Positions 1 through 64,000 of a stretch of 64,000 nucleotides of DNA are shown piece after piece. The notes under the pieces were generated by a model. The model saw nothing but the letters and a program-made list of their open reading frames with translations, did no database searches and was not told where the DNA came from. How positions within the stretch are numbered: the first letter of the stretch is position 1; each line of letters opens with the position of its first letter. The translations under genes and the position numbers were made by a program. Source of the stretch: Candidatus Binatia bacterium (GTDB lineage: Bacteria; Desulfobacterota; Binatia; UBA9968; JAJDTQ01). The DNA is taken from the NCBI GenBank assembly GCA_951813575.1, contig OX638375.1:62001-126000 (forward strand), read 5' to 3'.

Positions 1-1029
1 GACGTTGGCATATTCCAGCGCGATGGGCCGGCGCTGGCGCTCGTAGCCGTCGAGCTCCGATTCCGGCGCCTCTCCGCGCCACACGCGCACCAGCCGTTCC
101 GCGAGGTTGTAACCGTCGTGGATGCCGCCGTTCATGCCCATGCCTCCCAAGGGGTTGTTGATGTGGGCCGCGTCACCGGCGAGGAACGCGCGCCCCTTGC
201 GGTAGCGCGCGGCCACGCGCTGGTGCACCGGGTACAGGGTCCGGTGTTCCACCGGGTAGGGCGTTCCGGTCGGGAGGACGTTCTGGAGACGCCGCTCGAC
301 GCTGGCATCGCTCAACACGTCGTCGTCGCTCTCTTCCGGCCGCGTCGGGGACATCACGCGCCATAGTCCCGGCACCCGCAGGAGGAAAAACCACTCCACC
401 GGGTCCGCGAAGTAGCTCACCCGCGCCAGCTCGGCGAATTGCTCATCGAAACGGAACGGCGTGCTCACCACCAGGAAGCGCTCGGGCCAGGTGAACCCGT
501 CGAAGGGGATGTCCAGGGCCTTGCGGACGTTGCTGCGGGCGCCGTCGGCCCCCACCAGGTAGCTTCCCCGGAAGCGGCGGGTTTCGCCGCCTTGCTCCAC
601 CACCGCGGTGACCGACGTCCCGTCCTCCTCCACGCCGGTCACTTCGCTCGAGAAGTGTACCTCGGCGCCGGGCAGGGTCGCCAGCTTCCCGTACAGCAGC
701 CGGTTGAGCTTGAACTGCTCGCACTGGAGCCGGTACGGGTGCGCGGTGATGTCGGCGATCTGCCTGAAGTCGAACTCCGCGATACAGCCGGCGCGCTCGC
801 GGTACTGGACGGTGGGGGCCTTGAGTCCCAGGGCCAGGAAGTCGTCCAGCACGCCGGTCGACTCCAGCATGTCGAGGGTGGGGGGATGGAAGGTGGAGGC
901 GCGCAACGTTTCGGGTAGCGCGGACTCCGCCTCCAGCACGGTCACCGGCACGTCGTGCTGGGCCAGGTACACCGCCACCACCAGCCCCACGGGACCCGCG
1001 CCCGCCACCAGCACGCGATCGGCGCTCAT
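1..1029 (-). CDS. FAD-dependent aromatic-ring monooxygenase (3' end beyond window)
   Basis: The minus-strand frame begins with ATG at 1029 and stays open to base 1, so the C-terminus lies outside the window (343 codons visible). The N-terminus has the dinucleotide-binding motif GAGPVG, the middle has the GADGAR motif, and near residue 285 is GDAAHINNPLGGMGMNGG, the FAD-ribityl motif of class A flavoprotein hydroxylases (PheA/MhpA type). Such enzymes hydroxylate phenolic rings with NAD(P)H and O2 in the cytoplasm. It lies 30 bp downstream of the LLM oxidoreductase on the same strand, so co-transcription is likely. The substrate cannot be told from sequence. Confidence 0.85.
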   Translation of the reverse strand, partial: MSADRVLVAGAGPVGLVVAVYLAQHDVPVTVLEAESALPETLRASTFHPPTLDMLESTGVLDDFLALGLKAPTVQYRERAGCIAEFDFRQIADITAHPYRLQCEQFKLNRLLYGKLATLPGAEVHFSSEVTGVEEDGTSVTAVVEQGGETRRFRGSYLVGADGARSNVRKALDIPFDGFTWPERFLVVSTPFRFDEQFAELARVSYFADPVEWFFLLRVPGLWRVMSPTRPEESDDDVLSDASVERRLQNVLPTGTPYPVEHRTLYPVHQRVAARYRKGRAFLAGDAAHINNPLGGMGMNGGIHDGYNLAERLVRVWRGEAPESELDGYERQRRPIALEYANV

Positions 1030-1059
1030 GTCACCCGTCCGGGAGGAACACGGCCTCCT

Positions 1060-2019
1060 CTACCGGAAGTGCGGCATCACGTGCTCGCTGCAGACGTCCA
1101 GGTGCTGGAACTGGTCCTTGGCGGCGAAACGGACGATGAAGGTCTGGATGCCCGCTTCGGCGTACTCGTTGATGAAGTCCACCACCTCGTTGGTGCCGCC
1201 GGCCTTCACCACGAGCTGCGAGGCCACCTGCTCGTAGGTCTTGTGGTAGTAGGCCTCCAGGAACGCGCCGCCCTCCCGCCGCGCCTTGTCGGCGTCGGGG
1301 TCCATGTGGATGGTGAGGTACAGGCAGCGGTGGATGTCGTCGGGGTTCCGTCCGGCGTCGCTGGCGAAGTCTTCCATCTTCTGCCGCGACTCCTTGAACA
1401 CCTGGAGCGACGGGATGTTGGTGATCCAGGCGTCGCCGTGGAGGGCGACGCGCTTGAGCCCGCTGTCCACGTCGTTGCTCGACACCCAAACCGGGACGCC
1501 GGGTCGCTGCACCGGCTTGGGCAAGAGCGAGATGTCCTCGACGGTGTAGTACTTGTTTTCGTGGGTGACGTTGTCCCCGGCCCACAGCATCTTCATGATC
1601 TTGAGCACCTGGCTGAGCCGTCCGGCCTTCTGGTTGAAGGGCACGCCGCAGGCCGTGTACTCCTCCTCGAACATCTTGTCGTTGCGGGACACGCCCACGC
1701 CGCAGATGAGCCGCCCGCGGCACAGGACGTCCACGCTGGCCAGGGCCTGGGCCAGCACCACCGGGTTGCGCATGGCCGCCAGCAGCACCGCGGTGCCGAT
1801 CTTCACCCGCTCGGTCTTCACCGCCAGCGCCCCCAGGGTGCTGATGACCTCCAGCCGCGACTTGGCGGTGACGCTGTCGCCGATCCACACCGAGTCGTAG
1901 CCGGCCTCTTCGACCGCGTCCGCGAGGTTGAAGACGGGGCTCAGGTCGGGGATGGCGGTCTTGGCCAGGATGACCCCCCGGGTCGGTAGCAGGATGCCGA
2001 AACTGAGTTTCTTGCTCAT
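1060..2019 (-). CDS. LLM-class flavin-dependent oxidoreductase
   Basis: A 319-residue protein that starts MSKKLSFGILLPTRG and shows the bacterial-luciferase-like TIM-barrel pattern: an early AEEAGYDSVWIGDS strand-helix, then VKIGTAVLLAAMRNPVVLAQ and GRLICGVGVS in the first 110 residues. These features match the F420/FMN-dependent LLM family (MER, SsuD and LadA relatives), and the length fits. It is probably a monooxygenase or F420-dependent dehydrogenase of the cytoplasm. It sits between the VWA gene (52 bp upstream) and the FAD monooxygenase (30 bp downstream), all on the minus strand. Whether it uses FMN or F420 cannot be decided here. Confidence 0.85.
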   Translation of the reverse strand: MSKKLSFGILLPTRGVILAKTAIPDLSPVFNLADAVEEAGYDSVWIGDSVTAKSRLEVISTLGALAVKTERVKIGTAVLLAAMRNPVVLAQALASVDVLCRGRLICGVGVSRNDKMFEEEYTACGVPFNQKAGRLSQVLKIMKMLWAGDNVTHENKYYTVEDISLLPKPVQRPGVPVWVSSNDVDSGLKRVALHGDAWITNIPSLQVFKESRQKMEDFASDAGRNPDDIHRCLYLTIHMDPDADKARREGGAFLEAYYHKTYEQVASQLVVKAGGTNEVVDFINEYAEAGIQTFIVRFAAKDQFQHLDVCSEHVMPHFR

Positions 2020-2071
2020 TGGGTTCTCCGATGACTCTCCGTTGGCTTGCGCTCGCGGGAAGGCGGGGACC

Positions 2072-3640
2072 TCACAAACGGATGAACAGGTCGCGCGTGC
2101 CCTCGCTGGTGAGCTGGGTGATGGTGGTGATCCGGTCGCTGAATTCCTTCAGGGTCCCCAGGGAACTGGGTCCGACGTCGATGAGGATGGAGAAGAGCGA
2201 GAAGCTCAGCCGGTCCTTTTCCCTGAGGAACCGCTCCGACCACTCGGTCGACACCTGGCACTCCCCGTCGGTGATGAAAACGATGTCCCCCTTCTTATAA
2301 CGTGATTTCTTGAGGCACTCCAGCGCCGCGTCCAGGGGCTTCTCGAAGTCCGTGCCGCCGCCGGGGAAATGCTCCGCCAGGTCCATGAGCTTGTCGGGCT
2401 CCACCTCGGCGCCGCGCCGGGTGGTCATGTCGAGGACGTGAAGGGCGGTGTCGCGGGAGGAGAAGCAGATGGAACGGAACGGCCGGCGCTGGCGCCGGGT
2501 GAGCTCCAGCAAGGTCAGGGTGACGGCCTTGGACCAGAGTTCCTTGTCGCCGGCCATGGAGGAGCTGCCGTCGAGACAGACCACCACCGGTCCCTTGCGC
2601 TTCTCCTCCATGCCCCGCAACGAATACTGCAACAGCTCCTTCTCCAGCAGGCGGCGCCGGAAGTCCCGTTGCAGCACCGGGTGGTGCAGCGTCACCAGCT
2701 CCTGCGGGAGCAGGTGCTCCAGGGCGCCCCCCTGCTCGACCGCGTACAGTTCCTCGTTGGCGCGCTCGAAGGTGCGCTTGCGGAGCGCCAGGGCGTGGGA
2801 CTTCATCCTGCCCACCATGCGGATCAGTTTCTTGAGCTTGTCGTTGCCGGCCAGGCGCCGGCCCAGCTCGAGCCTCCGGTCGGCGGGCAGGCGGCCGCCG
2901 CCGCCCACGGCCGAACCCCACTGTTCCGCCTCCTCCGCGGCTTCCTCGAGCTGCTGGGCGGCGCGAATGGCCGAGGCCTGTGCCCGCGCCCGGGCCTCGT
3001 CCTCGACCCGGTCCAGGTCCTCGGTCAACTGCCGCTGCTTCTGCCGGATGGAGCCGGCGTCGCCCCGGAGCTTGCTCTTGAGCCGTTCCTGGATCTTTGC
3101 CAGGGCCTCTTCCTTGCCGGCGCCGTCTTCCTGCCCGGCCAGCTCGCCGGCGTGCTCCAGCATCTCGCGGGTCTTCTGGAAATCCTCCTCCTGCTGCCGC
3201 AGCTTCCAGGTGTCCATCATGTCGTGGCGCGTCCACGGCTTCTCCGACTTGAGCATGTCCAGAAGGCCTTCGCCCAGGAGCAGCGTGCACAGGCCGGCCC
3301 TGGCCTCGTCGAGCAGGGTCAGCTCCCGCAGGATGCGGCTCACCTCGCCGTCATGAAGCGCGGTGAGAAGGGCGCGGTTGACCGACGCGCTGGGGAGCAC
3401 GTCCGATTCCGGAGCGAAGACGATGTTGTATTTGAACAAGAGGCAGAAGACGTCCTGGAGGAGGGAGGGGAAGTGGGGGAGAAGGGCCTGCCCGGCGCGT
3501 TCGAGTTCCTTGAGCGAGGCGGCGTCCCGGCGAAGCTGCCCGTAGGCGTGCCGGTCGTAGCGGTCGCTCTCGATCCAGTTGGCGTTCTCCGGCAGGCCCG
3601 GCAACGGGGCGGGGCGTTTCTTCGTCGTCCGGCGGGCCAC
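2072..3640 (-). CDS. VWA-domain protein paired with a MoxR ATPase (ViaA-like)
   Basis: A 522-residue protein. I place the start at the GTG at 3640-3638, which overlaps the TAG stop of the MoxR gene by one base and has GGAGGG just upstream; the same frame stays open far upstream, which would give a false 913-residue protein. Residues about 145-240 are charged and probably coiled coil. The C-terminal third is a von Willebrand A domain with the MIDAS motif DGSSSM (Asp357, Ser359, Ser361), the later GGGTDF and the strand IVFITDGE. The architecture resembles E. coli ViaA, the partner of the ATPase RavA. The role is probably metal-dependent remodelling of a client complex; the client is unknown. 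Confidence 0.85.
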   Translation of the reverse strand: MARRTTKKRPAPLPGLPENANWIESDRYDRHAYGQLRRDAASLKELERAGQALLPHFPSLLQDVFCLLFKYNIVFAPESDVLPSASVNRALLTALHDGEVSRILRELTLLDEARAGLCTLLLGEGLLDMLKSEKPWTRHDMMDTWKLRQQEEDFQKTREMLEHAGELAGQEDGAGKEEALAKIQERLKSKLRGDAGSIRQKQRQLTEDLDRVEDEARARAQASAIRAAQQLEEAAEEAEQWGSAVGGGGRLPADRRLELGRRLAGNDKLKKLIRMVGRMKSHALALRKRTFERANEELYAVEQGGALEHLLPQELVTLHHPVLQRDFRRRLLEKELLQYSLRGMEEKRKGPVVVCLDGSSSMAGDKELWSKAVTLTLLELTRRQRRPFRSICFSSRDTALHVLDMTTRRGAEVEPDKLMDLAEHFPGGGTDFEKPLDAALECLKKSRYKKGDIVFITDGECQVSTEWSERFLREKDRLSFSLFSILIDVGPSSLGTLKEFSDRITTITQLTSEGTRDLFIRL

Positions 3641-4758
3641 TACAATCCCTCCAGCAGGCGTTTCTGAAGGGTCTGGATCTCGTCCCGCATGCCTTCCACG
3701 CCGGCCAAGGGACGGTCCGAATCCGCGGCCTTCTCGATGATCTGCTCGATCCGGCCCAGGATGTTGCGGAGCTTGGTGTGCCCCTCGATGAGGGCCTGGG
3801 AGGGCAGCTCCTCCGTGTCCCAGGAGCGCTGCACGTACTCCTCGATCTCCCGGGCCTGGTACAGCAGCTCCTGCGCCTCCTTCTCGTAACCCAGCACGAT
3901 CTCGCGGATGACGGCGCCGACGTCGGCGTGCTCGGACGGCTCCCGCCACAGCACGTGCTCCAGGAACAGCAGGCTCCGGTCCGACACCCGGGCGTCGCCG
4001 GCCAGATACGAGTGCGCCTTCAGGAGCGCCAGGGACTGGCGGTAACGCCGGTCGGAGGCGACGATCTGCTTCTTGCCGAGTTGCCGGCGGATCTCGGCCA
4101 TGGCCCGGTGCAAGTGGCCCGGCACTGGCTGCGCGTCCGCCTCGCGCTGCATCGTGCCGAGCTCCTGGAGGGTGATGCGCATACCGGCGTCCCGCGGTGC
4201 GGCTTCCAACATGCGCAGGAAGCGGTAGTCGTCCTGGATGTAGTCCACCATGAACCGGAGCAGGAACCGGTCGTAAAGGGCGGTGAGCTCGTCGTCCTCG
4301 GGAAGCTCGTTGCTGGCGCCGAACAGGGTGATGAGCGGCACGTCGTGGACCTGCTGGCCGTTGTGGAACCGGCGCTCGTTGATGATGGTCAGGATCGAGT
4401 TCAGGATCGAGGAGTTGGCCTTGAAGACCTCGTCCAGAAAGGCGATGTGGGCTTCCGGGAGCTTGCGGGTTGTGACACGCCGGTAGTCGTCTTGTTCCAG
4501 GCCCTTGAGGCTCACCGCGCCGAACAGCTCTTCCGGCGCGGTGAAACGGGTCAGCAGCCACTGGAAGTAGTCGGCGCCCTCGATGCGGCGGCACAATTCG
4601 TCGGCCAACATGGACTTGGCGGTGCCCGGCGGGCCGATGATGAGCAGGTTCTGGGCCGAGAGCAAGGCCGCCAGCGCGCCGTCGATGAGTTCGCCGCGTT
4701 CCAGGAACGTCTGTCGCAGCTCTTCGCGAAGCGCCAGCAGTTTTTCCTTGGGGGTCAT
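3640..4758 (-). CDS. MoxR-family AAA+ ATPase (RavA-like)
   Basis: A 372-residue protein beginning MTPKEKLLALREEL; an in-frame upstream extension to 4878 lacks family resemblance and was not used. Walker A is GPPGTAKS near residue 45, Walker B is AFLDEVFKA, and sensor 1 is GASNELP. The wording ERRFHNGQ and TLFGASNELPEDDEL resembles the RavA subgroup of MoxR ATPases. Family members couple ATP hydrolysis to cofactor insertion or complex assembly together with a VWA protein. The stop codon overlaps the GTG of the downstream VWA gene, which implies translational coupling. No strong ribosome site is visible before the ATG, so the start is moderately certain. Confidence 0.88.
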   Translation of the reverse strand: MTPKEKLLALREELRQTFLERGELIDGALAALLSAQNLLIIGPPGTAKSMLADELCRRIEGADYFQWLLTRFTAPEELFGAVSLKGLEQDDYRRVTTRKLPEAHIAFLDEVFKANSSILNSILTIINERRFHNGQQVHDVPLITLFGASNELPEDDELTALYDRFLLRFMVDYIQDDYRFLRMLEAAPRDAGMRITLQELGTMQREADAQPVPGHLHRAMAEIRRQLGKKQIVASDRRYRQSLALLKAHSYLAGDARVSDRSLLFLEHVLWREPSEHADVGAVIREIVLGYEKEAQELLYQAREIEEYVQRSWDTEELPSQALIEGHTKLRNILGRIEQIIEKAADSDRPLAGVEGMRDEIQTLQKRLLEGL

Positions 4759-4957
4759 GTGGAACGCCGGGGGTAGTGAACGTGTAACAAAAGCGGGTAG
4801 GCGGCACAAACATCCGTGTCCGGATGGATTCGCCCTCGTGTGGAGCCCCCGAAACCCTGATTTATCTTGCAACGGCATACCAGAGGGTTTACTTTAGGAA
4901 TGAGACAGGCCACGGGCTCGGCCGAGGCCAACAACACAGCCGAGAGGAGGGAAGCCC

Positions 4958-5776
4958 ATGCCGATTATCACGATCATTCGTGGCGCGTTTGGCGCGGGTC
5001 CGGAGGTTGCCGAACGGGTTGCCGGGGATCTTGGCTACCCGTGCGTGGACCGGGAGGTGTTGATCGAGGCGAGCAACCGTTACGGCATCCCCGAGGCCAA
5101 ATACGAGGAGGTGCTGGAGTCGGGGCCGGCCTGGTGGGAACGCTGGCGCGAGAGTCTTCGCCTCTACCGCATCACGCTGCAGGCCGCCATGTGCGAGATG
5201 GCCAGGGACGGCAGGCTCGTCTACCACGGCCACATGGGGCAGGAGCTCCTGCCCGGAGTGAGCCACGTAGTCAAGGTGCTGTTGACGGCGCCGCTGGAAT
5301 ATCAGGTGGAGAAGGTGCGCGAGCGGGAAGGGCTCGACGAGGCCGGCGGCCGCCGTTACGTGGAAAACGTCAACAAGGCTCGGTCCCGGCGCATGGAAGC
5401 CATCTTCGGAGCCGACTGGCGCGACGCCTCGCGCTACGACCTGGTCCTGAACGCCGGCCAGATGACGGTAGACACCCTGGCCGAGCTCATCGAGGACGCG
5501 GCCGGCAGGCCCGAGTACCAGAAGAGCCCGGAGTCCGAGCAGGTGTTCGCGGATTTGTCGCTGACGTCCCGGGTGCAGGCGGCGCTGATCGTGTCGCCCA
5601 AGACGCGGAACCTGAACGTGCGCGTGCGCGCGGGCGGCGGTGTGGTCCACGTCTCCGGGATCCTCACCCAGCCCGCGCTCCAGGAAGAGATCGTCTCGGT
5701 GGCCAAGGAGGTCCCTGGAACCACGACGGTGGAGACGGACTTCGAATCGCCGCCGGTGGAATACATGTTTCCGTAG
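4958..5776 (+). CDS. Cytidylate kinase-like protein fused to a C-terminal BON domain
   Basis: A 272-residue protein with a good ribosome site (GAGGAGGGAAGCCC before the ATG). Residues 1-190 match the cytidylate-kinase-like (AAK6) family: the P-loop region reads RGAFGAGPEVAERVA, followed by LGYPCVDREVL and YHGHMGQELL. The Gly-Gly-Arg of typical members (GSGGREI) is replaced by Ala-Gly-Pro, so kinase activity is doubtful. Residues about 205-265 form a BON domain (VRVRAGGGVVHVSGIL, then PGTTTVET), a fold usually found in periplasmic or envelope proteins. No signal peptide is visible. It is first in a plus-strand run with an SDR epimerase 22 bp downstream. The fusion is unusual and its role unknown. 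Confidence 0.8.
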   Translation: MPIITIIRGAFGAGPEVAERVAGDLGYPCVDREVLIEASNRYGIPEAKYEEVLESGPAWWERWRESLRLYRITLQAAMCEMARDGRLVYHGHMGQELLPGVSHVVKVLLTAPLEYQVEKVREREGLDEAGGRRYVENVNKARSRRMEAIFGADWRDASRYDLVLNAGQMTVDTLAELIEDAAGRPEYQKSPESEQVFADLSLTSRVQAALIVSPKTRNLNVRVRAGGGVVHVSGILTQPALQEEIVSVAKEVPGTTTVETDFESPPVEYMFP

Positions 5777-5798
5777 CTCGTTCTTCGGGAGGAAGTGA

Positions 5799-6770
5799 AT
5801 GGCACAAAAGAGCATTCTGGTGACCGGGGGTACCGGTCTCGTGGGCGCGTATGTCGTGGGGATGCTGCAGGCGCGGGGCGAGCGCCCGGTCATCTTCGAC
5901 GTAGCGGTGAACGAACGGTTGCTCAGGGCCGTGGGTGTCGATCCGGCGTCGGTGGAAACCGTGCGCGGCGACATCCTCGATCTGCCTCAGCTCGTGAGCG
6001 CGATCCGGGACCACGATGTCGGCCAGGTCATCCACCTGGCGGCTTTTCTCGGCGAGGAGGTGCAACGGCGCCCCTACACCGGCGTGCGTCTGAATCTCAT
6101 GGGCACCGTCAACGTGCTTGAGGCGGTGCGTCTGGAAAACGTGCCGCGGCTCACCTTTCCCAGCTCGGGCACGGTCTATCTCGGCTCGTTCGCCGAGGGG
6201 CTCCAGAGCATCGACGAGACCATCCCCATCAACCCGCCGTCGGTCTACGCCGCCACCAAGGGCGGCTGCGAGTTTCTCGGCAATGCCTACGCCAAGATGT
6301 ACGGCTTCGAGTTCGTGTGCATTCGCTACGTGGGAGGGCTTTACGGCCCGTCGCCCACCACCATGAAGGCCACCCGCGAGCAGGCGATCCAGGACATGAT
6401 CCGCGCCGCTCTGAAAGGCGAAGACGCAACCGTGAACTGGCCCTACGGTCCCACGGAGGTTCTCTACGGCAAGGACGCGGCCACGGCCACCGTCCTTGCC
6501 GCGCTGAAGCCGGACCACAAGGACCGGCTCTTCCACATCGGCTGCGCCGGCATGGTCACCGGCGACGACATACTCGCGGCGTTGAAGAAGGAGTTCCCCG
6601 AGTCCAGGGTGACGCTCAAGAAGGGCAGCGATCCCATGGCCTATCCGGCGAACCGGCCTCTGACCGATCTGTCCCGGGCGTCGGAGCAACTGGGCTTCGA
6701 GGCCGAATACACGCTGGACAAGGCACTGGGGGACTACGCCGAGACCATGAGGAAGCTCGAGGGGCTCTAA
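5799..6770 (+). CDS. NAD(P)-dependent epimerase/dehydratase (extended SDR)
   Basis: A 323-residue extended short-chain dehydrogenase. The nucleotide-binding motif GGTGLVG is at residues 10-16, VIHLAAF follows the fourth strand, and the catalytic YAATK motif (Tyr-x-x-x-Lys) is preceded by the SSGTVYLG serine. Family members reduce, oxidise or epimerise sugar nucleotides or small ketones in the cytoplasm. The ribosome site is GGAGG five bases before the ATG. It follows the kinase-like/BON gene by 22 bp and precedes the nucleotidyltransferase by 16 bp, so an operon is likely. The substrate is not predictable. Confidence 0.85.
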   Translation: MAQKSILVTGGTGLVGAYVVGMLQARGERPVIFDVAVNERLLRAVGVDPASVETVRGDILDLPQLVSAIRDHDVGQVIHLAAFLGEEVQRRPYTGVRLNLMGTVNVLEAVRLENVPRLTFPSSGTVYLGSFAEGLQSIDETIPINPPSVYAATKGGCEFLGNAYAKMYGFEFVCIRYVGGLYGPSPTTMKATREQAIQDMIRAALKGEDATVNWPYGPTEVLYGKDAATATVLAALKPDHKDRLFHIGCAGMVTGDDILAALKKEFPESRVTLKKGSDPMAYPANRPLTDLSRASEQLGFEAEYTLDKALGDYAETMRKLEGL

Positions 6771-6786
6771 TCCGTTTCTCCGATTC

Positions 6787-7374
6787 ATGATCGTCGCCGT
6801 TGTCCTGGCCGCGGGCGCCTCCACCCGCATGGGAAGGCCCAAGGCGCTCTTGCCGGTGGAGGGCGTCCCGTTCATCGAGCGCATCGTCCGCGCGCTGGAG
6901 CGCACGGAGGTGGACCGGACCCTGGTGGTGCTGGGCTACAACGCGGACGCCATGCGCGAAGCCATCGCCTACCTGGGCGTCGATACCGTGGTGAATCCGG
7001 ACTATGCCCGGGGACAGCTCTCCTCGCTCCACACCGCCATCCGGGCACTGGAGGGCGAGCCGGTGGAGGCGATCCTGGTGCATCTGGTGGACCACCCCTT
7101 CATCGAAAGCGGCCTGGTGAACCGGATCATCGAGCGTTTCCGCGCGGAGAAGAAGCTCATCGTGGTGCCGTGCTTCGACGGTAGGCGCGGCCATCCGGTG
7201 CTGTTCTCCAGCAAGCTCTTCCCCGAGTTCATGGCGGCTTCCCTGGACACCGGCGCCAAGCCCGTGGTGCGGGGCCACCCGGATGAGACGCTGGAGTTGG
7301 ATACCGGCGAGGAAGGGATCCTCATCGACATCGACACGCCCGAGGAGTACCGAAAACACGTAAGGAGCGAATAG
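6787..7374 (+). CDS. MobA/MocA-like nucleotidyltransferase
   Basis: A 195-residue GT-A-fold nucleotidyltransferase with the signature LAAGASTRMGRPKALLPV at the N-terminus, followed by VVNPDYARGQLSSLHTAI and LVDHPFI, the pattern of molybdenum-cofactor cytidylyl/guanylyltransferases. MocA transfers CMP to molybdopterin for xanthine-dehydrogenase-family enzymes, and such an enzyme is encoded 11 kb away (17599-21345), so that role is attractive but inferred. Its TAG stop overlaps the GTG start of the next gene by one base. A sugar-phosphate nucleotidyltransferase role is the main alternative. Confidence 0.75.
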   Translation: MIVAVVLAAGASTRMGRPKALLPVEGVPFIERIVRALERTEVDRTLVVLGYNADAMREAIAYLGVDTVVNPDYARGQLSSLHTAIRALEGEPVEAILVHLVDHPFIESGLVNRIIERFRAEKKLIVVPCFDGRRGHPVLFSSKLFPEFMAASLDTGAKPVVRGHPDETLELDTGEEGILIDIDTPEEYRKHVRSE

Positions 7375-8345
7375 TGGCCCGGTTGAACCTGAATTTCGCC
7401 TGCGGCAGCTACGATCTCTTGCGGCCGCTGTGGGAGAAGGCGGTGGAGCCCGCCGGCATCGACCTCAACGTGATGACCATGCAGTCGCCCGAACGGCACG
7501 GACGCATGCTGCGTCACGAGGAGTTCGACGCCTGCGAGCTGTCGCTCGTGGGCTACCTGGTGGCCCACGACCAGGGCCGGGCCTTCACCGCCATCCCCGC
7601 GTTCCCGCACCGGCGTTTCCGCCACAGCTACATGGTCAAGCGCACCGGCTGCGGCATCGAGAAGCCCTCCGATCTGAACGGCAAGCGCATCGGCCTCGAT
7701 ACGCTCCAGAACTCCGCGGGCCTGTGGATGCGCGGCATCCTGCAGGACTACTACGGCCTGGACCTGGCCACGGTGGAGTGGTGGTGCCAGGAAGAGGAGG
7801 ACGTTCCGCTGGAACCGGCCTCGTGGATGAAGATCCACCGGGTGCCCGAAGACCGTGACATCGACGAGATGCTGTGCGCCGGAGAGCTGGAAGGGTCGCT
7901 CTATCCCGAGGTGCTGCCGTCGGTCCGCTCCGGCTCCGACAAGGTGGCGCTGCTCTTCCCCGAACCCAGGCAGGCCGAGGTGGAGTACTACCGCCGGAGC
8001 GGCATCTTCCCCATCATGCACACGGTGGTGGTCAAGGACGAGATACTGGAGCGGAACCCCTGGGTGGCGGTGAGCCTGCTACAAGCCCTCCAGCGGTCCA
8101 AGGAAGTCTGCTACGAGCGCATGCGCGACCCCCGGAGCCTGGCCCTGGTGTGGGCCAAGGAAGAGTTGCAGGAGCAGCACGCCATCTTCGGGCCCGACCC
8201 CTGGCCCTACAACCTGGAAGACAACCGGCCCGCGCTGGAAGCCGCGGTCCGCTACGAGTTCGAGCAGGGGATGATCAAGCACAAGCCCGCGATCGAAGAG
8301 CTGTTCTTCCCGCCCTCCCTCCAGGAGATCCAGCACTACGTCTGA
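7374..8345 (+). CDS. 4,5-dihydroxyphthalate decarboxylase-like protein (periplasmic-binding-protein fold)
   Basis: A 323-residue protein starting at the GTG that overlaps the previous stop (TAGTG). It has the hallmarks of the 4,5-dihydroxyphthalate decarboxylase/NMT1-like family: FACGSYDLLRPLWEKAVEPAGI at the start, FDACELSLVGYLV, DLNGKRIGLDTLQNSAGLW, and YYRRSGIFPIMHTVV. It lacks a signal peptide, which agrees with the cytoplasmic decarboxylase rather than a transport binding protein. Its close paralogue lies convergently at 8577-9560. The last third differs (EEELQEQHAIFGPDPW), so the substrate may not be dihydroxyphthalate. Decarboxylation of an aromatic acid is the best guess. Confidence 0.72.
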   Translation: MARLNLNFACGSYDLLRPLWEKAVEPAGIDLNVMTMQSPERHGRMLRHEEFDACELSLVGYLVAHDQGRAFTAIPAFPHRRFRHSYMVKRTGCGIEKPSDLNGKRIGLDTLQNSAGLWMRGILQDYYGLDLATVEWWCQEEEDVPLEPASWMKIHRVPEDRDIDEMLCAGELEGSLYPEVLPSVRSGSDKVALLFPEPRQAEVEYYRRSGIFPIMHTVVVKDEILERNPWVAVSLLQALQRSKEVCYERMRDPRSLALVWAKEELQEQHAIFGPDPWPYNLEDNRPALEAAVRYEFEQGMIKHKPAIEELFFPPSLQEIQHYV

Positions 8346-8392
8346 GACGTCACGCCCATCAGGTTCCCGACGGATGTGGCGACTTGTTGACG

Positions 8393-8425
8393 CTATCCAC
8401 CGGACCTGTGGAAAACCTGTTCACA
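8393..8425. other. Cluster of three DnaA-box-like 9-mers
   Basis: In the gap between the two convergent decarboxylase-like genes there are three near-matches to the DnaA box TTATNCACA: CTATCCACC at 8393-8401 (two mismatches), TGTGGAAAA at 8407-8415 (reverse complement TTTTCCACA, one mismatch) and CTGTTCACA at 8417-8425 (two mismatches). No replication genes, AT-rich unwinding region or skew signal accompany them, so I do not call an origin. The rest of the gap 8346-8576 shows no gene or clear terminator. Confidence 0.25.
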
Positions 8426-8576
8426 TGGGTTCGTACCGAGCGGTTCCAGGCCTTGAGAAACGGCTGTTTCAGCGACCTGCACACAGAATAACCAGGAGTT
8501 TCCGTGTGTTTTCGAATGGTTACCCCTGATTGTCGCTGGAGAGCACTGCAAGGGTCGCGCCCCTGAAACGGAACGA

Positions 8577-9560
8577 TCAAATTCGAAACGTGCGGTGCGT
8601 GCTCGCGGCGAACAGCTCCTCGATGGGCATCCTGTCCGCGATCATGCCCTGCTCGTGCATGTAACGTACGAATGTTTCGAGGGTCTTGCGGTTGGATTCC
8701 AGGCCGTAGGGCCAGAAATCCTCGCCCATGGTCTCCACGGTCCGGTAGGCGTGCTCGGTCAGGAAGGGCAGCGTCACGGGCAGGGCGCTGGTCTGGGTAA
8801 GGTCGGCGACGGCCAGGTCCTTGGCTTCGGAAAAGGCCTTCATCAGGGTGGCGGCGACCCAGGGATGCTCGTCGAGAATCTCCCGCCGGATCGACACCGT
8901 GTGCATGATGGGGAAGATGCCGGTGCGGTTGAAGTAGTCCCGTTCCACCTTCCAGGGTTCCGGGAAGAGCCGGCGTACCGTGTCGCCGGCGGGGTCGAAG
9001 GTGGAGGGCGTCCGGGCCGTGATCAGCGCCTGGATCTCGCCGTCGGCCAGCATCTGGGCCAGGGAGCGGTCCGGCGGCGCGAAGCCGAGGCTGATGCCCG
9101 CCGGCTCCACCGGCTCGAAGGGGATTCTCCCGGGGTCTTCCAGCCCGCCCTGGATCCATTCGACGTCCTCGGCACGGACGCCGTAGTCGTCCGAGAGGAT
9201 TCCCCGCGCCCACACGGCCGCGGTCATCTGATACTCGGGAACGCCGATGTGCTTGCCCTTGAGGTCCTCTGGCGTTGCGATACCGGAACCGCCGTGAACG
9301 AAGATGCAGGACTGGCGGAAGAACCGCGACGGGAATACGGGAATCGCCACCAAGTCGTCGACCCCGCGACCCCGGCGCACCACGTAGCCCCCCAGGGAGG
9401 TCTCGGCCACGTCGAATTCGCGGTACTGCATCATGCGCCAGAAGGTCTCCTCCACCTTCAGCGTCAGGCAGTTGAGCTGGATGCCGTCGGGCCGCACGCG
9501 GCCGTCCCGCAGGGCCTCGGTCCGGTCATAGTGGCCGCACGCCAGAGTCAGGTTCAGCAT
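8577..9560 (-). CDS. 4,5-dihydroxyphthalate decarboxylase-like protein, paralogue
   Basis: A 327-residue protein that resembles 4,5-dihydroxyphthalate decarboxylase more closely than the 7374-8345 copy does: LACGHYDRTEALRDGRVRPDG at the start, FDVAETSLGGYVVRRGRG, IPVFPSRFFRQSCIFV, DLKGKHIGVPEYQMTAAVW and RTGIFPIMHTVSIRREIL. No signal peptide is present. The family converts 4,5-dihydroxyphthalate to protocatechuate, but many homologues in similar contexts act on unknown acids. It is transcribed toward its paralogue with 231 bp between them. A phthalate-dioxygenase-type Rieske protein lies 50 kb away (59963-61168), which is only weak support for a phthalate route. Confidence 0.75.
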   Translation of the reverse strand: MLNLTLACGHYDRTEALRDGRVRPDGIQLNCLTLKVEETFWRMMQYREFDVAETSLGGYVVRRGRGVDDLVAIPVFPSRFFRQSCIFVHGGSGIATPEDLKGKHIGVPEYQMTAAVWARGILSDDYGVRAEDVEWIQGGLEDPGRIPFEPVEPAGISLGFAPPDRSLAQMLADGEIQALITARTPSTFDPAGDTVRRLFPEPWKVERDYFNRTGIFPIMHTVSIRREILDEHPWVAATLMKAFSEAKDLAVADLTQTSALPVTLPFLTEHAYRTVETMGEDFWPYGLESNRKTLETFVRYMHEQGMIADRMPIEELFAASTHRTFRI

Positions 9561-9667
9561 GATGTCTCCAGGGGTCTGACCTCCCCGCGGAAGATGAATC
9601 AGTTGACAGGGTTCCGGCAGATTAGCTAATGCTGAAACAGTTTTCCACCTAGCCCTTGGGGGTTGCC

Positions 9668-10456
9668 ATGAGTGATGCGCCGATGCCGGTCAAGAGATGC
9701 CTGATCCGGACCATGTCCGATACCATCGAGACGGACATCCATCGGGTCCACGTCATCGCCAACGAAATTCTCCCGCGCTACCACAAGCCCAAGCTCTCCT
9801 TCGAGGAGTTGCGCAAGGTGGCGGACGGGCCGTTCGACTTCTTCCTGGCGCCGATCCTCTTCGCGGAGGACTACGCGCGCGACCCGAGCATCATCTACAA
9901 CGAGGGGGTCCGCCGCGAGATCCGCGGCCACGCTCTGGAGATCGCACGCCGGCACGGCTTCGACGTCAACCCGCCGGATTTCATCCCCGGCGTCGAGGAG
10001 TCCTTGAAGCAGGCCCGGGACGCCGGCCTGAGCAACATGGTGCTTACCACCAGCGGCCGCCGCTACAAGCACCGGGTCATGGAGGAGCACGGCATCAGCG
10101 AGTACTTCGAGGAGATCATCGACCGCGACGAGACCTACTTCCGCAAGGAGCAGGGCATCTACCACCTGTTCCGGAAGCTCAACCGGAATCTCGAGGTGAT
10201 TCTTCTGTCCGGAACCGCCACGTACCTGCGGGCGGGCAACAACCTGGAGTTCGCCCAGGTGGCCGGCAGCGACCTCTCCGTGTTCACCGTGGCCCTGGCC
10301 ACGGAGTACTCCTACAACGACGAGGAGACTCTGGTCGCGGCCAGGCCGAAGCTTCTCATCCGGAGCCTCGACGAGTTGTTCCCCAAGTTGCGTGAGGCGG
10401 GTGTGCTGTCCCCGGAAGGGGCCGCCGACCGCTCGGCTGCCTCTACCGCCGCATAG
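9668..10456 (+). CDS. HAD-like hydrolase with a degenerate first motif
   Basis: A 262-residue protein; I use the ATG at 9668 rather than the TTG at 9656. The region IPGVEESLKQARDAG, then MVLTTSGRRYKHRVMEEHGISEYFEEIIDRDET, matches the motif II and helical core of HAD-superfamily phosphatases, and AGNNLEFAQVAGSDLSVF resembles the motif IV region. The usual motif I (DxDGT) is replaced near residue 15 by TMSDTIETDIH, so the nucleophilic aspartate may be missing or displaced. It could be a non-catalytic or divergent HAD protein. It stands alone on the plus strand, and the DUF427 gene is convergent 21 bp downstream. Confidence 0.6.
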   Translation: MSDAPMPVKRCLIRTMSDTIETDIHRVHVIANEILPRYHKPKLSFEELRKVADGPFDFFLAPILFAEDYARDPSIIYNEGVRREIRGHALEIARRHGFDVNPPDFIPGVEESLKQARDAGLSNMVLTTSGRRYKHRVMEEHGISEYFEEIIDRDETYFRKEQGIYHLFRKLNRNLEVILLSGTATYLRAGNNLEFAQVAGSDLSVFTVALATEYSYNDEETLVAARPKLLIRSLDELFPKLREAGVLSPEGAADRSAASTAA

Positions 10457-10477
10457 GGCACGCCCGCTCTGCCGGCG

Positions 10478-11275
10478 TCAGCTCCGGGACCACTTGGTCT
10501 TCGGAATCTCCAACCGTTCGCCGTCCACGTGGATGGCGTCCACCCGCTCGTTGAAGAAGCACATCAGGTCCTTGATCCTGGGGCATTCGGGGATGGTTTC
10601 CTCGTAGCTCCAGACCGTGTCTTCGAAGGCCGTGCCGTCCACGTTGGCCGACCAATAGCGGGCCGTGCCCTTGTAGGGACAACGCGACCTGGTGTCGCTG
10701 GGTTGCAGCAGGTCCATGCGCACGTCTTCCCGCGGCAGGTAATAGCGGATCAGGTGGCCGGTCTCCAGCACCAGCCGGGGCTGCCGGGAATCCGCCACCA
10801 CCTCGCCGCCCACGGTTACCTGTACGTGGCGTGAGCTCTTGAGCACGTCCACCCGCTTGTACGGGTCCCGCGCGTGGACGAAGATCTCGTCTTCCTCCTC
10901 GTACCAGCCGTCCATCCGGTTCCAGTAGAAGGAGAGGTAACCGGCGATGTCGCGGGATTGCGCCAAGGGGTCGACGTAGCTCCAGGCGGCCGATTCGGCC
11001 GTCTCGCCCCCCGCGGCTACGTCCCAATAGGAGGCATCCCCTTTGACGGGGCAGTGGGTACGGTGGTCGTTGGGCGTCAGGAACTCCATGCGAACGTCTT
11101 CCGGCGGGAAATAGTAGACGGGGACGTGACCCGCTTCCCGCAGCAGCATGGCCCGTTTCGTGTCGACGAGGGTCTCGCCGCCGAACTTCACCCGCACGCG
11201 CCGGGGGCTCTCTTCGAAATCGAGCCAGTGCTCGGAGTGCTCGCCGTAGCTTCTGGGCTTGTGCACGGTTTCCAT
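10478..11275 (-). CDS. Tandem DUF427-domain protein
   Basis: A 265-residue protein whose ATG at 11275 has the ribosome site GGAGGAG; an upstream in-frame extension to 11452 has no support. Two DUF427 repeats are visible. The first has VRVKFGGETLVDTKRA, PPEDVRMEFLTPNDHRTHCPVKGDASYW and AAWSYVDPL; the second has VQVTVGGEVVADSRQP, PREDVRMDLLQPSDTRSRCPYKGTARYW and TVWSYEET. Each ends with the family's conserved Cys-Pro-x-Lys-Gly and Trp-Ser-Tyr. The family's biochemical role is unknown; it is widespread in aerobic bacteria as one or two repeats. The protein should be cytoplasmic. Confidence 0.85.
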   Translation of the reverse strand: METVHKPRSYGEHSEHWLDFEESPRRVRVKFGGETLVDTKRAMLLREAGHVPVYYFPPEDVRMEFLTPNDHRTHCPVKGDASYWDVAAGGETAESAAWSYVDPLAQSRDIAGYLSFYWNRMDGWYEEEDEIFVHARDPYKRVDVLKSSRHVQVTVGGEVVADSRQPRLVLETGHLIRYYLPREDVRMDLLQPSDTRSRCPYKGTARYWSANVDGTAFEDTVWSYEETIPECPRIKDLMCFFNERVDAIHVDGERLEIPKTKWSRS

Positions 11276-11451
11276 GGGGTCTCCTCCGTATCCGTTCCTC
11301 GTGTGAAGGGTCACGCACGTTGCGGGACATGCGGATTCTGCCCATGCAAGGCAGGAGGTGTCAAGACGGGACGGGTTCGCCACGGCCTGCTTGGCACGCG
11401 CCACCCTGCGTTGTAGAACATCCGGGAACAGTCCACGGGAGGAACGAACCA

Positions 11452-11919
11452 ATGAAGCACAAGCCCGGTGACAAGGCGCCGGAGTTCCGGCTGATGGACC
11501 AGCACGGCAATCCTCACAAGCTGTCGGGCTGCAAGGGGAAGTGGGTGCTGCTGTTCTTCTACCCCAAGGACGCCACCCCCGGCTGAACGATGGAGGCCCG
11601 TAGTATACGGGACCACATAGCCGAGTTCGATAAGGCCAAGGCCACGGTCTTGGGAGTCAGCATCGATTCGGTCAAGAGCCACGCCAGGTTCGCCGAGAAG
11701 CACCAGCTTCCGTTCACGTTGCTGGCGGACGAGGAAAAGGAGGTGGTGAGGCTGTACGATGTCTGGGGGCTCAAGAAGTTCATGGGGAGGGAATACGAGG
11801 GCACCTACCGGATGTCGTTTCTCATCGACCCCAAGGGCAAGATCGCCAAGATTTACGAGAAGGTGAAACCCGGACAGCACGCGCAAGAGGTGCTCGATGA
11901 CCTGGCGGAGCTGGTGTAG
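11452..11919 (+). CDS. bcp: Selenocysteine-containing peroxiredoxin, BCP/PrxQ type (in-frame TGA read as Sec)
   Basis: The ATG at 11452 has GGGAGG upstream. The frame reads MKHKPGDKAPEFRLMDQHG, then FFYPKDATPG, then TGA at 11584-11586, then TMEARSIRDHIAEF and on to a TAG at 11919. Known BCP/PrxQ proteins have the peroxidatic cysteine exactly here (YPKDxTPGCTxEA), so the TGA replaces it as residue 45 and reading through gives 155 residues, the normal family length. The resolving cysteine that often lies five residues later is Arg, suggesting a one-Sec enzyme. A SECIS-like hairpin starts nine bases after the TGA. Function: thioredoxin- or glutathione-linked reduction of peroxides in the cytoplasm. 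A nonsense pseudogene is the alternative, but the stop falls on the one codon where Sec is expected. Confidence 0.85.
11595..11614 (+). promoter_or_regulatory. Bacterial SECIS-like stem-loop for Sec insertion
   Basis: Directly after the in-frame TGA, CCCGT (11597-11601) pairs with ACGGG (11607-11611) around the loop AGTAT; GG at 11595-11596 can pair with CC at 11613-11614 with A11612 bulged. The loop begins 16 nt after the TGA and has G as its second base, which fits the published description of bacterial SECIS elements (short apical loop with an early G, 4-16 bp stem, loop 16-37 nt from the UGA). It would recruit the elongation factor SelB with Sec-tRNA. No folding program was run. Confidence 0.7.
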
Positions 11920-11990
11920 GGTTGCCCGGACGCCGGCCGGGCCGCTGAAAGGATCCGAGGCGGGGGTCGGCGCCCGGTCAGGATGAACAC

Positions 11991-12485
11991 GTGACCGGCA
12001 CGGCGGCAGGGAATGGGGACGAGGCATTCATGGCGCGGGCCCTGGCCGAGGCCCGGGCCGCGAACCGCGAGGCGGAGGTGCCCGTCGGGGCGGTGGTGGT
12101 GTCCGGCGGCTCGGTCGTCGGCCGGGGACACAACCTGCGCGAGGCCCTGGGAGACCCGACGAGTCACGCCGAGATCCTGGCCATCAGGGAGGCGGCCCGG
12201 AAACGCGCGTCATGGCGTCTGGACGACTGTACGCTGTACGTCACCCTCGAGCCCTGCGTCATGTGCGCGGGCGCCATCGTCCAGGCCCGCGTCAAGCGCC
12301 TCGTGTTCGGCTGCCCGGACCCCAAGGGCGGCGCGGTGAGGTCGCTCTACCAGGTTTGCGACGACCCGCGCCTCAACCACCGTGTGGCCGTCACCGAAGG
12401 TGTCCTGGGGGAGCGGTGCGCCGGCCTGCTCAAACAATTCTTCGCGGGCCTGCGGGGTTCCGATGCAGGCGGCGGGAGCGGATGA
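11991..12485 (+). CDS. tadA: tRNA-specific adenosine deaminase TadA or related nucleoside deaminase
   Basis: A 164-residue zinc deaminase. The zinc and catalytic residues are present as SHAEILAIREA (His-Ala-Glu) and LEPCVMCAGAIVQARVKRLVFG (Pro-Cys-x-x-Cys), the exact TadA pattern, and GAVVVSGGSVVGRGHN precedes them. TadA edits A34 to inosine in tRNA-Arg(ACG). The GTG at 11991 or the ATG at 12030 could be the start; the GTG keeps a usual length. The stop is 7 bp before the MmgE/PrpD gene. A guanine-deaminase-like role is less likely given the length and motifs. Confidence 0.85.
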   Translation: MTGTAAGNGDEAFMARALAEARAANREAEVPVGAVVVSGGSVVGRGHNLREALGDPTSHAEILAIREAARKRASWRLDDCTLYVTLEPCVMCAGAIVQARVKRLVFGCPDPKGGAVRSLYQVCDDPRLNHRVAVTEGVLGERCAGLLKQFFAGLRGSDAGGGSG

Positions 12486-12492
12486 GGTCGTC

Positions 12493-13857
12493 ATGGATGC
12501 CACCGCGAAATATCTGAGCGCCTACGCCGCTGCCCTGGACTACCGGGACCTCCCTTCCGATACCATTCACGAGACCCGCCGCCGGATCCTCGATTCGGTG
12601 GGTTGCGCGCTGGGGGCTTTCGCCGCCGAGCCGTGCCGCATCGCCCGGGAGCTGGCGCCCGCCGTCCACGGCGGGGCGGCGGCGCGAATCCTGGGGACCG
12701 GACAGACCACCTCCCCGGATATGGCGGCCTTCGCCAACACCGCGATGGTCCGCTACCTGGATTGCAACGACAGCTTCGTGTCGCCGGGCGGAGGACATCC
12801 CAGCGACATGCTGCCGGCGGTGCTGGCGGCGGCCGAGGCGGCCGGCGCGTCCGGCCGAGCGGTGATCGTCGCGCTGGTGCTGGCCTACGAGATCTACGGG
12901 CAGTTCGCCGAGCGTTTCGCCACCCGGGAGAAGGGCTGGGACCAGGGACTCTTCATCGGTCCGGCGAGCGCCTGCGCGGCGGGGAAGGTCCTGGGGCTGT
13001 CCGAGGACCGGCTCGCCCACGCCATGTCCATGACCGCCGTGTCGCAGGTGCCGTTGGGTCAGACCCGGGTAGGCGAGTTGTCCATGTGGAAGGGCTGCGC
13101 CACCGCCATGGCCGTCCGCAACGGAGTGTTCGCCGCGCTCCTCGCCGGTGGCGGTGTGGAAGGGCCGCCCGAACCGTTCGAAGGACGCTACGGCTTGTTC
13201 GACCAGGTGACCGGAGCCCTGCGGCTCGACGGGTTCGGTGACGCCGGGGCGGGCGTCCGGTTCAAGCTCAGCGACACCAGCATCAAGTACTTCCCGGTAC
13301 AGATTCACACCCAGGCCGGCGCGGCCATGGCTCTGGAGCTGAGGGATGAGTTCGACCTGGACGACCTGGAACGCATCCGTATCGCCACCTATGCCGTGGC
13401 CGTCCGGAACGCCGCCGGCGAGCCCGAGAAGTGGGATCCCAAGACCCGCGAAACCGCCGATCACAGCCTCCCGTACGTGGTTGCCGCTGCCCTGACCGAT
13501 GGCGCGCTGACCCCGGCCAGCTTCGACGAGAAACGCATCGGCGATCCGCTGCTCCGGCCGCTCATGCGCAAGGTCGAGGTCGGCGAGGACCCCGAGGCTA
13601 CCCGCAACTATCCCGCGCAGCAGCGGGCGCGGATGGAAATCGAGCTGCGTTCCGGACGCCGGCTGACACGGGCCGCCGACTACCCCAAGGGCCACAGCCG
13701 GAATCCGCTGTCCGACGGCGAGCTAGAGCAGAAGTTCCTGGGGCTCACGTCGGGCGTCCTGTCCCCGCCCCGGCAGAAGTTGCTGGCGGAGCGTCTGTGG
13801 CGATTCGACGAGCTTGAAAATCTCGATGGCTTGTTCGAAGCTGCCCGGGTCGAATAA
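12493..13857 (+). CDS. MmgE/PrpD-family protein
   Basis: A 454-residue protein starting MDATAKYLSAYAAALDYRDLP; the ATG at 12493 is preceded by GAGG, while an in-frame ATG at 12463 would overlap tadA. The family signature is clear: TRRRILDSVGCALGAFAAEP near residue 30, YLDCNDSFVSPGGGHPSDMLPAVLA near 90, and later AMSMTAVSQVPLGQTRVGELSMWKGCA. MmgE/PrpD enzymes include 2-methylcitrate dehydratase, cis-aconitate decarboxylase and cyclases of the iminodisuccinate epimerase type. This copy differs from the canonical PrpD at 33388-34830, so a distinct hydroxy-acid dehydratase or decarboxylase role is likely. Confidence 0.85.
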   Translation: MDATAKYLSAYAAALDYRDLPSDTIHETRRRILDSVGCALGAFAAEPCRIARELAPAVHGGAAARILGTGQTTSPDMAAFANTAMVRYLDCNDSFVSPGGGHPSDMLPAVLAAAEAAGASGRAVIVALVLAYEIYGQFAERFATREKGWDQGLFIGPASACAAGKVLGLSEDRLAHAMSMTAVSQVPLGQTRVGELSMWKGCATAMAVRNGVFAALLAGGGVEGPPEPFEGRYGLFDQVTGALRLDGFGDAGAGVRFKLSDTSIKYFPVQIHTQAGAAMALELRDEFDLDDLERIRIATYAVAVRNAAGEPEKWDPKTRETADHSLPYVVAAALTDGALTPASFDEKRIGDPLLRPLMRKVEVGEDPEATRNYPAQQRARMEIELRSGRRLTRAADYPKGHSRNPLSDGELEQKFLGLTSGVLSPPRQKLLAERLWRFDELENLDGLFEAARVE

Positions 13858-13900
13858 CGGCCTCTCCACCGAGAGCGTCCATTCAAGAGGAGGTTTCATC

Positions 13901-14278
13901 ATGTCCAAGCTGACCCAGTTTCGTTCGTGGAACTTCAATGCCGAGGACCTGGACAAGACCGTGAGCTTCTACCAGGAGATCCTCGGGGCAACCGTTCGCA
14001 AAAAGCACGTGGTCGCCGGCGTCGACGTGGTCCGCCTCAATCTCGGCGGCGCCGTCCTCGGCGTCTTCGACGCCTCGAAGGACCGCCATCCGCGGGTGCC
14101 TCACCACACCTTCGAGATCGACGGACCACCGGCCGAGCCCGAGGACTTCGTCAAGGAAATCGAGGCCAAGGGCGCCAAGGTGAGCGAGATCCGGCGCCAT
14201 GGCGAGGGCAAGGGATATTCTGTCTACGTCATCGACCCGAGCGGGAACCGGCTGGAGTTGTCCACGTCGTCGGGGTAG
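13901..14278 (+). CDS. Glyoxalase/VOC-superfamily protein
   Basis: A 125-residue protein whose ATG at 13901 is preceded by AGAGGAGG. It has the vicinal-oxygen-chelate fold pattern: WNFNAEDLDKTVSFYQEILGATVRKK at the start, HHTFEID in the middle and YSVYVIDPSGNRLELS at the end, where Glu and the middle His are likely metal ligands. VOC members include glyoxalase I, fosfomycin-resistance enzymes and extradiol dioxygenases; at this size a small isomerase or lyase is most likely. It follows the MmgE/PrpD gene by 43 bp on the same strand. Confidence 0.85.
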   Translation: MSKLTQFRSWNFNAEDLDKTVSFYQEILGATVRKKHVVAGVDVVRLNLGGAVLGVFDASKDRHPRVPHHTFEIDGPPAEPEDFVKEIEAKGAKVSEIRRHGEGKGYSVYVIDPSGNRLELSTSSG

Positions 14279-14314
14279 CGTCTCCGCCCCACAGGAAAAC
14301 GCCCCTATTTCTCC

Positions 14315-14343
14315 TTGACTTGATGGTAGGGTGTCCATAGTCT
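14315..14343 (+). promoter_or_regulatory. Candidate sigma-70 promoter for the copper oxidoreductase gene
   Basis: TTGACT at 14315-14320 (five of six matches to the -35 consensus) is followed after 17 bp by TAGTCT at 14338-14343 (three of six matches to the -10). The start codon of the copper protein lies 75 bp further on. The -10 is weak, so this is a suggestion only. Confidence 0.3.
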
Positions 14344-14417
14344 CGCCAGAGAATTGGCCTGAGACGACCGTGAAAGTTGGTGTGTTGGTTGGGGCCCAAG
14401 CGCGAAAGGAGTCAGAC

Positions 14418-15452
14418 ATGCGGTACCGCGACGATGTAGGAAGCTTCCGTGCGCTCTTATCCGAGTGGGCCTTCCCTGCAGGGTTGGTGCTGGGGGTCTT
14501 TCTCGGGACCGCGCCGTCATCGATGGCCGCGTCGGTCGAGGCCAAGCTTGTCAGCGCTCCCAACGTACCGCCGCCCATCACCCGCACCGAGCCGGCCCAC
14601 GTGATGGTGAACCTGGTCATCGAGGAGAAGGTTGCCGACCTGTCCGACGGCATCCAGTACGACTTCTGGACCTACAACGGGAAGGTTCCCGGCCCGTTCA
14701 TCCGGGTGCGCCAGGGCGATACGATCGAGGTGCGGCTGGATAATTCCAAGGGCAAACACACGCACACGGTGGACCTCCACGCCGTTACGGGGCCCGGCGG
14801 CGGAGCCGCCGCGCTGATGGCGGATCCCGGCAAGACCTCCATAGGGGTGTTCAAGGCGCTCAACGCGGGCTTCTTCGTCTACCACTGTGCCGCCAATCCC
14901 GTTCCCGCCCACATCTCCAGCGGCCTGTACGGAGTCATTCTGGTGGAACCGGCCGGCGGCATGCCGAAGGTCGACCGCGAGTACTATGTGATGCAGAGCG
15001 AGTTCTACACCGAGAAGGAAATCGGCGAAGCGGGCTTGCAGAGCTATTCCTCGGAAAAGGGTGAAGCCGAGACCCCTGAATACATCGTCTTCAACGGTCA
15101 CGCGCAGTCACTCGTGAAGAACCCGCTCAAGGCCGACGTGGGCGAGACGGTGCGTCTCTACGTGGGCAACATCGGACCGAACAAGATCTCGTCGTTCCAC
15201 GTCATCGGCGAGATCTTCGACGCGGTGTATCGGGAAGGGTCCGTGAGCAATCCCGAGAACAACATCCAGACGACCCTCATTCCCAGCGGCTCCGCCTCCA
15301 TCGTGGAGTTCAAGGTGGACGTGCCGGGCGCCTACCTGCTTGTGGACCACGCCATCTTCCGCATCCTGCGGGGAGCCGCCGGCGTGCTCGCGGTGGGTGG
15401 AGCCGAGCAGCCTGACATCTATTCGGTCAAGCAGAAGGGGTCGGGCACATAG
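14418..15452 (+). CDS. AniA/NirK-like copper nitrite reductase homologue with Leu at the axial copper position
   Basis: A 344-residue exported two-cupredoxin protein; AAAGGAG precedes the ATG and a hydrophobic stretch near residues 18-38 is a signal peptide or anchor. Copper ligands follow Neisseria AniA closely: type 1 His116, Cys157, His165; type 2 His121, His156, His311; catalytic Asp119 and His261. The axial type 1 methionine of NirK/AniA (HIxxGM) is Leu170 here (HISSGLYG). The second half, SSFHVIGEIFDAVYREG and VEFKVDVPGAYLLVDHAIFR, is strongly AniA-like. The family reduces nitrite to NO in the periplasm; the leucine should raise the copper potential. A perfect terminator follows. No other denitrification gene is in the window. 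Confidence 0.82.
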   Translation: MRYRDDVGSFRALLSEWAFPAGLVLGVFLGTAPSSMAASVEAKLVSAPNVPPPITRTEPAHVMVNLVIEEKVADLSDGIQYDFWTYNGKVPGPFIRVRQGDTIEVRLDNSKGKHTHTVDLHAVTGPGGGAAALMADPGKTSIGVFKALNAGFFVYHCAANPVPAHISSGLYGVILVEPAGGMPKVDREYYVMQSEFYTEKEIGEAGLQSYSSEKGEAETPEYIVFNGHAQSLVKNPLKADVGETVRLYVGNIGPNKISSFHVIGEIFDAVYREGSVSNPENNIQTTLIPSGSASIVEFKVDVPGAYLLVDHAIFRILRGAAGVLAVGGAEQPDIYSVKQKGSGT

Positions 15453-15515
15453 AGCGGCTACTGGTCACGGCCTGACGCCGCCGTCGCGGCGGCGGGCAGC
15501 AGCGCTGTTTCGCCG

Positions 15516-15552
15516 AAAGGCGTCGGCGGTTTCGTACCGCCGACGCCTTTTT
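15516..15552 (+). terminator. Rho-independent terminator after the copper oxidoreductase gene
   Basis: A perfect 15-bp stem, AAAGGCGTCGGCGGT at 15516-15530 with ACCGCCGACGCCTTT at 15536-15550, encloses the loop TTCGT and ends in a short T run. It lies 63 bp after the stop codon. The A and T ends let it work in both directions. Confidence 0.9.
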
Positions 15553-15630
15553 CGACTCCGGCGGGCCCGGCGCAACGCTCATCCAGCGCGGAACATGTTC
15601 TCCACCGGCGCGAGGGCGCGGCCGTTGGGG

Positions 15631-15666
15631 GACGGGTTTGTACCTTGATCCGTCCAGGGTCTATAT
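15631..15666. repeat. Imperfect 36-nt direct repeat, left copy
   Basis: This copy matches 17293-17328 at 30 of 36 positions by direct comparison. Shared blocks include GACGGG, TTGT, GATCC and TCCAGGGTCT. The two copies flank the spermidine-synthase-like/membrane gene pair, with this one 28 bp before its first start codon. Confidence 0.7.
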
Positions 15667-15693
15667 CATTGGCGGCCGTTCAGGAATCCCGGC

Positions 15694-16635
15694 ATGGCGA
15701 ACCCCATGAGAAGACCCTTTGGCGCAGTCTGCGCCGCACTCGCTCTGTTCATGTTGTCGGAGCCGCAACCCGCGGCCTCTGACCAGGTCCTCATCGCCCA
15801 GCGCGAGTCCGTATACAACAACATCTACGTTTTCAAGGAAGGCCCGATCATCACCCTGACGTTCGGTCACAACAGGGCGCTGTACACGGAGACGGTGTAC
15901 GACACGCGCGACGAGCTCGCGCTCCCTTCACGATATACGCGGTACATGACCGCCGTCCTTGCCTACGCGGGCGACGTGGACCGCATTCTCGAAATCGGCT
16001 TCGGCGGAGGCCGGACCGCGTGGTACCTGCACAGGACCATGCCCGACCTCGAGGTCACCTCGGTCGAGCTCGACCCGGAGGTATTCGAGCTGGCCAAACG
16101 TCACTTCGGAGTCCGGCTCGAACGGAATTTCAATGTCTCCATCGAGGATGGCCGCCGGTATATTCAGCGGCGGAAAACAAAGTGGCCGGTCATCCTGATC
16201 GATGCCTATCGGAGCGCGTTCGTCCCGTTCCACCTGCTTACGACGGAGTTCTACGAACTTGTGAAGAGTCGTGTGAAGCCCGGCGGAGCCGTGGCCCAGA
16301 ACGTAGAGCCCAACACCATGATGTTCGATGCCGCCCTGGTGACCATCGGCAAGGTCTTCGACCATGTGGACTTGTACGATGCGGGAGGCAACGTGGTCAT
16401 GATCGCCTATGACGGGCCGTTGCGTGAGCAGGCACGGCTGGCGTCCACCGCCGCAAGACTGGACGAAGCGTTCGGGTTCAAATACCCGTTGAGCGGAATG
16501 GTTTCTCAACGACGCAGCGTCGGACGCCTGCCGGACACGGCGGTGCTCACGGACGACTTCGCGCCCGTGGAGTCGCTGCGCGCGATAAAGCGACACAATC
16601 GCAAGCTGAGCGAGTTTCTCAAGGGGAAGTGGTGA
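15694..16635 (+). CDS. Spermidine-synthase-like methyltransferase-fold protein, probably exported
   Basis: A 313-residue protein. Residues 8-30 (RPFGAVCAALALFMLSEPQP) look like a signal peptide. The core has the aminopropyltransferase/methyltransferase fold: RILEIGFGGGRTAWYLHR (cofactor loop), VTSVELDPEVFELAKRHFG, EDGRRYIQ and WPVILIDAY. The usual active-site Asp-rich loop of true spermidine synthases is altered (LIDAYRSAFVPFHLLTTEFY), so polyamine synthesis is doubtful. Its TGA overlaps the ATG of the membrane gene by one base. In many bacteria these two parts form one fused membrane/spermidine-synthase protein with the membrane half first; here they are separate and in reverse order. Confidence 0.75.
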   Translation: MANPMRRPFGAVCAALALFMLSEPQPAASDQVLIAQRESVYNNIYVFKEGPIITLTFGHNRALYTETVYDTRDELALPSRYTRYMTAVLAYAGDVDRILEIGFGGGRTAWYLHRTMPDLEVTSVELDPEVFELAKRHFGVRLERNFNVSIEDGRRYIQRRKTKWPVILIDAYRSAFVPFHLLTTEFYELVKSRVKPGGAVAQNVEPNTMMFDAALVTIGKVFDHVDLYDAGGNVVMIAYDGPLREQARLASTAARLDEAFGFKYPLSGMVSQRRSVGRLPDTAVLTDDFAPVESLRAIKRHNRKLSEFLKGKW

Positions 16636-17252
16636 TGGGACGTGCAATCGGTTCGGTGTGGCTGTTCCTGCTGATCTTTCTTTCCGGTTTCGCCCTCATG
16701 GGCTTCGAGATGCTGGGGAGCCGGTACCTCAATCCCTGGTTCGGCAGCGGCATCACGACGTGGGCCTGCCTGATTGCCGTGGTGCTTTTTGCCATGATGG
16801 TCGGCTACACCGCGGGAGGCATCGTCGCCGATCGTTCCCGTGAAATCTGGATCGTCTCGAGCGTGCTCTCCGTTGTCGGCGTCTACCTGATCATGGTGGC
16901 GTTTCTGGCGAATCGGGTCATGGAAGGGATCATGCTGTCCGCCGGCTACGACTTCTGGGGCATCATGCTCGCCTCCGTGGCGTTGACGTTTCTCCCCGTG
17001 GCGCTTCTTGCGGCACTCTCGCCCTTTTTCGTGCGCCTGCTGCTCAAGGAACTGGAATATGGCGGACGCGTCACCGGGGCGGTATACGGCGTTTCGACGA
17101 TGGGAAACGTGCTCGGGACCCTGGTGACCGTTTTCGTCTTCATCCCCAATGTGGGAACCAGCAAGATAACGGTGGTGTTCGGAGCGGTTCTGATCGCGTG
17201 CGGCGTGGCTTCCTTTTTGCTGAGCGTTTCCGGTCGCATGCGGGAAGTGTAG
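16635..17252 (+). CDS. Multi-pass membrane partner of the spermidine-synthase-like protein
   Basis: A 205-residue integral membrane protein with about five or six hydrophobic segments. It begins at the ATG overlapping the previous stop (TGATG), with AAGGGG upstream. The pattern GFALMGFEMLGSRYLNPWFG, then VGYTAGGIVADRS and YGVSTMGNVLGTLVT, matches the N-terminal transporter-like half of fused membrane/spermidine-synthase proteins. Translational coupling suggests the two products form a complex. The substrate is unknown; polyamine export is a guess from family annotation only. Confidence 0.75.
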   Translation: MGRAIGSVWLFLLIFLSGFALMGFEMLGSRYLNPWFGSGITTWACLIAVVLFAMMVGYTAGGIVADRSREIWIVSSVLSVVGVYLIMVAFLANRVMEGIMLSAGYDFWGIMLASVALTFLPVALLAALSPFFVRLLLKELEYGGRVTGAVYGVSTMGNVLGTLVTVFVFIPNVGTSKITVVFGAVLIACGVASFLLSVSGRMREV

Positions 17253-17292
17253 GGAGTTGACCGGTACCGACATGGAATTGCCGGACAGGCTA

Positions 17293-17328
17293 GACGGGCT
17301 TGTCCCTCGATCCCTCCAGGGTCTGGAT
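17293..17328. repeat. Imperfect 36-nt direct repeat, right copy
   Basis: This is the second copy of the repeat at 15631-15666, starting 41 bp after the membrane gene. It overlaps a small imperfect hairpin (GGACAGGC at 17283-17290 against GCTTGTCC at 17298-17305). The spacing of about 1.66 kb brackets exactly the two-gene unit. Confidence 0.7.
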
Positions 17329-17375
17329 TAGTTACCCAGGGGTTCGAGTTGAACCGGTCCAGACAGGTCGAGCCC

Positions 17376-17620
17376 ATGGACGATCCCAGCGTCCAGGCCG
17401 CAGAGACACTGCGAAGGATCGGCGGTAGCACTTGGTCTTTGTACGCAACGACAAGATAGAGACGGCCATGCAGGACATTGAAGACTCCGGGCAGATCGAA
17501 GACACCATCGCGCTGGTCAAGATTCTCGCGCTGGTCAACCGCCAGATCGAAGCGGGGCAGGTGGAATTAGTCTGTGAGGAAGGCGCAGCGAAGCGACCTC
17601 ACCGTGCCCGCGCCGCCTGA
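17376..17620 (+). pseudogene. Frameshifted Phd/YefM-type antitoxin remnant
   Basis: From the ATG at 17376 one frame reads MDDPSVQAAETLRRIGGSTWSL and soon stops at 17457-17459; a second frame, open from 17432, reads VFVRNDKIETAMQDIEDSG followed by DTIALVKILALVNRQIEAGQ. Joined, they resemble Phd/YefM-family antitoxins whose C-termini carry an ALLKILALGNRQIEAGKV-like helix. The reading frame is broken near 17440, the usual C-terminal tail is replaced, and no RelE-type toxin follows; the end runs into the convergent molybdenum-hydroxylase gene. It is best read as a decayed antitoxin. Sequence around it (17253-17598) holds nothing else but a repeat copy. Confidence 0.5.
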
Positions 17621-18456
17621 ATCGTCCTCTCGACGTACACCTGCGCTAGATGAGCCCGGTAGGCGGGGGTGGCGTTGACGTCCTCGATGGGGTCGATGCC
17701 TTCCGTGACCAGTGCCGCGGCGCTTGCGATGGCGCCGTCTTCGAGCTTCTGCCCCCGTAGCGCGGTTTCCACCTTCTCGGCGCGGAAGGCCACGTCGGTC
17801 ATGCCGGTGACTGCGATGGAGATATCCTCGCAGACGCCTTCGGCGGACTCTTTCAGGCACACCGCGACGCCGACGATGGCAAAGCCCGCGGCTTGTCGTG
17901 ACACTTTTTGATACGAGGACTTGTAGCCGTCGCGAGCCGGCACCCGGATCTCGGTCAGCAGCTCCTCGGGCATGAGGCTGGTGGTCAGCATCATGATGAA
18001 GAAGTCGCTGGCGGGGATCCAGCGCTCGCCGTCGGGCCCCGTGGCCTTGAGCTCGGCGTCCAGGGCCAGGATGGCGGCCGGCAGGTCCTCGGCCGGGTCG
18101 GCGTGGGCCAGTCCGCCCCCGACGGTGCCGCGGTTGCGTACCTGGACGTCGCCCACCACCACGGCGGTCTGGGCCAGCAGCGGGCAGCGGCTCAGGATCA
18201 GCTCGGACTCGGCCACGTCGGTGTAGGTGGCCAGCGCGCCGATGGCGATGTGGTCGCCGTCTTCACGGATGTAATTCAATTCGTCGAGCCCGCCGATGTC
18301 GATGATGACCTCGGGCTTGGCCAGCCGCAGCTTCATCAGCGGCAGCAGGCTCTGGCCGCCGGCCAGGACCTTGGCGTCGTCCAGGTTCGCGGACAAGAGC
18401 GACAGGGCCTCCTCCAGGGAAGCGGGTGCGTGGTAGTCGAATGCGCCGGGGATCAT
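17599..18456 (-). CDS. Molybdenum hydroxylase FAD-binding (medium) subunit
   Basis: A 285-residue protein starting [18 protein letters not shown], with AAAGGAGG upstream. The FAD-binding motifs AGGQSLLPLMKLRLAKP (AGGQS) and NRGTVGGGLAHADPAED (TxGG) are the signature of CoxM/XdhA-type subunits. It passes electrons between the 2Fe-2S subunit and the acceptor. Its ATGA overlaps the stop of the large subunit by four bases, and the operon order is S, L, M as transcribed. It ends convergently, 22 bases inside the antitoxin remnant. Confidence 0.88.
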   Translation of the reverse strand: MIPGAFDYHAPASLEEALSLLSANLDDAKVLAGGQSLLPLMKLRLAKPEVIIDIGGLDELNYIREDGDHIAIGALATYTDVAESELILSRCPLLAQTAVVVGDVQVRNRGTVGGGLAHADPAEDLPAAILALDAELKATGPDGERWIPASDFFIMMLTTSLMPEELLTEIRVPARDGYKSSYQKVSRQAAGFAIVGVAVCLKESAEGVCEDISIAVTGMTDVAFRAEKVETALRGQKLEDGAIASAAALVTEGIDPIEDVNATPAYRAHLAQVYVERTIQAARAR

Positions 18457-20879
18457 GCCTGCGCCTCCTTTATCAGTTGCCAGACGCGCTCGGGCGTGAG
18501 CGGCAGATCCCGGACCTTGACCCCGAACGGCTCCAGGGCGTTTTCCACCGCGCTGGCGATGGCGGCGGGGGAGGGGATGGCGGCCCCTTCGCCGGCGGCC
18601 TTCTGTCCCAGCGGCGTGAACGCCGAGGGTGAGGGCGCGTGCTCCACCTCGATGGCGGGAGTCTCGGCGGTGGAGCACTTGCCGTAGTCCGTGAGCGTAA
18701 TGGTGAGGAGCTGTCCCTCGTCGTCGTAGACGAAACCCTCGCCCAGGGCCACGGCGATGCCGTGGGCCGCCGAGCCGTAGATCTGCCCGTCCACCACGTC
18801 AGGATTGATGATGGTGCCGTTGTCGCCCACGATGAGATAGCGCAGCACCTCGACCTTGCCGGTCCTGGGGTCCACCTGCACCACCGCCACATGGGCGCCG
18901 GCGCCGAAGGTGAACTGGGCGCGCACCCTGCCGTCCTTGCCCGGCACCATGTTGGGCTGTGCGTGCGGGAAGGTGTAGTAGAAAGTGGTCTGCAGCCCGG
19001 CGTCGATGCCCTCGGGCAGAAGCGCCTGGTTGTTGTAGGCTACCTTGCCCAGCTCGGCGAAGGTGAGCTTCCGCCGCGGGAACCCCGGAACGGTCACCAC
19101 GCCGTCGGCGATCTCCAGGTCGGACGGCTGCGCGTCCAGGATGTGGCCGGCCACCTTGAGCACTTTCTCCCGTAGCTGCGTCGCCGCGCCGATGATGGAG
19201 CCGATGTCGTAGAGGTGGAAGTTGTTGCCGCTGTTGGCCGCGGCCACACCCCAGGGCGCGATGTCGCTGTCGAAGGGCGTGGTGGTGCTGATGACGTCCG
19301 GGCTCACGCCGAGGATGCCGGCGGCCACCTGCGCGGTGGTGGTCTCGTGGGCCTGCCCGCAGTTGGGCGAGCCCAGGTAGAGGGCGATGGTACCGTTCTT
19401 CTCGAGCTTGATGGTGGCGCCGTTGATGCCGCCGGAGCCCGGCGTCTCCTTCATCTCGGGGAAGATGGCCATGTCGCGGGCGGCGTTCCGGCCCCCCGGC
19501 TCCACCCCGATGACCACGCCGATGCCGAGGTAACGGCCCTTTTCGCGTTCCCGCGCCTGCTCGTCCTTGAGCCCTGGGTAGTCCACCTTCTCGAGCGCCC
19601 GCTTCAGCAGGCCGGGGTAGTCGCCGCTGTCGTAGACGTTGCCGTTGGGCGTGGTGTAGGGCATCTGTTCCGGCTGCACCAGGTTTTGGAAGCGCACCTC
19701 CGAGGGATCCATGTCCAGGTCCTGGGCCACCCGGTCGATGATGCGCTCCCAGATGTAACACATGCCGGGCTTGCCGATGCCGCGGTTGGGGATCACCGGA
19801 CAGCGGTTGGTCACCACCGAGTAGCCGTCGGCGCGGATGTTCTGGACCTTGTAGGTGTTGCTGAGGTTGTTGAGCTTGTTGGTGAAATGGATGGTGAGGG
19901 TGCTCACCGATCCGCCCACGTCGTCGATCTCCTTGAAGCGGAGCCCGGTGACGGTGCCGTCGTTCTTCACCGCGGCCTCGACGTCGAAGTGCTGCTCGCA
20001 CGCGTGGCCCGCGGCCATCATGTGCTCGTTCCGGTCCTCGATCCACTTCACCGGCCGGCCCGACTTGATGGCCAGCAGCGCCACGATCACCACGTACTTG
20101 CGGATCAGGTGGATCTTCTGCCCGAAGCCGCCGCCGATGTCCGGGATAATGACCCGGATGTCGTCCAGGCTCAGGGCGTCCCGAAGGGCGTCGTAGATGT
20201 TCTCGGGCACCTGGGTATTGGTGCGGACCGTGAGTTTTTTGCTGAAGCGGTCGAAGGAGGCGATGCACGCCAGCGGCTCCAGTGGCGTGGAGCTGTACCG
20301 GTGGATCTTGAGGTTCTCCCGCACCACCCGGTCGGCTTCCCGGAACGCCTTCTCCGTGTCGCCGTATTCCAGGGTGCCTTGCCAGGCCAGGTTGGCGCCG
20401 AGTTCCTCATAGATGAGCGAGGCGTCCTCGCCGGCCATGGCCTGGTGGACGTCGGTGTTGGCGGGGAGGATGTCGTAATCCACGGTGATGGATTCGAGTA
20501 CGTCCTCCGCGGTGCTGCGGTCCCTGGCCGCCACCGCGCCCACGGGCTCGCCCACGTAGCGCACCTTGTCCACCGCTCCGGCGTACTCCTCCACCGGCTT
20601 CTTGAGCCCTGCGGCGTAACGGCCCGGCCGGAACGGTTTGGTGTCCCGCTTCATGTCCTCCGGCGTCACCACCGCGAAGACGTCCGGACGGCTCAGCGCG
20701 GCCTGGGCGTCTACCCCGAGAATGCGCGCGTGCGCATGGGGACTCCGGAGAAACACCGCCTGCAGCATGCCGGGCTCGGTGAAATCGTCGGTGTACCGAC
20801 CCTGCCCGGTTGCGAGCCGCGGCCCTTCCTTGCTTCGCGTGGCAAGGCCGACGTATTGTTTCGGATCTGCATTAGCCAT
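18453..20879 (-). CDS. Xanthine-dehydrogenase-family molybdopterin-binding large subunit
   Basis: An 808-residue molybdenum subunit. GGGFGQK at about residues 249-255 and the C-terminal [20 protein letters not shown] (containing the likely base-acting Glu) are family hallmarks. The active-site loop, AYRCSFR in true CO dehydrogenase (form I) and AYRGAGR in form II, reads [12 protein letters not shown] at about 363-374, so this is neither. Oxidative hydroxylation of an aldehyde, N-heterocycle or aromatic compound at a Mo-molybdopterin-cytosine-dinucleotide centre is likely. It overlaps the small-subunit gene by eight bases. The MocA-like gene at 6787-7374 could supply its cofactor. Confidence 0.85.
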
Positions 20880-21345
20880 TGTTGACCTGCCCCGCGGCTT
20901 CTTTCACCGCCGCAACGATCTGCATGTACCCGGTGCACATGCACAGATTACCGGCCAACCCTTCCCGGATTTCCTCCTCGCTGGGGTCCGGGTTCTTCTT
21001 CAACAGGGCGTCGGCCGCCATGATCATGCCCGGCGTGCAGTAGCCGCACTGGAAGCCGTAGTTGTTGATGAAGGCCTCCTGCACCGGGTGCAGCGCGTCG
21101 CCATCGGCCAGGCCCTCGATGGTGGTGACCTCCTTGCCGTTGGCCTGCACGGCGAACATCAGGCACGACTTCACCAGCGTCCCGTCCACCTGCACGGTGC
21201 AGGCGCCGCACTCGCCGATGATGCAGCCGATGTGCGTGCCGGTGAGGCCGATGGTCTCCCGCAGAAAATAGGAAAGGAGCTGGCGCGGCTCCACCTCCTC
21301 CTCGTACAACCGTCCGTTGACGGTCACCCGAACCGTCTGTTTCAT
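20872..21345 (-). CDS. Molybdenum hydroxylase 2Fe-2S (small) subunit
   Basis: A 157-residue protein; I use the ATG at 21345 because an open extension to 21501 has no homology. The first 2Fe-2S site is [12 protein letters not shown] with a later KSC, the second is CGYCTPGM and CMCTGY, as in CoxS and the iron-sulfur subunits of xanthine dehydrogenase. It starts the S-L-M operon and carries electrons from the Mo centre to FAD. The cellular location is cytoplasmic or the inner membrane face. Confidence 0.92.
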
Positions 21346-21423
21346 GGCGTAACTATCGCTCCCAGCGTGTTTGGATCGTGTGCCCGGTGTCGTTCTCCGG
21401 GCCTGATCGTCGTCCCTTAATCG

Positions 21424-21450
21424 AAAGCGCGGCCGAGGACACGGCCGCGC
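21424..21450 (-). terminator. Candidate terminator after msrQ
   Basis: A perfect 9-bp stem, GCGCGGCCG at 21427-21435 with CGGCCGCGC at 21442-21450, has a 6-nt loop. On the minus strand it is followed by TTTCGATT. It lies between the msrQ stop and the molybdenum hydroxylase start, so it would separate the two minus-strand operons. The T tract is short. Confidence 0.55.
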
Positions 21451-21502
21451 CTTGGTACAGCGCAGGGGAAGTTTATAACGGGCAGGCCGCTGCCCTGTCA
21501 AA

Positions 21503-22123
21503 TTACGTGCGGCCCGCGCGTTTCTTCGCCCACGGAGCGTTGCGCCAGACCGCGATCCGGTAGCTCAGCAGCACCGCCAGCACGCCGGCGAAGATGAGGG
21601 GCTCCCGCAGGTCGGCCTTCACGAGCCAGAGGAAGTGCACCACGCCGGCGATGGCCGAGAAGTATACGAGACGGTGGAGCTGCTGCCAGCGGCGCCCGCC
21701 GAGCCGGCGGATCATGCCGGCGGTGGAGGTGGCCGCCAGCGGCACCATCAGAAGGAACCCCACCGATCCCGCGGTGATGTACGGCCGCTTGAACACGTCC
21801 TGCAGGATGGCGGCGGGGTCGAAGAAGTGGTCCAGCACCACGAACGTGGAGAGATGCAGGACGGTGTAGAAGAAGGCGAACAGACCCAGCATGCGCCGCA
21901 GCCGGATCAGGCTTCCGTAGCCGGTCAGGCGCCGGAGCGGCGTCACCGCCAGGGTGATCATGAGGAACACCAGCGCGAAGGTGCCGGTGGTGTGGGTGAT
22001 GAACTCGACGGGATTGGCCCCCAGCCCGCCGGTGAAGAGCCCCACCACCAGCCGCCCCGCCGGGATGAGGGACAGCGCGAAGACGAGTAGCTTGATCCAG
22101 GTGAACGGTTTGATCCAGGCCAC
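21503..22123 (-). CDS. msrQ: Haem-binding membrane subunit of the MsrPQ methionine sulfoxide reductase
   Basis: A 206-residue, roughly six-helix membrane protein from a GTG start. [44 protein letters not shown] and [23 protein letters not shown] are typical of MsrQ (YedZ), with paired histidines as likely haem ligands. MsrQ passes electrons from the quinone pool or flavin reductase to MsrP, which repairs oxidised methionines in periplasmic proteins. Its start is directly after the msrP stop (one base between). Confidence 0.9.
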
Positions 22124-22124
22124 G

Positions 22125-23084
22125 TCAGTATAGTTTCTTCAGGTCCATCCCCTTGTACAGGTGGGCCACCTGTTCCTCGTAACCGTTGAACATGAGCGTC
22201 TTGCGCCGGAAGAAGTCGCCGATGCGCCGCTCACTCGCCTGACTCCAGCGCGGATGGTTCACGGTGGGGTTCACGTTGGAGTAGAACCCGTACTCCTGGG
22301 GCGCCGCCATGTTCCATGCCGTGGGCGGCTCCTCTTCCACGAAGCGGATCTTGACGATGGACTTGGCGCTCTTGAATCCGTATTTCCACGGCACCACCAG
22401 GCGGATGGGCGCGCCGTTCTGGTTGGGCATCACCTCGCCGTAGAGTCCCACCCCCATGATCGTGAGCGGATTCATGGCCTCGTCCATGCGCAGCCCCTCG
22501 ACGTAGGGCCAATCGAGGATGCCGCGGCGCTGGCCGGGCATCTGCTCCGGGTCGAAGAGCGTGACGAACTGGATGTACTTGGCGTTGTTGGTGGGCTCCA
22601 CCGCCTTGATCAGGTGGCTCAGCTCGAACCCGATCCAGGGGATCACCATGGACCACGCCTCGACGCACCGCAGGCGGTAGACGCGCTCTTCCAGCGGCAT
22701 CTTCAACAGTTCCTCGATGTCGAAGGTCCTGGGCTTGTTCACCTCGCCTTCGACTTCGACCGTCCACGGCCGGGTCTTGAGGCTCCCGGAATGCCGCTTC
22801 GGGTCCCCTTTGTCGGTGCCGAACTCGTAGAAGTTGTTGTAGCTGGTGATGTCCTTGAGCGGGGTCTGTGGCTCGTCCGTGCCGAACTTGCCCTTGGTGA
22901 AGCCCTCGAGCTTCTTGGCCGCGTGCGCTTCGTCCATGTTGCCGAACATGGCGGGGAGCAGCAGGCCGGATCCGATGCCGGCGGCTCCCAGCCCCGCGGC
23001 CTGAATGAACCGGCGCCGGTTGAGGTACCGTTTCTTGTCGGTGATCTCGCTGCTCTTGATGTCGTCGGGCTTCCTGATCAGCAT
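22125..23084 (-). CDS. msrP: Periplasmic molybdenum methionine sulfoxide reductase catalytic subunit
   Basis: A 319-residue protein with a twin-arginine signal ([19 protein letters not shown] near residue 23), so it is exported folded with its Mo-molybdopterin. The cofactor cysteine sits in [20 protein letters not shown], and [24 protein letters not shown] is the conserved C-terminal block of MsrP (YedY). It reduces methionine sulfoxide in envelope proteins. It is the first gene of a two-gene operon with msrQ. Length and motifs fit well. Confidence 0.92.
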
Positions 23085-23192
23085 GAGTGGATTCCTTTCG
23101 GCTTCTTCTTCATTCTAGCCCATATTTTCAATGTGGCGACGAAGGGGCACCTTGTCAAATCATTCGCCCCGCACCGGGCATTTTTTTGACGC

Positions 23193-24206
23193 TCAAGAGT
23201 CGGGATAGCCGTCGGGGTTTTGCGACTGCCACCGCCAGGCGTCGCGGCACATCTCGTGGAGATCCCGCCGGGCACGCCAGCCCAGCTCGGCATGGGCCCT
23301 GGACGGGTCGGCATAGGCGCGGGCGATGTCCCCGGGACGCCGTTCCGTGATGACGTACGGGATCTTCCGGCCGGACGCCCGCTCGAAGGCTTCCACCACC
23401 TCCAGCACGCTGTATCCCCGGCCGGTCCCCAGGTTGTAGACGCGCGGAGCGGGCCCGCCCGCGGGCTCCAGCGCGCTGACGTGGGCCGACGCCAGGTCCA
23501 CCACGTGGATGTAATCCCGCACTCCGGTGCCGTCCGGGGTCGGGTAATCGTTGCCGAAGACCCGCAACTCGGGGCGTCTTCCTACGGCCACCTGGGCAAT
23601 GAAGGCGAAGAGGTTGTCCGGGACCCCGGCCGGATCCTCGCCGATGCTGCCGCTGGCGTGGGCGCCGGCGGGGTTGAAATAGCGCAACAGGGTGAGGTCC
23701 CAGGCCGGATCGGAGGCCTGGAGGTCGGTGAGGAGTTGCTCGATCATCCTCTTGGTGCGGCCGTACGGGTTCACTGGCGCCGGCGGCAGCTCCTCGGTGA
23801 TGGGGACCGTGGCGGCGTCGCCATAGACCGTGCACGACGAGCTGAAGACCAGACGGCTCACCCCGTGTTGCCGCATCACTTCGCACAGTGTCACGGTTCC
23901 GGCCACGTTGTTGGCGTAGTACCGCAAGGGGTCCGCCACCGATTCCGCCACCGCCTTGAGCCCGGCGCAGTGGATCACCGCGTCGATCCTCGGTCCGCTG
24001 AAGGCCGCTGACAGGTCGTCCTTGTGGTTCAGGTCGGCGGTGAAGAGCTCCAGCGGCCGTTGCGCCAGCGCCTCCACGCGCCGCAGGGCCTCCCGCTTGC
24101 CGTTGGCCAGGTTGTCCACGACCGTGACGTCGTGGCCGGCCTCCAGCAACTCGAGGCAGATGTGACTTCCGATATAACCGGCGCCGCCGGTGACGAGGAC
24201 CCGCAT
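23193..24206 (-). CDS. galE: UDP-glucose 4-epimerase
   Basis: A 337-residue extended SDR starting MRVLVTGGAGYIGSHICLELL. The length equals that of typical GalE, and the marker residues are present: GGAGYIG, SSSCTVYG with the catalytic Ser, YGRTK with Tyr and Lys, LRYFNPAGAH, and VRDYIHVVDLASAH. It interconverts UDP-glucose and UDP-galactose for surface polysaccharide in the cytoplasm. It is alone on the minus strand, divergent from the aminotransferase gene 172 bp away. Confidence 0.9.
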   Translation of the reverse strand: MRVLVTGGAGYIGSHICLELLEAGHDVTVVDNLANGKREALRRVEALAQRPLELFTADLNHKDDLSAAFSGPRIDAVIHCAGLKAVAESVADPLRYYANNVAGTVTLCEVMRQHGVSRLVFSSSCTVYGDAATVPITEELPPAPVNPYGRTKRMIEQLLTDLQASDPAWDLTLLRYFNPAGAHASGSIGEDPAGVPDNLFAFIAQVAVGRRPELRVFGNDYPTPDGTGVRDYIHVVDLASAHVSALEPAGGPAPRVYNLGTGRGYSVLEVVEAFERASGRKIPYVITERRPGDIARAYADPSRAHAELGWRARRDLHEMCRDAWRWQSQNPDGYPDS

Positions 24207-24378
24207 GAAGGACGAGGTTTCCGTTGGCTGATGGCAACAAGCTGATCGGTTCCATCTTAGCCATTCCGGTGCCGGCACACCAGCCGGCCCTTCCGGAATC
24301 CCGCGGCAAATGGACCGGCCCGCCGTTTCGTAGTAGATTCTCCTTGTCGGCCAGGAATCCCGCGATGGAGGAACCGTG

Positions 24379-25344
24379 ATGCATGAGAAGATCGTCTATT
24401 TGAACGGCAGCTTCGTGCCCGAGAGCGAGGCCAAGGTATCCGTCCTCGACATGGGGTTCCATGCCGGCGACGGCGTCTACGACGTGACCCGCACCTTCCG
24501 GCACAAGCCGTTCAAGCTGAAGGAGCACAACGACCGGCTGTTCCGCTCGTTGAAGTATACCCGCATCGACTGCGGCATGTCCCAGGAGGAGATGGAGGCG
24601 GCGGCGCTGGAGGTGCTCGAGCGCAACCGGGACCTGCTGGGTCCGGACGACGACTACGCCATCTGGCAGGTGATCAGCCGGGGTCCGCGCTCTTCCACGG
24701 GCCCCCGCCGCAACAACGACGCCACCGTGGCCATCTACTGCATGGACGTGGACTTCACCGGGTTCTGCCGCCATTACGTCGAGGGGGTCACCATCATCGT
24801 GCCCGCCACCCGGCGCATTCCGCCCCAGTGCCTGGAGTCCAAGGCCAAGATCACCAACAAGATGAACCACATCATCGCCACCTTCGAGGCCCGGCAGGCG
24901 GACCCCAAGGCCATCCCGCTGATGCTGGACCTCGACGGCAACATCGCCGAGAGCAACGCCCACAACTTCTTCGCGGTCATCGACGGGAAGGTCTACACGC
25001 CGGGCTCCAAGAACGTGCTGGGCGGCATCACCCGCGCGGTGCTCGGAGAGTTGTCCGACCGGCTCGACATGGAGGTGGAGGAGACCAACCTGACGCCCTA
25101 CGACTGCCTCAACGCCGACGAGGCCTTCCTCACCAGCACCAGCCCCACCATCGTGCCCATCAGGAGCATCAACGGCGTCGGCTTTCCGTATGACGTGCCC
25201 GGGCCGGTAACCCTGCGGCTGCTCAAGGGATGGTCCGATCTCGTGGGAATCGACATCGTCGGCCAGGCCATCGACCACATGGGGGAGGAGAAGGACGAGT
25301 TGATGGCCGCGTGGAACGAGAAGCAGGCCGCGCTGGGGCTGTAG
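24379..25344 (+). CDS. Class IV aminotransferase (branched-chain or D-amino-acid type)
   Basis: A 321-residue PLP enzyme; GGAGG precedes overlapping GTG/ATG starts, and I use the ATG at 24379. The fold-type IV pattern is clear: YLNGSFVPESEAKVSVLDMGFHAGDGVYD, a lysine-rich ITNKMNHI segment with the likely Schiff-base Lys, LDLDGNIAESNAHNFFAV and GGITRAVLGEL. Such enzymes transaminate branched-chain, D- or aromatic amino acids. It sits seven bases before the DUF368 gene. The exact substrate class is undecided. Confidence 0.82.
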   Translation: MHEKIVYLNGSFVPESEAKVSVLDMGFHAGDGVYDVTRTFRHKPFKLKEHNDRLFRSLKYTRIDCGMSQEEMEAAALEVLERNRDLLGPDDDYAIWQVISRGPRSSTGPRRNNDATVAIYCMDVDFTGFCRHYVEGVTIIVPATRRIPPQCLESKAKITNKMNHIIATFEARQADPKAIPLMLDLDGNIAESNAHNFFAVIDGKVYTPGSKNVLGGITRAVLGELSDRLDMEVEETNLTPYDCLNADEAFLTSTSPTIVPIRSINGVGFPYDVPGPVTLRLLKGWSDLVGIDIVGQAIDHMGEEKDELMAAWNEKQAALGL

Positions 25345-25351
25345 CGGCAGC

Positions 25352-26290
25352 GTGGCCGCCACCAACCGCCCGCCCCGCGGGCTGAGGCATTACCTTTACG
25401 TCGCCTTCTCCGGCCTGACCATGGGCGCCGCCGACGTCGTCCCCGGCGTCTCGGGCGGCACCATGGCGTTCATCATGGGCATCTACGAGGAGCTCGTGGA
25501 CGCCCTCAAGACGTTCAACTGGCGGTTGCTGCTCATGCTGGTGCGCCTGCGCCTCCGCGAAGCGGTCACCGCTGTTCCCTGGCGCTTCCTGGCGGTGCTC
25601 GGCGCCGGCATCGCCGCCGCCGTCCTGGTCCTGGCCGGCCCCGTCGGCTGGCTGCTGGACCACCATCCGGTGCCGCTGTTCGCTTTCTTCCTGGGACTTG
25701 TCCTGGCCAGCATCGTGACCGTGGCCGCGCGGTTGCGCTGGTCCGTGACCGCCGTGCTGTGCCTGCTGCTTGGCGCCTCGGCCGCCTGGTGGCTGGTGGG
25801 GCTGGTTCCCAGGGACATGCCCCACGACGCGGTCACGCTCTTCCTGAGCGGGGCCGCCGCCATCACCGCGATGATGCTGCCCGGCATCTCCGGCTCCTTC
25901 ATCCTCCTGGTCCTGGGCCAGTACGAGTTCGCTATCGATGCCGTCCGCGACCGGGACTTCCTCGCCATCCTGCCTCTGGTCAAGGGCGCCATATGCGGTA
26001 TCCTGCCGTTCGTGCGGATCCTGAGCTGGCTTCTGCGCCGGCACCACCAGATTACCATCGCGCTCCTCATCGGCTTCATGGCCGGATCGCTGCGGAAGGT
26101 CTGGCCGTTCAAGGCGTTCGTGCCGGGGCAGGGCGAAGGATCGGCCTTCCGGGAAATCAACGTGCTGCCGGCGGTGGACGGTGCCTTCTGGCTGGCGGCG
26201 GGTTTGTGTGTCCTTGGATTCCTGTTGGTGCTTGGCTTGAACCGGATGGCTCAGACAAGAAGGCTGGACATTGACAGGGAACTCAGCTAA
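25352..26290 (+). CDS. DUF368 membrane protein (undecaprenyl-phosphate translocase family)
   Basis: A 312-residue protein from a GTG, with about eight hydrophobic segments. The DUF368 signature GAADVVPGVSGGTMAFIMGIYE is near residue 25, and a repeat-like GAAAITAMMLPGISGSFILLVLGQYE comes later; both GxSG-containing hairpins are diagnostic. Members of this family (PopT) were shown to recycle undecaprenyl phosphate across the membrane for wall synthesis, so that role is assigned by family. Its start is seven bases after the aminotransferase stop. Confidence 0.85.
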   Translation: MAATNRPPRGLRHYLYVAFSGLTMGAADVVPGVSGGTMAFIMGIYEELVDALKTFNWRLLLMLVRLRLREAVTAVPWRFLAVLGAGIAAAVLVLAGPVGWLLDHHPVPLFAFFLGLVLASIVTVAARLRWSVTAVLCLLLGASAAWWLVGLVPRDMPHDAVTLFLSGAAAITAMMLPGISGSFILLVLGQYEFAIDAVRDRDFLAILPLVKGAICGILPFVRILSWLLRRHHQITIALLIGFMAGSLRKVWPFKAFVPGQGEGSAFREINVLPAVDGAFWLAAGLCVLGFLLVLGLNRMAQTRRLDIDRELS

Positions 26291-26293
26291 TAA

Positions 26294-26309
26294 GATTATC
26301 TGATTATCT
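26294..26309 (+). promoter_or_regulatory. Tandem 8-nt repeat before the toxin-antitoxin genes
   Basis: GATTATCT occurs twice in direct succession (26294-26301, 26302-26309), ending 11 bp before the antitoxin ATG. It is AT-rich in a GC-rich setting. Phd-type antitoxins bind repeats near their own promoter, so this may be an autoregulatory site. Confidence 0.35.
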
Positions 26310-26320
26310 GCGGAGGCATC

Positions 26321-26599
26321 ATGGCACAAACACTCACTGTGACCGAGGTTGCTCGTAACTTTGCAGAGTACATCAACCGCGTTTCTTATCGGGGCGAGAA
26401 TTTCGTGCTTGTACGCGGCAACAAGCCGGTGGCTGAACTACGTCCGGTGCCCGCAGGTAAGAAACTCGCGGAACTTCCCTCGCTGCTGGCGTCGCTACCG
26501 CATCTTTCGCCGGCTGAAGCCACTCAACTTTCCGATGACCTCGCGGCAGCCCGCGAGGAATTCGCTCGTGTCGAGGTCCGTGACCCGTGGGAGTCTTGA
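26321..26599 (+). CDS. Phd/YefM-family antitoxin
   Basis: A 92-residue protein with GGAGG before the ATG. The N-terminal DNA-binding half has the Phd pattern: TVTEVARNFAEYINRVSYRGENFVLVRGNKPVAELRPV. The C-terminal half is acidic and helical (SDDLAAAREEFARVEV), the part that would wrap the toxin. It overlaps the VapC-like toxin gene by 13 bases. It should neutralise the toxin and repress the operon. Confidence 0.85.
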   Translation: MAQTLTVTEVARNFAEYINRVSYRGENFVLVRGNKPVAELRPVPAGKKLAELPSLLASLPHLSPAEATQLSDDLAAAREEFARVEVRDPWES

Positions 26600-27000
26600 T
26601 CGATACCAGCGTCCTGATCGAATTCGAGCGGGGCCGTCTCAACCTGGAACCCCACCTTGGCGGGCGCGGACAGGAAGAGTTCTACCTCTCAGTGATCACG
26701 GCCAGCGAGCTACTCCACGGTGTCCATCGCGCCGTAGACTCGCAGATTCGCATGAAACGGTCTGCGTTTGTCGAAGCGTTGCTGGAGCGTTTTCCGTTGC
26801 TGCCTGTAGATCTGGCGTCCGCGCGAACACACGCCCAGGTTTGGGCAGAGCTGGCCGGAGCAGGGAAGATGATCGGCGCGAATGATCTCTGGATTGCTGC
26901 CACGGCCCTTGCCCACGGTCTGACGATGGTCACAGCCAATGTTCGCGAGTTTGAGCGGGTTCCCGGTTTGGTCGTCGAGATTTGGGCAGAACCCGTCTAG
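26587..27000 (+). CDS. vapC: VapC-like PIN-domain toxin ribonuclease
   Basis: A 137-residue PIN protein starting at a GTG inside the antitoxin gene. The acidic active-site residues are present: Asp6 in LIDTSVLIEFERG, Glu41 in ASELLHGVHRA and Asp100 in GANDLWIAATALAHGL, followed by TANVREFERVPGL, the fourth conserved block. VapC toxins cut specific tRNAs or rRNA with Mg2+. All residues look intact, so the module is probably active. Confidence 0.9.
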   Translation: MGVLIDTSVLIEFERGRLNLEPHLGGRGQEEFYLSVITASELLHGVHRAVDSQIRMKRSAFVEALLERFPLLPVDLASARTHAQVWAELAGAGKMIGANDLWIAATALAHGLTMVTANVREFERVPGLVVEIWAEPV

Positions 27001-27152
27001 GATTCCATTCCAGTTCGTTGGCTAACTTTGCTGGGTTGAAGGCACCCGGTGCACGGTGGCGTTGTGGCGTGACACGAGCCTATCGAGACTTCCTGACTGC
27101 GGCAACGCGATCCAGCCCTCCTCCGCGGCTAGGCGCTTCCTGAAGGGCGGCA

Positions 27153-27839
27153 TCAGGGATTGCTTTGCAGACCCAGGTACGCGTCGGCGTACCGCTGTCC
27201 GAGAATCCGTAGCGAGCGGGCGTCGTAGTGCAGGTTGTCGCCCTTGTCGTTCAGGCCCTCGCCGCTGACGAAGGCGGAGTAGGGGAGGGCGTCGGGGATC
27301 TTGCGCAGTTCGGCGTTGACCGTGCGGTAGTGCGGGAAATCGGGCCTTTCGGAGAGGTATGCTCCAAGTTCGCCTACGATCACCGGCAGCGACGGGGCGT
27401 CGAGTCGTTCCCTCAGCGCCGTCCCCATGGCGGTGAACCTCTGCGAGTAGCTGGATGCGCCCGCCTCGGACTTGGAGTCGTGCTCTCCCTGGTGCCACAG
27501 CACGGCCTTGAGGGTGCCGTCCCGGGCGGCCTCGCGGGCGGCGGCCATGGCGCCTTCGTAGAGGTCGGCGCCGGGCATCCAACGTTCGAGAGGGGTGGAG
27601 CCCACGGCCCGGGGCACCAAGCCGATGTCCCGTTCCGGGTCGGCGTCCAGCACCGTGCGAGCGAAGCTCATGGCCAGGCCGATACCCGCGGTGGGCCGGT
27701 CGTGGTGCAGGGGTTCCTCGGCGATGGTCCAGCGGCCGTCCTGGAATGCGCGGATGCGTTCGTCGCGGATGGGCTCCACGTCTTCCAGGAGCCCGCGGCC
27801 GGCCATGTTGGACTGGCCCATGAGGAGGAAGATGTCCAT
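27153..27839 (-). CDS. SGNH-type carbohydrate esterase (sialate O-acetylesterase-like)
   Basis: A 228-residue protein. The nucleophile block MGQSNMAGRG is near residue 7, VLWHQGEHD lies in the middle, and DNLHYDARSLRILGQRYADAYL near the end supplies the Asp-x-x-His pair (NLHYD here). This is the DUF303/CE6 sialate-O-acetylesterase-like group, which removes acetyl groups from sugars. There is no signal peptide. It lies downstream of the cyclodeaminase-like gene on the same strand (18 bp). The 152 bp between it and the vapC gene contain no gene. Confidence 0.78.
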   Translation of the reverse strand: MDIFLLMGQSNMAGRGLLEDVEPIRDERIRAFQDGRWTIAEEPLHHDRPTAGIGLAMSFARTVLDADPERDIGLVPRAVGSTPLERWMPGADLYEGAMAAAREAARDGTLKAVLWHQGEHDSKSEAGASSYSQRFTAMGTALRERLDAPSLPVIVGELGAYLSERPDFPHYRTVNAELRKIPDALPYSAFVSGEGLNDKGDNLHYDARSLRILGQRYADAYLGLQSNP

Positions 27840-27857
27840 GGTTTGTGGAGGGATGAT

Positions 27858-28844
27858 TCAGTAGGGCAGCCTGGTCCCGGCCCCTTCTTCCAAGGCTTTC
27901 CGGTACAGCCACGCGGCCAGCGAGATGTCCTGGTTCACCAGGCCGATGGCGCGCATGAAAATCCGTTCCCGGTCGTCCTCCCGGCCGGGGACCTTGCCCG
28001 ACAGGACGTCGGGGATCTCGGCGTAGACGTCGTCTCGGGTGAGGAAACCTTCCCTCAACATCCTGTCTACGTCCGACTTCTTCTTGCACTGTGCCCAACT
28101 GTCCACCACGAACTTGCCCATTCCCTTGTACGCGGCGTTCTCGAGTTCCTGGTGTTTGCCGATGGAGTAGACGAAGGCGCCTTCGGAGATCCATTCCTGC
28201 TTGACGAAGGGCTCGGAGGTGGTGGTGGCGGACACCACCAGGTCCGCGCCGTCCAGCGCCTCCGGGGCGGTGTCGCAGGGGACGATGTTCAGGTCCAGCT
28301 CTTCGCCGACCTCCCGGGCGAAGGCCTCCCGGGTCTCGGGGCGGCGGGACAGCACCCGCACCTCCTTGAGGTCGAAGGCGCGCGCCATGACCGGCACGGT
28401 GGCGCTGGCGGTGTCGCCGACGCCCAGCATGGCCATCACCGAGGCGCCCTGGCGCGAGAGGCTCTGGCAGGCCACGGTGGCGGCGGCGCCGGTCCTCACC
28501 GAATGGCACCAGTCCTCGTCCATGATGGCGGTGACCTCGCCGCCCTGCCGGTCGCTCAGGATGAGGATGCGCCGGGGGCCCTGTGGCGGCCGTGAGGGGT
28601 CGCGGCTTCCGCCCGCGGCCTTGATGGCGCGGAAGCGGAACCCGGCGGCGGCGTCCAGCGAGCAGCCGGTGACCCAATACTGCCAGCCCTGCTCGGGCTT
28701 CACCGCGAGATCTTCCGGAACGGACCAGCCCACGCGTCCGGCGCTGTGGTCCTGCAGCGCGGACTTGACGATGTCGATGGCCTCGCCCAGGTCGAGGAGG
28801 CGCTTCACGTCGTCGTTGGACAGATAAAGGATTCCGTTGGCCAT
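27858..28844 (-). CDS. Ornithine cyclodeaminase/mu-crystallin-family protein, copy 1
   Basis: A 328-residue protein with the family layout: substrate-binding half with AIKAAGGSRDP (Lys) and SVRTGAAATVACQ (Arg), then a Rossmann half with MLGVGDTASATVPVMA. The ending RAIGLVNQDISLAAWLYRKALEEG corresponds to the family's C-terminal helix. Known members form proline from ornithine, make or reduce cyclic imines, or dehydrogenate N-substituted amino acids. It differs in length and ending from the other four copies in this window, and its neighbours are an esterase and an M24 peptidase. Confidence 0.82.
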   Translation of the reverse strand: MANGILYLSNDDVKRLLDLGEAIDIVKSALQDHSAGRVGWSVPEDLAVKPEQGWQYWVTGCSLDAAAGFRFRAIKAAGGSRDPSRPPQGPRRILILSDRQGGEVTAIMDEDWCHSVRTGAAATVACQSLSRQGASVMAMLGVGDTASATVPVMARAFDLKEVRVLSRRPETREAFAREVGEELDLNIVPCDTAPEALDGADLVVSATTTSEPFVKQEWISEGAFVYSIGKHQELENAAYKGMGKFVVDSWAQCKKKSDVDRMLREGFLTRDDVYAEIPDVLSGKVPGREDDRERIFMRAIGLVNQDISLAAWLYRKALEEGAGTRLPY

Positions 28845-28884
28845 GGCGTTCCCCGGCTATCGCGGGCCCCGCGGCCCGGCCGCT

Positions 28885-30021
28885 TCAGTGTTCGATGATG
28901 TGGAGCCGTTCGGCTCCGGCGGTCAGGGGCTCGGCTCCGTCCGCCGTGATGAATACGTCCTCTTCCAGATGGATGGAGGCCCCCGGGATGCGCACCTTTG
29001 GCTCGATGGCGAGCACCATGCCCGCCTCCACGTTGCGGACCTCGGCCTCGCTGATGGACGGCGGTTCGGCCCTTGCCATTCCGATGCCGTGTCCGATGCG
29101 TTTGGGGCTGTCCACCTCGGGGTAGCCGTTTCGCTTCAACTCGGTGTTGGCCGTCCGCGGGATCTCGGCGATGGGTGTCCCCGGCTTCATCACCTTCTTG
29201 CATTCCTGGATCAGGTGCAGCGCCAGTCCGTGCTCCTTGATCTGGTCCGCGCTCGCCGCGCCGAAGACCGCCTGGCGGGTGATGTCGCCGTAGTAGCCCT
29301 CGTAGCAGGCGCCGAAGTCCGCGATCAGGCGGTCGCCCTTCTCGTAGCGGCGGTCGTCGTACTTGGTGGAGGCATTCAGCATGAGGAAGCCGGGATGGCG
29401 CGGATGGGCGCCTTCCTGGGTCATGGCGATGTAGAGGCGTTCGGCCACCTCCCGGCGGGTGACCCCGGCCTTCAGGTCCGGCAGGATGCGGTCGAAGGCG
29501 CTTACCGAGATGTCGCAGGCCTTGCGCATGTTCTCCATCTCCCGCGGGCTCTTGTAGAGCCGCTGGTCGGTCAGGGCCGCGGAGCCGTCCTCGATCTTGG
29601 CCTTGGGCAGCGCCTCGGTGAGCTGGGTGAGATAGTTGACCGGGAAGCCCAGCCGCTGGTCGTCGTCCAGCTCGAACCCCAGCTTCGCGGAACCGTATCC
29701 CATGTCGTTCAGTATTTCGCTCAGCATCTCACGCGGAAAGGGCACGTCCACGTAGCTCCGCACCTCGCCGAACCAGGGCAGCGCCTCGGCCTTGGTCTTG
29801 TTGTTGCCGTACACCAGCGCGAAGGGCTTGCCTTCCCTGGGGATGAAGCAGATCTCGGGCCGCATCAGGTGGTCGAACTGGTAGCTGACGAGGCCGGTGA
29901 AGTACCAGAAGTTGTCGCGGCCCGAGGCCACGATGAGGTCCAGCTCGTCCCGCTCCATGAGCCGCTGCAGCTCCTGGTGGCGTGATTCGTACTCTTCCTG
30001 GGGAAACGGTGCTTCGATCAT
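28885..30021 (-). CDS. M24-family metallopeptidase (Xaa-Pro peptidase-like)
   Basis: A 378-residue creatinase/aminopeptidase-P fold protein; GGAGGG precedes the ATG. The C-terminal metal ligands are all visible: two Asp in LIADFGACYEGYYGDITRQ, His in GHGIGMARAEPP, Glu in AIEPKVRIPG and Glu in IHLEEDVFIT. The N-terminal domain has FWYFTGLVSYQFDHL. Members cleave X-Pro dipeptides or hydrolyse creatine-like amides. It is upstream of the cyclodeaminase copy (40 bp) on the same strand. Confidence 0.85.
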   Translation of the reverse strand: MIEAPFPQEEYESRHQELQRLMERDELDLIVASGRDNFWYFTGLVSYQFDHLMRPEICFIPREGKPFALVYGNNKTKAEALPWFGEVRSYVDVPFPREMLSEILNDMGYGSAKLGFELDDDQRLGFPVNYLTQLTEALPKAKIEDGSAALTDQRLYKSPREMENMRKACDISVSAFDRILPDLKAGVTRREVAERLYIAMTQEGAHPRHPGFLMLNASTKYDDRRYEKGDRLIADFGACYEGYYGDITRQAVFGAASADQIKEHGLALHLIQECKKVMKPGTPIAEIPRTANTELKRNGYPEVDSPKRIGHGIGMARAEPPSISEAEVRNVEAGMVLAIEPKVRIPGASIHLEEDVFITADGAEPLTAGAERLHIIEH

Positions 30022-30144
30022 CCGGGACCCTCCGGGTTTGGGTTGTGGTCGGAAGGCTGGAACATATCAAGGCGCGGTGGGGGCCGCAAACAACACTTCG
30101 GGTGCCGGTTATGGATGCGGCGCCGCCCCGCCACGCCGCCTGGA

Positions 30145-30163
30145 CCCCGGATCAAGTCCGGGG
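30145..30163. repeat. Palindromic REP-like unit
   Basis: CCCCGGA (30145-30151) and TCCGGGG (30157-30163) form a 7-bp inverted repeat around TCAAG, within the longer phrase TGGACCCCGGATCAAGTC, a form common in dispersed bacterial palindromes. Its right arm is the start of the tandem array that follows. Confidence 0.65.
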
Positions 30164-30236
30164 AGACGATGTGGGCTCCGGGGAGACGATGTGGGCTCCG
30201 GGGAGACGATGTGAGGTCCGGGGAGACGATGTGGGG
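30157..30236. repeat. Tandem array of four 20-nt units
   Basis: The unit TCCGGGGAGACGATGTGGGC occurs four times without spacers (starts at 30157, 30177, 30197, 30217); copies 1 and 2 are identical and copies 3 and 4 differ in the last four bases. The array lies between the M24 peptidase and asnS genes, both on the minus strand. It is not a CRISPR because there are no spacers. The region 30022-30264 holds no other gene. Confidence 0.9.
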
Positions 30237-30264
30237 TCTCCGGGATGACGGAGGATGGCCGCTC

Positions 30265-31653
30265 TCAGAACTCGGCGAAGCCTGGGACACGGGGGAAGGG
30301 GATGACGTCGCGGATGTTGCCCATGCCGGTCATGAACTGGACCAGGCGCTCGAAGCCCAGGCCGAAGCCGGCGTGGGGCGCCGAGCCGTAGCGCCGCAGC
30401 TCCAGGTACCACCAGTATTCCTCTTCCGGCAGGCCGCACTCGCGGATCCGCTGCCGGAGCTGCGTCAGGCGGTGCTCCCGCTGCGAGCCGCCGATGATCT
30501 CGCCGATCTTGGGCACCAGCACGTCCATGGCCGCCACGGTGCGCTCGTCGTCGTTGAGGTACATGTAGAACGCCTTGATCTCCTTGGGATAGTCGATGAC
30601 GATGACCGGCCGCCCCACGTGCTCTTCCACGATGTAGCGCTCGTGCTCGCTCTGGAGGTTGACGCCCCATGACACCGGGTACTCGAAGGAGCGGCCGGAA
30701 CGCTGGAGGATGTCCACCGCCTCGGTGTAGGTCATGCGCTCGAAGGGCTGTTCCACGATGTGCGCGAGGGTCTCCAGCACCGTCTGGTCGATGCGCTCGT
30801 TGAAAAACGCCATGTCGTCGGGACAGCTCTCCAGCACGTCCCGGGTGACGTCCTTCAGGAACGCCTCGGCCAGGTCCATGTTCCCCTGGATGTCGCAGAA
30901 GGCCATTTCCGGCTCCACCATCCAGAACTCCGCCAGGTGCCGGCTGGTGTTGGAGTTCTCCGAGCGGAAGGTGGGTCCGAAGGTGTAGACGTTGGTCATG
31001 GCCAGGGCGGCGATCTCCGCCTCGAGCTGGCCGGACACCGTGAGCCGGGCCTCCTTGCCGAAGAAGTCCTGGGCGTAGTCCACGCCGCCGGATTCCGTGC
31101 GCGGCGTCCGGTCCGGGTCCAGCGCGGACACCCGGAACATCTCGCCGGCGCCCTCGCAGTCGGAAAGGGTGATGATGGGAGCGTGGAGGTGGATGAAGCT
31201 CCGCCGCTGAAAGAAGTCGTGGATGGCCCGGGCGGCGGCGTTCCGCACCCGCATCACCGCGCCGAAGGTGTTGGTGCGCATGCGCAGGTGCCCCAGGGTG
31301 CGCAGGAACTCGAAGCTGTGGCGCTTCTTCTGGAGCGGATAGTCTTCGTCCGAGTGGCCCACCACCTCCACCCGCCGCGCCTGGATCTCGAAGCGCTGCC
31401 CCTTGCCCGGCGACTCCACCAGCCGGCCGTCCACGCGCACGCAGGAGCCGGTGGTGAGCTTGTGGATCTCGGCTTCGTAGTTGGCGAGCTCCGGCGCGGC
31501 CACGGCCTGGATGCCGGACATGCAGGAGCCGTCCGAGATGTCGAGGAAGGAGACGTTCTTGCTGTGGCGCACGGTGCGAAGCCACCCCTCCACGGTCACG
31601 TCGGTGTCGGCTACGCCGCCGTCGAGCAGGTCCTTGATCCGTTCTTTCGTCAT
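30265..31653 (-). CDS. asnS: Asparaginyl-tRNA synthetase
   Basis: A 462-residue class II synthetase. The N-terminal OB-fold anticodon domain has [21 protein letters not shown]; motif 2 is [21 protein letters not shown]-like (RSEN and RHLAEFWM), and motif 3 is [12 protein letters not shown]. The pattern SGQLEAEI and PAFCDIQ-region wording match AsnS rather than AspS. It charges tRNA-Asn in the cytoplasm. Its GGAGG is about 12 bases before the ATG. It has no operon partner that explains it. Confidence 0.93.
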
Positions 31654-31709
31654 GGCTCTTCACCGCCTCCTTTCCGAGTGCTCACCTTCGTGTTGCGCGG
31701 CCGGCGCGG

Positions 31710-32423
31710 CTACATCCCCAACCTCAGGACCATGCGGAGGGCCAGGAGCGTCACGATCCACTTGAGGACCGTGCGGAACACGGTCTCCGGAACCCGCGCG
31801 CGCAGGGCGGTGCCCACGTAGGAGCCCAACGTCGTGCTCGCCACCATGCCGGCGATCAGATAAAGGTACGGCGCAAACGCGAATCCAAGCAAGAAGAAAG
31901 TGGACACCTTGATGACGTGCACCGCGGTCATCTGGATGGCGTGGGTGTTGACGAGACGGTCCCGGGGAAGCCCCTCGCGGATCAGGAACGGCATGTTGAT
32001 GGGTCCCACCACGCCCACGAACAGCGACAGAAAGGTCTGCACCCCGCCCACGAAGGCGAACTTTCCCGGAATTCGCGGCACGCTTTGGATCTCCGGCGCC
32101 CAGGTGATGAGCAGGATGAAGCACCCGATGACGACGGGCAGGTACTCCGAGTCGATGTCCACCAGCAGCACAGAGCCCAGCGAGGCGCCCAGCACCGCGC
32201 CCACGACGAAGGGCAGGAAGAAGGTCCACACCACGTGCCGCAGGCCGAACAGCGCACGGGTGAGGTTGCTGAAGATCTGGACCATCCCGTGCACCGGTAT
32301 GATGGCGAACGTCGGGATGAGTCCCGGCATGACGGAGATGAGCAGGATGCCGCCGCCCAGGCCTACCACGGCAGCCGTGACGGAGGCGACGAAGGCCACG
32401 AAGATGAGGAAGAGTTCAGTCAC
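31710..32423 (-). CDS. TauE/SafE-family membrane transporter
   Basis: A 237-residue protein with about seven hydrophobic segments from a GTG start. It has the repeated family pattern: AAVVGLGGGILLISVMPGLIP near residue 18 and LSLFVGVVGPINMPFLIREGL in the second half. The family exports or takes up sulfonates, sulfite or related organic anions; the substrate here is unknown. It lies 60 bp after the FAH-family hydrolase on the same strand. Confidence 0.83.
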   Translation of the reverse strand: MTELFLIFVAFVASVTAAVVGLGGGILLISVMPGLIPTFAIIPVHGMVQIFSNLTRALFGLRHVVWTFFLPFVVGAVLGASLGSVLLVDIDSEYLPVVIGCFILLITWAPEIQSVPRIPGKFAFVGGVQTFLSLFVGVVGPINMPFLIREGLPRDRLVNTHAIQMTAVHVIKVSTFFLLGFAFAPYLYLIAGMVASTTLGSYVGTALRARVPETVFRTVLKWIVTLLALRMVLRLGM

Positions 32424-32483
32424 GGCTTCAGCGGCGGGCCGAAAGCGGCCGCCGAGGTTCAGAGCCGCAATGGAGATGGCGCT

Positions 32484-33284
32484 TCAAGAGGGCGTCGCGT
32501 CTTTCTCTCGCACCACGGGATTGCGCAGGGTGCCGATGTGGCTGATTTCGACGGCCACCACGTCGCCGTCCTTCATGTTCTCGGTGGCGCCGTCGGTGCC
32601 CATCCACAGAAGGTCCCCGGGCACCAGGGTGAGGTAGCGGCTCATGGCGCTGATATAGCGGGCGACGCCGAAGATGGCGTCCCTGACGTCGTACTCGCCC
32701 ACGCCCCGCTCGTTCAGCGTGATGGTGACGTGCAGGTCGTCGGGATCGAGGTCGGTGACGATCCAGGGGCCCATGGGCTTGAAGGTGTCGGTGTTCTTGG
32801 CCCGCCACAGGGTGCGGTCCGACTTCTGCCAGGTGCGCTCGCTCACGTCGTTGCCGATGGTGTAGCCGAACACGTAGTCCAGCGCCTCGTCCTCCGGCAC
32901 GTCCCGGCACCGACGGCCGATGACCGCTACCAACTCGCCTTCGTACTGCACCAGCTCCGAGGCGTCTCTGGGGATGACGATGGGGTCTTCGTGGGCCGCC
33001 AGCGCGTTGACTGCGCGGTAGCCCACGTCGGGCTTGGCGGGAAATACCGGTTCCTCGCCGCGTATCTTCGCGGCAAAGGTGACGTGCTCGCGGTAGTTGA
33101 CGCCCGCGGCGTAGAAGGTCGGCGGAACCATCGGCGCCAGCAGCTTGACCTCGCTCAGGGCATGGGTTTCACCGGTGACGGTGTAGTTCTCGAAGGGGCT
33201 GCCCCCGATCACGGTGACGGTGTCCGCGTCGTCGATCATACCGTAGGCGGTCTTGCGGTCGTGTCGGAATCTGCACCACCTCAT
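32484..33284 (-). CDS. Fumarylacetoacetate hydrolase-family protein
   Basis: A 266-residue protein; I start at the ATG at 33284 with AGGAGG upstream rather than the in-frame position 33338. Family landmarks are FYAAGVNYREH, PSVVx-region KPDVGYRAVNALAAHEDPI, the metal ligands in YEGELVAVIGRR (Glu-x-Glu) and VFGYTIGNDVSERTWQ (Asp). These enzymes hydrolyse C-C bonds or decarboxylate/hydrate small acids such as 2-hydroxyhepta-dienedioate in aromatic catabolism. Its C-terminal block MGTDGATENMKDGD is usual. Confidence 0.85.
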   Translation of the reverse strand: MRWCRFRHDRKTAYGMIDDADTVTVIGGSPFENYTVTGETHALSEVKLLAPMVPPTFYAAGVNYREHVTFAAKIRGEEPVFPAKPDVGYRAVNALAAHEDPIVIPRDASELVQYEGELVAVIGRRCRDVPEDEALDYVFGYTIGNDVSERTWQKSDRTLWRAKNTDTFKPMGPWIVTDLDPDDLHVTITLNERGVGEYDVRDAIFGVARYISAMSRYLTLVPGDLLWMGTDGATENMKDGDVVAVEISHIGTLRNPVVREKDATPS

Positions 33285-33355
33285 TCCGGGTCCTCCTTGC
33301 CATGCCATGGATGCGGCTCGCCAATGTTCCCTCGTCACCGACGAGAGGGGATGCC

Positions 33356-33383
33356 TGGATTCCGGACCGAGCCGGGATGACGG
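33356..33383. repeat. REP-like palindromic repeat, second relative
   Basis: TGGATTCCGGACCGAGCCGG followed by GATGACGG resembles the unit at 30141-30163 (same TGGA...CCGGA...CCGG order) and ends with GATGACGG, as 30243-30250 does. It sits just after the prpD stop. A separate hairpin CTCGTC-ACC-GACGAG is at 33331-33345. Confidence 0.55.
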
Positions 33384-33387
33384 TTGC

Positions 33388-34830
33388 TTACGCCACCACC
33401 CAGGCGTCCATGAATGCGCTCACGCGCATCGGTTCCAGGGTGTCCCGGGAAGCGCACGCCCGGAGGATCGATTCGCACCGGTCCGGCGCCAGCCGCTCGG
33501 CCAGGTGGCGTTCGAACTTCTTCTGCAGCAGCGGCACGCCCTCGCTCCGCCGCCTGCGGTGGCCGATGGGGTAGGGCACCTCCACCCGTGCGGTGGCGGT
33601 GCCGTCCTTGAAGTGGACCTTGACCGCGTTGCCGATGGCGCGCTTGTCCGGGTCCATGTAGTCCACGGTGAACCCGGGGTTCTCCCGCACCTCCATCCTG
33701 TCCCGCAGCGCGTCGATGCGCGGGTCCCGGGCGACCTCGTCCTCGTAGTCCTGCGCGGTAAGCCGGCCGTGAATCAGCGGCACCGCCACCATGTACTGGA
33801 TGCAGTGGTCCCGGTCCGCGGGGTTGTCCAGCGGTCCGGTCTTGTCGATGATCCGGGAGCCGGCCTCCTGGGTTTCGATGACGATGCGCTCCACGTCCTC
33901 GAGCCGGTCCTTCACGGCGCCGTGCAGCTCCAGCGCCGCTTCCACCGCGGTCTGGGCGTGGAACTCCGCGGGAAAGGAGATCTTGAACAGCACGTTCTCC
34001 ATGACATAGCTGCCGTAGGGCTGGCTGAACGAGAACGGGTGGCCGTTGAAGAGCACGTCGTAGTAGCCCCAGCCCTTGGCCGAGAGGGCCGAGGGATAGC
34101 CCATCTCACCCTGTCGCGCCATCAGCGCCAGCCGCACCGCGCGGCCGGCGGCGTCGCCGGCGGCCCAGCTCTTGCGCGATCCGGTGTTGGGCGCGTGCCG
34201 GTAGGTGCGCAGGGCGCCGCCGTCGATCCAGGCGTTGGACAGGGCGTTCACCACCTGCTCCCGGTCCCCGCCGAGCATGGCCGCCGCCACCGCGGTGCTG
34301 GCCACCCGCACCAGCAGCACGTGGTCGAGGCCGACGCGGTTGAAGCTGTTCTCCAGGGCGATGACGCCCTGGATCTCGTGGGCCTTGATCATGGCCGTCA
34401 AGACGTCGCCCATGGTGACGCCGTCGCAGTCCCCGCGCCGGTCGAGGTAGTCCGCCACCGCCAGGATGGCTCCCAGGTTGTCGGAAGGGTGTCCCCATTC
34501 CGCCGCAAGAAACGTGTCGTTGAAGTCCAGCCAGCGGACCATGGCGCCGATGTTGAAGGCGGCCTGCACCGGATCGAGCTCGTGGGCGGTCCCGGGCACG
34601 CGGGCGCCCCCCGGCATCACGGCGCCGGGCACCACCGGCCCCAGCAGCTTGGTGCAGGCGGGGAACTCCAGCGCCGCCAGGGCGCAGCCCAGGCTGTCCA
34701 TGAGGCACAGGCGCGCCGTCTCCCGCGCCTCGTCCGAGAACGGCCCGCCGGAGAGGGCATAGGCGGCCATGTCGGAGAGCACCGCATCGGGTCGGGGCCG
34801 CTGGGCGTCGCGCACGGAGGAGTCGGTCAT
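33388..34830 (-). CDS. prpD: 2-methylcitrate dehydratase
   Basis: A 480-residue protein, the size of E. coli PrpD, with the telling block [23 protein letters not shown], then [22 protein letters not shown] and [19 protein letters not shown]. PrpD dehydrates 2-methylcitrate to 2-methylaconitate in propionyl-CoA breakdown. It follows the methylisocitrate lyase gene (19 bp) on the same strand, so the two act in sequence. No 2-methylcitrate synthase (prpC) is in the window. Confidence 0.9.
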
Positions 34831-34849
34831 GGCGGGAGCGGGTCGGACC

Positions 34850-35731
34850 CTATTCCTTGCTGAACAGCGCGTCCAGCTTCTGCTCGTAGTCGTGGTAGCC
34901 GAGGACCTCGTAGAGCTGGTCCCGGGTCTGCATCCGGTCGGTCACGCCGCTCTGGGTGCCGTCCTCGCGAATCGTGCGGTAGACGTCCATGGCGGTTTGG
35001 CTCATGGCGCGGAACGCCGACAGCGGATAGAGCACCAGCCCCACCCCGGCCTCCCGCAACTCGTCGACGCCGAACAGCGGCGTCTTGCCGAACTCGGTCA
35101 GGTTGGCCAGCACCGGCACCTCCGCGCTTCCGCAAAAGGCGCGGTAGTCGTCCAGCGTGTGCACCGCTTCGGGGAAGATCATGTCCGCGCCCGCCTCGAC
35201 GTAGCGCCGCACCCGTTCAAGCGCCGCGTCCAGCCCCTCGCTGGCGAAGGCGTCGGTGCGGGCCATGATAACGAACTGTTCGTCGGTCCGCCCGTCGGCC
35301 GCCGCCTTGATGCGATCCGCCATCTCGTCGGTGGGGACGATCTGCTTGTTGGGCCGGTGGCCGCAGCGCTTGGCCTGGACCTGGTCCTCCATGTGGACCG
35401 CCGCCGCGCCGCCCCGGATCATCTCGCGTATGGTGCGGGAGATGTTGAAGGCCGTGCCCCAACCGGTGTCGATGTCCACCAGGAGCGGCAACGGGCTCGC
35501 CGCGGTGATGCGCCGCACGTCCTCCAGCACGTCGTTCAGGGTGGTGATGCCCAGGTCCGGCTGGGCGAAGGAGGCGTTGGCGACCCCCGCTCCGGAGAGG
35601 TAGAGCGCACGGAAACCCTGCCGCTGCGCCAGCAGCGCGCAGTAGGCGTTGATGGCGCCGACGATCTGGAGCGGGCGTTCTTCCCGCGCTGCCCGCCGGA
35701 ACCGGGCTCCTGCCGATCTCTCTTCGTCCAT
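34850..35731 (-). CDS. prpB: 2-methylisocitrate lyase
   Basis: A 293-residue isocitrate-lyase-superfamily enzyme starting [20 protein letters not shown]; a TTG extension to 35761 is possible. The catalytic motif is [16 protein letters not shown] (KRCGH, active-site Cys), with [18 protein letters not shown] before it and [18 protein letters not shown] after it. The enzyme splits 2-methylisocitrate to pyruvate and succinate. It is upstream of prpD in a two-gene unit. Confidence 0.9.
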
Positions 35732-35803
35732 GTCGTCGTTTATCCCGTGCCAATAACGCAAGTATCGGATGACGGTGGGCCTGTCAATCCGGCGCGTTCG
35801 CGA

Positions 35804-36445
35804 TCAAAAATAGGACAGGTCGAGGGCGCCCAGTTGCTGCAGATGGGCGATGTCCCCCCAGGTCTCCAGCCCCCAGACCCCGTCCTGGCACTTGAAGAGG
35901 TTGATGCTGGCGTTCTTGAAGGAAAAGCGCCGGGGCGCGTCCAGCGGGATGGCGAGGGTGTGCCGGAACAGCGCGCTCAGGACGCCGCCGTGGGTGACCG
36001 CCATGATGGTCTCTCCGGCGTGGCGTTGTGTCAACTCCTCGAGGCACAGCATGTTGCGCCTGGTCTGATCCCGGAAGCTTTCTCCCGAGGGCACCGCGTG
36101 GTCGGCGCCGCCGTTGCGATGCTGCTCGTACTCCACCGGGTAGCGCTCGCGGATCTCGTTGCCGTCGAGTCCCTGGAAGATGCCGAGGTTGCGTTCGCGC
36201 AGGCGCTCGTCGGCGATGACCTCATGGCCGGTCTTCGCCGCGATGATCCGGGCGGTTTCGTAGGCCCGGCCGAGGTCGCTGCTGTAGATGGCGCTGTAAC
36301 TATCGGGGGTGAACCGCTGGGACAGCGCTTCCGCCTGGGCGCGTCCCTTCTCCGTGAGGGTGCTGTCCAGGTGGCCCTGGCGCCGGCCCTCGATGTTCCA
36401 GTGGGTCTCCCCGTGCCGCACCACGATGACGTAGGTCGCATCCAT
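35804..36445 (-). CDS. Histidine phosphatase (phosphoglycerate mutase-like)
   Basis: A 213-residue protein; the ATG at 36445 has AGGA at the right distance, with in-frame starts also at 36454 and 36463. The catalytic block VVRHGETHWNIEGRRQGHLDS (RHG) is at the N-terminus, YSSDLGRAYETA follows, and the second histidine is in MAVTHGGVLSALFRHTL. It could be a cobalamin-pathway CobC-like phosphatase or a general phosphatase; nothing in the context decides. Confidence 0.85.
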   Translation of the reverse strand: MDATYVIVVRHGETHWNIEGRRQGHLDSTLTEKGRAQAEALSQRFTPDSYSAIYSSDLGRAYETARIIAAKTGHEVIADERLRERNLGIFQGLDGNEIRERYPVEYEQHRNGGADHAVPSGESFRDQTRRNMLCLEELTQRHAGETIMAVTHGGVLSALFRHTLAIPLDAPRRFSFKNASINLFKCQDGVWGLETWGDIAHLQQLGALDLSYF

Positions 36446-36549
36446 GCGAGTCATCCTAGCCAATGGACCTTGAAATTTCTAACCGAATGGGGGATAGGCC
36501 ACTAAGCGAAACAGACTCGGAGCATCAACCGTCCCCAAGGAGGAAACCC

Positions 36550-36987
36550 ATGGCAGCGCAAACCTTTACCGTCAAGACGCCCTGCATCACCGGCGGCCGC
36601 AGCCACATGCCGCTGGTGCGGACCGACGTCCTCATGAGCGGCCTCAACTACTACGCGCCCGGCCGCAAGAACAAGCTTCACACCCACCCCGGCGAGGACC
36701 ACATGTTCGTTGTCCTCGACGGCGAGGCAACCTTCTTCGACAAGGACCAGAACGCCACGGTGCTGGGGAAGGGCGACGGCATCCTTCTGCCGGAAGGGCA
36801 CTACTACCAGTTCGAGAGCACCGGCGACACGGCCCTGGCGTTGCTGCGCTTCGCCGCCTACAAGCCGGACCGGAAAGATGTCCGGCGAATCGACGCCACG
36901 GGGGAGAACGCCCGCTCGGAAGACGAGATGGACTACGTGTGCGTCGACGGCGAGACTATCGAAGGGCAGGAGTGGACGCTGAGCTGA
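36550..36987 (+). CDS. Single-domain cupin protein
   Basis: A 145-residue protein with AAGGAGG before the ATG. The cupin metal motif is LHTHPGEDHMFVVLDGEATFF (His-x-His, Glu), with the second motif GDGILLPEGHYYQFES near residue 80. The sequence is a small beta-barrel of unknown activity. It stands alone, divergent from the histidine phosphatase and convergent with the DUF4143 ATPase. Confidence 0.8.
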   Translation: MAAQTFTVKTPCITGGRSHMPLVRTDVLMSGLNYYAPGRKNKLHTHPGEDHMFVVLDGEATFFDKDQNATVLGKGDGILLPEGHYYQFESTGDTALALLRFAAYKPDRKDVRRIDATGENARSEDEMDYVCVDGETIEGQEWTLS

Positions 36988-37002
36988 TCGGAAACGGGCC
37001 GG

Positions 37003-38166
37003 CTAGAGGTGCCTGTCGATCTCCTCGAGGGGCGTTACCCAGACCCGGTCGGCTTCGATCGGGTACGCGCTCCCTTGGGGAACGACGATAAATAGCTTGT
37101 CCAGGTCCAGTATCCCGTCGGCCGCCCGGTTGCCGGGCGTGAGCCTGGGGCTCGATGACGTCTTGAACTCGAACCCCAGGCGCCTTCCCTGTAGCTCTAC
37201 GACCAGATCGATTTCCTCGCCGGTGCGGGTCCTGTAAAAGCCGTACATCCCCCGCGGCTGCAGCGTGGCCAGGATGTTCTCCACGGCAAAGCCCTCCCAG
37301 CAGGCACCATAGGCCGGATGTCCGTACAGTTTGTCGAAGCTGTCCAGGTCCAGGAGAGAGGTGAGCAACCCCGAATCCCGGATGTACAGCTTGGGAGACT
37401 TCACCAGACGTTTCTTCGTGTTGACGGCGAACGGAGGAAGCCGGCGCATCATGAAGGCGGCCTCGAATACGTCGATGTGCCGTTTCAAGGTGGGGTGGGT
37501 CACGTCCAGGGATTGCCCGAGGGCGGAGTAGTTCATGATCTGCCCGTGCAGGTGGCAGCACATCAGCCACAGCCGGCGCATGTACTGCGGGTTCAGCTCG
37601 ACGCCGAACCGGCGCAGGTCCCGTTCGACGAACCCTTCAATGTAGCTCTCGCGCCAGCGGAAACTGCGCGCATCCGTGGATGCCAGAAAACTCTTCGGAA
37701 AACCGCCGCGCCACAGCATGGCACGCCAGTCCTTCGGTTCTCCCTCCGCCCGGAGCAGTTCCTGCTGAAGAAACGGCGTGATGTACACGTAGGACAGCCG
37801 GCCTGCGAGGGTTTCCGATGATTGCCGCAACAGATCGGGAGATGACGAGCCGAGGATCAGGAACCGTCCGGGCACCGGGTGGTCGTCGATCAAGGCGCGC
37901 AACAGCGGGAACAGGTGCGGCCTCAGCTGCACCTCGTCGATGCACACCAGCTTGTCGCGGTGAAGGGAGAGGAGTGCTTCGGCGTCCTGCAACTGCGCCA
38001 GGTGGGATGGCCGTTCCAGGTCGAGGTATCGCGCGTTGGGATACGACTTGATGACCGACTTGGCCAGCGTCGTCTTCCCCGCCTGTCTCGGCCCCAGGAT
38101 GGCCACGGCAGGGAAGTGGCCGAGATCGTCAATGACGGCACGTGTGACCGAACGCTCAATTAACAT
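37003..38166 (-). CDS. DUF4143-family AAA ATPase with nuclease-like C-terminus
   Basis: A 387-residue protein. Walker A is LGPRQAGKTTLA (residues 24-35), Walker B is KLVCIDEVQ, and sensor-like ILGSSS follows. The C-terminal DUF4143 domain carries GEEIDLVVELQGRRLGFEFK, with an Asp and a Glu-x-Lys resembling a PD-(D/E)xK site. The function of this very common family is not established; defence or toxin-like roles have been proposed. The ATG is directly preceded by a near-perfect inverted repeat. Confidence 0.85.
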   Translation of the reverse strand: MLIERSVTRAVIDDLGHFPAVAILGPRQAGKTTLAKSVIKSYPNARYLDLERPSHLAQLQDAEALLSLHRDKLVCIDEVQLRPHLFPLLRALIDDHPVPGRFLILGSSSPDLLRQSSETLAGRLSYVYITPFLQQELLRAEGEPKDWRAMLWRGGFPKSFLASTDARSFRWRESYIEGFVERDLRRFGVELNPQYMRRLWLMCCHLHGQIMNYSALGQSLDVTHPTLKRHIDVFEAAFMMRRLPPFAVNTKKRLVKSPKLYIRDSGLLTSLLDLDSFDKLYGHPAYGACWEGFAVENILATLQPRGMYGFYRTRTGEEIDLVVELQGRRLGFEFKTSSSPRLTPGNRAADGILDLDKLFIVVPQGSAYPIEADRVWVTPLEEIDRHL

Positions 38167-38168
38167 GT

Positions 38169-38197
38169 GCTAATTGTAAATGTGACTTACAATCAGC
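38169..38197 (-). promoter_or_regulatory. Inverted repeat and possible leaderless promoter before the DUF4143 gene
   Basis: GCTAATTGTAA (38169-38179) and TTACAATCAGC (38187-38197) form an 11-bp inverted repeat with one mismatch. On the minus strand TACAAT lies about ten bases before the ATG and TTGTGC lies 17 bp upstream of it, a possible -10/-35 pair. If so, the transcript would have almost no leader and the repeat would serve as operator. Confidence 0.4.
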
Positions 38198-38285
38198 ACA
38201 ACCAGAAACTGCACGATTCCCTTCCACGGTGCAGGAATCATCCGGCTTGTGGCCGTTCCACGATCAGTCTGGGTCATAAAATGGT

Positions 38286-38361
38286 TGGTGAGCCGTGCCG
38301 GGATCGAACCGGCGACCCTCTGCTTAAAAGGCAGATGCTCTACCTGCTGAGCTAACGGCTC
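38286..38361 (-). tRNA. tRNA-Lys (anticodon TTT)
   Basis: The minus strand reads GAGCCGT at the 5' end, paired with ACGGCTC at the 3' end, followed by A and an encoded CCA (76 nt). The D arm GCTC-AGCAGGTA-GAGC, the anticodon arm TCTGC-CTTTTAA-GCAGA and the T arm GCCGG-TTCGATC-CCGGC all pair fully. The anticodon is TTT (Lys). Confidence 0.97.
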
Positions 38362-38593
38362 GCGGTTGGCGGTGCGGAGTGGCGGCCCGATGTCGGCCGC
38401 GTCACCGATTCGAGTCTAACAGAGGGGTGCGACGGCGGGCAAGCCGAGCGCGCGGTGCATCCTCGTCACGGTGTCTCCGATCTGATAGACAGGGACTGTT
38501 CTTCATGGACTGGGAAGCTCGACAGCGGGGAGCCTGGCGTCGAATCGGGCGGAACGCTTCCGCGGGTCGAGCGCGCCGAAAGGGGAGTTGCCA

Positions 38594-39682
38594 ATGCTGC
38601 TGATCACCGATCCTGACGTGAAGCAGGTGCTTCGGGTCGAGGACATCATCGACGACATGGAGCGGGCCTTTGCCGAGGAGGCCCGGGGCATCGCGGTCAA
38701 CCGTCCGCGCACCCGCTACAAGGTGCCGCCGGACCGCGATTCGGACGGCTACATGGCCAACATCATCCCCGGCGCGGTGCCGAGCTCCGGGGTGGCGGCG
38801 CTCCGCTACGACTCCATGGTCGTGCGGGAGCGGGTCGTCGACGGCCTCAAGCGCATGGACTACCCGTACCCGGCGCGCCGGAGCTGGGGGTTCGTGCTGC
38901 TGTTCAGCCTGGAGGACGCTCAGCCCCTGGCCATCATCCACGACTTCAGCCTGTCCTCGATACGGGTCGGCGCCACCACCGGCGTCGCCACCCGCGCGCT
39001 GTCCCGGGAGGACAGCCGGGTGGTGGGACTGTTCGGCTCGGGCAACGAGGCCGAGCAGAACCTGGCCGCCATCTGCGCGGTGCGGGACGTGCGCGAAGTG
39101 CGCGTGTACAGCGTCACCAAGGAGCACCGGGAACGGTTCGCCATGGAGATGACCGGCAAGCTCGACATCCAGGTGCGGCCGGTGGACAACGCCAGGGCGG
39201 TGGTGGAGGGCGCGGACATCGTCATGTGCGCCACCAACGCCAGCGCGCCGGTGTTCGACGGCGAGTGGCTGGTGCCCGGCCAGTTGGTCACCACCATCGT
39301 CAACACCGACGGCGTGCACAGCCGCACCGAGGCGGACGCCACCACCTTCACCCGGGCCGACCTGATCGTGCTCAACAACAAGCAGACCTCGCTTACCAAC
39401 CAGCAGCGGGAGATGCTCGATCTCGTCGACGAGGGGAAGATAAGCTGGGACAACATCTGCGAGCTGGGCCAGGTCCTCATCGGCGAGAACCCGGGACGCA
39501 AGAGCGACGACGAGATCATCTACTACAAGAGCAATACCGGGGTCGGGATCCAGTTCGCCGCCGCCGGCGCGGTGATCTACGAGGAGTGCAAGAAGAAGGG
39601 GCTGGGCCGGGAGCTGCCCACCGAGTGGTTCGGCGCGGACCTGGGCGAGTGGCTGGACAAGGGTTATTCGCCGTCGCCATAA
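38594..39682 (+). CDS. Ornithine cyclodeaminase/mu-crystallin-family protein, copy 2
   Basis: A 362-residue protein starting MLLITDPDVKQVLRVEDIID after AAAGGGGAG. LSSIRVGATTGVATRAL holds the conserved Arg and VVGLFGSGNEAEQNLAAI the Rossmann loop; the ending ISWDNICELGQVLIG, then SNTGVGIQFAAAGAVIYEEC, is shared with copies 4 and 5. The substrate half lacks the usual catalytic Lys (ALRYDSMVV region), so an alternate reaction is likely. It heads a plus-strand run with an amidohydrolase, ferredoxin and flavoprotein. The stretch 38362-38593 before it holds no gene. Confidence 0.82.
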   Translation: MLLITDPDVKQVLRVEDIIDDMERAFAEEARGIAVNRPRTRYKVPPDRDSDGYMANIIPGAVPSSGVAALRYDSMVVRERVVDGLKRMDYPYPARRSWGFVLLFSLEDAQPLAIIHDFSLSSIRVGATTGVATRALSREDSRVVGLFGSGNEAEQNLAAICAVRDVREVRVYSVTKEHRERFAMEMTGKLDIQVRPVDNARAVVEGADIVMCATNASAPVFDGEWLVPGQLVTTIVNTDGVHSRTEADATTFTRADLIVLNNKQTSLTNQQREMLDLVDEGKISWDNICELGQVLIGENPGRKSDDEIIYYKSNTGVGIQFAAAGAVIYEECKKKGLGRELPTEWFGADLGEWLDKGYSPSP

Positions 39683-39743
39683 GCGGTCGCCTGGGGTCAC
39701 CGTACACCGGGGAAGGTTTTCTCATGCCTCGTGGAGGTTCCTC

Positions 39744-40718
39744 ATGATCGTCGACTTCCAGCACCACTACGTGCCCAAGGAGATCGCCCAGAAGCACGGG
39801 CTCTACTCGGAGGAACCGTCGTTCGCCAAGCTGGATACGGGCGTGCCGCGGCTGACCATGCACGCGCGGCTCTACGACGCCGAGATGCAGCTCCGGGACA
39901 TGGACGAGGCCGGGGTGGACGTATCCGTGCTGTCGTGCCTCCTGGGCTGGGACGCCACCCTGGAGGACAACCGCGCCATCAACGACAGCCTGGCGGAGTT
40001 GCAACGCCTTTATCCCGGGCGTTTCGTCGGCCTGGCCCAGGCGCCTCTCTTGGGCGGCCCGGAAGCCATGGCCGAGTTCGACCGGGCCGTCGGCGAGCTC
40101 GGGCTCCACGGCGTTGCCACCACCTCCCAATTCCGGGGCCTGCCGCTGGACTCGGAACAGCTCTATCCGTTCTACGAAACGGTCAGCGCCCTCGACGTCC
40201 CCATCTTCGTCCATCCCGCGATGGTCCCCGAGGGCTATGGCCTGCTGCTGGACTACGATCTCGCCCGCATCCTCGGACGCGAGGTGGATCTGGCCGTGGC
40301 CGCCACCCGCATCGTGGCCGGCGGCGTGCTCGAGCGGTTCCCGGACCTCAAGTTCGTCATCGGCCATTTCGGCGGCGGTATCGCAGGGGTGAAGGACCGG
40401 CTCGTGGCCAAGGCCTACCGCTTCGGCACCCTCGACAAGCCCTTCGAGCACTACTTCGACATGCTCTATTTCGACATGGCGGGCTTCGAAGGGGGCACCG
40501 TCGCCCTGGGCTGCGCCCTCCAGGGCATCCGGCCCGACCGGCTGGTGTTCGCCACCGACTACCCCCAGGACTTCACCGGCGTCAGCACCGACACCGGCAA
40601 GGGAATGACCGCGCTGCGGGACTACATCGACGCCATCCGGGGGCTGCCGTTGACCGACGCCGACAAGGACGCGATCATGGGCGGCACCGCGGCCGGGCTG
40701 CTCGGCCTGGATGCCTGA
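39744..40718 (+). CDS. Amidohydrolase-2 family protein (ACMSD-like)
   Basis: A 324-residue TIM-barrel metal hydrolase. The metal residues are in IVDFQHHYVP (start), VPIFVHPAM, FVIGHFGGGIAGVKDR and VFATDYPQDF near the end, as in ACMSD/decarboxylase-type amidohydrolases. Members remove carboxyl groups from aromatic acids or hydrolyse lactones. It is 61 bp after cyclodeaminase-like copy 2 and 40 bp before the ferredoxin gene. Confidence 0.85.
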   Translation: MIVDFQHHYVPKEIAQKHGLYSEEPSFAKLDTGVPRLTMHARLYDAEMQLRDMDEAGVDVSVLSCLLGWDATLEDNRAINDSLAELQRLYPGRFVGLAQAPLLGGPEAMAEFDRAVGELGLHGVATTSQFRGLPLDSEQLYPFYETVSALDVPIFVHPAMVPEGYGLLLDYDLARILGREVDLAVAATRIVAGGVLERFPDLKFVIGHFGGGIAGVKDRLVAKAYRFGTLDKPFEHYFDMLYFDMAGFEGGTVALGCALQGIRPDRLVFATDYPQDFTGVSTDTGKGMTALRDYIDAIRGLPLTDADKDAIMGGTAAGLLGLDA

Positions 40719-40758
40719 CCGCCGCGCCTGAGCATCGCGCATCGTTGCCGGCTCCGTC

Positions 40759-40977
40759 ATGATCATCGACATCGACCTCGAGAAGTGCACGAGCTGCGGG
40801 GAGTGCGACCCGGTGTGCCCCGCGGACATCATCCACATGGAAGAGCAGGGCGGCCGGCAGGTTCCGGTCCTCAAGCACGTGGAGCACTGCGTCACCTGCT
40901 TCAACTGCGAGATCTTCTGCCCGGTGCAGTGCATCGACGTCCACCCCATCGTCAGGCGCCGCCCGCTGCCCTGGTAG
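40759..40977 (+). CDS. Small 2[4Fe-4S] ferredoxin
   Basis: A 72-residue protein with two cluster motifs: CTSCGECDPVCP near residue 10 and CVTCFNCEIFCPVQC near residue 45. The 20-bp gap to the flavoprotein gene suggests that the two form a pair like the beta and alpha parts of adenylylsulfate-reductase- or fumarate-reductase-type enzymes. It should pass electrons to or from the flavin subunit. Confidence 0.9.
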   Translation: MIIDIDLEKCTSCGECDPVCPADIIHMEEQGGRQVPVLKHVEHCVTCFNCEIFCPVQCIDVHPIVRRRPLPW

Positions 40978-40997
40978 CCTGGGCCCACAGACCGGAC

Positions 40998-42680
40998 ATG
41001 CTCGAAAAGATCGGCAGACTCATCGACACCGACGTGCTCGTCGTCGGGGCGGGCGCCGGCGGCCTGTGGGCCGCGCTGAGCGCAAAGCGGCACCTCCCGG
41101 ACGGGCGAGTCACCCTGCTGGACGCCCACATGGTGGGGCGCACCGGCCACACCGCCTTCTCCAACGCCTGGATGGTGGTGGTCACGCCCGACGACGACCT
41201 CGACGCCTGCGTGCGCGACATCGTCGAAGGAAACGAGTGGGTCGCCGAGCAGGAGCTCATCCGCGACATCCTGTCGGTCTCCCACTTCCAGTTGCTGGAG
41301 CTGGAGAAGATGGGGCTCGTGTTCCCCAAGGAAAACCGCCGCTTCATCCGCCGTCCCACCCGCGGCCTCAAGGTCACCAAGGTGCTCAAGCCGGACGGCG
41401 GCGGTCTGGAATACTGCTGGCGCCTGCGCAAGGCGCTGGAAGCCGAGGGCGTGGACTTGGTGGAGCGGGTTTTCATCACCGATCTCGCACGGGATGACGG
41501 CGGGCGCGTCACCGGTGCCTTGGGTGTCGACGGCCGCACCGGCGAGTTCGTCATCGTCCGCGCCGGGGCCACGGTGCTGGCCACCAACAGCGTGACGTTT
41601 CGCGCCGGCTTCGTCCGTGACCTCACCGGCACCGGCACGCAACTGGCCTACGACGCCGGCGCGGTGCTGACCAACGCGGAGTTCGGCTATCTGCGTCCGG
41701 GAACCCCCAAGTTCTACTTCGAGGGCATCACCTTCGCCATCCAGGACGGCGCCAGGTTCGTCAACGCCCAAGGCGAGCCGTTCATGGAGCGGTACGAACC
41801 CGACTGGGCGGACCGGGCCGACGTGCAGGCGCTGAGCAAGGCCATGGTCCGGGAAAAGAAGGCGGGAAGGACGCCCCTCTACCTGGACATGTCGCTGATC
41901 CCGGAGGAGGAGCGGGGACAGTACCTCCAGAGCTCGGTGGCGTGGATGGACTACTTCTTTCGGAAGCTCGGCGACCGCGCCCGCATCGACATGTTCGGCA
42001 AGACCGAGTACTACCCCCTGTTCCAGATGACCAAGCTGGGAATCAAGACCGACGCCGCGTGCCGCTCTTCCGTTCCCGGCCTGCTGGCGGCGGGACTGGC
42101 CCAGGCGAGCTGCGCCAGTCATTTCGCCGGGTTCCATATCGGCGCCTGCAACGGCACCGGTTGGATCGCCGGCAGGAGCGCCGCGGACGACGCCCGGCGG
42201 CTGGGTGCGCCCCGGGTGTCCGAGGGCAATGCCCGGTCGGTGGAAGCGGAGACCCTGGCTGGATGGCGCGACGGAGACGAGAAGATCGACGACGAGCTCC
42301 TTCGCGCGCTCCAGACGCTCATTTTCCCGTACGAGGTTTCGGTGCTGAAGCACGAATCGCGCCTGCGGCGGGCACTGGCGGAGTTGGATGCCATCGAGGA
42401 GCGCGGCGCCCGAAGCCGCGCGGCCCACGTCCACGGCTTCGTGCGCCTGCGGGAAACCCGGTGCATGGTGGAGACCGCCCGGTTGATGCTGGAAGCGTCG
42501 CTGATGCGCCGGGAGAGCCGCATGAGCCACATGCGGGAGGACTATCCCGACCGGGACGACGAGGCGTGGCTGAACTGGATACTGATCGAGAAGGAGAACG
42601 GAGGGCGGCGTCTGTGGACGGAGCCCATCGCAACCCCGCTCGTGCCGCCGCCCGCCAGTGACGTCCAGCCCGACCGCTAG
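40998..42680 (+). CDS. FAD-dependent oxidoreductase, succinate dehydrogenase/AprA-type flavoprotein
   Basis: A 560-residue protein from the ATG at 40998. The N-terminal dinucleotide motif VVGAGAGGLWAALSA is followed by GRTGHTAFSNAW, near the flavin. The C-terminal block HMREDYPDRDDEAWLNW is the capping-helix pattern of the fumarate reductase/AprA superfamily. With its ferredoxin partner it probably oxidises or reduces a carboxylic or sulfur substrate; the reactive Arg/His set was not mapped. Its last four bases overlap the convergent cyclodeaminase-like copy 3. Confidence 0.82.
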   Translation: MLEKIGRLIDTDVLVVGAGAGGLWAALSAKRHLPDGRVTLLDAHMVGRTGHTAFSNAWMVVVTPDDDLDACVRDIVEGNEWVAEQELIRDILSVSHFQLLELEKMGLVFPKENRRFIRRPTRGLKVTKVLKPDGGGLEYCWRLRKALEAEGVDLVERVFITDLARDDGGRVTGALGVDGRTGEFVIVRAGATVLATNSVTFRAGFVRDLTGTGTQLAYDAGAVLTNAEFGYLRPGTPKFYFEGITFAIQDGARFVNAQGEPFMERYEPDWADRADVQALSKAMVREKKAGRTPLYLDMSLIPEEERGQYLQSSVAWMDYFFRKLGDRARIDMFGKTEYYPLFQMTKLGIKTDAACRSSVPGLLAAGLAQASCASHFAGFHIGACNGTGWIAGRSAADDARRLGAPRVSEGNARSVEAETLAGWRDGDEKIDDELLRALQTLIFPYEVSVLKHESRLRRALAELDAIEERGARSRAAHVHGFVRLRETRCMVETARLMLEASLMRRESRMSHMREDYPDRDDEAWLNWILIEKENGGRRLWTEPIATPLVPPPASDVQPDR

Positions 42681-43792
42681 AACAGATCCGGAAACAGATC
42701 TTCGGGTATCTCGCGCCCGACTCCCCGGCTCACGGCCGCCTCGTAGACTTTCCCCGCCAGGGCGGCGAACTGGAGCCCGAAACCGACGCTGTTGTTGAAG
42801 CAGGTGACCTGCTCGGAATCCGTCCGGCCCGGGTGACGATTGAGCAGCAGGTCCGGCAGGTCAGGAGTGTTGCGCCAGTCTATGTTCACGGCGTCGCCGG
42901 GCGGATAACCTTTCTCGATGTCCAGAAGGACCTGCTGCGGCAGCGGGCCGTGCGAGTTCCTGGCGACAAAGGTGGTCGGCCCCAGGTTGTCCCTGGAGTT
43001 GACCGCGAGGACGTCGAAACGGCCGAAGGTTTCCGGCGCGATTTCGCAGTGGCGCACCGAGCAGACGTATTGTCCGGGTTCCAACCAGCCGGTCTGGATC
43101 ACGGGCGTAAGCGCGTTGGTGGCAATGACGACGATGTCGCTGCCGCGCACGGCCTCCTCGGCGTTGGCGACGGCGGCCACGTCCGGGCAAGACTCCCACC
43201 GGGGGTCCTCGACGAAACGCTCTCGATGCGCCGGGTTGGGGCTGAACACCCGGACCGACTTGATCCCTTCGACCGCGTTCAGCATGGCGTCCAGGTGCGC
43301 CCCGGCCATGAAGCCGGTGCCCAGCACGCCGACGGAGGAGGCATCGGGCCTGGCAAGATATCCGGCCGCCAGGCCGGCGGCCGCCCCCACCCGCAAATTG
43401 CGTATGTGCCCTTCGCTGATGAGGGCCAGCAGGTCGCCGTTCTCCAGGCTGAACAGCATCAGCAAGCCCCGCGTGACGCTGTGACTCCGCCGGGTCCCCG
43501 GGGTCCGGTCGCGGCGGAAGCTGCCGGCGCGCTCCTGCCAGAAGAGCTTGTCGGTGAGGAACCGGATGGCCGCGTACTTCTGTGTGGAAGCCGACATGGT
43601 CTTCAGGCTGTGGGCGCCGGGCGAGGTGTTCCCGTCCTCGTCCACGTACGAATCGGGTGTGAGGAGGTCGATTCGGGGGCTCGTTATGGAAGCGCCCGTT
43701 CCGAGATCGCGGTAGGCCTCCTCGAGGGCGGACAGGCTCATGCGCATGTCGAGGAGTTGCTCCGATAGGGCATTGTCGATGGCGAGTATCAT
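42677..43792 (-). CDS. Ornithine cyclodeaminase/mu-crystallin-family protein, copy 3
   Basis: A 371-residue protein starting MILAIDNALSEQLLDMRMSL. IRNLRVGAAAGLAAGYLARPDA carries the conserved Arg, and SVGVLGTGFMAGAHLDAML the Rossmann loop; the ending SVGFGLQFAALAGKVYEAAVSRG is a version of the copies 2/4/5 pattern. Its substrate half has a long insertion (FRRDRTPGTRRSHSVTRG). It is transcribed toward the flavoprotein gene and away from the cupin gene at 44092. Substrate unknown. Confidence 0.8.
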   Translation of the reverse strand: MILAIDNALSEQLLDMRMSLSALEEAYRDLGTGASITSPRIDLLTPDSYVDEDGNTSPGAHSLKTMSASTQKYAAIRFLTDKLFWQERAGSFRRDRTPGTRRSHSVTRGLLMLFSLENGDLLALISEGHIRNLRVGAAAGLAAGYLARPDASSVGVLGTGFMAGAHLDAMLNAVEGIKSVRVFSPNPAHRERFVEDPRWESCPDVAAVANAEEAVRGSDIVVIATNALTPVIQTGWLEPGQYVCSVRHCEIAPETFGRFDVLAVNSRDNLGPTTFVARNSHGPLPQQVLLDIEKGYPPGDAVNIDWRNTPDLPDLLLNRHPGRTDSEQVTCFNNSVGFGLQFAALAGKVYEAAVSRGVGREIPEDLFPDLF

Positions 43793-43952
43793 GGATTCAG
43801 TTCCTTCTGGCTCAGTCCCTGATGTCGTGCACGGCCCATCCGGCGGCGGAACCCGCCGATGATCCCTCGAACGGTTTGGAGTTGTCAAGCCAACGGGCTT
43901 TGCCCGACGCCGATTGAGCAATCTCCAACGATCTCTATTCGCTTAATGTTCA

Positions 43953-43968
43953 ATATCAAAAACGATAT
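43953..43968. promoter_or_regulatory. Palindrome ATATC-AAAAAC-GATAT in divergent intergenic region
   Basis: An exact 5-bp inverted repeat with a 6-nt A-rich loop lies in an AT-rich stretch between the divergent cyclodeaminase-like copy 3 and the cupin gene (gap 43793-44091). It could be an operator for either gene. It is short enough to occur by chance. Confidence 0.25.
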
Positions 43969-44000
43969 GCCGTGACTCTTTTTTCAACTTTTCGACCTCT

Positions 44001-44028
44001 GTTATTTCTCACCGCGTTGCAGTATAAT
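44001..44028 (+). promoter_or_regulatory. Candidate promoter for the cysteine-dioxygenase-like gene
   Basis: TATAAT at 44023-44028 is a perfect -10 hexamer in an AT-rich patch of a GC-rich genome. No good -35 (GTTATT-like at about 17 bp) is visible. The start codon is 63 bp downstream of the -10. Confidence 0.4.
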
Positions 44029-44091
44029 CCGGCGACTATAGTCCGATGGCTTCCAACAAGGACTCTCAGGAGCCCACCAAGGAGGTGTGAA

Positions 44092-44658
44092 ATGGCGCTC
44101 GATCCGGCGACAACGAGCAACACGTTCGACCGTTACATCGAGGAGTTGCGCTCCCTTTGGAGAGACAGTCAAGACGCGGAGTTGCCCTTCAAGGTGAAGG
44201 CCGCCATGGAGCGGATGATCGCATCCACAAGTCCGGACGATCCCTGGATGGCCGAGATCATCCGAGACGCCGACCCGTCCAGAGAGCTCTACCGGGACCC
44301 GGACTACGGCTTCGTCCAGATGGGTCACGTGCATCCCGAAGGACACGGCAACACGCCCCACGACCACGGGCCTTGCTGGGTGGTTTACGGCGCCTATACG
44401 GGACTCACGGAAATACCGCTCTACGAGCGCGCCGACGACGGCCGGAACGCCGACAAGGCCGATTTGCGCATCAAGGAGGTCCACAGGCTGGGACCCGGCG
44501 TCGTCTACCCGTACCTGACGGGCCAGATTCATTCGACGCAGGTAGCGGAACCGCCTGCCGTGGTCTTCCGGTTCCTCAGCGCGGACCTCACCAAGATTTT
44601 GCGCCGGCGCTACAACCTGGAGACCGGAGACGTGTCGCTGATCGAGCCGCAGTCGTAG
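44092..44658 (+). CDS. Cysteine dioxygenase-like cupin protein
   Basis: A 188-residue protein with AAGGAGG before the ATG. GHVHPEGHGNTPHDHGPCWVVYGAY carries the His-x-His iron ligands of thiol dioxygenases (PHDHG), and the third His is in GQIHSTQVAE. Such enzymes oxidise cysteine, 3-mercaptopropionate or similar thiols. The next cyclodeaminase-like gene is 78 bp downstream on the same strand. Confidence 0.68.
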   Translation: MALDPATTSNTFDRYIEELRSLWRDSQDAELPFKVKAAMERMIASTSPDDPWMAEIIRDADPSRELYRDPDYGFVQMGHVHPEGHGNTPHDHGPCWVVYGAYTGLTEIPLYERADDGRNADKADLRIKEVHRLGPGVVYPYLTGQIHSTQVAEPPAVVFRFLSADLTKILRRRYNLETGDVSLIEPQS

Positions 44659-44736
44659 GCGGGTAGCCGTAGCCTGGGGTGGTGCATCCCGATGCCGGAG
44701 ACGTGAGGTGGCGGAAGTAGAGAGGATGCCGGCGCG

Positions 44737-45804
44737 ATGACCCACATCCTGAACAACGACGACGTCGAGAAGGTGCTCACCATGGACGTCTGCCTGGAGG
44801 CCGTGGAGCAGGCTTTCCAGGACCTGGGCCGGGAGATCGCGGTCAACCAGCTCCGCACACACACGTACGTTTCGTTGGAGAGTTCCAGGCAGTCCTACCG
44901 CCTCAAGACCATGAACGGCGCGGTGCCCCGCTTCGGCGTCATGGCCCTGCGTCTTTCGTCGGACATCGTCCACTTTCCCACGGTTTCCGGCCTGGTTCGT
45001 CAGGAGAAGGTTCCGGCCGCGCCCGGAAAGAAGTTCGTGGGCCTGATCCAGCTCTTCAGCCTCGAAACCGGCGAGCCTCTGGCCATCATCCAGGACGGAT
45101 TCCTGCAGAAGGCCCGGGTGGGGGCCACCAGCGCCCTGGGCGTGAAGTACCTGGCCCGGAAGGATGCCTGCGTGCTCGGGCTGTTCGGCTCGGGCCTCCA
45201 GGCGGGTGCGCACATCGAAGCCATCGCCAAGGTGCGGAAGCTCGAGAAGGTCAAGGTCTTCAGCCCCAACCCGGAGCACCGGCGGGCCTTCGCCGCGGAC
45301 TGGAATGATCGCCTGGGGTTTCCGGTCACCGCCGTGGACGATCCCAGGGACGCGGTGGCGGGGTCGGACATCGTCATGTCGGCCACCAATACCAACGAGC
45401 CGACCTTCAACGGCGAATGGCTGGAAGAGGGCACCCACGTGGGCTCCATCGTGAACAGCGACGAATCGGTCAAGCGCATCGAGCTGGACGAGGCGACGTT
45501 GCGCCGGGCCGACGTGATCGTCATCAACTCCCGCGCCCAGTCCGAGTACGCGGGCCATCCCGACCTGCTGAAGCCCATCGAGGACGGCGTGTTCGGCTGG
45601 GACAAGATCCACGAGCTGGGCAAGTTGTTGGTGGGCGAGGCGCCGGGCCGGGCCCGTGACGCCGACATCACCGTGTACAAGAACAACGTCGGCATGGGCA
45701 TCCAGTTCGCCGCGGTGGGCGCCAGGGTGCTGGAGTTGGCGAAGCAGGAGGGGTTGGGCCGGGAGATTCCCACGGACTGGTTTCTGGAGACGATACACCC
45801 TTAG
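44737..45804 (+). CDS. Ornithine cyclodeaminase/mu-crystallin-family protein, copy 4
   Basis: A 355-residue protein starting MTHILNNDDVEKVLTMDVCLEA. The conserved LQKARVGATSALGVKYLARKD and VLGLFGSGLQAGAHIEAI blocks are present, and NVGMGIQFAAVGARVLELAKQEG closes the protein, almost as in copies 2 and 5. VGSIVNSDESVKRIELDEATL replaces the usual motif around the catalytic aspartate. It follows the cysteine-dioxygenase-like cupin on the same strand. Reaction unknown. Confidence 0.82.
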   Translation: MTHILNNDDVEKVLTMDVCLEAVEQAFQDLGREIAVNQLRTHTYVSLESSRQSYRLKTMNGAVPRFGVMALRLSSDIVHFPTVSGLVRQEKVPAAPGKKFVGLIQLFSLETGEPLAIIQDGFLQKARVGATSALGVKYLARKDACVLGLFGSGLQAGAHIEAIAKVRKLEKVKVFSPNPEHRRAFAADWNDRLGFPVTAVDDPRDAVAGSDIVMSATNTNEPTFNGEWLEEGTHVGSIVNSDESVKRIELDEATLRRADVIVINSRAQSEYAGHPDLLKPIEDGVFGWDKIHELGKLLVGEAPGRARDADITVYKNNVGMGIQFAAVGARVLELAKQEGLGREIPTDWFLETIHP

Positions 45805-45866
45805 GGGATACAGGTGTGACAATCGTAGGCTTCGATCTCCGTGTGAGTCGAAAGGAGTTGAAACCC

Positions 45867-46106
45867 ATGGACGTCGATATCAAGTGGGGGCGGAAGGGTG
45901 GCATCGTCATCGCGATGCTGGTGGGTCGTTTCAGCAGCGCCAACGCGGACCTGTTCGAGCGCATGCTGGAAACCGGAGTCGATTCGTCGGACAAGGCCTT
46001 GATCCTCGACTTCGAGCACGTGCCCTTCCTCAGCAGCGCCGGTCTGCAACATCCGCAAGAGCAATACGCTCAGCATTCGCAACGTGCTCGAACTGTGTCT
46101 GCGTAA
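45867..46106 (+). pseudogene. STAS-domain gene, truncated 5' part
   Basis: The ATG at 45867 has AAAGGAG upstream. The product opens MDVDIKWGRKGGIVIAMLVGRF and has the STAS core ALILDFEHVPFLSSAGL, where the serine pair is the phospho-acceptor of anti-anti-sigma factors. After that point the STAS C-terminal half is missing: the frame runs 20 more unrelated residues to a stop (79 residues in all; typical STAS proteins are about 100). Another gene's fragment begins right there in a different frame. Confidence 0.65.
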
Positions 46107-46272
46107 ACGCTTCAAGCACCTGTTCTACGCCTCGAGCATGGGCGTGTTCCCGCAGTATTTCTACGCCTTCGCCCATGAATTCAAGCAGGCCACCATCGAT
46201 CACCAGATGCAACCCGACCTGGCGAGCATGAAAAAGATGTTTCCCATCGGTATTCGAGCCTCCCGTCGATGA
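46048..46272 (+). pseudogene. Fragment of an NAD-dependent epimerase
   Basis: In a frame shifted from the STAS gene, NIRKSNTLSIRNVLELC, then LRKRFKHLFYASSMGVFPQ and HQMQPDLASMKKMFPIG, read like the middle of an extended-SDR epimerase (the asparagine-rich NxxxTxxxxNVLE helix and the YASSMGV strand with the catalytic serine). The nucleotide-binding start and the Tyr-x-x-x-Lys part are absent. It ends at a stop at 46272 after an unrelated tail. It is a remnant joined to the STAS remnant. Confidence 0.5.
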
Positions 46273-46362
46273 TCCATCGTGACGAGGTTGCATTGCGGCC
46301 CTTGTGCGCGCTCCCTGGCCTGCTTCTTCGCCGCCGTACAACCGATCTGCTAAGAAGAGCCT

Positions 46363-47721
46363 GTGCATAATCCCGAAGCTCCCACCGTGACGAAGTTGTA
46401 CCCCGGTGCGCCGGAAAGCCGGGAGATCGAGACCGCGCCGCCGGCAGTCATCCGGCAAATGCAGGGAGAGCGCCTTGCCGCCCTGGTGCGGCGCTCCTGG
46501 GACCACATCCCGTTCTACCGCCAACGCTGGAAGGCGGCGGGCGTCGAACCCGGAGACATCCGCACCGCCGACGACATCCTCAAGCTCCCGGTCATCCGCA
46601 AGAGCGACTTCGAGGACAGCCTCAGGCTCCATCCGCCCTTCGGCGATTACCAGGGGGACTTCGCCGCGGTGCGGGTGCAGGCCAGCTCGGGCACCTCGGG
46701 CAACCCCAAGCCCTTCTTCTTCACCCGCAACGACTGGGACATCATCGCCCGGCTTTGGAGCCGGCGCTTCCACGCCCAGGGGGTGAGGGAAGGGGACATC
46801 CTCCAGATCGTCTTCGCCTACACGCTGTTCATCGTGGGCTTCACCGCCTCCGAGGGCGCCATGCGCCTCGGGGCGCTGGTGGTGCCCACCGGCAGCGGCA
46901 GCGTCACCCCGAGCGAGCGGCAGGTGAAGATCGCCCGGGACTGGGGGGTCACCGTGCTGGCGGGGACGCCTTCCTACGTGCTCCATCTCGCGGACGTGGC
47001 CGAAGGGCAGGGGTTCGACCTCCGGAAGGACTTCCGGCTCCGGCGCACCATCCACACTTCCGAGACCATGACCGAGCCCGCGCGACGGGCCATCGAAGAC
47101 CGCTGGGGCGTGTCCGCCTACGACAACTTCGGCAGCGTCGAGACCGGCTCCCCCACCTTCGAGTGCGAGGAGCGGAGCGGCTACCACATCAACGAGGACG
47201 CCTACATCTTCGAGGTGCTGGACCCGGCCACCCACGAGCCGGTGGCCCCGGGCAGCGAGGGCGTGCTGGTGGTCACCTGCCTCTTCAAGGAGGCGGCGCC
47301 GGTGATCCGCTACAACATCGAGGACCTGTGCACGTTTATCGAGGATGACTGCGGCTGCGGCCGCGGCTTCCGGCGCATCTCCAAGCTCCGGGGCCGGCTG
47401 AGCGACATGGTCAAGGTGAGCGGCATCCCGTTCTATCCGACCTCGGTGGAGACGGCGCTGGAGAGCCTGCCGGAGCTCACCCGGGAGTACTTGGTCACCG
47501 TGGACCGGGTGGGACAGCAGGACGCCGTGACGGTAGAGGTGGAGATGCGGCCGGGCTGCGAGGCCACCGGAGAGATCAGGCAACGGCTGGAGCGGGAGCT
47601 CAAGGTGGCCACGAGCCTCACCATGGAGGCCTCGCTGCTGTCGCCGGGCGAGCTCGGCCGTTCACTCGGAGTTGAGAACCGAATCAAGGTGAGACGGATC
47701 CGGGACAGGAGACAAGCGTGA
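46363..47721 (+). CDS. Phenylacetate-CoA ligase-family (PaaK-like) adenylate-forming enzyme
   Basis: A 452-residue protein from a GTG. The ATP-binding loop is VQASSGTSGNPKPFFFTRNDW, the acyl-adenylate signature YDNFGSVETG, and the hinge RYNIEDLCTF, then RLSDMVKVSGIPFYPTSVETAL, is exactly PaaK-like. These enzymes activate aryl acids to their CoA thioesters using ATP. It is the first gene of a plus-strand run with an RNA-ligase-like gene and a UbiD decarboxylase, so activation of an aromatic acid is plausible. Confidence 0.88.
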   Translation: MHNPEAPTVTKLYPGAPESREIETAPPAVIRQMQGERLAALVRRSWDHIPFYRQRWKAAGVEPGDIRTADDILKLPVIRKSDFEDSLRLHPPFGDYQGDFAAVRVQASSGTSGNPKPFFFTRNDWDIIARLWSRRFHAQGVREGDILQIVFAYTLFIVGFTASEGAMRLGALVVPTGSGSVTPSERQVKIARDWGVTVLAGTPSYVLHLADVAEGQGFDLRKDFRLRRTIHTSETMTEPARRAIEDRWGVSAYDNFGSVETGSPTFECEERSGYHINEDAYIFEVLDPATHEPVAPGSEGVLVVTCLFKEAAPVIRYNIEDLCTFIEDDCGCGRGFRRISKLRGRLSDMVKVSGIPFYPTSVETALESLPELTREYLVTVDRVGQQDAVTVEVEMRPGCEATGEIRQRLERELKVATSLTMEASLLSPGELGRSLGVENRIKVRRIRDRRQA

Positions 47722-47751
47722 GGGGCGCGGAGCGGGATCCCGGAGACTGCG

Positions 47752-48894
47752 TTGAAGCACATGGACGACCTGCAAACCGCCGCCGAGACTCTCGCCCTGG
47801 ACGCCAAGTGGCTCCAGGAATTCGACGTCGTCGATCCCTTCAACGACACGGCGCTGCGGGGCTTCCTGTCCCGCCGGCCGGACCACCGCTATGGAGCGCT
47901 GGCCGTCACCCACGTCAACGAGGAATCCGCTCCGCAGCTCGTCTTCGCCACGCCCAAGCTCCATTATCCCTTCGACCGGCAGGGCCGGTTCAATTTTCCA
48001 CCGGTCCGCGAGATCGAGATCTTCGAGAAGTACGACGGCACCAACGTGCTGGCGTATGCCTATCATGACGCCCGGGGACGCCGGTACCTGACCTACAAGC
48101 TGCGCCTGTCGCCGGTCTTGCGGAACGGACGCTTCGGCGCGTTCCTGGACCTGTGGCGGGAGATGCTGCAGCGCTACCCGGTGGTCCCCGAGCTGGTGGA
48201 CGTCAACGGGTGTTCCCTGGGCTTCGAGCTCTACGGCAGGCGTAACACGCATCTCATCCTCTACGAGGAGCCGTTGGACTGCGTGCTGCTCTTCGGCGTC
48301 ACCGCGGACGGGAAGCCGCTGTCGCCTTCGGGGCTGGACAGCCGCGGCGTGCCGGTGGCGACGCTCTACGGCACGCTGGCGGCGGGGAAGGATCCGGTGG
48401 CCGAGTACGGCGCCATCCGCGAGAGGCTTGAGCGGGACAACCGCCCGGCCGAGGACGGCAGGATCACGGGCGTCGAGGGGGCGGTGTGGCACGTGCGCAC
48501 GCGCGACGGCGCCACGGTGCTGTTCAAGTGCAAGCCCGAGTCCGTGGAGGAAGTGCATTGGGTGGGGAGCATCAACAAGGCCGCGGTCACCGCCACCTGC
48601 TGGAACCTGTTCGAGACGCAGGACGTGCTGACCTACGAGACCCTCCATCCACTGCTGGCGGAGGAGTATGCCGACGACGAGATCGAGCGCTTCAGGAGTT
48701 GCATCGACGAGTGCATCGCCGAGGTGTGCGAGGAGATGGAGTTCAAGAACCGGGTCATGGACGAGTACCGCCAGGTCGGCATCACGCTCTCCGAGAACAA
48801 GGGGGAGGTGATGCGCCGCCTCTCCGGCAGGTTCAGGAAGCAGGAGATGAAGAAGGTCTTCACCCTGATCGCGCTTGACGAAGGGCGCCGGTAA
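47752..48894 (+). CDS. ATP-dependent RNA ligase-like nucleotidyltransferase
   Basis: A 380-residue protein from a TTG with GGAG at the right distance (an ATG at 47761 is possible). Nucleotidyltransferase motifs are in order: motif I FEKYDGTN with Lys93 as likely AMP-acceptor, motif III LGFELYG with Glu159, motif IV VEGAVWHV with Glu242, motif V LFKCKPES with Lys259 and Lys261. This is the pattern of RNA ligases and mRNA capping enzymes; the C-terminal 110 residues are helical and unassigned. It sits between a PaaK-like ligase and a UbiD gene with no repair partner (such as Pnkp or RtcB) nearby. RNA repair is inferred from family only. Confidence 0.78.
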   Translation: MKHMDDLQTAAETLALDAKWLQEFDVVDPFNDTALRGFLSRRPDHRYGALAVTHVNEESAPQLVFATPKLHYPFDRQGRFNFPPVREIEIFEKYDGTNVLAYAYHDARGRRYLTYKLRLSPVLRNGRFGAFLDLWREMLQRYPVVPELVDVNGCSLGFELYGRRNTHLILYEEPLDCVLLFGVTADGKPLSPSGLDSRGVPVATLYGTLAAGKDPVAEYGAIRERLERDNRPAEDGRITGVEGAVWHVRTRDGATVLFKCKPESVEEVHWVGSINKAAVTATCWNLFETQDVLTYETLHPLLAEEYADDEIERFRSCIDECIAEVCEEMEFKNRVMDEYRQVGITLSENKGEVMRRLSGRFRKQEMKKVFTLIALDEGRR

Positions 48895-48898
48895 AGGA

Positions 48899-48946
48899 AG
48901 GGCGCCGCCTCCTCCGGCGGCGGGTCCGGCCCGACGCCCGGCGCCC
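48899..48946. repeat. GC-rich nested inverted repeats between RNA ligase and ubiD-family genes
   Basis: CGCCGCC (48903-48909) pairs with GGCGGCG (48916-48922) around TCCTCC, inside an outer pair GGGCGCCG near 48899 and CGGCGCCC near 48939. No T run follows. It could be a stability or attenuation hairpin. Confidence 0.4.
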
Positions 48947-48994
48947 CTGTCTGCACGCTTGCAATCGCACCACCGGCACCTTACGTTTGACGGC

Positions 48995-50428
48995 ATGATT
49001 TTCGACGACAATCGCGGCTTCATCGAGGCGCTCCGGCGCTCCGGCGACCTCGTGGAGGTGGAGAAAGAGGTGAGCTGGGACCTGGAGCTCGGCGCCATCA
49101 GCCGGCTGGCGTGCGAGAAGGACGGCCCGGCGGTGTGGTTCAAGCGGGTCACGGACTACGTGGACGAGGTCTCGGTTTTCGTCAATCCGGTGGCCACCTG
49201 GCGCCGCATCGCCATCGCCCTGGGGCTGCCCGCCACGGCTACCGTGCGGGAGATCTACGAAGCCTACGAGAAGGGGGAGGGGAGTCCCGTCGATCCGGTG
49301 GAGGTGAAGGAAGCGCCGTGCAAGCAGGTGATACGCAAGGGTGCCGACGCCAACCTCTTCGATCTGCCCACGCCCATGCTTCACGAGGGCGACGGCGGCC
49401 GCTACCTGGGCACCTGGGATCTGGTGATCTCCAAGGACGTGGACAGCGGCTGGGTCAACTGGGGCATGTACCGGTTCATGGTCTACGACGCGCACCACCT
49501 CACCGGCTTCCCTCGGCCCACGAGCCACCTGGGCAAGGTCTTTCAGGAGCACTACGTCGCCAAGGGAAAGCCCATGCCTTTGGCCATCGCCATCGGCACG
49601 GATCCGCTCTCCCACTTCGCGGCGGCCGCCACCTACGCCCTGGGGGGCGACGAGGCCGGCCTGGCCGGAGGGCTGCGCGGCCGGCCGGTGGAGATGATCC
49701 GCTGCGAGACCAGCGATCTGATGGTGCCGGCCCATTCCGAGATCGTCATCGAGGGCGAGGTGTTGCCGGACCGGGTGGGGCTTGAGGGACCCTACGGCGA
49801 GTATCCGGGCTATCGCACCGGGGAGATGGGCAACGGCATCCTGTTCCGCACCACCGCCATCACCCACCGGGAGGCCCCGGTGCTCACGGTGGATGCCACC
49901 GGCTACAAGGATGACAGCTCGACGGTGACGGCGCTGTCCGGAGCGCTGGCCATCAAGCGGCGGCTGGAGCGCCACGGCGTGCCCGTCCGGGACGTGTACG
50001 TGCCGCCGGAGGGCGCCGTGCACCTGGCGGTCATGAGCGTGGACTACGGCGGCCAGGAAGTGGCCCGGAAGGTGCTCCAGGTGCTGACCTCGCGCCGGGC
50101 GCTCCTGTCCAAGCTCTTCCTGGTGGACACCGACACCGACGTGTTCGACATGGGCAAGGTCCTCCACGCGTTTTCCACCAAGTGCCACCCGGCCAACGGC
50201 ATCCACGTGATCCACTACGAGGGCCGGGCCAACACGCTGACGCCCTGCTACAGCCAGGCGGAGCGGGCGGCGCAGAAGGGCGCCACCGTGCTCTACGACT
50301 GCACCTGGCCGGGTGAATGGTCCCGCGAGTGGGAGACGCCGGTCAAGGCGACCCTGGATTCGATCTTCTCCAAGGAGGTGCAGGAGAAGGTGCTGAAGAA
50401 CTGGAGCGAGTATGGCTTCAAGCAGTGA
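48995..50428 (+). CDS. UbiD-family (de)carboxylase
   Basis: A 477-residue protein from the ATG at 48995. Family blocks: IEALRRSGDLVEVEKEVSWDLELGAI at the start, PTPMLHEGDGGRYLGTWDLVIS, IAIGTDPLSHFAAAA, and GPYGEYPGYRTGEMGNGI, the conserved Glu-rich prFMN-site block. UbiD enzymes use prenylated FMN (made by UbiX) to decarboxylate aromatic or unsaturated acids; no ubiX is in the window. It shares an operon with the PaaK-like ligase and overlaps the next small gene by 17 bases. Confidence 0.88.
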   Translation: MIFDDNRGFIEALRRSGDLVEVEKEVSWDLELGAISRLACEKDGPAVWFKRVTDYVDEVSVFVNPVATWRRIAIALGLPATATVREIYEAYEKGEGSPVDPVEVKEAPCKQVIRKGADANLFDLPTPMLHEGDGGRYLGTWDLVISKDVDSGWVNWGMYRFMVYDAHHLTGFPRPTSHLGKVFQEHYVAKGKPMPLAIAIGTDPLSHFAAAATYALGGDEAGLAGGLRGRPVEMIRCETSDLMVPAHSEIVIEGEVLPDRVGLEGPYGEYPGYRTGEMGNGILFRTTAITHREAPVLTVDATGYKDDSSTVTALSGALAIKRRLERHGVPVRDVYVPPEGAVHLAVMSVDYGGQEVARKVLQVLTSRRALLSKLFLVDTDTDVFDMGKVLHAFSTKCHPANGIHVIHYEGRANTLTPCYSQAERAAQKGATVLYDCTWPGEWSREWETPVKATLDSIFSKEVQEKVLKNWSEYGFKQ

Positions 50429-50732
50429 CGCGCCGGTCTGGGACACCTTCGTGCGCCGTCCGGGGGACATCCGGTGCGGCGTGGAGACGCCGATGGTCCT
50501 GAGGGACCTGCGGCCGGGCCGGGGCAAGTACGGGCTCAGTCACGTGGTGGGCGTCGTCCGCGAGGGCGGCGGTCCGGGCGACGGGCTCGTGGTGCGCACC
50601 GTGGTGGGCGTGGTTCTGCCCGGGTCCTATACCGTCGAGATCGTCCGGGAGATGCCCCAGGAGATCGCCGGGACCCCGTACCGGGACTTCTACGCGGCGT
50701 TGCAACGGGCGGCCGAAGCGGAACCTGCATAG
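50412..50732 (+). CDS. Small protein of unknown function overlapping the UbiD gene
   Basis: A 106-residue protein starting inside the UbiD gene's 3' end (17-base overlap), so it is probably translationally coupled. The sequence is hydrophilic with glycine-rich turns (LRPGRGKYGLSHVVGVVREGGG) and beta-rich repeats (VVRTVVGVVLPGSYTVEIV). It has no cysteines, so it is unlike the zinc-binding D subunits of vanillate/gallate decarboxylases. I recognise no family. A role as subunit or chaperone of the decarboxylase is inferred from position only. Confidence 0.6.
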   Translation: MASSSDAPVWDTFVRRPGDIRCGVETPMVLRDLRPGRGKYGLSHVVGVVREGGGPGDGLVVRTVVGVVLPGSYTVEIVREMPQEIAGTPYRDFYAALQRAAEAEPA

Positions 50733-50860
50733 CGGGCGCTACACGAACGGCATCTACGGGCCCGTTCTCCACGGCAAGGACGACCACTCCCCCGCCGATT
50801 TCCAGCCTCCTGCCTGGACGCGGTTGCACGTCTGTCCCGTTTCCGCGGGACGTGGCCTCA

Positions 50861-52018
50861 TCATTGCTGAACCCCATGCGGGTCCAGCGCGTCCCGAAGA
50901 CCGTCGCCGATGTAGTTGAACGCCATGACGGTGATGAAGATCAGGACGCCGGGAATCAGGATCCACGGATGGAAGCGGATCTGCGCGATGTCCATGGCCA
51001 GGGCCAGCATGTTGCCCCAGGAGGCCTCGGGGTCCTGGATGCCGAGGCCGATGAGGCTCAGCCCGGACTCCCCGAGGATGTAGCCCGGGATGGACATGGT
51101 CGCGGCGACGATGGCGTAGGAGAACGTGTTGGGGAGCACGTGGCGTATGATGATGCGCGAGTGGGGAACGCCCATGGCCCGTGCGCTGGTGACGTAGTCC
51201 ATCTCGCTGATGGAGAGTACGAGTCCACGGATGATCCGCGCCAGGCTGGCCCAGCCGATGAAGCTCAGGATGACCACGATGGCCAGGTAGGTCTCGAAGG
51301 ACGACCAGTCCGCCGGAATCGCGGCGCGCAGGGCCAGGAGAAGATAGAAGCCCGGCATCATCATCAGCATTTCACACAGCCGCTGAATGAGCATGTCCGT
51401 GCGGCCGCCGAAATAACCGGATGCGCCGCCGATGAGCATTCCCAGGACGAACGTGATGGCCACTCCCACCAGCCCCACCGACAGTGAGATGCGGCCGCCG
51501 TACAGGAGGCGGGAGAGGACGTCGCGGCCGAAGTTGTCCGAGCCGAGCAGGAAGAGCATGGGCCGGTTCGGGTCGGTGTGGGAGATGTTCTCAACGCCGC
51601 GCAAGCCGAACAGGTGGAGGCGTGTCTCGATCAGCCCCAGGAAACGGTAAGCGTCTCCGGTGACGAAGAGTCCGATGGGATAGGCGGTGCCCGGCGTTTC
51701 GCGGTAGACCTTGCGCTGGTTCTCGTCGAATTCGAAGGCGCTGTTGCGGACGTAGGGCCACGTCAGCCCGTTCTCGTCGAAGAAGTGGACCCAGGTGATC
51801 ATGGGCGGATGATAGGCTTTCTTGCGGGCGCTGGCGGCATAGTGGTGGGGCGAGAGGAAGTCCGCGAAGATGGCGGTGCCGTAGAGGAATACGAGGATCC
51901 AGAAACCCAGCATGGCCAGGCGGTTGCGCCTCAGACGGGAAAGGGCGCGGCGGAACGGGGAGCGGGACCCCGGTGTGCCGCGCCGTTCGCGGATGGCGGT
52001 TTCGGGCTCGGGAGACAT
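50861..52018 (-). CDS. Peptide/nickel-type ABC transporter permease (DppC-like)
   Basis: A 385-residue inner-membrane protein, longer than usual because of an extended loop between the first and second helices (residues about 60-160). The ABC permease EAA-type loop reads ARAMGVPHSRIIIRHVLPN, and YVTSARAMGV precedes it. The N-terminus RRNRLAMLGFWILVFLYG and C-terminus NYIGDGLRDALDPHGV are typical of DppC/OppC. It works with the DppB-like permease 5 bp upstream and the solute-binding protein beyond. Confidence 0.88.
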   Translation of the reverse strand: MSPEPETAIRERRGTPGSRSPFRRALSRLRRNRLAMLGFWILVFLYGTAIFADFLSPHHYAASARKKAYHPPMITWVHFFDENGLTWPYVRNSAFEFDENQRKVYRETPGTAYPIGLFVTGDAYRFLGLIETRLHLFGLRGVENISHTDPNRPMLFLLGSDNFGRDVLSRLLYGGRISLSVGLVGVAITFVLGMLIGGASGYFGGRTDMLIQRLCEMLMMMPGFYLLLALRAAIPADWSSFETYLAIVVILSFIGWASLARIIRGLVLSISEMDYVTSARAMGVPHSRIIIRHVLPNTFSYAIVAATMSIPGYILGESGLSLIGLGIQDPEASWGNMLALAMDIAQIRFHPWILIPGVLIFITVMAFNYIGDGLRDALDPHGVQQ

Positions 52019-52023
52019 GGCGG

Positions 52024-53892
52024 CTACCTGTAGCTGATGCGCGGATCGACCCATGCCAGCAGGATGTCGGCGATGAGGTTGCCGATGATCAGCAGCAGGC
52101 CTCCCGCCAGAGAGCTGGCCATCACGACATAGATGTCGTAGGACCGCACCGCGGTAAGCATCAGTTGCCCGATCCCGGGATAGCCGAAAACGATCTCCAC
52201 CAGGGCCGAGCCGCCGATGAGGGTGGGTAGCAGGGAGCCGAAGCCCGCCACGAACGGGGTGATGGCGTTTCTCAGGATGTGCTTGTAGTTCACCGCGGCA
52301 TTGGAGAGGCCCTTGGCCCGTGCCGTTACCACGAACTGCATGTGGCTCTTGTCGAGAAACTCCGCTCGCAGCACCCGGACCAGCGCCGCCATGGAGCCGG
52401 TTCCCAACACGAGGACCGGCAGCACCAGGTGACGGGCCACGTCCATCATCCGCCCCCACCTGCCGAGCTCATGGTAGTTCGCCGACGTGAGCCCCCCTAT
52501 GGGAAGAAACTCGTACAGCGGATTGGCCGGGGCGAGATCATAGGTCAGTGTCACGGCATAGAGCAGCAACAGCGCGAAGAAGAACGAAGGGATGGCCATG
52601 CCCATGTAGGCCATGAAGCCGAAGGCCTTGTCTCTCCAGGAGTAGGGATGCGTGGCGGAGTAGATTCCGATGGGCAGCGACAGCAGCCAGGTGAAGAGAA
52701 TGGCCAGCACGTTCAACAGCATGGTGTTCTTGAGGAAAGGCCACATGGTGGTCCAAACGGGCTGGCGGTTCGCGATGGACTTGCCGAAATCCGGCATGCC
52801 GACGTGGAAGCCGCTGCCGGCCTTCTCGAGCCGGATCTCGTCCACGAAAAGCGAGCCGGGGACGTCACCGCGGAACGAGATCGACTCCATGCGCGTGGTA
52901 TCCAGGCCCGCGGAGTGAAGTTCCCCAAAGTCGACGGAGAGTGATGTGGTCACGTCGGGGGGAAGGGCCACGTCGGTCGCATAGGTGTCGCCGTCCGCAT
53001 CCCGGAAAGCCACGTTCACGGTCATGGGCGGCGTCGGTTCCGCGATGATCCTGAAGGCCACGCGGTCACAGCGGCCCGGGTCCCTGAGCCCCGCCGGAAA
53101 GGCATTGCGCACCAGGGCCAGGCGGTGCGTCGGATCCAGCGCGTGGCGCACGGTGGCCAGCACCGTGTCTCCCGCACGATAGGCGACCTCCAGCACTGCG
53201 GGCCTTCCGCCGCGTTGTCGTGCGAAGAGAAACAGCCCCTTGAGTTTGGTCCGGTCCACATCGAAGCGGGCGTAGTCGGCGTCGGTCAGCGCGATGGACG
53301 CCGGTTCGTCCGTGTCGATGGACCGGCGCTCCTGGAACGCCTTCCCGTCGCGGTCCTGGATGCGCAGGAAAATGTCCGCGCCGCCCACCCGGTCGTTGCG
53401 GAGTTCCATTTCGACGGCCTGGAAGTCGTTGCCGGACCAGTGATTTCCCGGCCGTTGACTTGCCGTATTGGGGTTGTCCGTCTTTCGCAACACGCCGGCA
53501 TCTCCGGCCGCGGCGAAGTTGAACCCGAGCCCGAAGGTGCCGTCTTCCGGCACCGGGACGAGGATGGGCGTAGCGTTGCCGGTGATCCTGTAGGCACTCC
53601 GGTTGGCGGCCAGATCGGCGTACTCGAAGTCGGCGATGCGAGTGCGCTCGCTCGAGACACGAATGTCGAACAACACGCCGCGCAACCATCGCAGGTACTG
53701 GGTCCCCCAGCCCTTGTCCGCGCCGAACTCGCGTTTCCATTGGCGCAGTTGCCGCTGATTGAGGTCAGGCTGGAGCGCCCATTGGTCGAAGTAGTCTCCC
53801 GGAGCGATCTGGATGATCATGAAAATGACGAAGGTCAGGGCGAAGAGTGACGGAATCGTGATGAGCAGCCGCCTGAGGATGTAGGTCGTCAT
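52024..53892 (-). CDS. Peptide-type ABC transporter permease (DppB-like) with a large extra soluble domain
   Basis: A 622-residue protein; DppB relatives have about 310-360. Residues 1-75 (first helix YILRRLLITIPSLFALTFVIFMI and the loop TGDYFDQWALQPDL-like) and about 380-622 (KNTMLLNVLAILFTWLLSLPI, then the EAA loop ARAKGLSNAAVNYKHILRNA and FGYPGIGQLM) form the usual permease. Between them, about 85-375, lies an inserted soluble, beta-rich region with alternating hydrophobic strands, which by topology is periplasmic. It may bind substrate or interact with the binding protein. I do not recognise its family. Confidence 0.82.
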   Translation of the reverse strand: MTTYILRRLLITIPSLFALTFVIFMIIQIAPGDYFDQWALQPDLNQRQLRQWKREFGADKGWGTQYLRWLRGVLFDIRVSSERTRIADFEYADLAANRSAYRITGNATPILVPVPEDGTFGLGFNFAAAGDAGVLRKTDNPNTASQRPGNHWSGNDFQAVEMELRNDRVGGADIFLRIQDRDGKAFQERRSIDTDEPASIALTDADYARFDVDRTKLKGLFLFARQRGGRPAVLEVAYRAGDTVLATVRHALDPTHRLALVRNAFPAGLRDPGRCDRVAFRIIAEPTPPMTVNVAFRDADGDTYATDVALPPDVTTSLSVDFGELHSAGLDTTRMESISFRGDVPGSLFVDEIRLEKAGSGFHVGMPDFGKSIANRQPVWTTMWPFLKNTMLLNVLAILFTWLLSLPIGIYSATHPYSWRDKAFGFMAYMGMAIPSFFFALLLLYAVTLTYDLAPANPLYEFLPIGGLTSANYHELGRWGRMMDVARHLVLPVLVLGTGSMAALVRVLRAEFLDKSHMQFVVTARAKGLSNAAVNYKHILRNAITPFVAGFGSLLPTLIGGSALVEIVFGYPGIGQLMLTAVRSYDIYVVMASSLAGGLLLIIGNLIADILLAWVDPRISYR

Positions 53893-53947
53893 GGTCGAAT
53901 CAACCAGGTCTCCGTGACGTCACCCCGGACCAGGGATGGAACGCCGG

Positions 53948-55735
53948 CTACTTCAGATGAAGCCTGCGTACGTCGAACAGTCCGAACAGGGTCGGCGTCA
54001 TATTGGCGAAGCGATTCCGGACGGCGGTGATACGCTCGGCCAGCGCGGTATAGACCACGGGCACGTGGTCTGACGCGATCTGTTGGAACTCCCGGTAGAC
54101 GGCGACCCGCTTTCGCCGTTCCAACTCGCGGCTGCCGCGGACGAAGAGCCCGTCGATCCGTTTTTCCCACTCGGTGGCGGGTTCCTCCTGGTTCGGAAAC
54201 CACAGGTGAAGCCGTTCGCCGGAATGCCAGAAATTGATGCCGTGGTGAGGCTCTACGCCGCCCGTGAAGCCTATCACGATGGCTTCCCAATCGTAGGTGC
54301 TGGTGAGCTGGGACACCAGGGTGTTGAATTCCAGAAACCGGAGGTTCACCCGTACGCCGATCCTTGCGAGGTCCTGCTTCATGATCGTGCACACTCGTTC
54401 CCGCACGGTATTCCCGGAGTTGGTGGCAAGGGTGAAGACGATGTTGTTGCCTTCGGCGTCTTCCCGGACGCCGTCGCCGTCGCCGTCGAACCAGCCCAGG
54501 CCATCCAGCAGGGCGTTGGCCTTGTCGATGTCGTACGGGTATCGGGTCACCTCGGGGTTGTGGAAGTCGCCGGCCGCGGGGCTCACCGCCGCCCACTGCG
54601 GATAGCCGAGTCCGTTCATGACGTTGTCGATGATGCTGTCCTTGTCGATGCTGTGCGCCACCGCCTTCCTGAAGTCCAGCGTCCGGAACCATCCCAGCTT
54701 GACGGGATCGACAAACGGGGCGTCGTTCCTGGAATTCTTGCCGGCGTTCATGTTCAGGGCGAGGAAGGTGGTTCCGAAGTTCGGACCTCTCTTGTACAGG
54801 GTGAAGTTCTTCGCCGTTTCCTGCGGCTTCAGGATCGGGTAGTGCTCGCCGGTCACTTCCAGGACGTCGGTTTCACCCGCCTGAAACTTCAAGAGCGACG
54901 TGGCCAGGTTGGGCACCACCAGGTAGACGATGCGGTCGAGGTACGGCAGGGGCTTTCCCGCCGCGTCCCGTTGCCAGTACCGTGGGTTCCTCCCGAGGAC
55001 GATGCGCTCCCCCGCGTCGTAGCGCTCGATGGTGAACGGCCCGGTGCCGATGATGTCGCCGGGTTTGGTGCCCACATCCCAGGTGGACGTGAAAGTGCCG
55101 TCGTCCACGTGCTTCTCCAGGATGTGCCTGGGATAGATGGCCGTGCCCATGGCCCGCAAGAAAGGCGCAAACGGCACCGGCAGGGTGAACCTCACGGTAT
55201 GCTCGTCGACCTTCTCGGCCTTCACCTGGCCCTTTTTCCAGGTCTGCGCGACGTCATCGCGGTAGCGGATGGTGAGGCCCGGCCGAGCCGACGCCGGGAT
55301 ATCGTCGTTGTAGATGATCCTGGAGAACGTGAAGATGACGTCGTCCGTGGAGAAGGGAGCCCCGTCGGCCCACTTCACACCCTTGCGCAAGAAGAAGGTC
55401 CAGACGATGCCGTCTTCGGATGACTCCCAGCGTTCAGCCAGGCCCGGCTCGACCTCCGCGGTCAGCCAGGAGGTTTCGACGAGGCCTTCGAACACGTAGT
55501 CGAGAATCTCGGTCGACGACGTCTCCGTGGAAATGGCCAGATTGAAAGTCTTGGGACCGGAGATCGTCGAGTAGGTCAGCGTCCCCCCGGGCTTGCCGAT
55601 CTCGTGGCGGAACTCCGCGGCGTTCTTCTTCAGCCGCTCCACCAGCTCGAGGTCGCGGGAGTGGGCCGGTTCCAGCGCAGTGAAACCGAACGCCGTAACG
55701 GTGAGAGCCACCATCGCTCGGATCAGTCGATACAT
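53948..55735 (-). CDS. ABC transporter substrate-binding protein, family 5
   Basis: A 595-residue exported protein: MYRLIRAMVALTVTAFGFTALEPAHS is a signal peptide. The family 5 blocks GTLTYSTISGPKTFNLAIS, FEGLVETSWLTAEVEPGLAE and FFLRKGVKWADGAPFSTDDVIFTF mark it as a peptide/nickel/oligosaccharide binding protein. It is the first gene of a minus-strand operon with the two permeases. No ATP-binding subunit lies in this window, so it must come from elsewhere or be shared. Confidence 0.9.
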   Translation of the reverse strand: MYRLIRAMVALTVTAFGFTALEPAHSRDLELVERLKKNAAEFRHEIGKPGGTLTYSTISGPKTFNLAISTETSSTEILDYVFEGLVETSWLTAEVEPGLAERWESSEDGIVWTFFLRKGVKWADGAPFSTDDVIFTFSRIIYNDDIPASARPGLTIRYRDDVAQTWKKGQVKAEKVDEHTVRFTLPVPFAPFLRAMGTAIYPRHILEKHVDDGTFTSTWDVGTKPGDIIGTGPFTIERYDAGERIVLGRNPRYWQRDAAGKPLPYLDRIVYLVVPNLATSLLKFQAGETDVLEVTGEHYPILKPQETAKNFTLYKRGPNFGTTFLALNMNAGKNSRNDAPFVDPVKLGWFRTLDFRKAVAHSIDKDSIIDNVMNGLGYPQWAAVSPAAGDFHNPEVTRYPYDIDKANALLDGLGWFDGDGDGVREDAEGNNIVFTLATNSGNTVRERVCTIMKQDLARIGVRVNLRFLEFNTLVSQLTSTYDWEAIVIGFTGGVEPHHGINFWHSGERLHLWFPNQEEPATEWEKRIDGLFVRGSRELERRKRVAVYREFQQIASDHVPVVYTALAERITAVRNRFANMTPTLFGLFDVRRLHLK

Positions 55736-55897
55736 TGTCGCCTCCGGGGCCTGGCCTTGTCGGGATGCCCCGTCCTCACTTGACGGGGACGGACCGTCAG
55801 TCTACCGTAAGTTGCTGAACTGAAACGAGAGGTCGCGACGAATCGGACGCTCGATGTTCGCGGGCGGCGACTCCGGGACAACGCCGGCAGGGGGATC

Positions 55898-56980
55898 ATG
55901 ATGGCTGACGAGGACGTGCTGGTCCTGACCAACGAGGACATGGAGGGTCTCCTCGACATGGGGGAGATCGTGGATGCGGTGGAAACGGCGTACGGAGAGC
56001 TTGGCCGGAAGATCGCCGAGGGTATGCCCCGGCGCCGGCTGCACATGCCGCAGGAGGGCCTGGAGCGCACCTGGTACTGGCTGAACGTCATTCCCGGGGC
56101 GGTGCCGGCCTTCGATACGGCCGCGGTGCGGCTCGATTCGTCCCAGATCCGGTTCCGAAACGTGGACGGCGCGAGCCGCATGGAGTTCCCCGGCGACTTC
56201 TCCGGCTTCGTCATGCTCTTCAGCATCAAGGAACGGGCCCTCAAGGGCATCGTCCACGACCACTACCTGTCGGCGCTCCGGGTCGGGGCCACCAGCGGGG
56301 TCGCGGCGAAGTACCTGGCGCGGGAGGACGCGTCGGTGCTGGGCATCTTCGGCAGCGGCACCCAGGCACACGGCCAGGTGTCGGCCTTTTGCGCGGTGCG
56401 GAAGATCCGGGAGGTCAAGGTGTTCTCGCTGCGGGAGGAGAACCGGCAGCGCTTCGCCAGGGAAGTGACCGAACGCTACGGCGTCAAGGCCCGCGCCGTG
56501 CGGCGTCCCGAGGACGTGGTCCACGATTCGGACATCGTGGTCACCGCCACCAACTCCGGCGACCCGGTGTTCGACGGCGACCTGTTGGAGCCGGGCACGC
56601 ACGTCGTCTCCATGATCGGCCCGGACTGGTTCGACAAGCGCCGTGAGCTGGACGACGCCGCCATCGAGAACTGCGACCTCATCGTGGTGAATTCCAAGGA
56701 GCAGGTGGAGATCGACGAACAGCCCGAGCTGATGTCGCCGATACGGAAGGGCATCATCGGCTGGGAGCAGATTCACGAGTTGGGGGACCTGGTCATCGGC
56801 AACATCGCCGGCCGCACCACCGCCTCGGAGATCACCCATCACAACAACAACTGCGGCATGGGCATCCAGTTCGCCGCCATCGGCCACCTGGTGCTGGAGG
56901 AAGCCCGTAAGAAAAAGCTGGGCACGCGGCTTCCGGTGGATCTGTTCATGACCCGCCGGACGGATGTGTCCTCGCCTTGA
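55898..56980 (+). CDS. Ornithine cyclodeaminase/mu-crystallin-family protein, copy 5
   Basis: A 360-residue protein with AGGGGGATC before adjacent ATGs. YLSALRVGATSGVAAKYLARED and VLGIFGSGTQAHGQVSAFC are the family blocks, and NCGMGIQFAAIGHLVLEEARKKK is the ending shared with copies 2 and 4. GPDWFDKRRELDDAAIENCDLIVVNS replaces the usual motif. It is followed after 22 bp by the Sua5/YrdC-family gene. Reaction unknown. Confidence 0.82.
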   Translation: MMADEDVLVLTNEDMEGLLDMGEIVDAVETAYGELGRKIAEGMPRRRLHMPQEGLERTWYWLNVIPGAVPAFDTAAVRLDSSQIRFRNVDGASRMEFPGDFSGFVMLFSIKERALKGIVHDHYLSALRVGATSGVAAKYLAREDASVLGIFGSGTQAHGQVSAFCAVRKIREVKVFSLREENRQRFAREVTERYGVKARAVRRPEDVVHDSDIVVTATNSGDPVFDGDLLEPGTHVVSMIGPDWFDKRRELDDAAIENCDLIVVNSKEQVEIDEQPELMSPIRKGIIGWEQIHELGDLVIGNIAGRTTASEITHHNNNCGMGIQFAAIGHLVLEEARKKKLGTRLPVDLFMTRRTDVSSP

Positions 56981-57002
56981 GCTGATTGCATCCGGAGTCC
57001 AT

Positions 57003-57626
57003 ATGGCCACCACCCTCAGCATCGATCCCCACCACCTGAAGGGACGGCACGTGGACCGCGCCGTCGACGTCCTGAAGCGCGACGGCGTCATCGTCTATCC
57101 CACGGACACCATCTACGGCCTGGGCTGCGACGTAACCAGCAAGGCCGCGGTGGAACGCATCCGCCGCATCAAGGGGCGCGATGCCAACAAGCCCATGTCG
57201 TTCGTGTGCTCGGACCTGGTCCAGGTCAGCCGCTACGGGCACGTGTCGAACTTCGCGCATCGGATCCTCAAGCGGTTCCTTCCGGGCCCCTACACCTTCG
57301 TGCTGACCGCCACCAAGGAAACGCCCCGGGTGTTCCAGTCCAAGCAGAAGACCGTGGGCATCCGTATACCGGACCACCCGGTGCCGCTGGCGCTGGTGGA
57401 GCAGCTCGGCAACCCCGTGGTCAGCACCAGCGCCAACGAGAGCGACGAGGAGGTGGTGACCAACCCGGCAGACCTCGAACGGATCTTCGGGCACCGGGTG
57501 GACCTCATCATGGAGTGCGGGACCCTCCCGGTGCTGGCCTCCAGCGTCATCTCGCTCGTCGATGACACCATCGCGATCCTGCGCGAGGGGCAGGGGGACC
57601 TCGGCTACTTCAAGAGCCTGGTCTGA
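57003..57626 (+). CDS. Sua5/YciO/YrdC-family protein (threonylcarbamoyl-AMP synthase-like)
   Basis: A 207-residue protein. GVIVYPTDTIYGLGCDVTSKAAVERI and IKGRDANKPMSFVCSDL are the nucleotide and threonine-binding blocks (KRx-like K-G-R-D-A-N-K-P), and VVSTSANESDEE is the conserved S-x-S-A-N motif. Typical TsaC/YrdC proteins make threonylcarbamoyl-AMP for t6A37 in tRNA. The closer resemblance to YciO (about 200 residues) leaves open whether it is the essential enzyme or the YciO paralogue. Confidence 0.85.
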   Translation: MATTLSIDPHHLKGRHVDRAVDVLKRDGVIVYPTDTIYGLGCDVTSKAAVERIRRIKGRDANKPMSFVCSDLVQVSRYGHVSNFAHRILKRFLPGPYTFVLTATKETPRVFQSKQKTVGIRIPDHPVPLALVEQLGNPVVSTSANESDEEVVTNPADLERIFGHRVDLIMECGTLPVLASSVISLVDDTIAILREGQGDLGYFKSLV

Positions 57627-57780
57627 CCTCGACGCTGGAGTTCCTTCACCGCTTTTGCCGTCCGCACCGGCCGGCCCGGCAGCCTTCGTTCCGCGGCGTT
57701 GCGGATCCTTGTTCACGTTGACACGCGCGTCGCAGGTGTGGCATACGAGGGCCACCACAAGCAAACCGAGGGGGTGCCCC

Positions 57781-58767
57781 ATGCGAGCAACACGCCTTTC
57801 GACAGTGCTGGCAGCGGCAGTCGTCGTGCTGGCTCTCGGCTTCCCGGGTTCAGCGGTCTCGGCGGACAAATACCCGAGCAGAACCATTACCTGGCTGATA
57901 CCGTACGGTCCGGCGGGGGGGTTCGACCTTCACAGCCGCGCCATGATCATCGGCATGAAGAAGGCGCTCGGCGTCAACATCATCATCCGCAACCGGCCCG
58001 GGGCGGGTGGGAATATCGCCTGGAACCTCACCTGGGGCGCCAAGCCCGACGGTTACACCATCACCACCATCAACATCCCCGGCGCCATCGTCTCCGAGCT
58101 GTTTGGCAGGCCCACTCCCGAGTACCGCCTGAAGGAGTTCTCCTGGATCGGGCAAATCTCCGCTGCCCCGTATCTGTGGGCGGTGGGAGCGAAAACGCCG
58201 TTCAAGACGCTCGAGGACTTCCAGAAGGCCAAGGAAGTCCTCGTCACCGGCTCCGGGGTCGGCGGCACGGAGTGGGTCACGTCGACCCTGACCGGGCGGG
58301 TCATGAAGTTCAATATCAAGCAGATCCTGGGCTTCCCCAGCGCCCCGGCCGCCAACATGGCGATCGTCAGAGGGGAGGGTCACGCCCGTGGCCTCGGCCT
58401 GGACTCGCCGGGCCAAATGGCGTTCATCCATGACGGCAGCATGAGGCCCATGTGGGTCTATCTGGACAAGCGCGATCCGGACCTCCCCAACGTCCCGACA
58501 GTGGGAGAGTTGGGTTATCCGGGCCTTTCGGTGCTTGCTTCCCACCGGGTGGTGGCCGCTCCTCCGGGCATGCCCAAGGACCGGCTGGCCATGCTCCAGA
58601 AGGCGTTCGACGCGGCCACCAAGGACCCGGAAGTGCTGGAGCGGTTCAAGCGGATGAAGGCGCGCATAGAACCGGTGGTGGGCGAGGACTGGAACAACAT
58701 GCTGGGGGACTTCTACGGCCTGATTCAGGAACACGGCGCCGTTTTCAAGGCGGCTCTGCAGAAATAG
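57781..58767 (+). CDS. Tripartite tricarboxylate transporter substrate-binding protein (TctC), copy A
   Basis: A 328-residue exported protein with a signal peptide (LSTVLAAAVVVLALGFPGSAVSA). The Bug/TctC landmarks are TITWLIPYGPAGGFDLHSRAM, IIIRNRPGAGGNIAWN and TLEDFQKAKEVLVTGSG. In TTT systems TctC binds carboxylic or aromatic acids in the periplasm and hands them to TctA/TctB. It shares strongly the blocks GEGHARGLGLDSPGQM and VPTVGELGYPGLSVLASHRVV with copies B and C. No TctA or TctB gene is in the window. Confidence 0.9.
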   Translation: MRATRLSTVLAAAVVVLALGFPGSAVSADKYPSRTITWLIPYGPAGGFDLHSRAMIIGMKKALGVNIIIRNRPGAGGNIAWNLTWGAKPDGYTITTINIPGAIVSELFGRPTPEYRLKEFSWIGQISAAPYLWAVGAKTPFKTLEDFQKAKEVLVTGSGVGGTEWVTSTLTGRVMKFNIKQILGFPSAPAANMAIVRGEGHARGLGLDSPGQMAFIHDGSMRPMWVYLDKRDPDLPNVPTVGELGYPGLSVLASHRVVAAPPGMPKDRLAMLQKAFDAATKDPEVLERFKRMKARIEPVVGEDWNNMLGDFYGLIQEHGAVFKAALQK

Positions 58768-58831
58768 CGGAAGAGAACGGGCCAACTGGACATGAGCGAG
58801 CACAGGTAGCAAACCGGCAAGGAGGTTTCCG

Positions 58832-59827
58832 ATGTTACGTAACCTGATCGGCGTGGTTTTTTTGTTGGCCGTCCTTGGGATGACCGTACCCGCACAGGAT
58901 GTATCAGCTCAGGGGACCTGGCCGGAGAAGGGCAAGACCATCACGTGGTTGATCCCCTACGCCCCGGCGGGCGGGTTCGATCTTCACAGCCGGGCGGTGA
59001 GCGTGGGCTTGAAGAAAGCCCTCGGCGTCAACGTCATACTGAGGAACCGGCCGGGCGCCGGCGGAACCATTTCCTGGAACCTCCTCTGGAAGGCCAAGCC
59101 CGACGGCTACACCATCGGGACCGTCAACATTCCCGGGGCCATCGTCTCCGAACTGTTCAACGACCCCAAGCCGGTCTACAAGCTGAGGGAGTTCTCCTGG
59201 CTCGGACGGATCTCGTCCGGCCCCTACGTATGGGCAGTGGGCGCCAAGACCCACTTTCAGAACCTCAAGGACTTCCAGGACGCCAAGGAGGTCCTTCTCA
59301 CCGGCACCGGGGTAGGCGCCACCGGGTGGGTCACCAACCTGTTGACAGCCAAGGTCATGGGGTTCAACCCGAAGTTCATCCTCGGTTATCCGGGCGCTCC
59401 GGCGGCCAACATGGGAATCGTCCGAGGGGAAGGCCACGCCAGGGCCCTGGGCCTGGATTCGCCGGGCCAAATGGTGTTCGTGGAGGACGGCAACATGAGG
59501 GCCATGTGGGTCTACCTGGACAAGCGCGATCCCAGGTACCCCGACGTCCCCACCGTCGGGGAACTGGGCTTCCCACAGCTCAGGGTCCTCGCCTCTCACC
59601 GCGTGGCCACCGCTCCACCGGGTATGCCCAAGGACCGGCAGGCGATCCTGCAAAAGGCGTTCGAAACGGCGCTGAAGGATCCGGAGGTGATTGCACGGTT
59701 CGCGAAGATGAAAGCCAAGTTGTCTCCGGTCGTGGGCGAGGACTGGAACAGCATGCTTGACGGCTTCTACGGCCTGATCAACCAGTACGGAGATATATTC
59801 CGGGAAGCCCTGCAGAAGAAGAAATAA
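58832..59827 (+). CDS. TctC-type substrate-binding protein, copy B
   Basis: A 331-residue protein with AAGGAGG before the ATG and a signal peptide (LRNLIGVVFLLAVLGMTVPAQD). It repeats copy A's blocks: ITWLIPYAPAGGFDLHSRAV, VILRNRPGAGGTISWNLLW and GEGHARALGLDSPGQM. It lies 64 bp after copy A and is followed by a nested hairpin and the Rieske oxygenase gene. The small differences around the ligand pocket suggest a related but different acid ligand. Confidence 0.9.
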   Translation: MLRNLIGVVFLLAVLGMTVPAQDVSAQGTWPEKGKTITWLIPYAPAGGFDLHSRAVSVGLKKALGVNVILRNRPGAGGTISWNLLWKAKPDGYTIGTVNIPGAIVSELFNDPKPVYKLREFSWLGRISSGPYVWAVGAKTHFQNLKDFQDAKEVLLTGTGVGATGWVTNLLTAKVMGFNPKFILGYPGAPAANMGIVRGEGHARALGLDSPGQMVFVEDGNMRAMWVYLDKRDPRYPDVPTVGELGFPQLRVLASHRVATAPPGMPKDRQAILQKAFETALKDPEVIARFAKMKAKLSPVVGEDWNSMLDGFYGLINQYGDIFREALQKKK

Positions 59828-59857
59828 CCGGGCTTTCCCGAGTCACAGTCGACCCCC

Positions 59858-59908
59858 CACCGGCCGGGACGCGCCGGCATGGTTTCTCCATGCGTGCGGC
59901 CCGGCCGG
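59858..59908. repeat. Nested inverted repeat between TctC copy B and the Rieske gene
   Basis: ACCGGCCGGG (59858-59867) pairs perfectly with CCCGGCCGGT (59899-59908); inside, GCATGG (59876-59881) pairs with CCATGC (59887-59892) around TTTCT. There is no T run, so it is not a standard terminator. As RNA it would be very stable and could protect the upstream message or reduce expression of the downstream gene. Confidence 0.7.
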
Positions 59909-59962
59909 TCGCGTGTCGGGCGTAGAGCCCCCGAACAAGCCGGACCCGGAAGGAATGTCTCG

Positions 59963-61168
59963 ATGAGGAGCGCCTACGGCTTCAAGATCCCCGAAATCGA
60001 TCCGGAACTGACCCGTGTCGGTCCCGGCACGCCCTGCGGCGAGCTTATGCGCCGTTATTGGCAGCCGGTGTGCCTGTCCCGCGACCTGGAAGATCTGCCC
60101 AAGCGGATACGCATCCTGGGCGAGGACCTGGTCGCTTTCCGGGACGGGGACGGCCGGCCGGGGCTGCTCTTCTTTCGCTGCAGTCACCGGGGCACTTCCC
60201 TGGAATACGGCCGGTTGGAAGATCAGGGACTTCGGTGCTGTTACCACGGATGGCTGTATGACGTGGAGGGCAACATCCTCGACATGCCGCTGGAACCTCC
60301 CGGGAGCCAGGTCAAGGATCACCTCAAGCACCCGTGCTATCCGGTGCAGGAGTTCGGCGGCCTGGTCTTTGCCTACATGGGGCCGCTGGAGAAGGTGCCG
60401 GAACTACCCAAGTACGATGCCTGGGTCCATGAGGGAGGGAAGTTCCATGCCCGATTCGGCCCCCGGATAGGCGGCTCCGTTGACTGCAACTGGCTCCAGA
60501 CCGAGGAGAATCTCATGGATGCGCTGCACACCGTGTGGCTGCATACCCTTCACAGCGGCTCCCAGTTCCCCACCCAGGTGTTCACCTCGCTGCCGGAAGA
60601 GCTCCGGTACGAAGAGACCGAAATGGGCATGCGCTTCGTCATGATCCAGAGGCTCGACGGCGGCCGGTGGGCCGAGTTGATCTGGGAAATGGTCATGCCC
60701 TTGAACGCGCATTTGGTCTACACGAGCGAGCTCAAGACCACGAAAGTGAACCAGGTCTCCTTTTGCGTACCGGTGGACGACACGCATGTCAGGTCGGCCA
60801 ACATCCGGTGGATGCCGGCGGACGAGGACGAGACCCTGTTGAGCGGGCGCGCCAAGCTTGCGCCCGGGGGGCGGTCCGACACCAGCTACGAGTACCGCCA
60901 GCGTCACCCCGACGACAAGGAAGCCCAGGAAGGCCAGGGCGAGATCGCCAACCACCGGCTCGAGCACCACGTCACCTCGGATGAAGGCGTGCTGATGTTC
61001 CGCAGGATCCTTCGAACTGCCATCGAGGCGGTAAAGCAGAACAAGGATCCCAAGGGGATCATACGGGATCCCGAAAAGGCCGCCTGCGTGCCCACGACGG
61101 CAGGGGCCAGAGTCTGGGAAGAGGGCGAGAAGCGTACGCAGAACGTCCAGGGAACGCGGGCGGGTTGA
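59963..61168 (+). CDS. Rieske 2Fe-2S aromatic-ring oxygenase, alpha subunit (phthalate-dioxygenase-like)
   Basis: A 401-residue protein from the ATG at 59963, with GGAAGGA upstream. The Rieske cluster motif is FRCSHRGTSLEYG (Cys-x-His) and LRCCYHGWLYD (Cys-x-x-His; the usual CPYHGW reads CCYHGW). The mononuclear iron block is NWLQTEENLMDALHTVWLHTLH. The layout fits phthalate 4,5-dioxygenase-type single-component oxygenases. It would dihydroxylate or demethylate an aromatic acid. TctC copies lie on both sides, so its substrate may be imported by them; no reductase gene is adjacent. Confidence 0.88.
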   Translation: MRSAYGFKIPEIDPELTRVGPGTPCGELMRRYWQPVCLSRDLEDLPKRIRILGEDLVAFRDGDGRPGLLFFRCSHRGTSLEYGRLEDQGLRCCYHGWLYDVEGNILDMPLEPPGSQVKDHLKHPCYPVQEFGGLVFAYMGPLEKVPELPKYDAWVHEGGKFHARFGPRIGGSVDCNWLQTEENLMDALHTVWLHTLHSGSQFPTQVFTSLPEELRYEETEMGMRFVMIQRLDGGRWAELIWEMVMPLNAHLVYTSELKTTKVNQVSFCVPVDDTHVRSANIRWMPADEDETLLSGRAKLAPGGRSDTSYEYRQRHPDDKEAQEGQGEIANHRLEHHVTSDEGVLMFRRILRTAIEAVKQNKDPKGIIRDPEKAACVPTTAGARVWEEGEKRTQNVQGTRAG

Positions 61169-61231
61169 TCAAGTGGGAGAAACCATGCAGAGTGGGTGGA
61201 GTCATTGGCTTTGGCAAGTAGGAGGTACTCA

Positions 61232-62215
61232 GTGTTGCGTAAAGTGATCGGAATCGTTTCTTTGTTGGCCGTCCTGGGGATTGCCGTGACCGCGCCCGTC
61301 GCACTGGCGGCGGACAAGTACCCGAGCAGGACCATTACCTGGCTGATACCCTACGGTCCTGCGGGGGGGTTCGACCTCCACAGCCGGGCCATGACCATCG
61401 GCATGAAGAAGGCGCTCGGCGTCAACGTCATCATCCGCAACCGGCCGGGGGCGGGCGGCAACATCGCGTGGAACCTGACCTGGGGGGCCAAGCCCGACGG
61501 TTACACCATCTCGACCGTCAACATTCCAGGAGCCATCGTTTCCGAGTTGTTCGACAACCCGAAGCCGCAGTACAAGCTGAAGGAATTCTCGTGGATCGGG
61601 CAGATCTCCGCGGGGCCGTACGTGTGGGCCGTGGGCGCCAAGACCCCGTTCAAGAGTCTGGAGGACCTGCAGAAGGCCGACGAAGTGCTGCTCACCGGTA
61701 CGGGGGTCGGCGGCACGGCATGGGTCACCGCGGCGCTGACCGCGTCGGTGCTGAAGTTCAAACACCGGTTCATCCTGGGCTATCCCAGCGCGCCGGCCGC
61801 CAATATGGGCATCGTGCGCGGCGAGGGACACGCGCGCGGCCTGGGCCTGGATTCACCCGGGCAGATGCAGTTCGTTCATGACGGCCACCTGCGTCCTCTA
61901 TGGGTGTATCTGGAGAAACGCGCACCGGAGTTTCCGGACGTGCCCACCATCGGAGAGCTGGGGCATCCGGAGTTGACGGTGCTGGCCTCTCACCGGGTGG
62001 TGACGGCCCCGCCGGGCATGCCCAAGGACCGGCTAGAGATCCTCCAGAAGGCGTTCGATGCCGCAACCAAGGATCCCGACGTGCTGGAGCGGTTCGCCAA
62101 GATGAAGGCCAAGATCGAGCCGGTGGTGGGCAAGGATTGGGAGAACATGCTCAACGGCTTCTACAGCCTCATCGAGGACAACGGGGAAACCTTCAAGAAA
62201 TCACTGGGCAAGTAG
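61232..62215 (+). CDS. TctC-type substrate-binding protein, copy C
   Basis: A 327-residue protein; the GTG at 61232 has TAGGAGG upstream, and the in-frame 61196 start would precede the signal peptide. The signal peptide is VIGIVSLLAVLGIAVTAPVALA. The blocks ITWLIPYGPAGGFDLHSRAM, GAGGNIAWNLTWGAKPDGYT and GEGHARGLGLDSPGQM are nearly the same as in copy A. It follows the Rieske gene by 63 bp. Its nucleotide sequence is also close to copy A in these blocks, pointing to fairly recent duplication. Confidence 0.9.
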   Translation: MLRKVIGIVSLLAVLGIAVTAPVALAADKYPSRTITWLIPYGPAGGFDLHSRAMTIGMKKALGVNVIIRNRPGAGGNIAWNLTWGAKPDGYTISTVNIPGAIVSELFDNPKPQYKLKEFSWIGQISAGPYVWAVGAKTPFKSLEDLQKADEVLLTGTGVGGTAWVTAALTASVLKFKHRFILGYPSAPAANMGIVRGEGHARGLGLDSPGQMQFVHDGHLRPLWVYLEKRAPEFPDVPTIGELGHPELTVLASHRVVTAPPGMPKDRLEILQKAFDAATKDPDVLERFAKMKAKIEPVVGKDWENMLNGFYSLIEDNGETFKKSLGK

Positions 62216-62271
62216 TCGGGATAGCAGCAGGCGCCGTAGCGTCCGGGCGCGGTCGGAAAGGCGGAGGCGGC

Positions 62272-62625
62272 ATGCAGGTAGTCAGACTTTACAGCGGGGA
62301 TGACGGCGAGTCCCACTTCGAGGACATCGAGCTCAACTTCGAGCCGGATCGCCGGATGGAATCCACGGCCCTGGGGAACGCCAAGAGCGTGCATGTGCGC
62401 AGGGTTCCGCCGGGCGTGCTGCTGGACTGGCATCCGGCGCCCCGGCGCCAGTACCTGTTCACGCTCTCGGGGCAGTGGGACATCGAGTGCGGCGGCGGGG
62501 AAGTGCGGCGGTTCCAGGCCGGCGACATCATGCTCGCGGACGACCTGACCGGCCGCGGGCACCAGAGCCGGGTCATCGGCGACGAGCCCCACGTCTTTGC
62601 GGTAGTGCCCCTGGCGGACGACTGA
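62272..62625 (+). CDS. Small cupin-fold protein
   Basis: A 117-residue protein with GGCGGAGG before the ATG. VPPGVLLDWHPAPRRQYLFTLSGQWDIECGGGEVRRFQAGDIMLADDLTGRGHQSR-type spacing is the two-motif cupin pattern, but only single His residues are in place of the first His-x-His, so metal binding is uncertain. It follows TctC copy C by 56 bp and may act in the same pathway. Confidence 0.75.
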   Translation: MQVVRLYSGDDGESHFEDIELNFEPDRRMESTALGNAKSVHVRRVPPGVLLDWHPAPRRQYLFTLSGQWDIECGGGEVRRFQAGDIMLADDLTGRGHQSRVIGDEPHVFAVVPLADD

Positions 62626-62638
62626 CGCGGGCGTAGAC

Positions 62639-63424
62639 CTACGATCCACCGACGGCGGCGGAGGCGCCGCCGTCCACCACCAGCGCCGTGCCGGTGACGA
62701 AGGACGACTCGTTACAGGCCAGGAACAGGATCGTGTGGGCGACCTCCCGAGGCTCCGCCCACCGCTTCATCAGCGTGTGTTGCGCGCCGGTGCGGCGCAG
62801 TTCTTCCTCGCTCACCCCACGGGCCTCGGCCCGCTCGATGTGAAAGGGCGTGATGGTGGGGCCGGGACAGACGGCGTTGACCCGAATCCGGTGTCCCACC
62901 TCTTCGATGGCCAGGGTGCGGCTAAGGCTCACCACCGCCGCCTTGGTGACGTCGTACTGTCCCATTCCCGCCCGTCCGGTGACCCCGAAGACCGAAGATA
63001 CATTGACGATGCTGCCGCCGCCCCGGGAACGGAGCAGCGGGACGGCCGCCCTGCAACAGTGGACGGTAGCCATGAGGTTGACCGCCAGGATAGAGTCCCA
63101 ACTGTCGGCCTCGGCGTCTGCGAGGGCGCCGAACACCCGGATCCCGGCGACGTTGACCAGGATATCCAGTCCTCCATAGTGCGCGGCCGTGGCCTCCAAG
63201 GCACCGCGCGCCTCCGGCTCGGCGCTCAGGTCGGCGGCCATGGGAAGCACGTCCGCCGCGGGGAACTTCTCACGGATCTCTCCGGCCGCGGCCTCGGCGG
63301 CCCCGCCGTCGCGGTCCACCAGCGCCAGCCGCGCGCCTTCCTCGGCGAACAGCATGGCGGTGGCGGCGCCGATGCCGCCTCCGCCGCCGGTGATCAGCGC
63401 GACCTTTCCTTCGATCCGGCCCAC
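62639..63424 (-). CDS. Short-chain dehydrogenase/reductase
   Basis: A 261-residue classical SDR from a GTG. The cofactor loop is ITGGGGGIGAATAMLFAEEG, NVAG occurs at the fourth strand, and catalytic Ser, Tyr and Lys are in IVNVSSVFGVTGRAGMGQYDVTKAAV. The C-terminus FVTGTALVVDGGASAAVG is typical. It reduces or oxidises an unknown alcohol. It sits 9 bp downstream of the GlcG/HbpS-like gene on the minus strand. Confidence 0.9.
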   Translation of the reverse strand: MGRIEGKVALITGGGGGIGAATAMLFAEEGARLALVDRDGGAAEAAAGEIREKFPAADVLPMAADLSAEPEARGALEATAAHYGGLDILVNVAGIRVFGALADAEADSWDSILAVNLMATVHCCRAAVPLLRSRGGGSIVNVSSVFGVTGRAGMGQYDVTKAAVVSLSRTLAIEEVGHRIRVNAVCPGPTITPFHIERAEARGVSEEELRRTGAQHTLMKRWAEPREVAHTILFLACNESSFVTGTALVVDGGASAAVGGS

Positions 63425-63433
63425 GGCTGCGGT

Positions 63434-63892
63434 CTACCTCGAGTGGCCCATGGCCGCCCGGGTGGCCACGTCGGCGGCCGGGAACGAATAACCCTCGGCC
63501 TCCAGGGCCGCGGCCGCCACTTCCTCGTCCTCCTGCGGCGCGGCGCCGCTCACGCCGATTCCGCCCACCACCTCGTCGCCGATCCAGACCGGAAGCGCTC
63601 CCTGGCCGATGGCAATGTGCCCGGCGTGCACCACCTGCACGCCGGTGTAGAAGACCGGCTTCGGGTTGGCCTTCTCCTCCAGCACCGCGGTGCTCTGCCG
63701 GAACGCGGCCGCGGTGTAGGCCTTGGCCCGGGCGATGTCCGGCGCCACGAACTTGGTGCCGTCCATGCGCCCCGACCACATGAAGTTGCCGGCAGCGTCC
63801 ACGATGGTCACCGCCACCTGGTAACCCTTTTCCTCAGCCGCGCGGACGCCCGCATCCACCAGCGCCCGTGCCTGTTTCATTCCAAAGCTCAA
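63434..63892 (-). CDS. GlcG/HbpS-like (DUF336) haem-degrading-family protein
   Basis: A 152-residue protein. I choose the TTG at 63892 because GAGAGGAG lies seven bases before it; the next ATG (63880) would leave 19 bases. Landmarks are AVTIVDAAGNFMWSGRMDG, ARAKAYTAAAFRQST and GGIGVSGAAPQEDEEVAAAAL, the GlcG/HbpS signature. Family members bind haem or cobalamin or belong to glycolate/propanediol operons; many are of unknown function. It lies upstream of the SDR gene. Bases 63893-64000 show no gene. Confidence 0.85.
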   Translation of the reverse strand: MSFGMKQARALVDAGVRAAEEKGYQVAVTIVDAAGNFMWSGRMDGTKFVAPDIARAKAYTAAAFRQSTAVLEEKANPKPVFYTGVQVVHAGHIAIGQGALPVWIGDEVVGGIGVSGAAPQEDEEVAAAALEAEGYSFPAADVATRAAMGHSR

Positions 63893-64000
63893 TGCAAGTC
63901 TCCTCTCTTCGGCTCGTAGACTGAAATTCGCGTTTCGGGTCAACTGTTTCGAGCTCTCAGCAACCTTGCCAGCGGCCGGCGCGGAACCGGAACCTGCGCC

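Follow-up and report, generated by a model that had tools for sequence, protein, structure and literature searches.

ATP-dependent RNA ligases share the chemistry of their superfamily, in which a lysine is adenylated by ATP, the AMP is transferred to the 5'-phosphate end of an RNA, and this end is sealed to a 3'-OH (PMC3400036). In phage T4 the ligase Rnl1 repairs cleaved tRNA together with Pnkp (PMC3400036, PMC4411300), and the ATP-grasp RNA ligases of jumbo phages, mostly of the Rnl1 and Rnl2 types, have been interpreted as tRNA-repair enzymes (PMC7824862), while archaeal Rnl3 circularises RNA (PMC9014305, PMC12153264). The locus considered here lies in a stretch of 64,000 nucleotides from a Candidatus Binatia bacterium, analysed as a whole and called the window, where an earlier note had recognised an RNA ligase-like enzyme embedded in an aromatic-acid operon. 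Homologue comparison and structure modelling support the assignment of the predicted protein to the ATP-dependent RNA ligases, among which the T4 Rnl1 type is closest to it. We favour, as probable though well short of certain, the reading that this Rnl1-like enzyme repairs RNA, most likely tRNA, and that its position in the operon reflects no joint function.

The ligase gene and its motifs

The features of the locus, with the evidence for each in brackets, are the following.

46363..47721, + strand: PaaK-like CoA ligase, upstream neighbour, context only (NCBIfam matches below cut-off; synteny)
47761..48894, + strand: gene for the putative Rnl1-like ATP-dependent RNA ligase (ORF, homologue alignment, AlphaFold2 model with pLDDT 88.6, RNA ligase fold matches)
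47761..48003, + strand: residues 1-81, an N-terminal module preceding the adenylation core and containing the conserved blocks DPFN, DHRYGA and ATPKLHYPF (conservation, strands of the model)
48028..48045, + strand: motif I, KYDGTN, with K90 as predicted nucleophile, aligned with K99 of T4 Rnl1 (invariant in 13/13)
48223..48246, + strand: motif III, FELYGRRN (E156, N162), followed by Y168 (profile alignment to T4 Rnl1, homologue conservation)
48475..48486, + strand: motif IV, EGAV (E239) (profile alignment to Rnl1, homologue conservation)
48523..48534, + strand: motif V, FKCK (K256, K258), interrupted by an intein in phage contig L063 (profile alignment, conservation, intein copy)
48577..48891, + strand: predicted all-helical C-terminal domain, residues 273-377 (helices of the AlphaFold2 model; few fold-search matches cover the region)
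48959..48987, + strand: promoter-like box TTGCAA-N17-TACGTT before UbiD (conserved junctions; 1 match vs. 0.02 expected in the window)
48995..50428, + strand: UbiD-family decarboxylase, downstream neighbour, context only (TIGR00148 above cut-off)

The open reading frame 47752-48894 is intact on the forward strand and would encode 380 aa from a TTG start, but homologue alignments begin at or near the ATG at 47761, which is the probable start and gives 377 aa; residues are numbered here from this ATG, and Lys93 of the earlier note is K90. That the frame is a real gene, as had been proposed, is confirmed by homologues 84-86% identical within the genus and by their dN/dS (0.10-0.21). PaaK ends 39 bp before the ATG and 30 bp before the TTG at 47752, and the ATG of UbiD (48995) lies 100 bp past the ligase stop, so the spacings given previously (30 bp and about 100 bp) hold when taken from the TTG and the stop. 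GC and GC3 of the gene match those of the neighbouring genes, and by composition the ligase is therefore not recently foreign. No Rfam match was found within positions 40000-56000 of the window.

Motifs I, III, IV and V had been described as present in order, and they are indeed found as EKYDGTN, FELYGRRN, EGAV and FKCK (K90-x-DG, E156, E239-G, K256-x-K258), with K90, D92, G93, E156, N162, Y168, E239, G240, K256 and K258 invariant in all 13 homologues and the key motif residues kept down to 33-40% identity. The E-x5-N-x5-Y register around motif III (E156/N162/Y168) has the spacing of E159/N165/Y171 in T4 Rnl1. Where an Rnl1-type C-terminal domain would be expected, the model is all-helical and few of the fold matches span the region; this part of the protein may determine specificity. 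A C-terminus resembling that of T4 Rnl2 was also considered and is unsupported, the Rnl2 profile giving no match (P 0.17).

Fold, family placement and phage relatives

An AlphaFold2 model built from bacterial sequences only had a pLDDT of 51 and was discarded; with phage relatives added, to 13 sequences, the mean pLDDT reached 88.6. Foldseek returned 40 matches to this model in the PDB at E <=0.001, all of them ligases and nearly all RNA ligases, and the 34 best matches of VIA-align (Z 11.2-17.0) were RNA ligases apart from 3qwu, which carries the label putative DNA ligase. The highest ranks were taken by the archaeal Rnl3 MthRnl (5d1o; Z 17.0, 3.3 Å, 234 residues), T4 Rnl1 (5tt6 and 9do4; Z 16.8, the latter with 3.4 Å and 226 residues) and fungal Trl1 (6n67; Z 16.4), with Rnl2 at Z of about 11 and the named DNA ligases, 3qwu excepted, at 9.6 or less. 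The values of 17.0 and 16.8 amount to a tie, and a decision between Rnl1 and Rnl3 cannot be made on fold alone. RNA ligases are also included among the phage structure models that match the ligase model.

Profile comparison by hhalign aligned the family with nine Rnl1 relatives over 213 columns spanning motifs I, III, IV and V (probability 95%, P 3.3e-8), and no match was obtained with the Rnl2 profile or with T4 DNA ligase (P 0.59); single-sequence hhalign comparisons with T4 Rnl1 and Rnl2 were too weak for use. The RNA ligase-like class put forward in the earlier note is thus supported by the fold search and by the profile-profile comparison, both of which admit T4 Rnl1 as a close relative and the second of which points to it as the nearest, and a search for profiles placing the protein in a non-ligase family found none. 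A nucleotidyltransferase with another acceptor (mRNA-capping-like, DNA nick-sealing or protein-AMPylating) would be expected to carry motifs I, III, IV and V, which are common across the superfamily, and DNA ligases do appear lower in the fold list. We regard it nevertheless as very unlikely, as RNA ligases score about 7 Z units higher than the named DNA ligases (17.0 vs. 9.6), the T4 DNA ligase profile does not match and the Rnl1-specific E-x5-N-x5-Y register is present.

The window protein itself matched no family in Pfam, NCBIfam, PHROG, PADLOC or the PDB sequences; a profile of the bacterial members only found no PDB sequence, and one including the phage members gave a chance match only. 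Among its relatives, one phage member matched Pfam RNA_ligase PF09414 at E 3.8e-5, below the curated cut-off, and one related member matched phrog_562, of the T4 Rnl1 type, at E 1.7e-7. Because known families are reached only weakly, and none by the window protein, we consider it part of a divergent Rnl1-like family rather than a plain member of Rnl1. Judged by its sequences, this family is absent from the searched libraries and yet of a known enzyme kind.

Scans of IMG/VR with family profiles recovered relatives at 32-40% identity on ten contigs of 9 to 545 kb, several of them short fragments and some from very large phages. One contig (L059) carries a terminase large subunit and another (L064) a phage multi-subunit RNA polymerase, so that at least these two are from phages and mislabelled host DNA can be dismissed for them. 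No family member was detected by tblastn among 50,697 GenBank phage records, which gave one chance-level match, and the GenBank plasmid collection yielded no convincing relative. The ligase tree separates bacterial from phage copies with a support of 95/97 and, being unrooted, carries no direction of transfer. No recurrent repair partner was seen beside the phage copies, the recurring neighbours being only those expected of related phages. Inteins usually occupy conserved active-site sequence; in contig L063 (9998-12196; IMGVR_UViG_3300018018_000001) an intein of 343 residues, which includes a LAGLIDADG endonuclease, splits the ligase inside motif V, from which we infer that motif V is a working site. 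Overall, as far as homology can tell, the divergent Rnl1-like family is common to one order of Ca. Binatia and to very large phages.

Distribution, selection and the PaaK-UbiD junction

Within the genus, besides the window's own genome, the ligase was found at 84-86% identity in seven of eight genomes, the one lacking a match being 88% complete, and several genomes from another family of the same order (f3) carry copies at 54-55% identity, with two further copies there broken or split between frames. Profile searches detected it, in a patchy pattern, in 14 of the 35 genomes of this order and in none of 113 other genomes of the class, and a single-sequence search found none in the other genomes among 395 sampled from the phylum. 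The named relatives returned by a pattern-based genome scan come from metagenome bins under the label of either Candidatus Binatia or Deltaproteobacteria.

The dN/dS of 0.10-0.21 within the genus indicates that the gene is maintained by purifying selection. A decaying phage-derived remnant, functionless in the bacterium, could be suspected from the phage genes that are its closest non-bacterial relatives, from the patchy distribution and from broken or fragmentary copies in two genomes (G013 and G029). This reading appears scarcely credible against the low dN/dS, the invariance of all catalytic residues and the agreement of GC and GC3 with the neighbours; as part of the explanation that we favour, the ligase is probably a chromosomal accessory gene. 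In G013 about the last 40% of the ligase is left (L072), and the G029 copy (L071) is split by a stop and a change of frame, which may be an assembly error; a match in G073, which contains a stop and is 35% identical over 100 residues, is taken to be chance. The rarity of RNA ligases in chromosomes, stated in the earlier note, holds only in part, since another RNA ligase, this one recognised by Pfam, is encoded in the same genome outside the window (L053, G000:C1:1380063-1380536; PF09414, 74 bits, about 233 aa). This second ligase lies downstream of an AAA-type-ATPase-like ORF and may belong to a defence island.

The place of the gene is kept only by some of its relatives. Of the eight same-genus junctions that are visible, six have the ligase between PaaK and UbiD (G000, the window's own genome, and G001, G003, G004, G005 and G007), while in G002 and G008 PaaK is directly followed by UbiD, and the ligase is thus no conserved component of the PaaK-UbiD operon. 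The ligase of G002 is on another contig, in the same place as in G006, and in the f3 genomes its neighbours are unlike either same-genus arrangement. As two junctions lack the ligase and other locations exist, its position is not evidence of joint function, and the tie to the aromatic-acid operon implied by the earlier note is not borne out: the ligase is a guest in this operon, and the association is positional only, by insertion or relocation. The ligase tree places G002 and G006 beside G001, and the trees of the operon genes leave the order of G000, G001, G002 and G008 unsettled, so that a single entry with later exit and separate entries are both compatible with them.

A TTGCAA-N17-TACGTT-like box precedes UbiD in all eight genomes, ligase present or not, at a distance of about 7 nt from its ATG; a scan with the sigma-70 consensus did not list it. 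The box suggests that UbiD has its own transcript, which may be leaderless. Service of the ligase in the PaaK/UbiD aromatic-acid pathway, for instance with a small molecule or an RNA of the pathway as the target of adenylation, would agree with the six junctions that hold it. It is highly improbable in our view, given the direct succession of PaaK and UbiD in G002 and G008, the ligases located elsewhere in G002, G006 and the f3 genomes, a promoter-like box that stands before UbiD with or without the ligase, and phage relatives beside which no PaaK- or UbiD-type genes were seen.

Some further observations concern the junction. In G007, about 220 extra bases between PaaK and the ligase (L017:5704-6000) contain the inverted-repeat sequence CATCGCGCCTTGCCGAC...GTCGGCAAGGCGCGATG and resemble a small mobile repeat. 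Most genomes of the genus have about 30-40 UbiD-family homologues (35 in G000), and for most of these the identity to the window UbiD is about 30-33%. The window UbiD itself (48995-50428) scores to the phenylphosphate carboxylase alpha subunit model below cut-off. After UbiD, a small ORF (50412-50732) has a sub-threshold match to the phenylphosphate carboxylase subunit gamma (E 0.099).

Proposed role and comparison with known RNA ligases

In the proposed mechanism, attack of K90 on ATP would yield enzyme-AMP; where an RNA is broken, the AMP would then be handed to the 5'-phosphate of one piece, and attack by the 3'-OH of the second piece would reseal the strand. The RNA so mended would probably be tRNA that a ribotoxin or an anticodon nuclease has cleaved. 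Repair is the leading candidate role, by analogy, for phage and bacterial copies, because T4 Rnl1 and Pnkp repair tRNA and the jumbo-phage ligases have been interpreted in the same way.

The earlier note had reported no adjacent RNA-repair partner, and indeed no polynucleotide kinase/phosphatase stands beside the ligase. A search for T4 PseT in host and phage records, run without a positive control, found none; AAA_33 kinases, present in the host but in just one of the nine phage records, are too generic to count as a healing partner; RtcB was not found in the window's genome. A SNF2/SWIM helicase precedes the ligase by 52 bp in G024, and a related gene does so by about 0.8 kb in G030 of the same genus; in G002 a SWIM protein of another kind is encoded at a distance of several genes. 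The helicase was set aside as a partner for not being recurrent.

The lack of a healing partner in these searches would also fit an RNA ligase devoted to RNA circularisation or processing, as archaeal Rnl3 with C/D box RNAs, and the best single fold match is the Rnl3 structure 5d1o, tied with T4 Rnl1. We consider this role unlikely. The sequence profile favours Rnl1; the Rnl3 models PF18330 and TIGR01209 gave no match, a comparison made with curated models only and, for Rnl1, by profile-profile alignment; and HARP (PIN_5), the companion family of Rnl3, had no match in the window's genome, with the control found in 4 of 14 genomes.

RNA repair, the role that we prefer, can proceed without a healing enzyme because some breaks already carry a 5'-phosphate and a 3'-OH, the ends left by metal-dependent PIN nucleases. 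That the family specifically works in this way, on breaks made by VapC-type PIN toxins, and gives bacterium or phage resistance to tRNA-cutting immunity, is decidedly unlikely. The only context hint for such healing-free repair, and a lead only, is found in G002, where a PIN-domain toxin gene paired with a Phd antitoxin gene follows the ligase at a distance of about 470 bp (L020:7604-8214); the pair is missing from the same site in G006. A further Phd antitoxin lies upstream of the G002 ligase (L020, 3994-4272).

These results extend Rnl1-type enzymes to chromosomes of an uncultured bacterial order and link them with phages that, in this analysis, came from metagenomes only. The curated libraries used miss the ligase, whose members therefore tend toward annotation as hypothetical proteins, and the history of the PaaK-UbiD junction is a caution that the gene neighbourhood in one genome is a poor guide to function. 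If the enzyme is active, it would represent, on a chromosome and under strong purifying selection, what phages use for RNA repair; the benefit to bacteria could then be studied with it, and it might also be a new enzyme for joining single-stranded RNA.

Among the known systems, T4 Rnl2 shares with the window protein the K-x-x-G-T-N of motif I and an adenylation-domain fold (Z about 11), but its profile does not match (P 0.17). The ligase domain of fungal Trl1 is close in fold (Z 16.4), although Trl1 is fused to kinase and CPD domains and the window protein is a single ligase module. Archaeal Rnl3 (MthRnl, Pab1020) gives the top fold match through its adenylation domain (Z 17.0), while the window protein matches no Rnl3 model of Pfam or NCBIfam, its genome has no HARP family and its C-terminal part is unmatched. 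The jumbo-phage ATP-grasp RNA ligases (PMC7824862) fall into the same class, broadly taken, and have carriers of the same kind, whereas the present ten contigs are from uncultivated phages and tblastn found none of the family in the 50,697 GenBank phage records. T4 Rnl1 (RnlA, gp63) differs in sequence (about 15% identity, with Rnl1-type family models missing the window protein) and in its Pnkp partner, for which no counterpart was seen here, and its C-terminal domain may or may not correspond to the all-helical one modelled here; yet the two proteins have K/DG, E-x5-N-x5-Y, EG and K-x-K in the same register, are linked by a profile match (P 3.3e-8) and by fold (Z 16.8), and are of nearly equal length (374 aa in T4 Rnl1 and 377 aa in the window protein).
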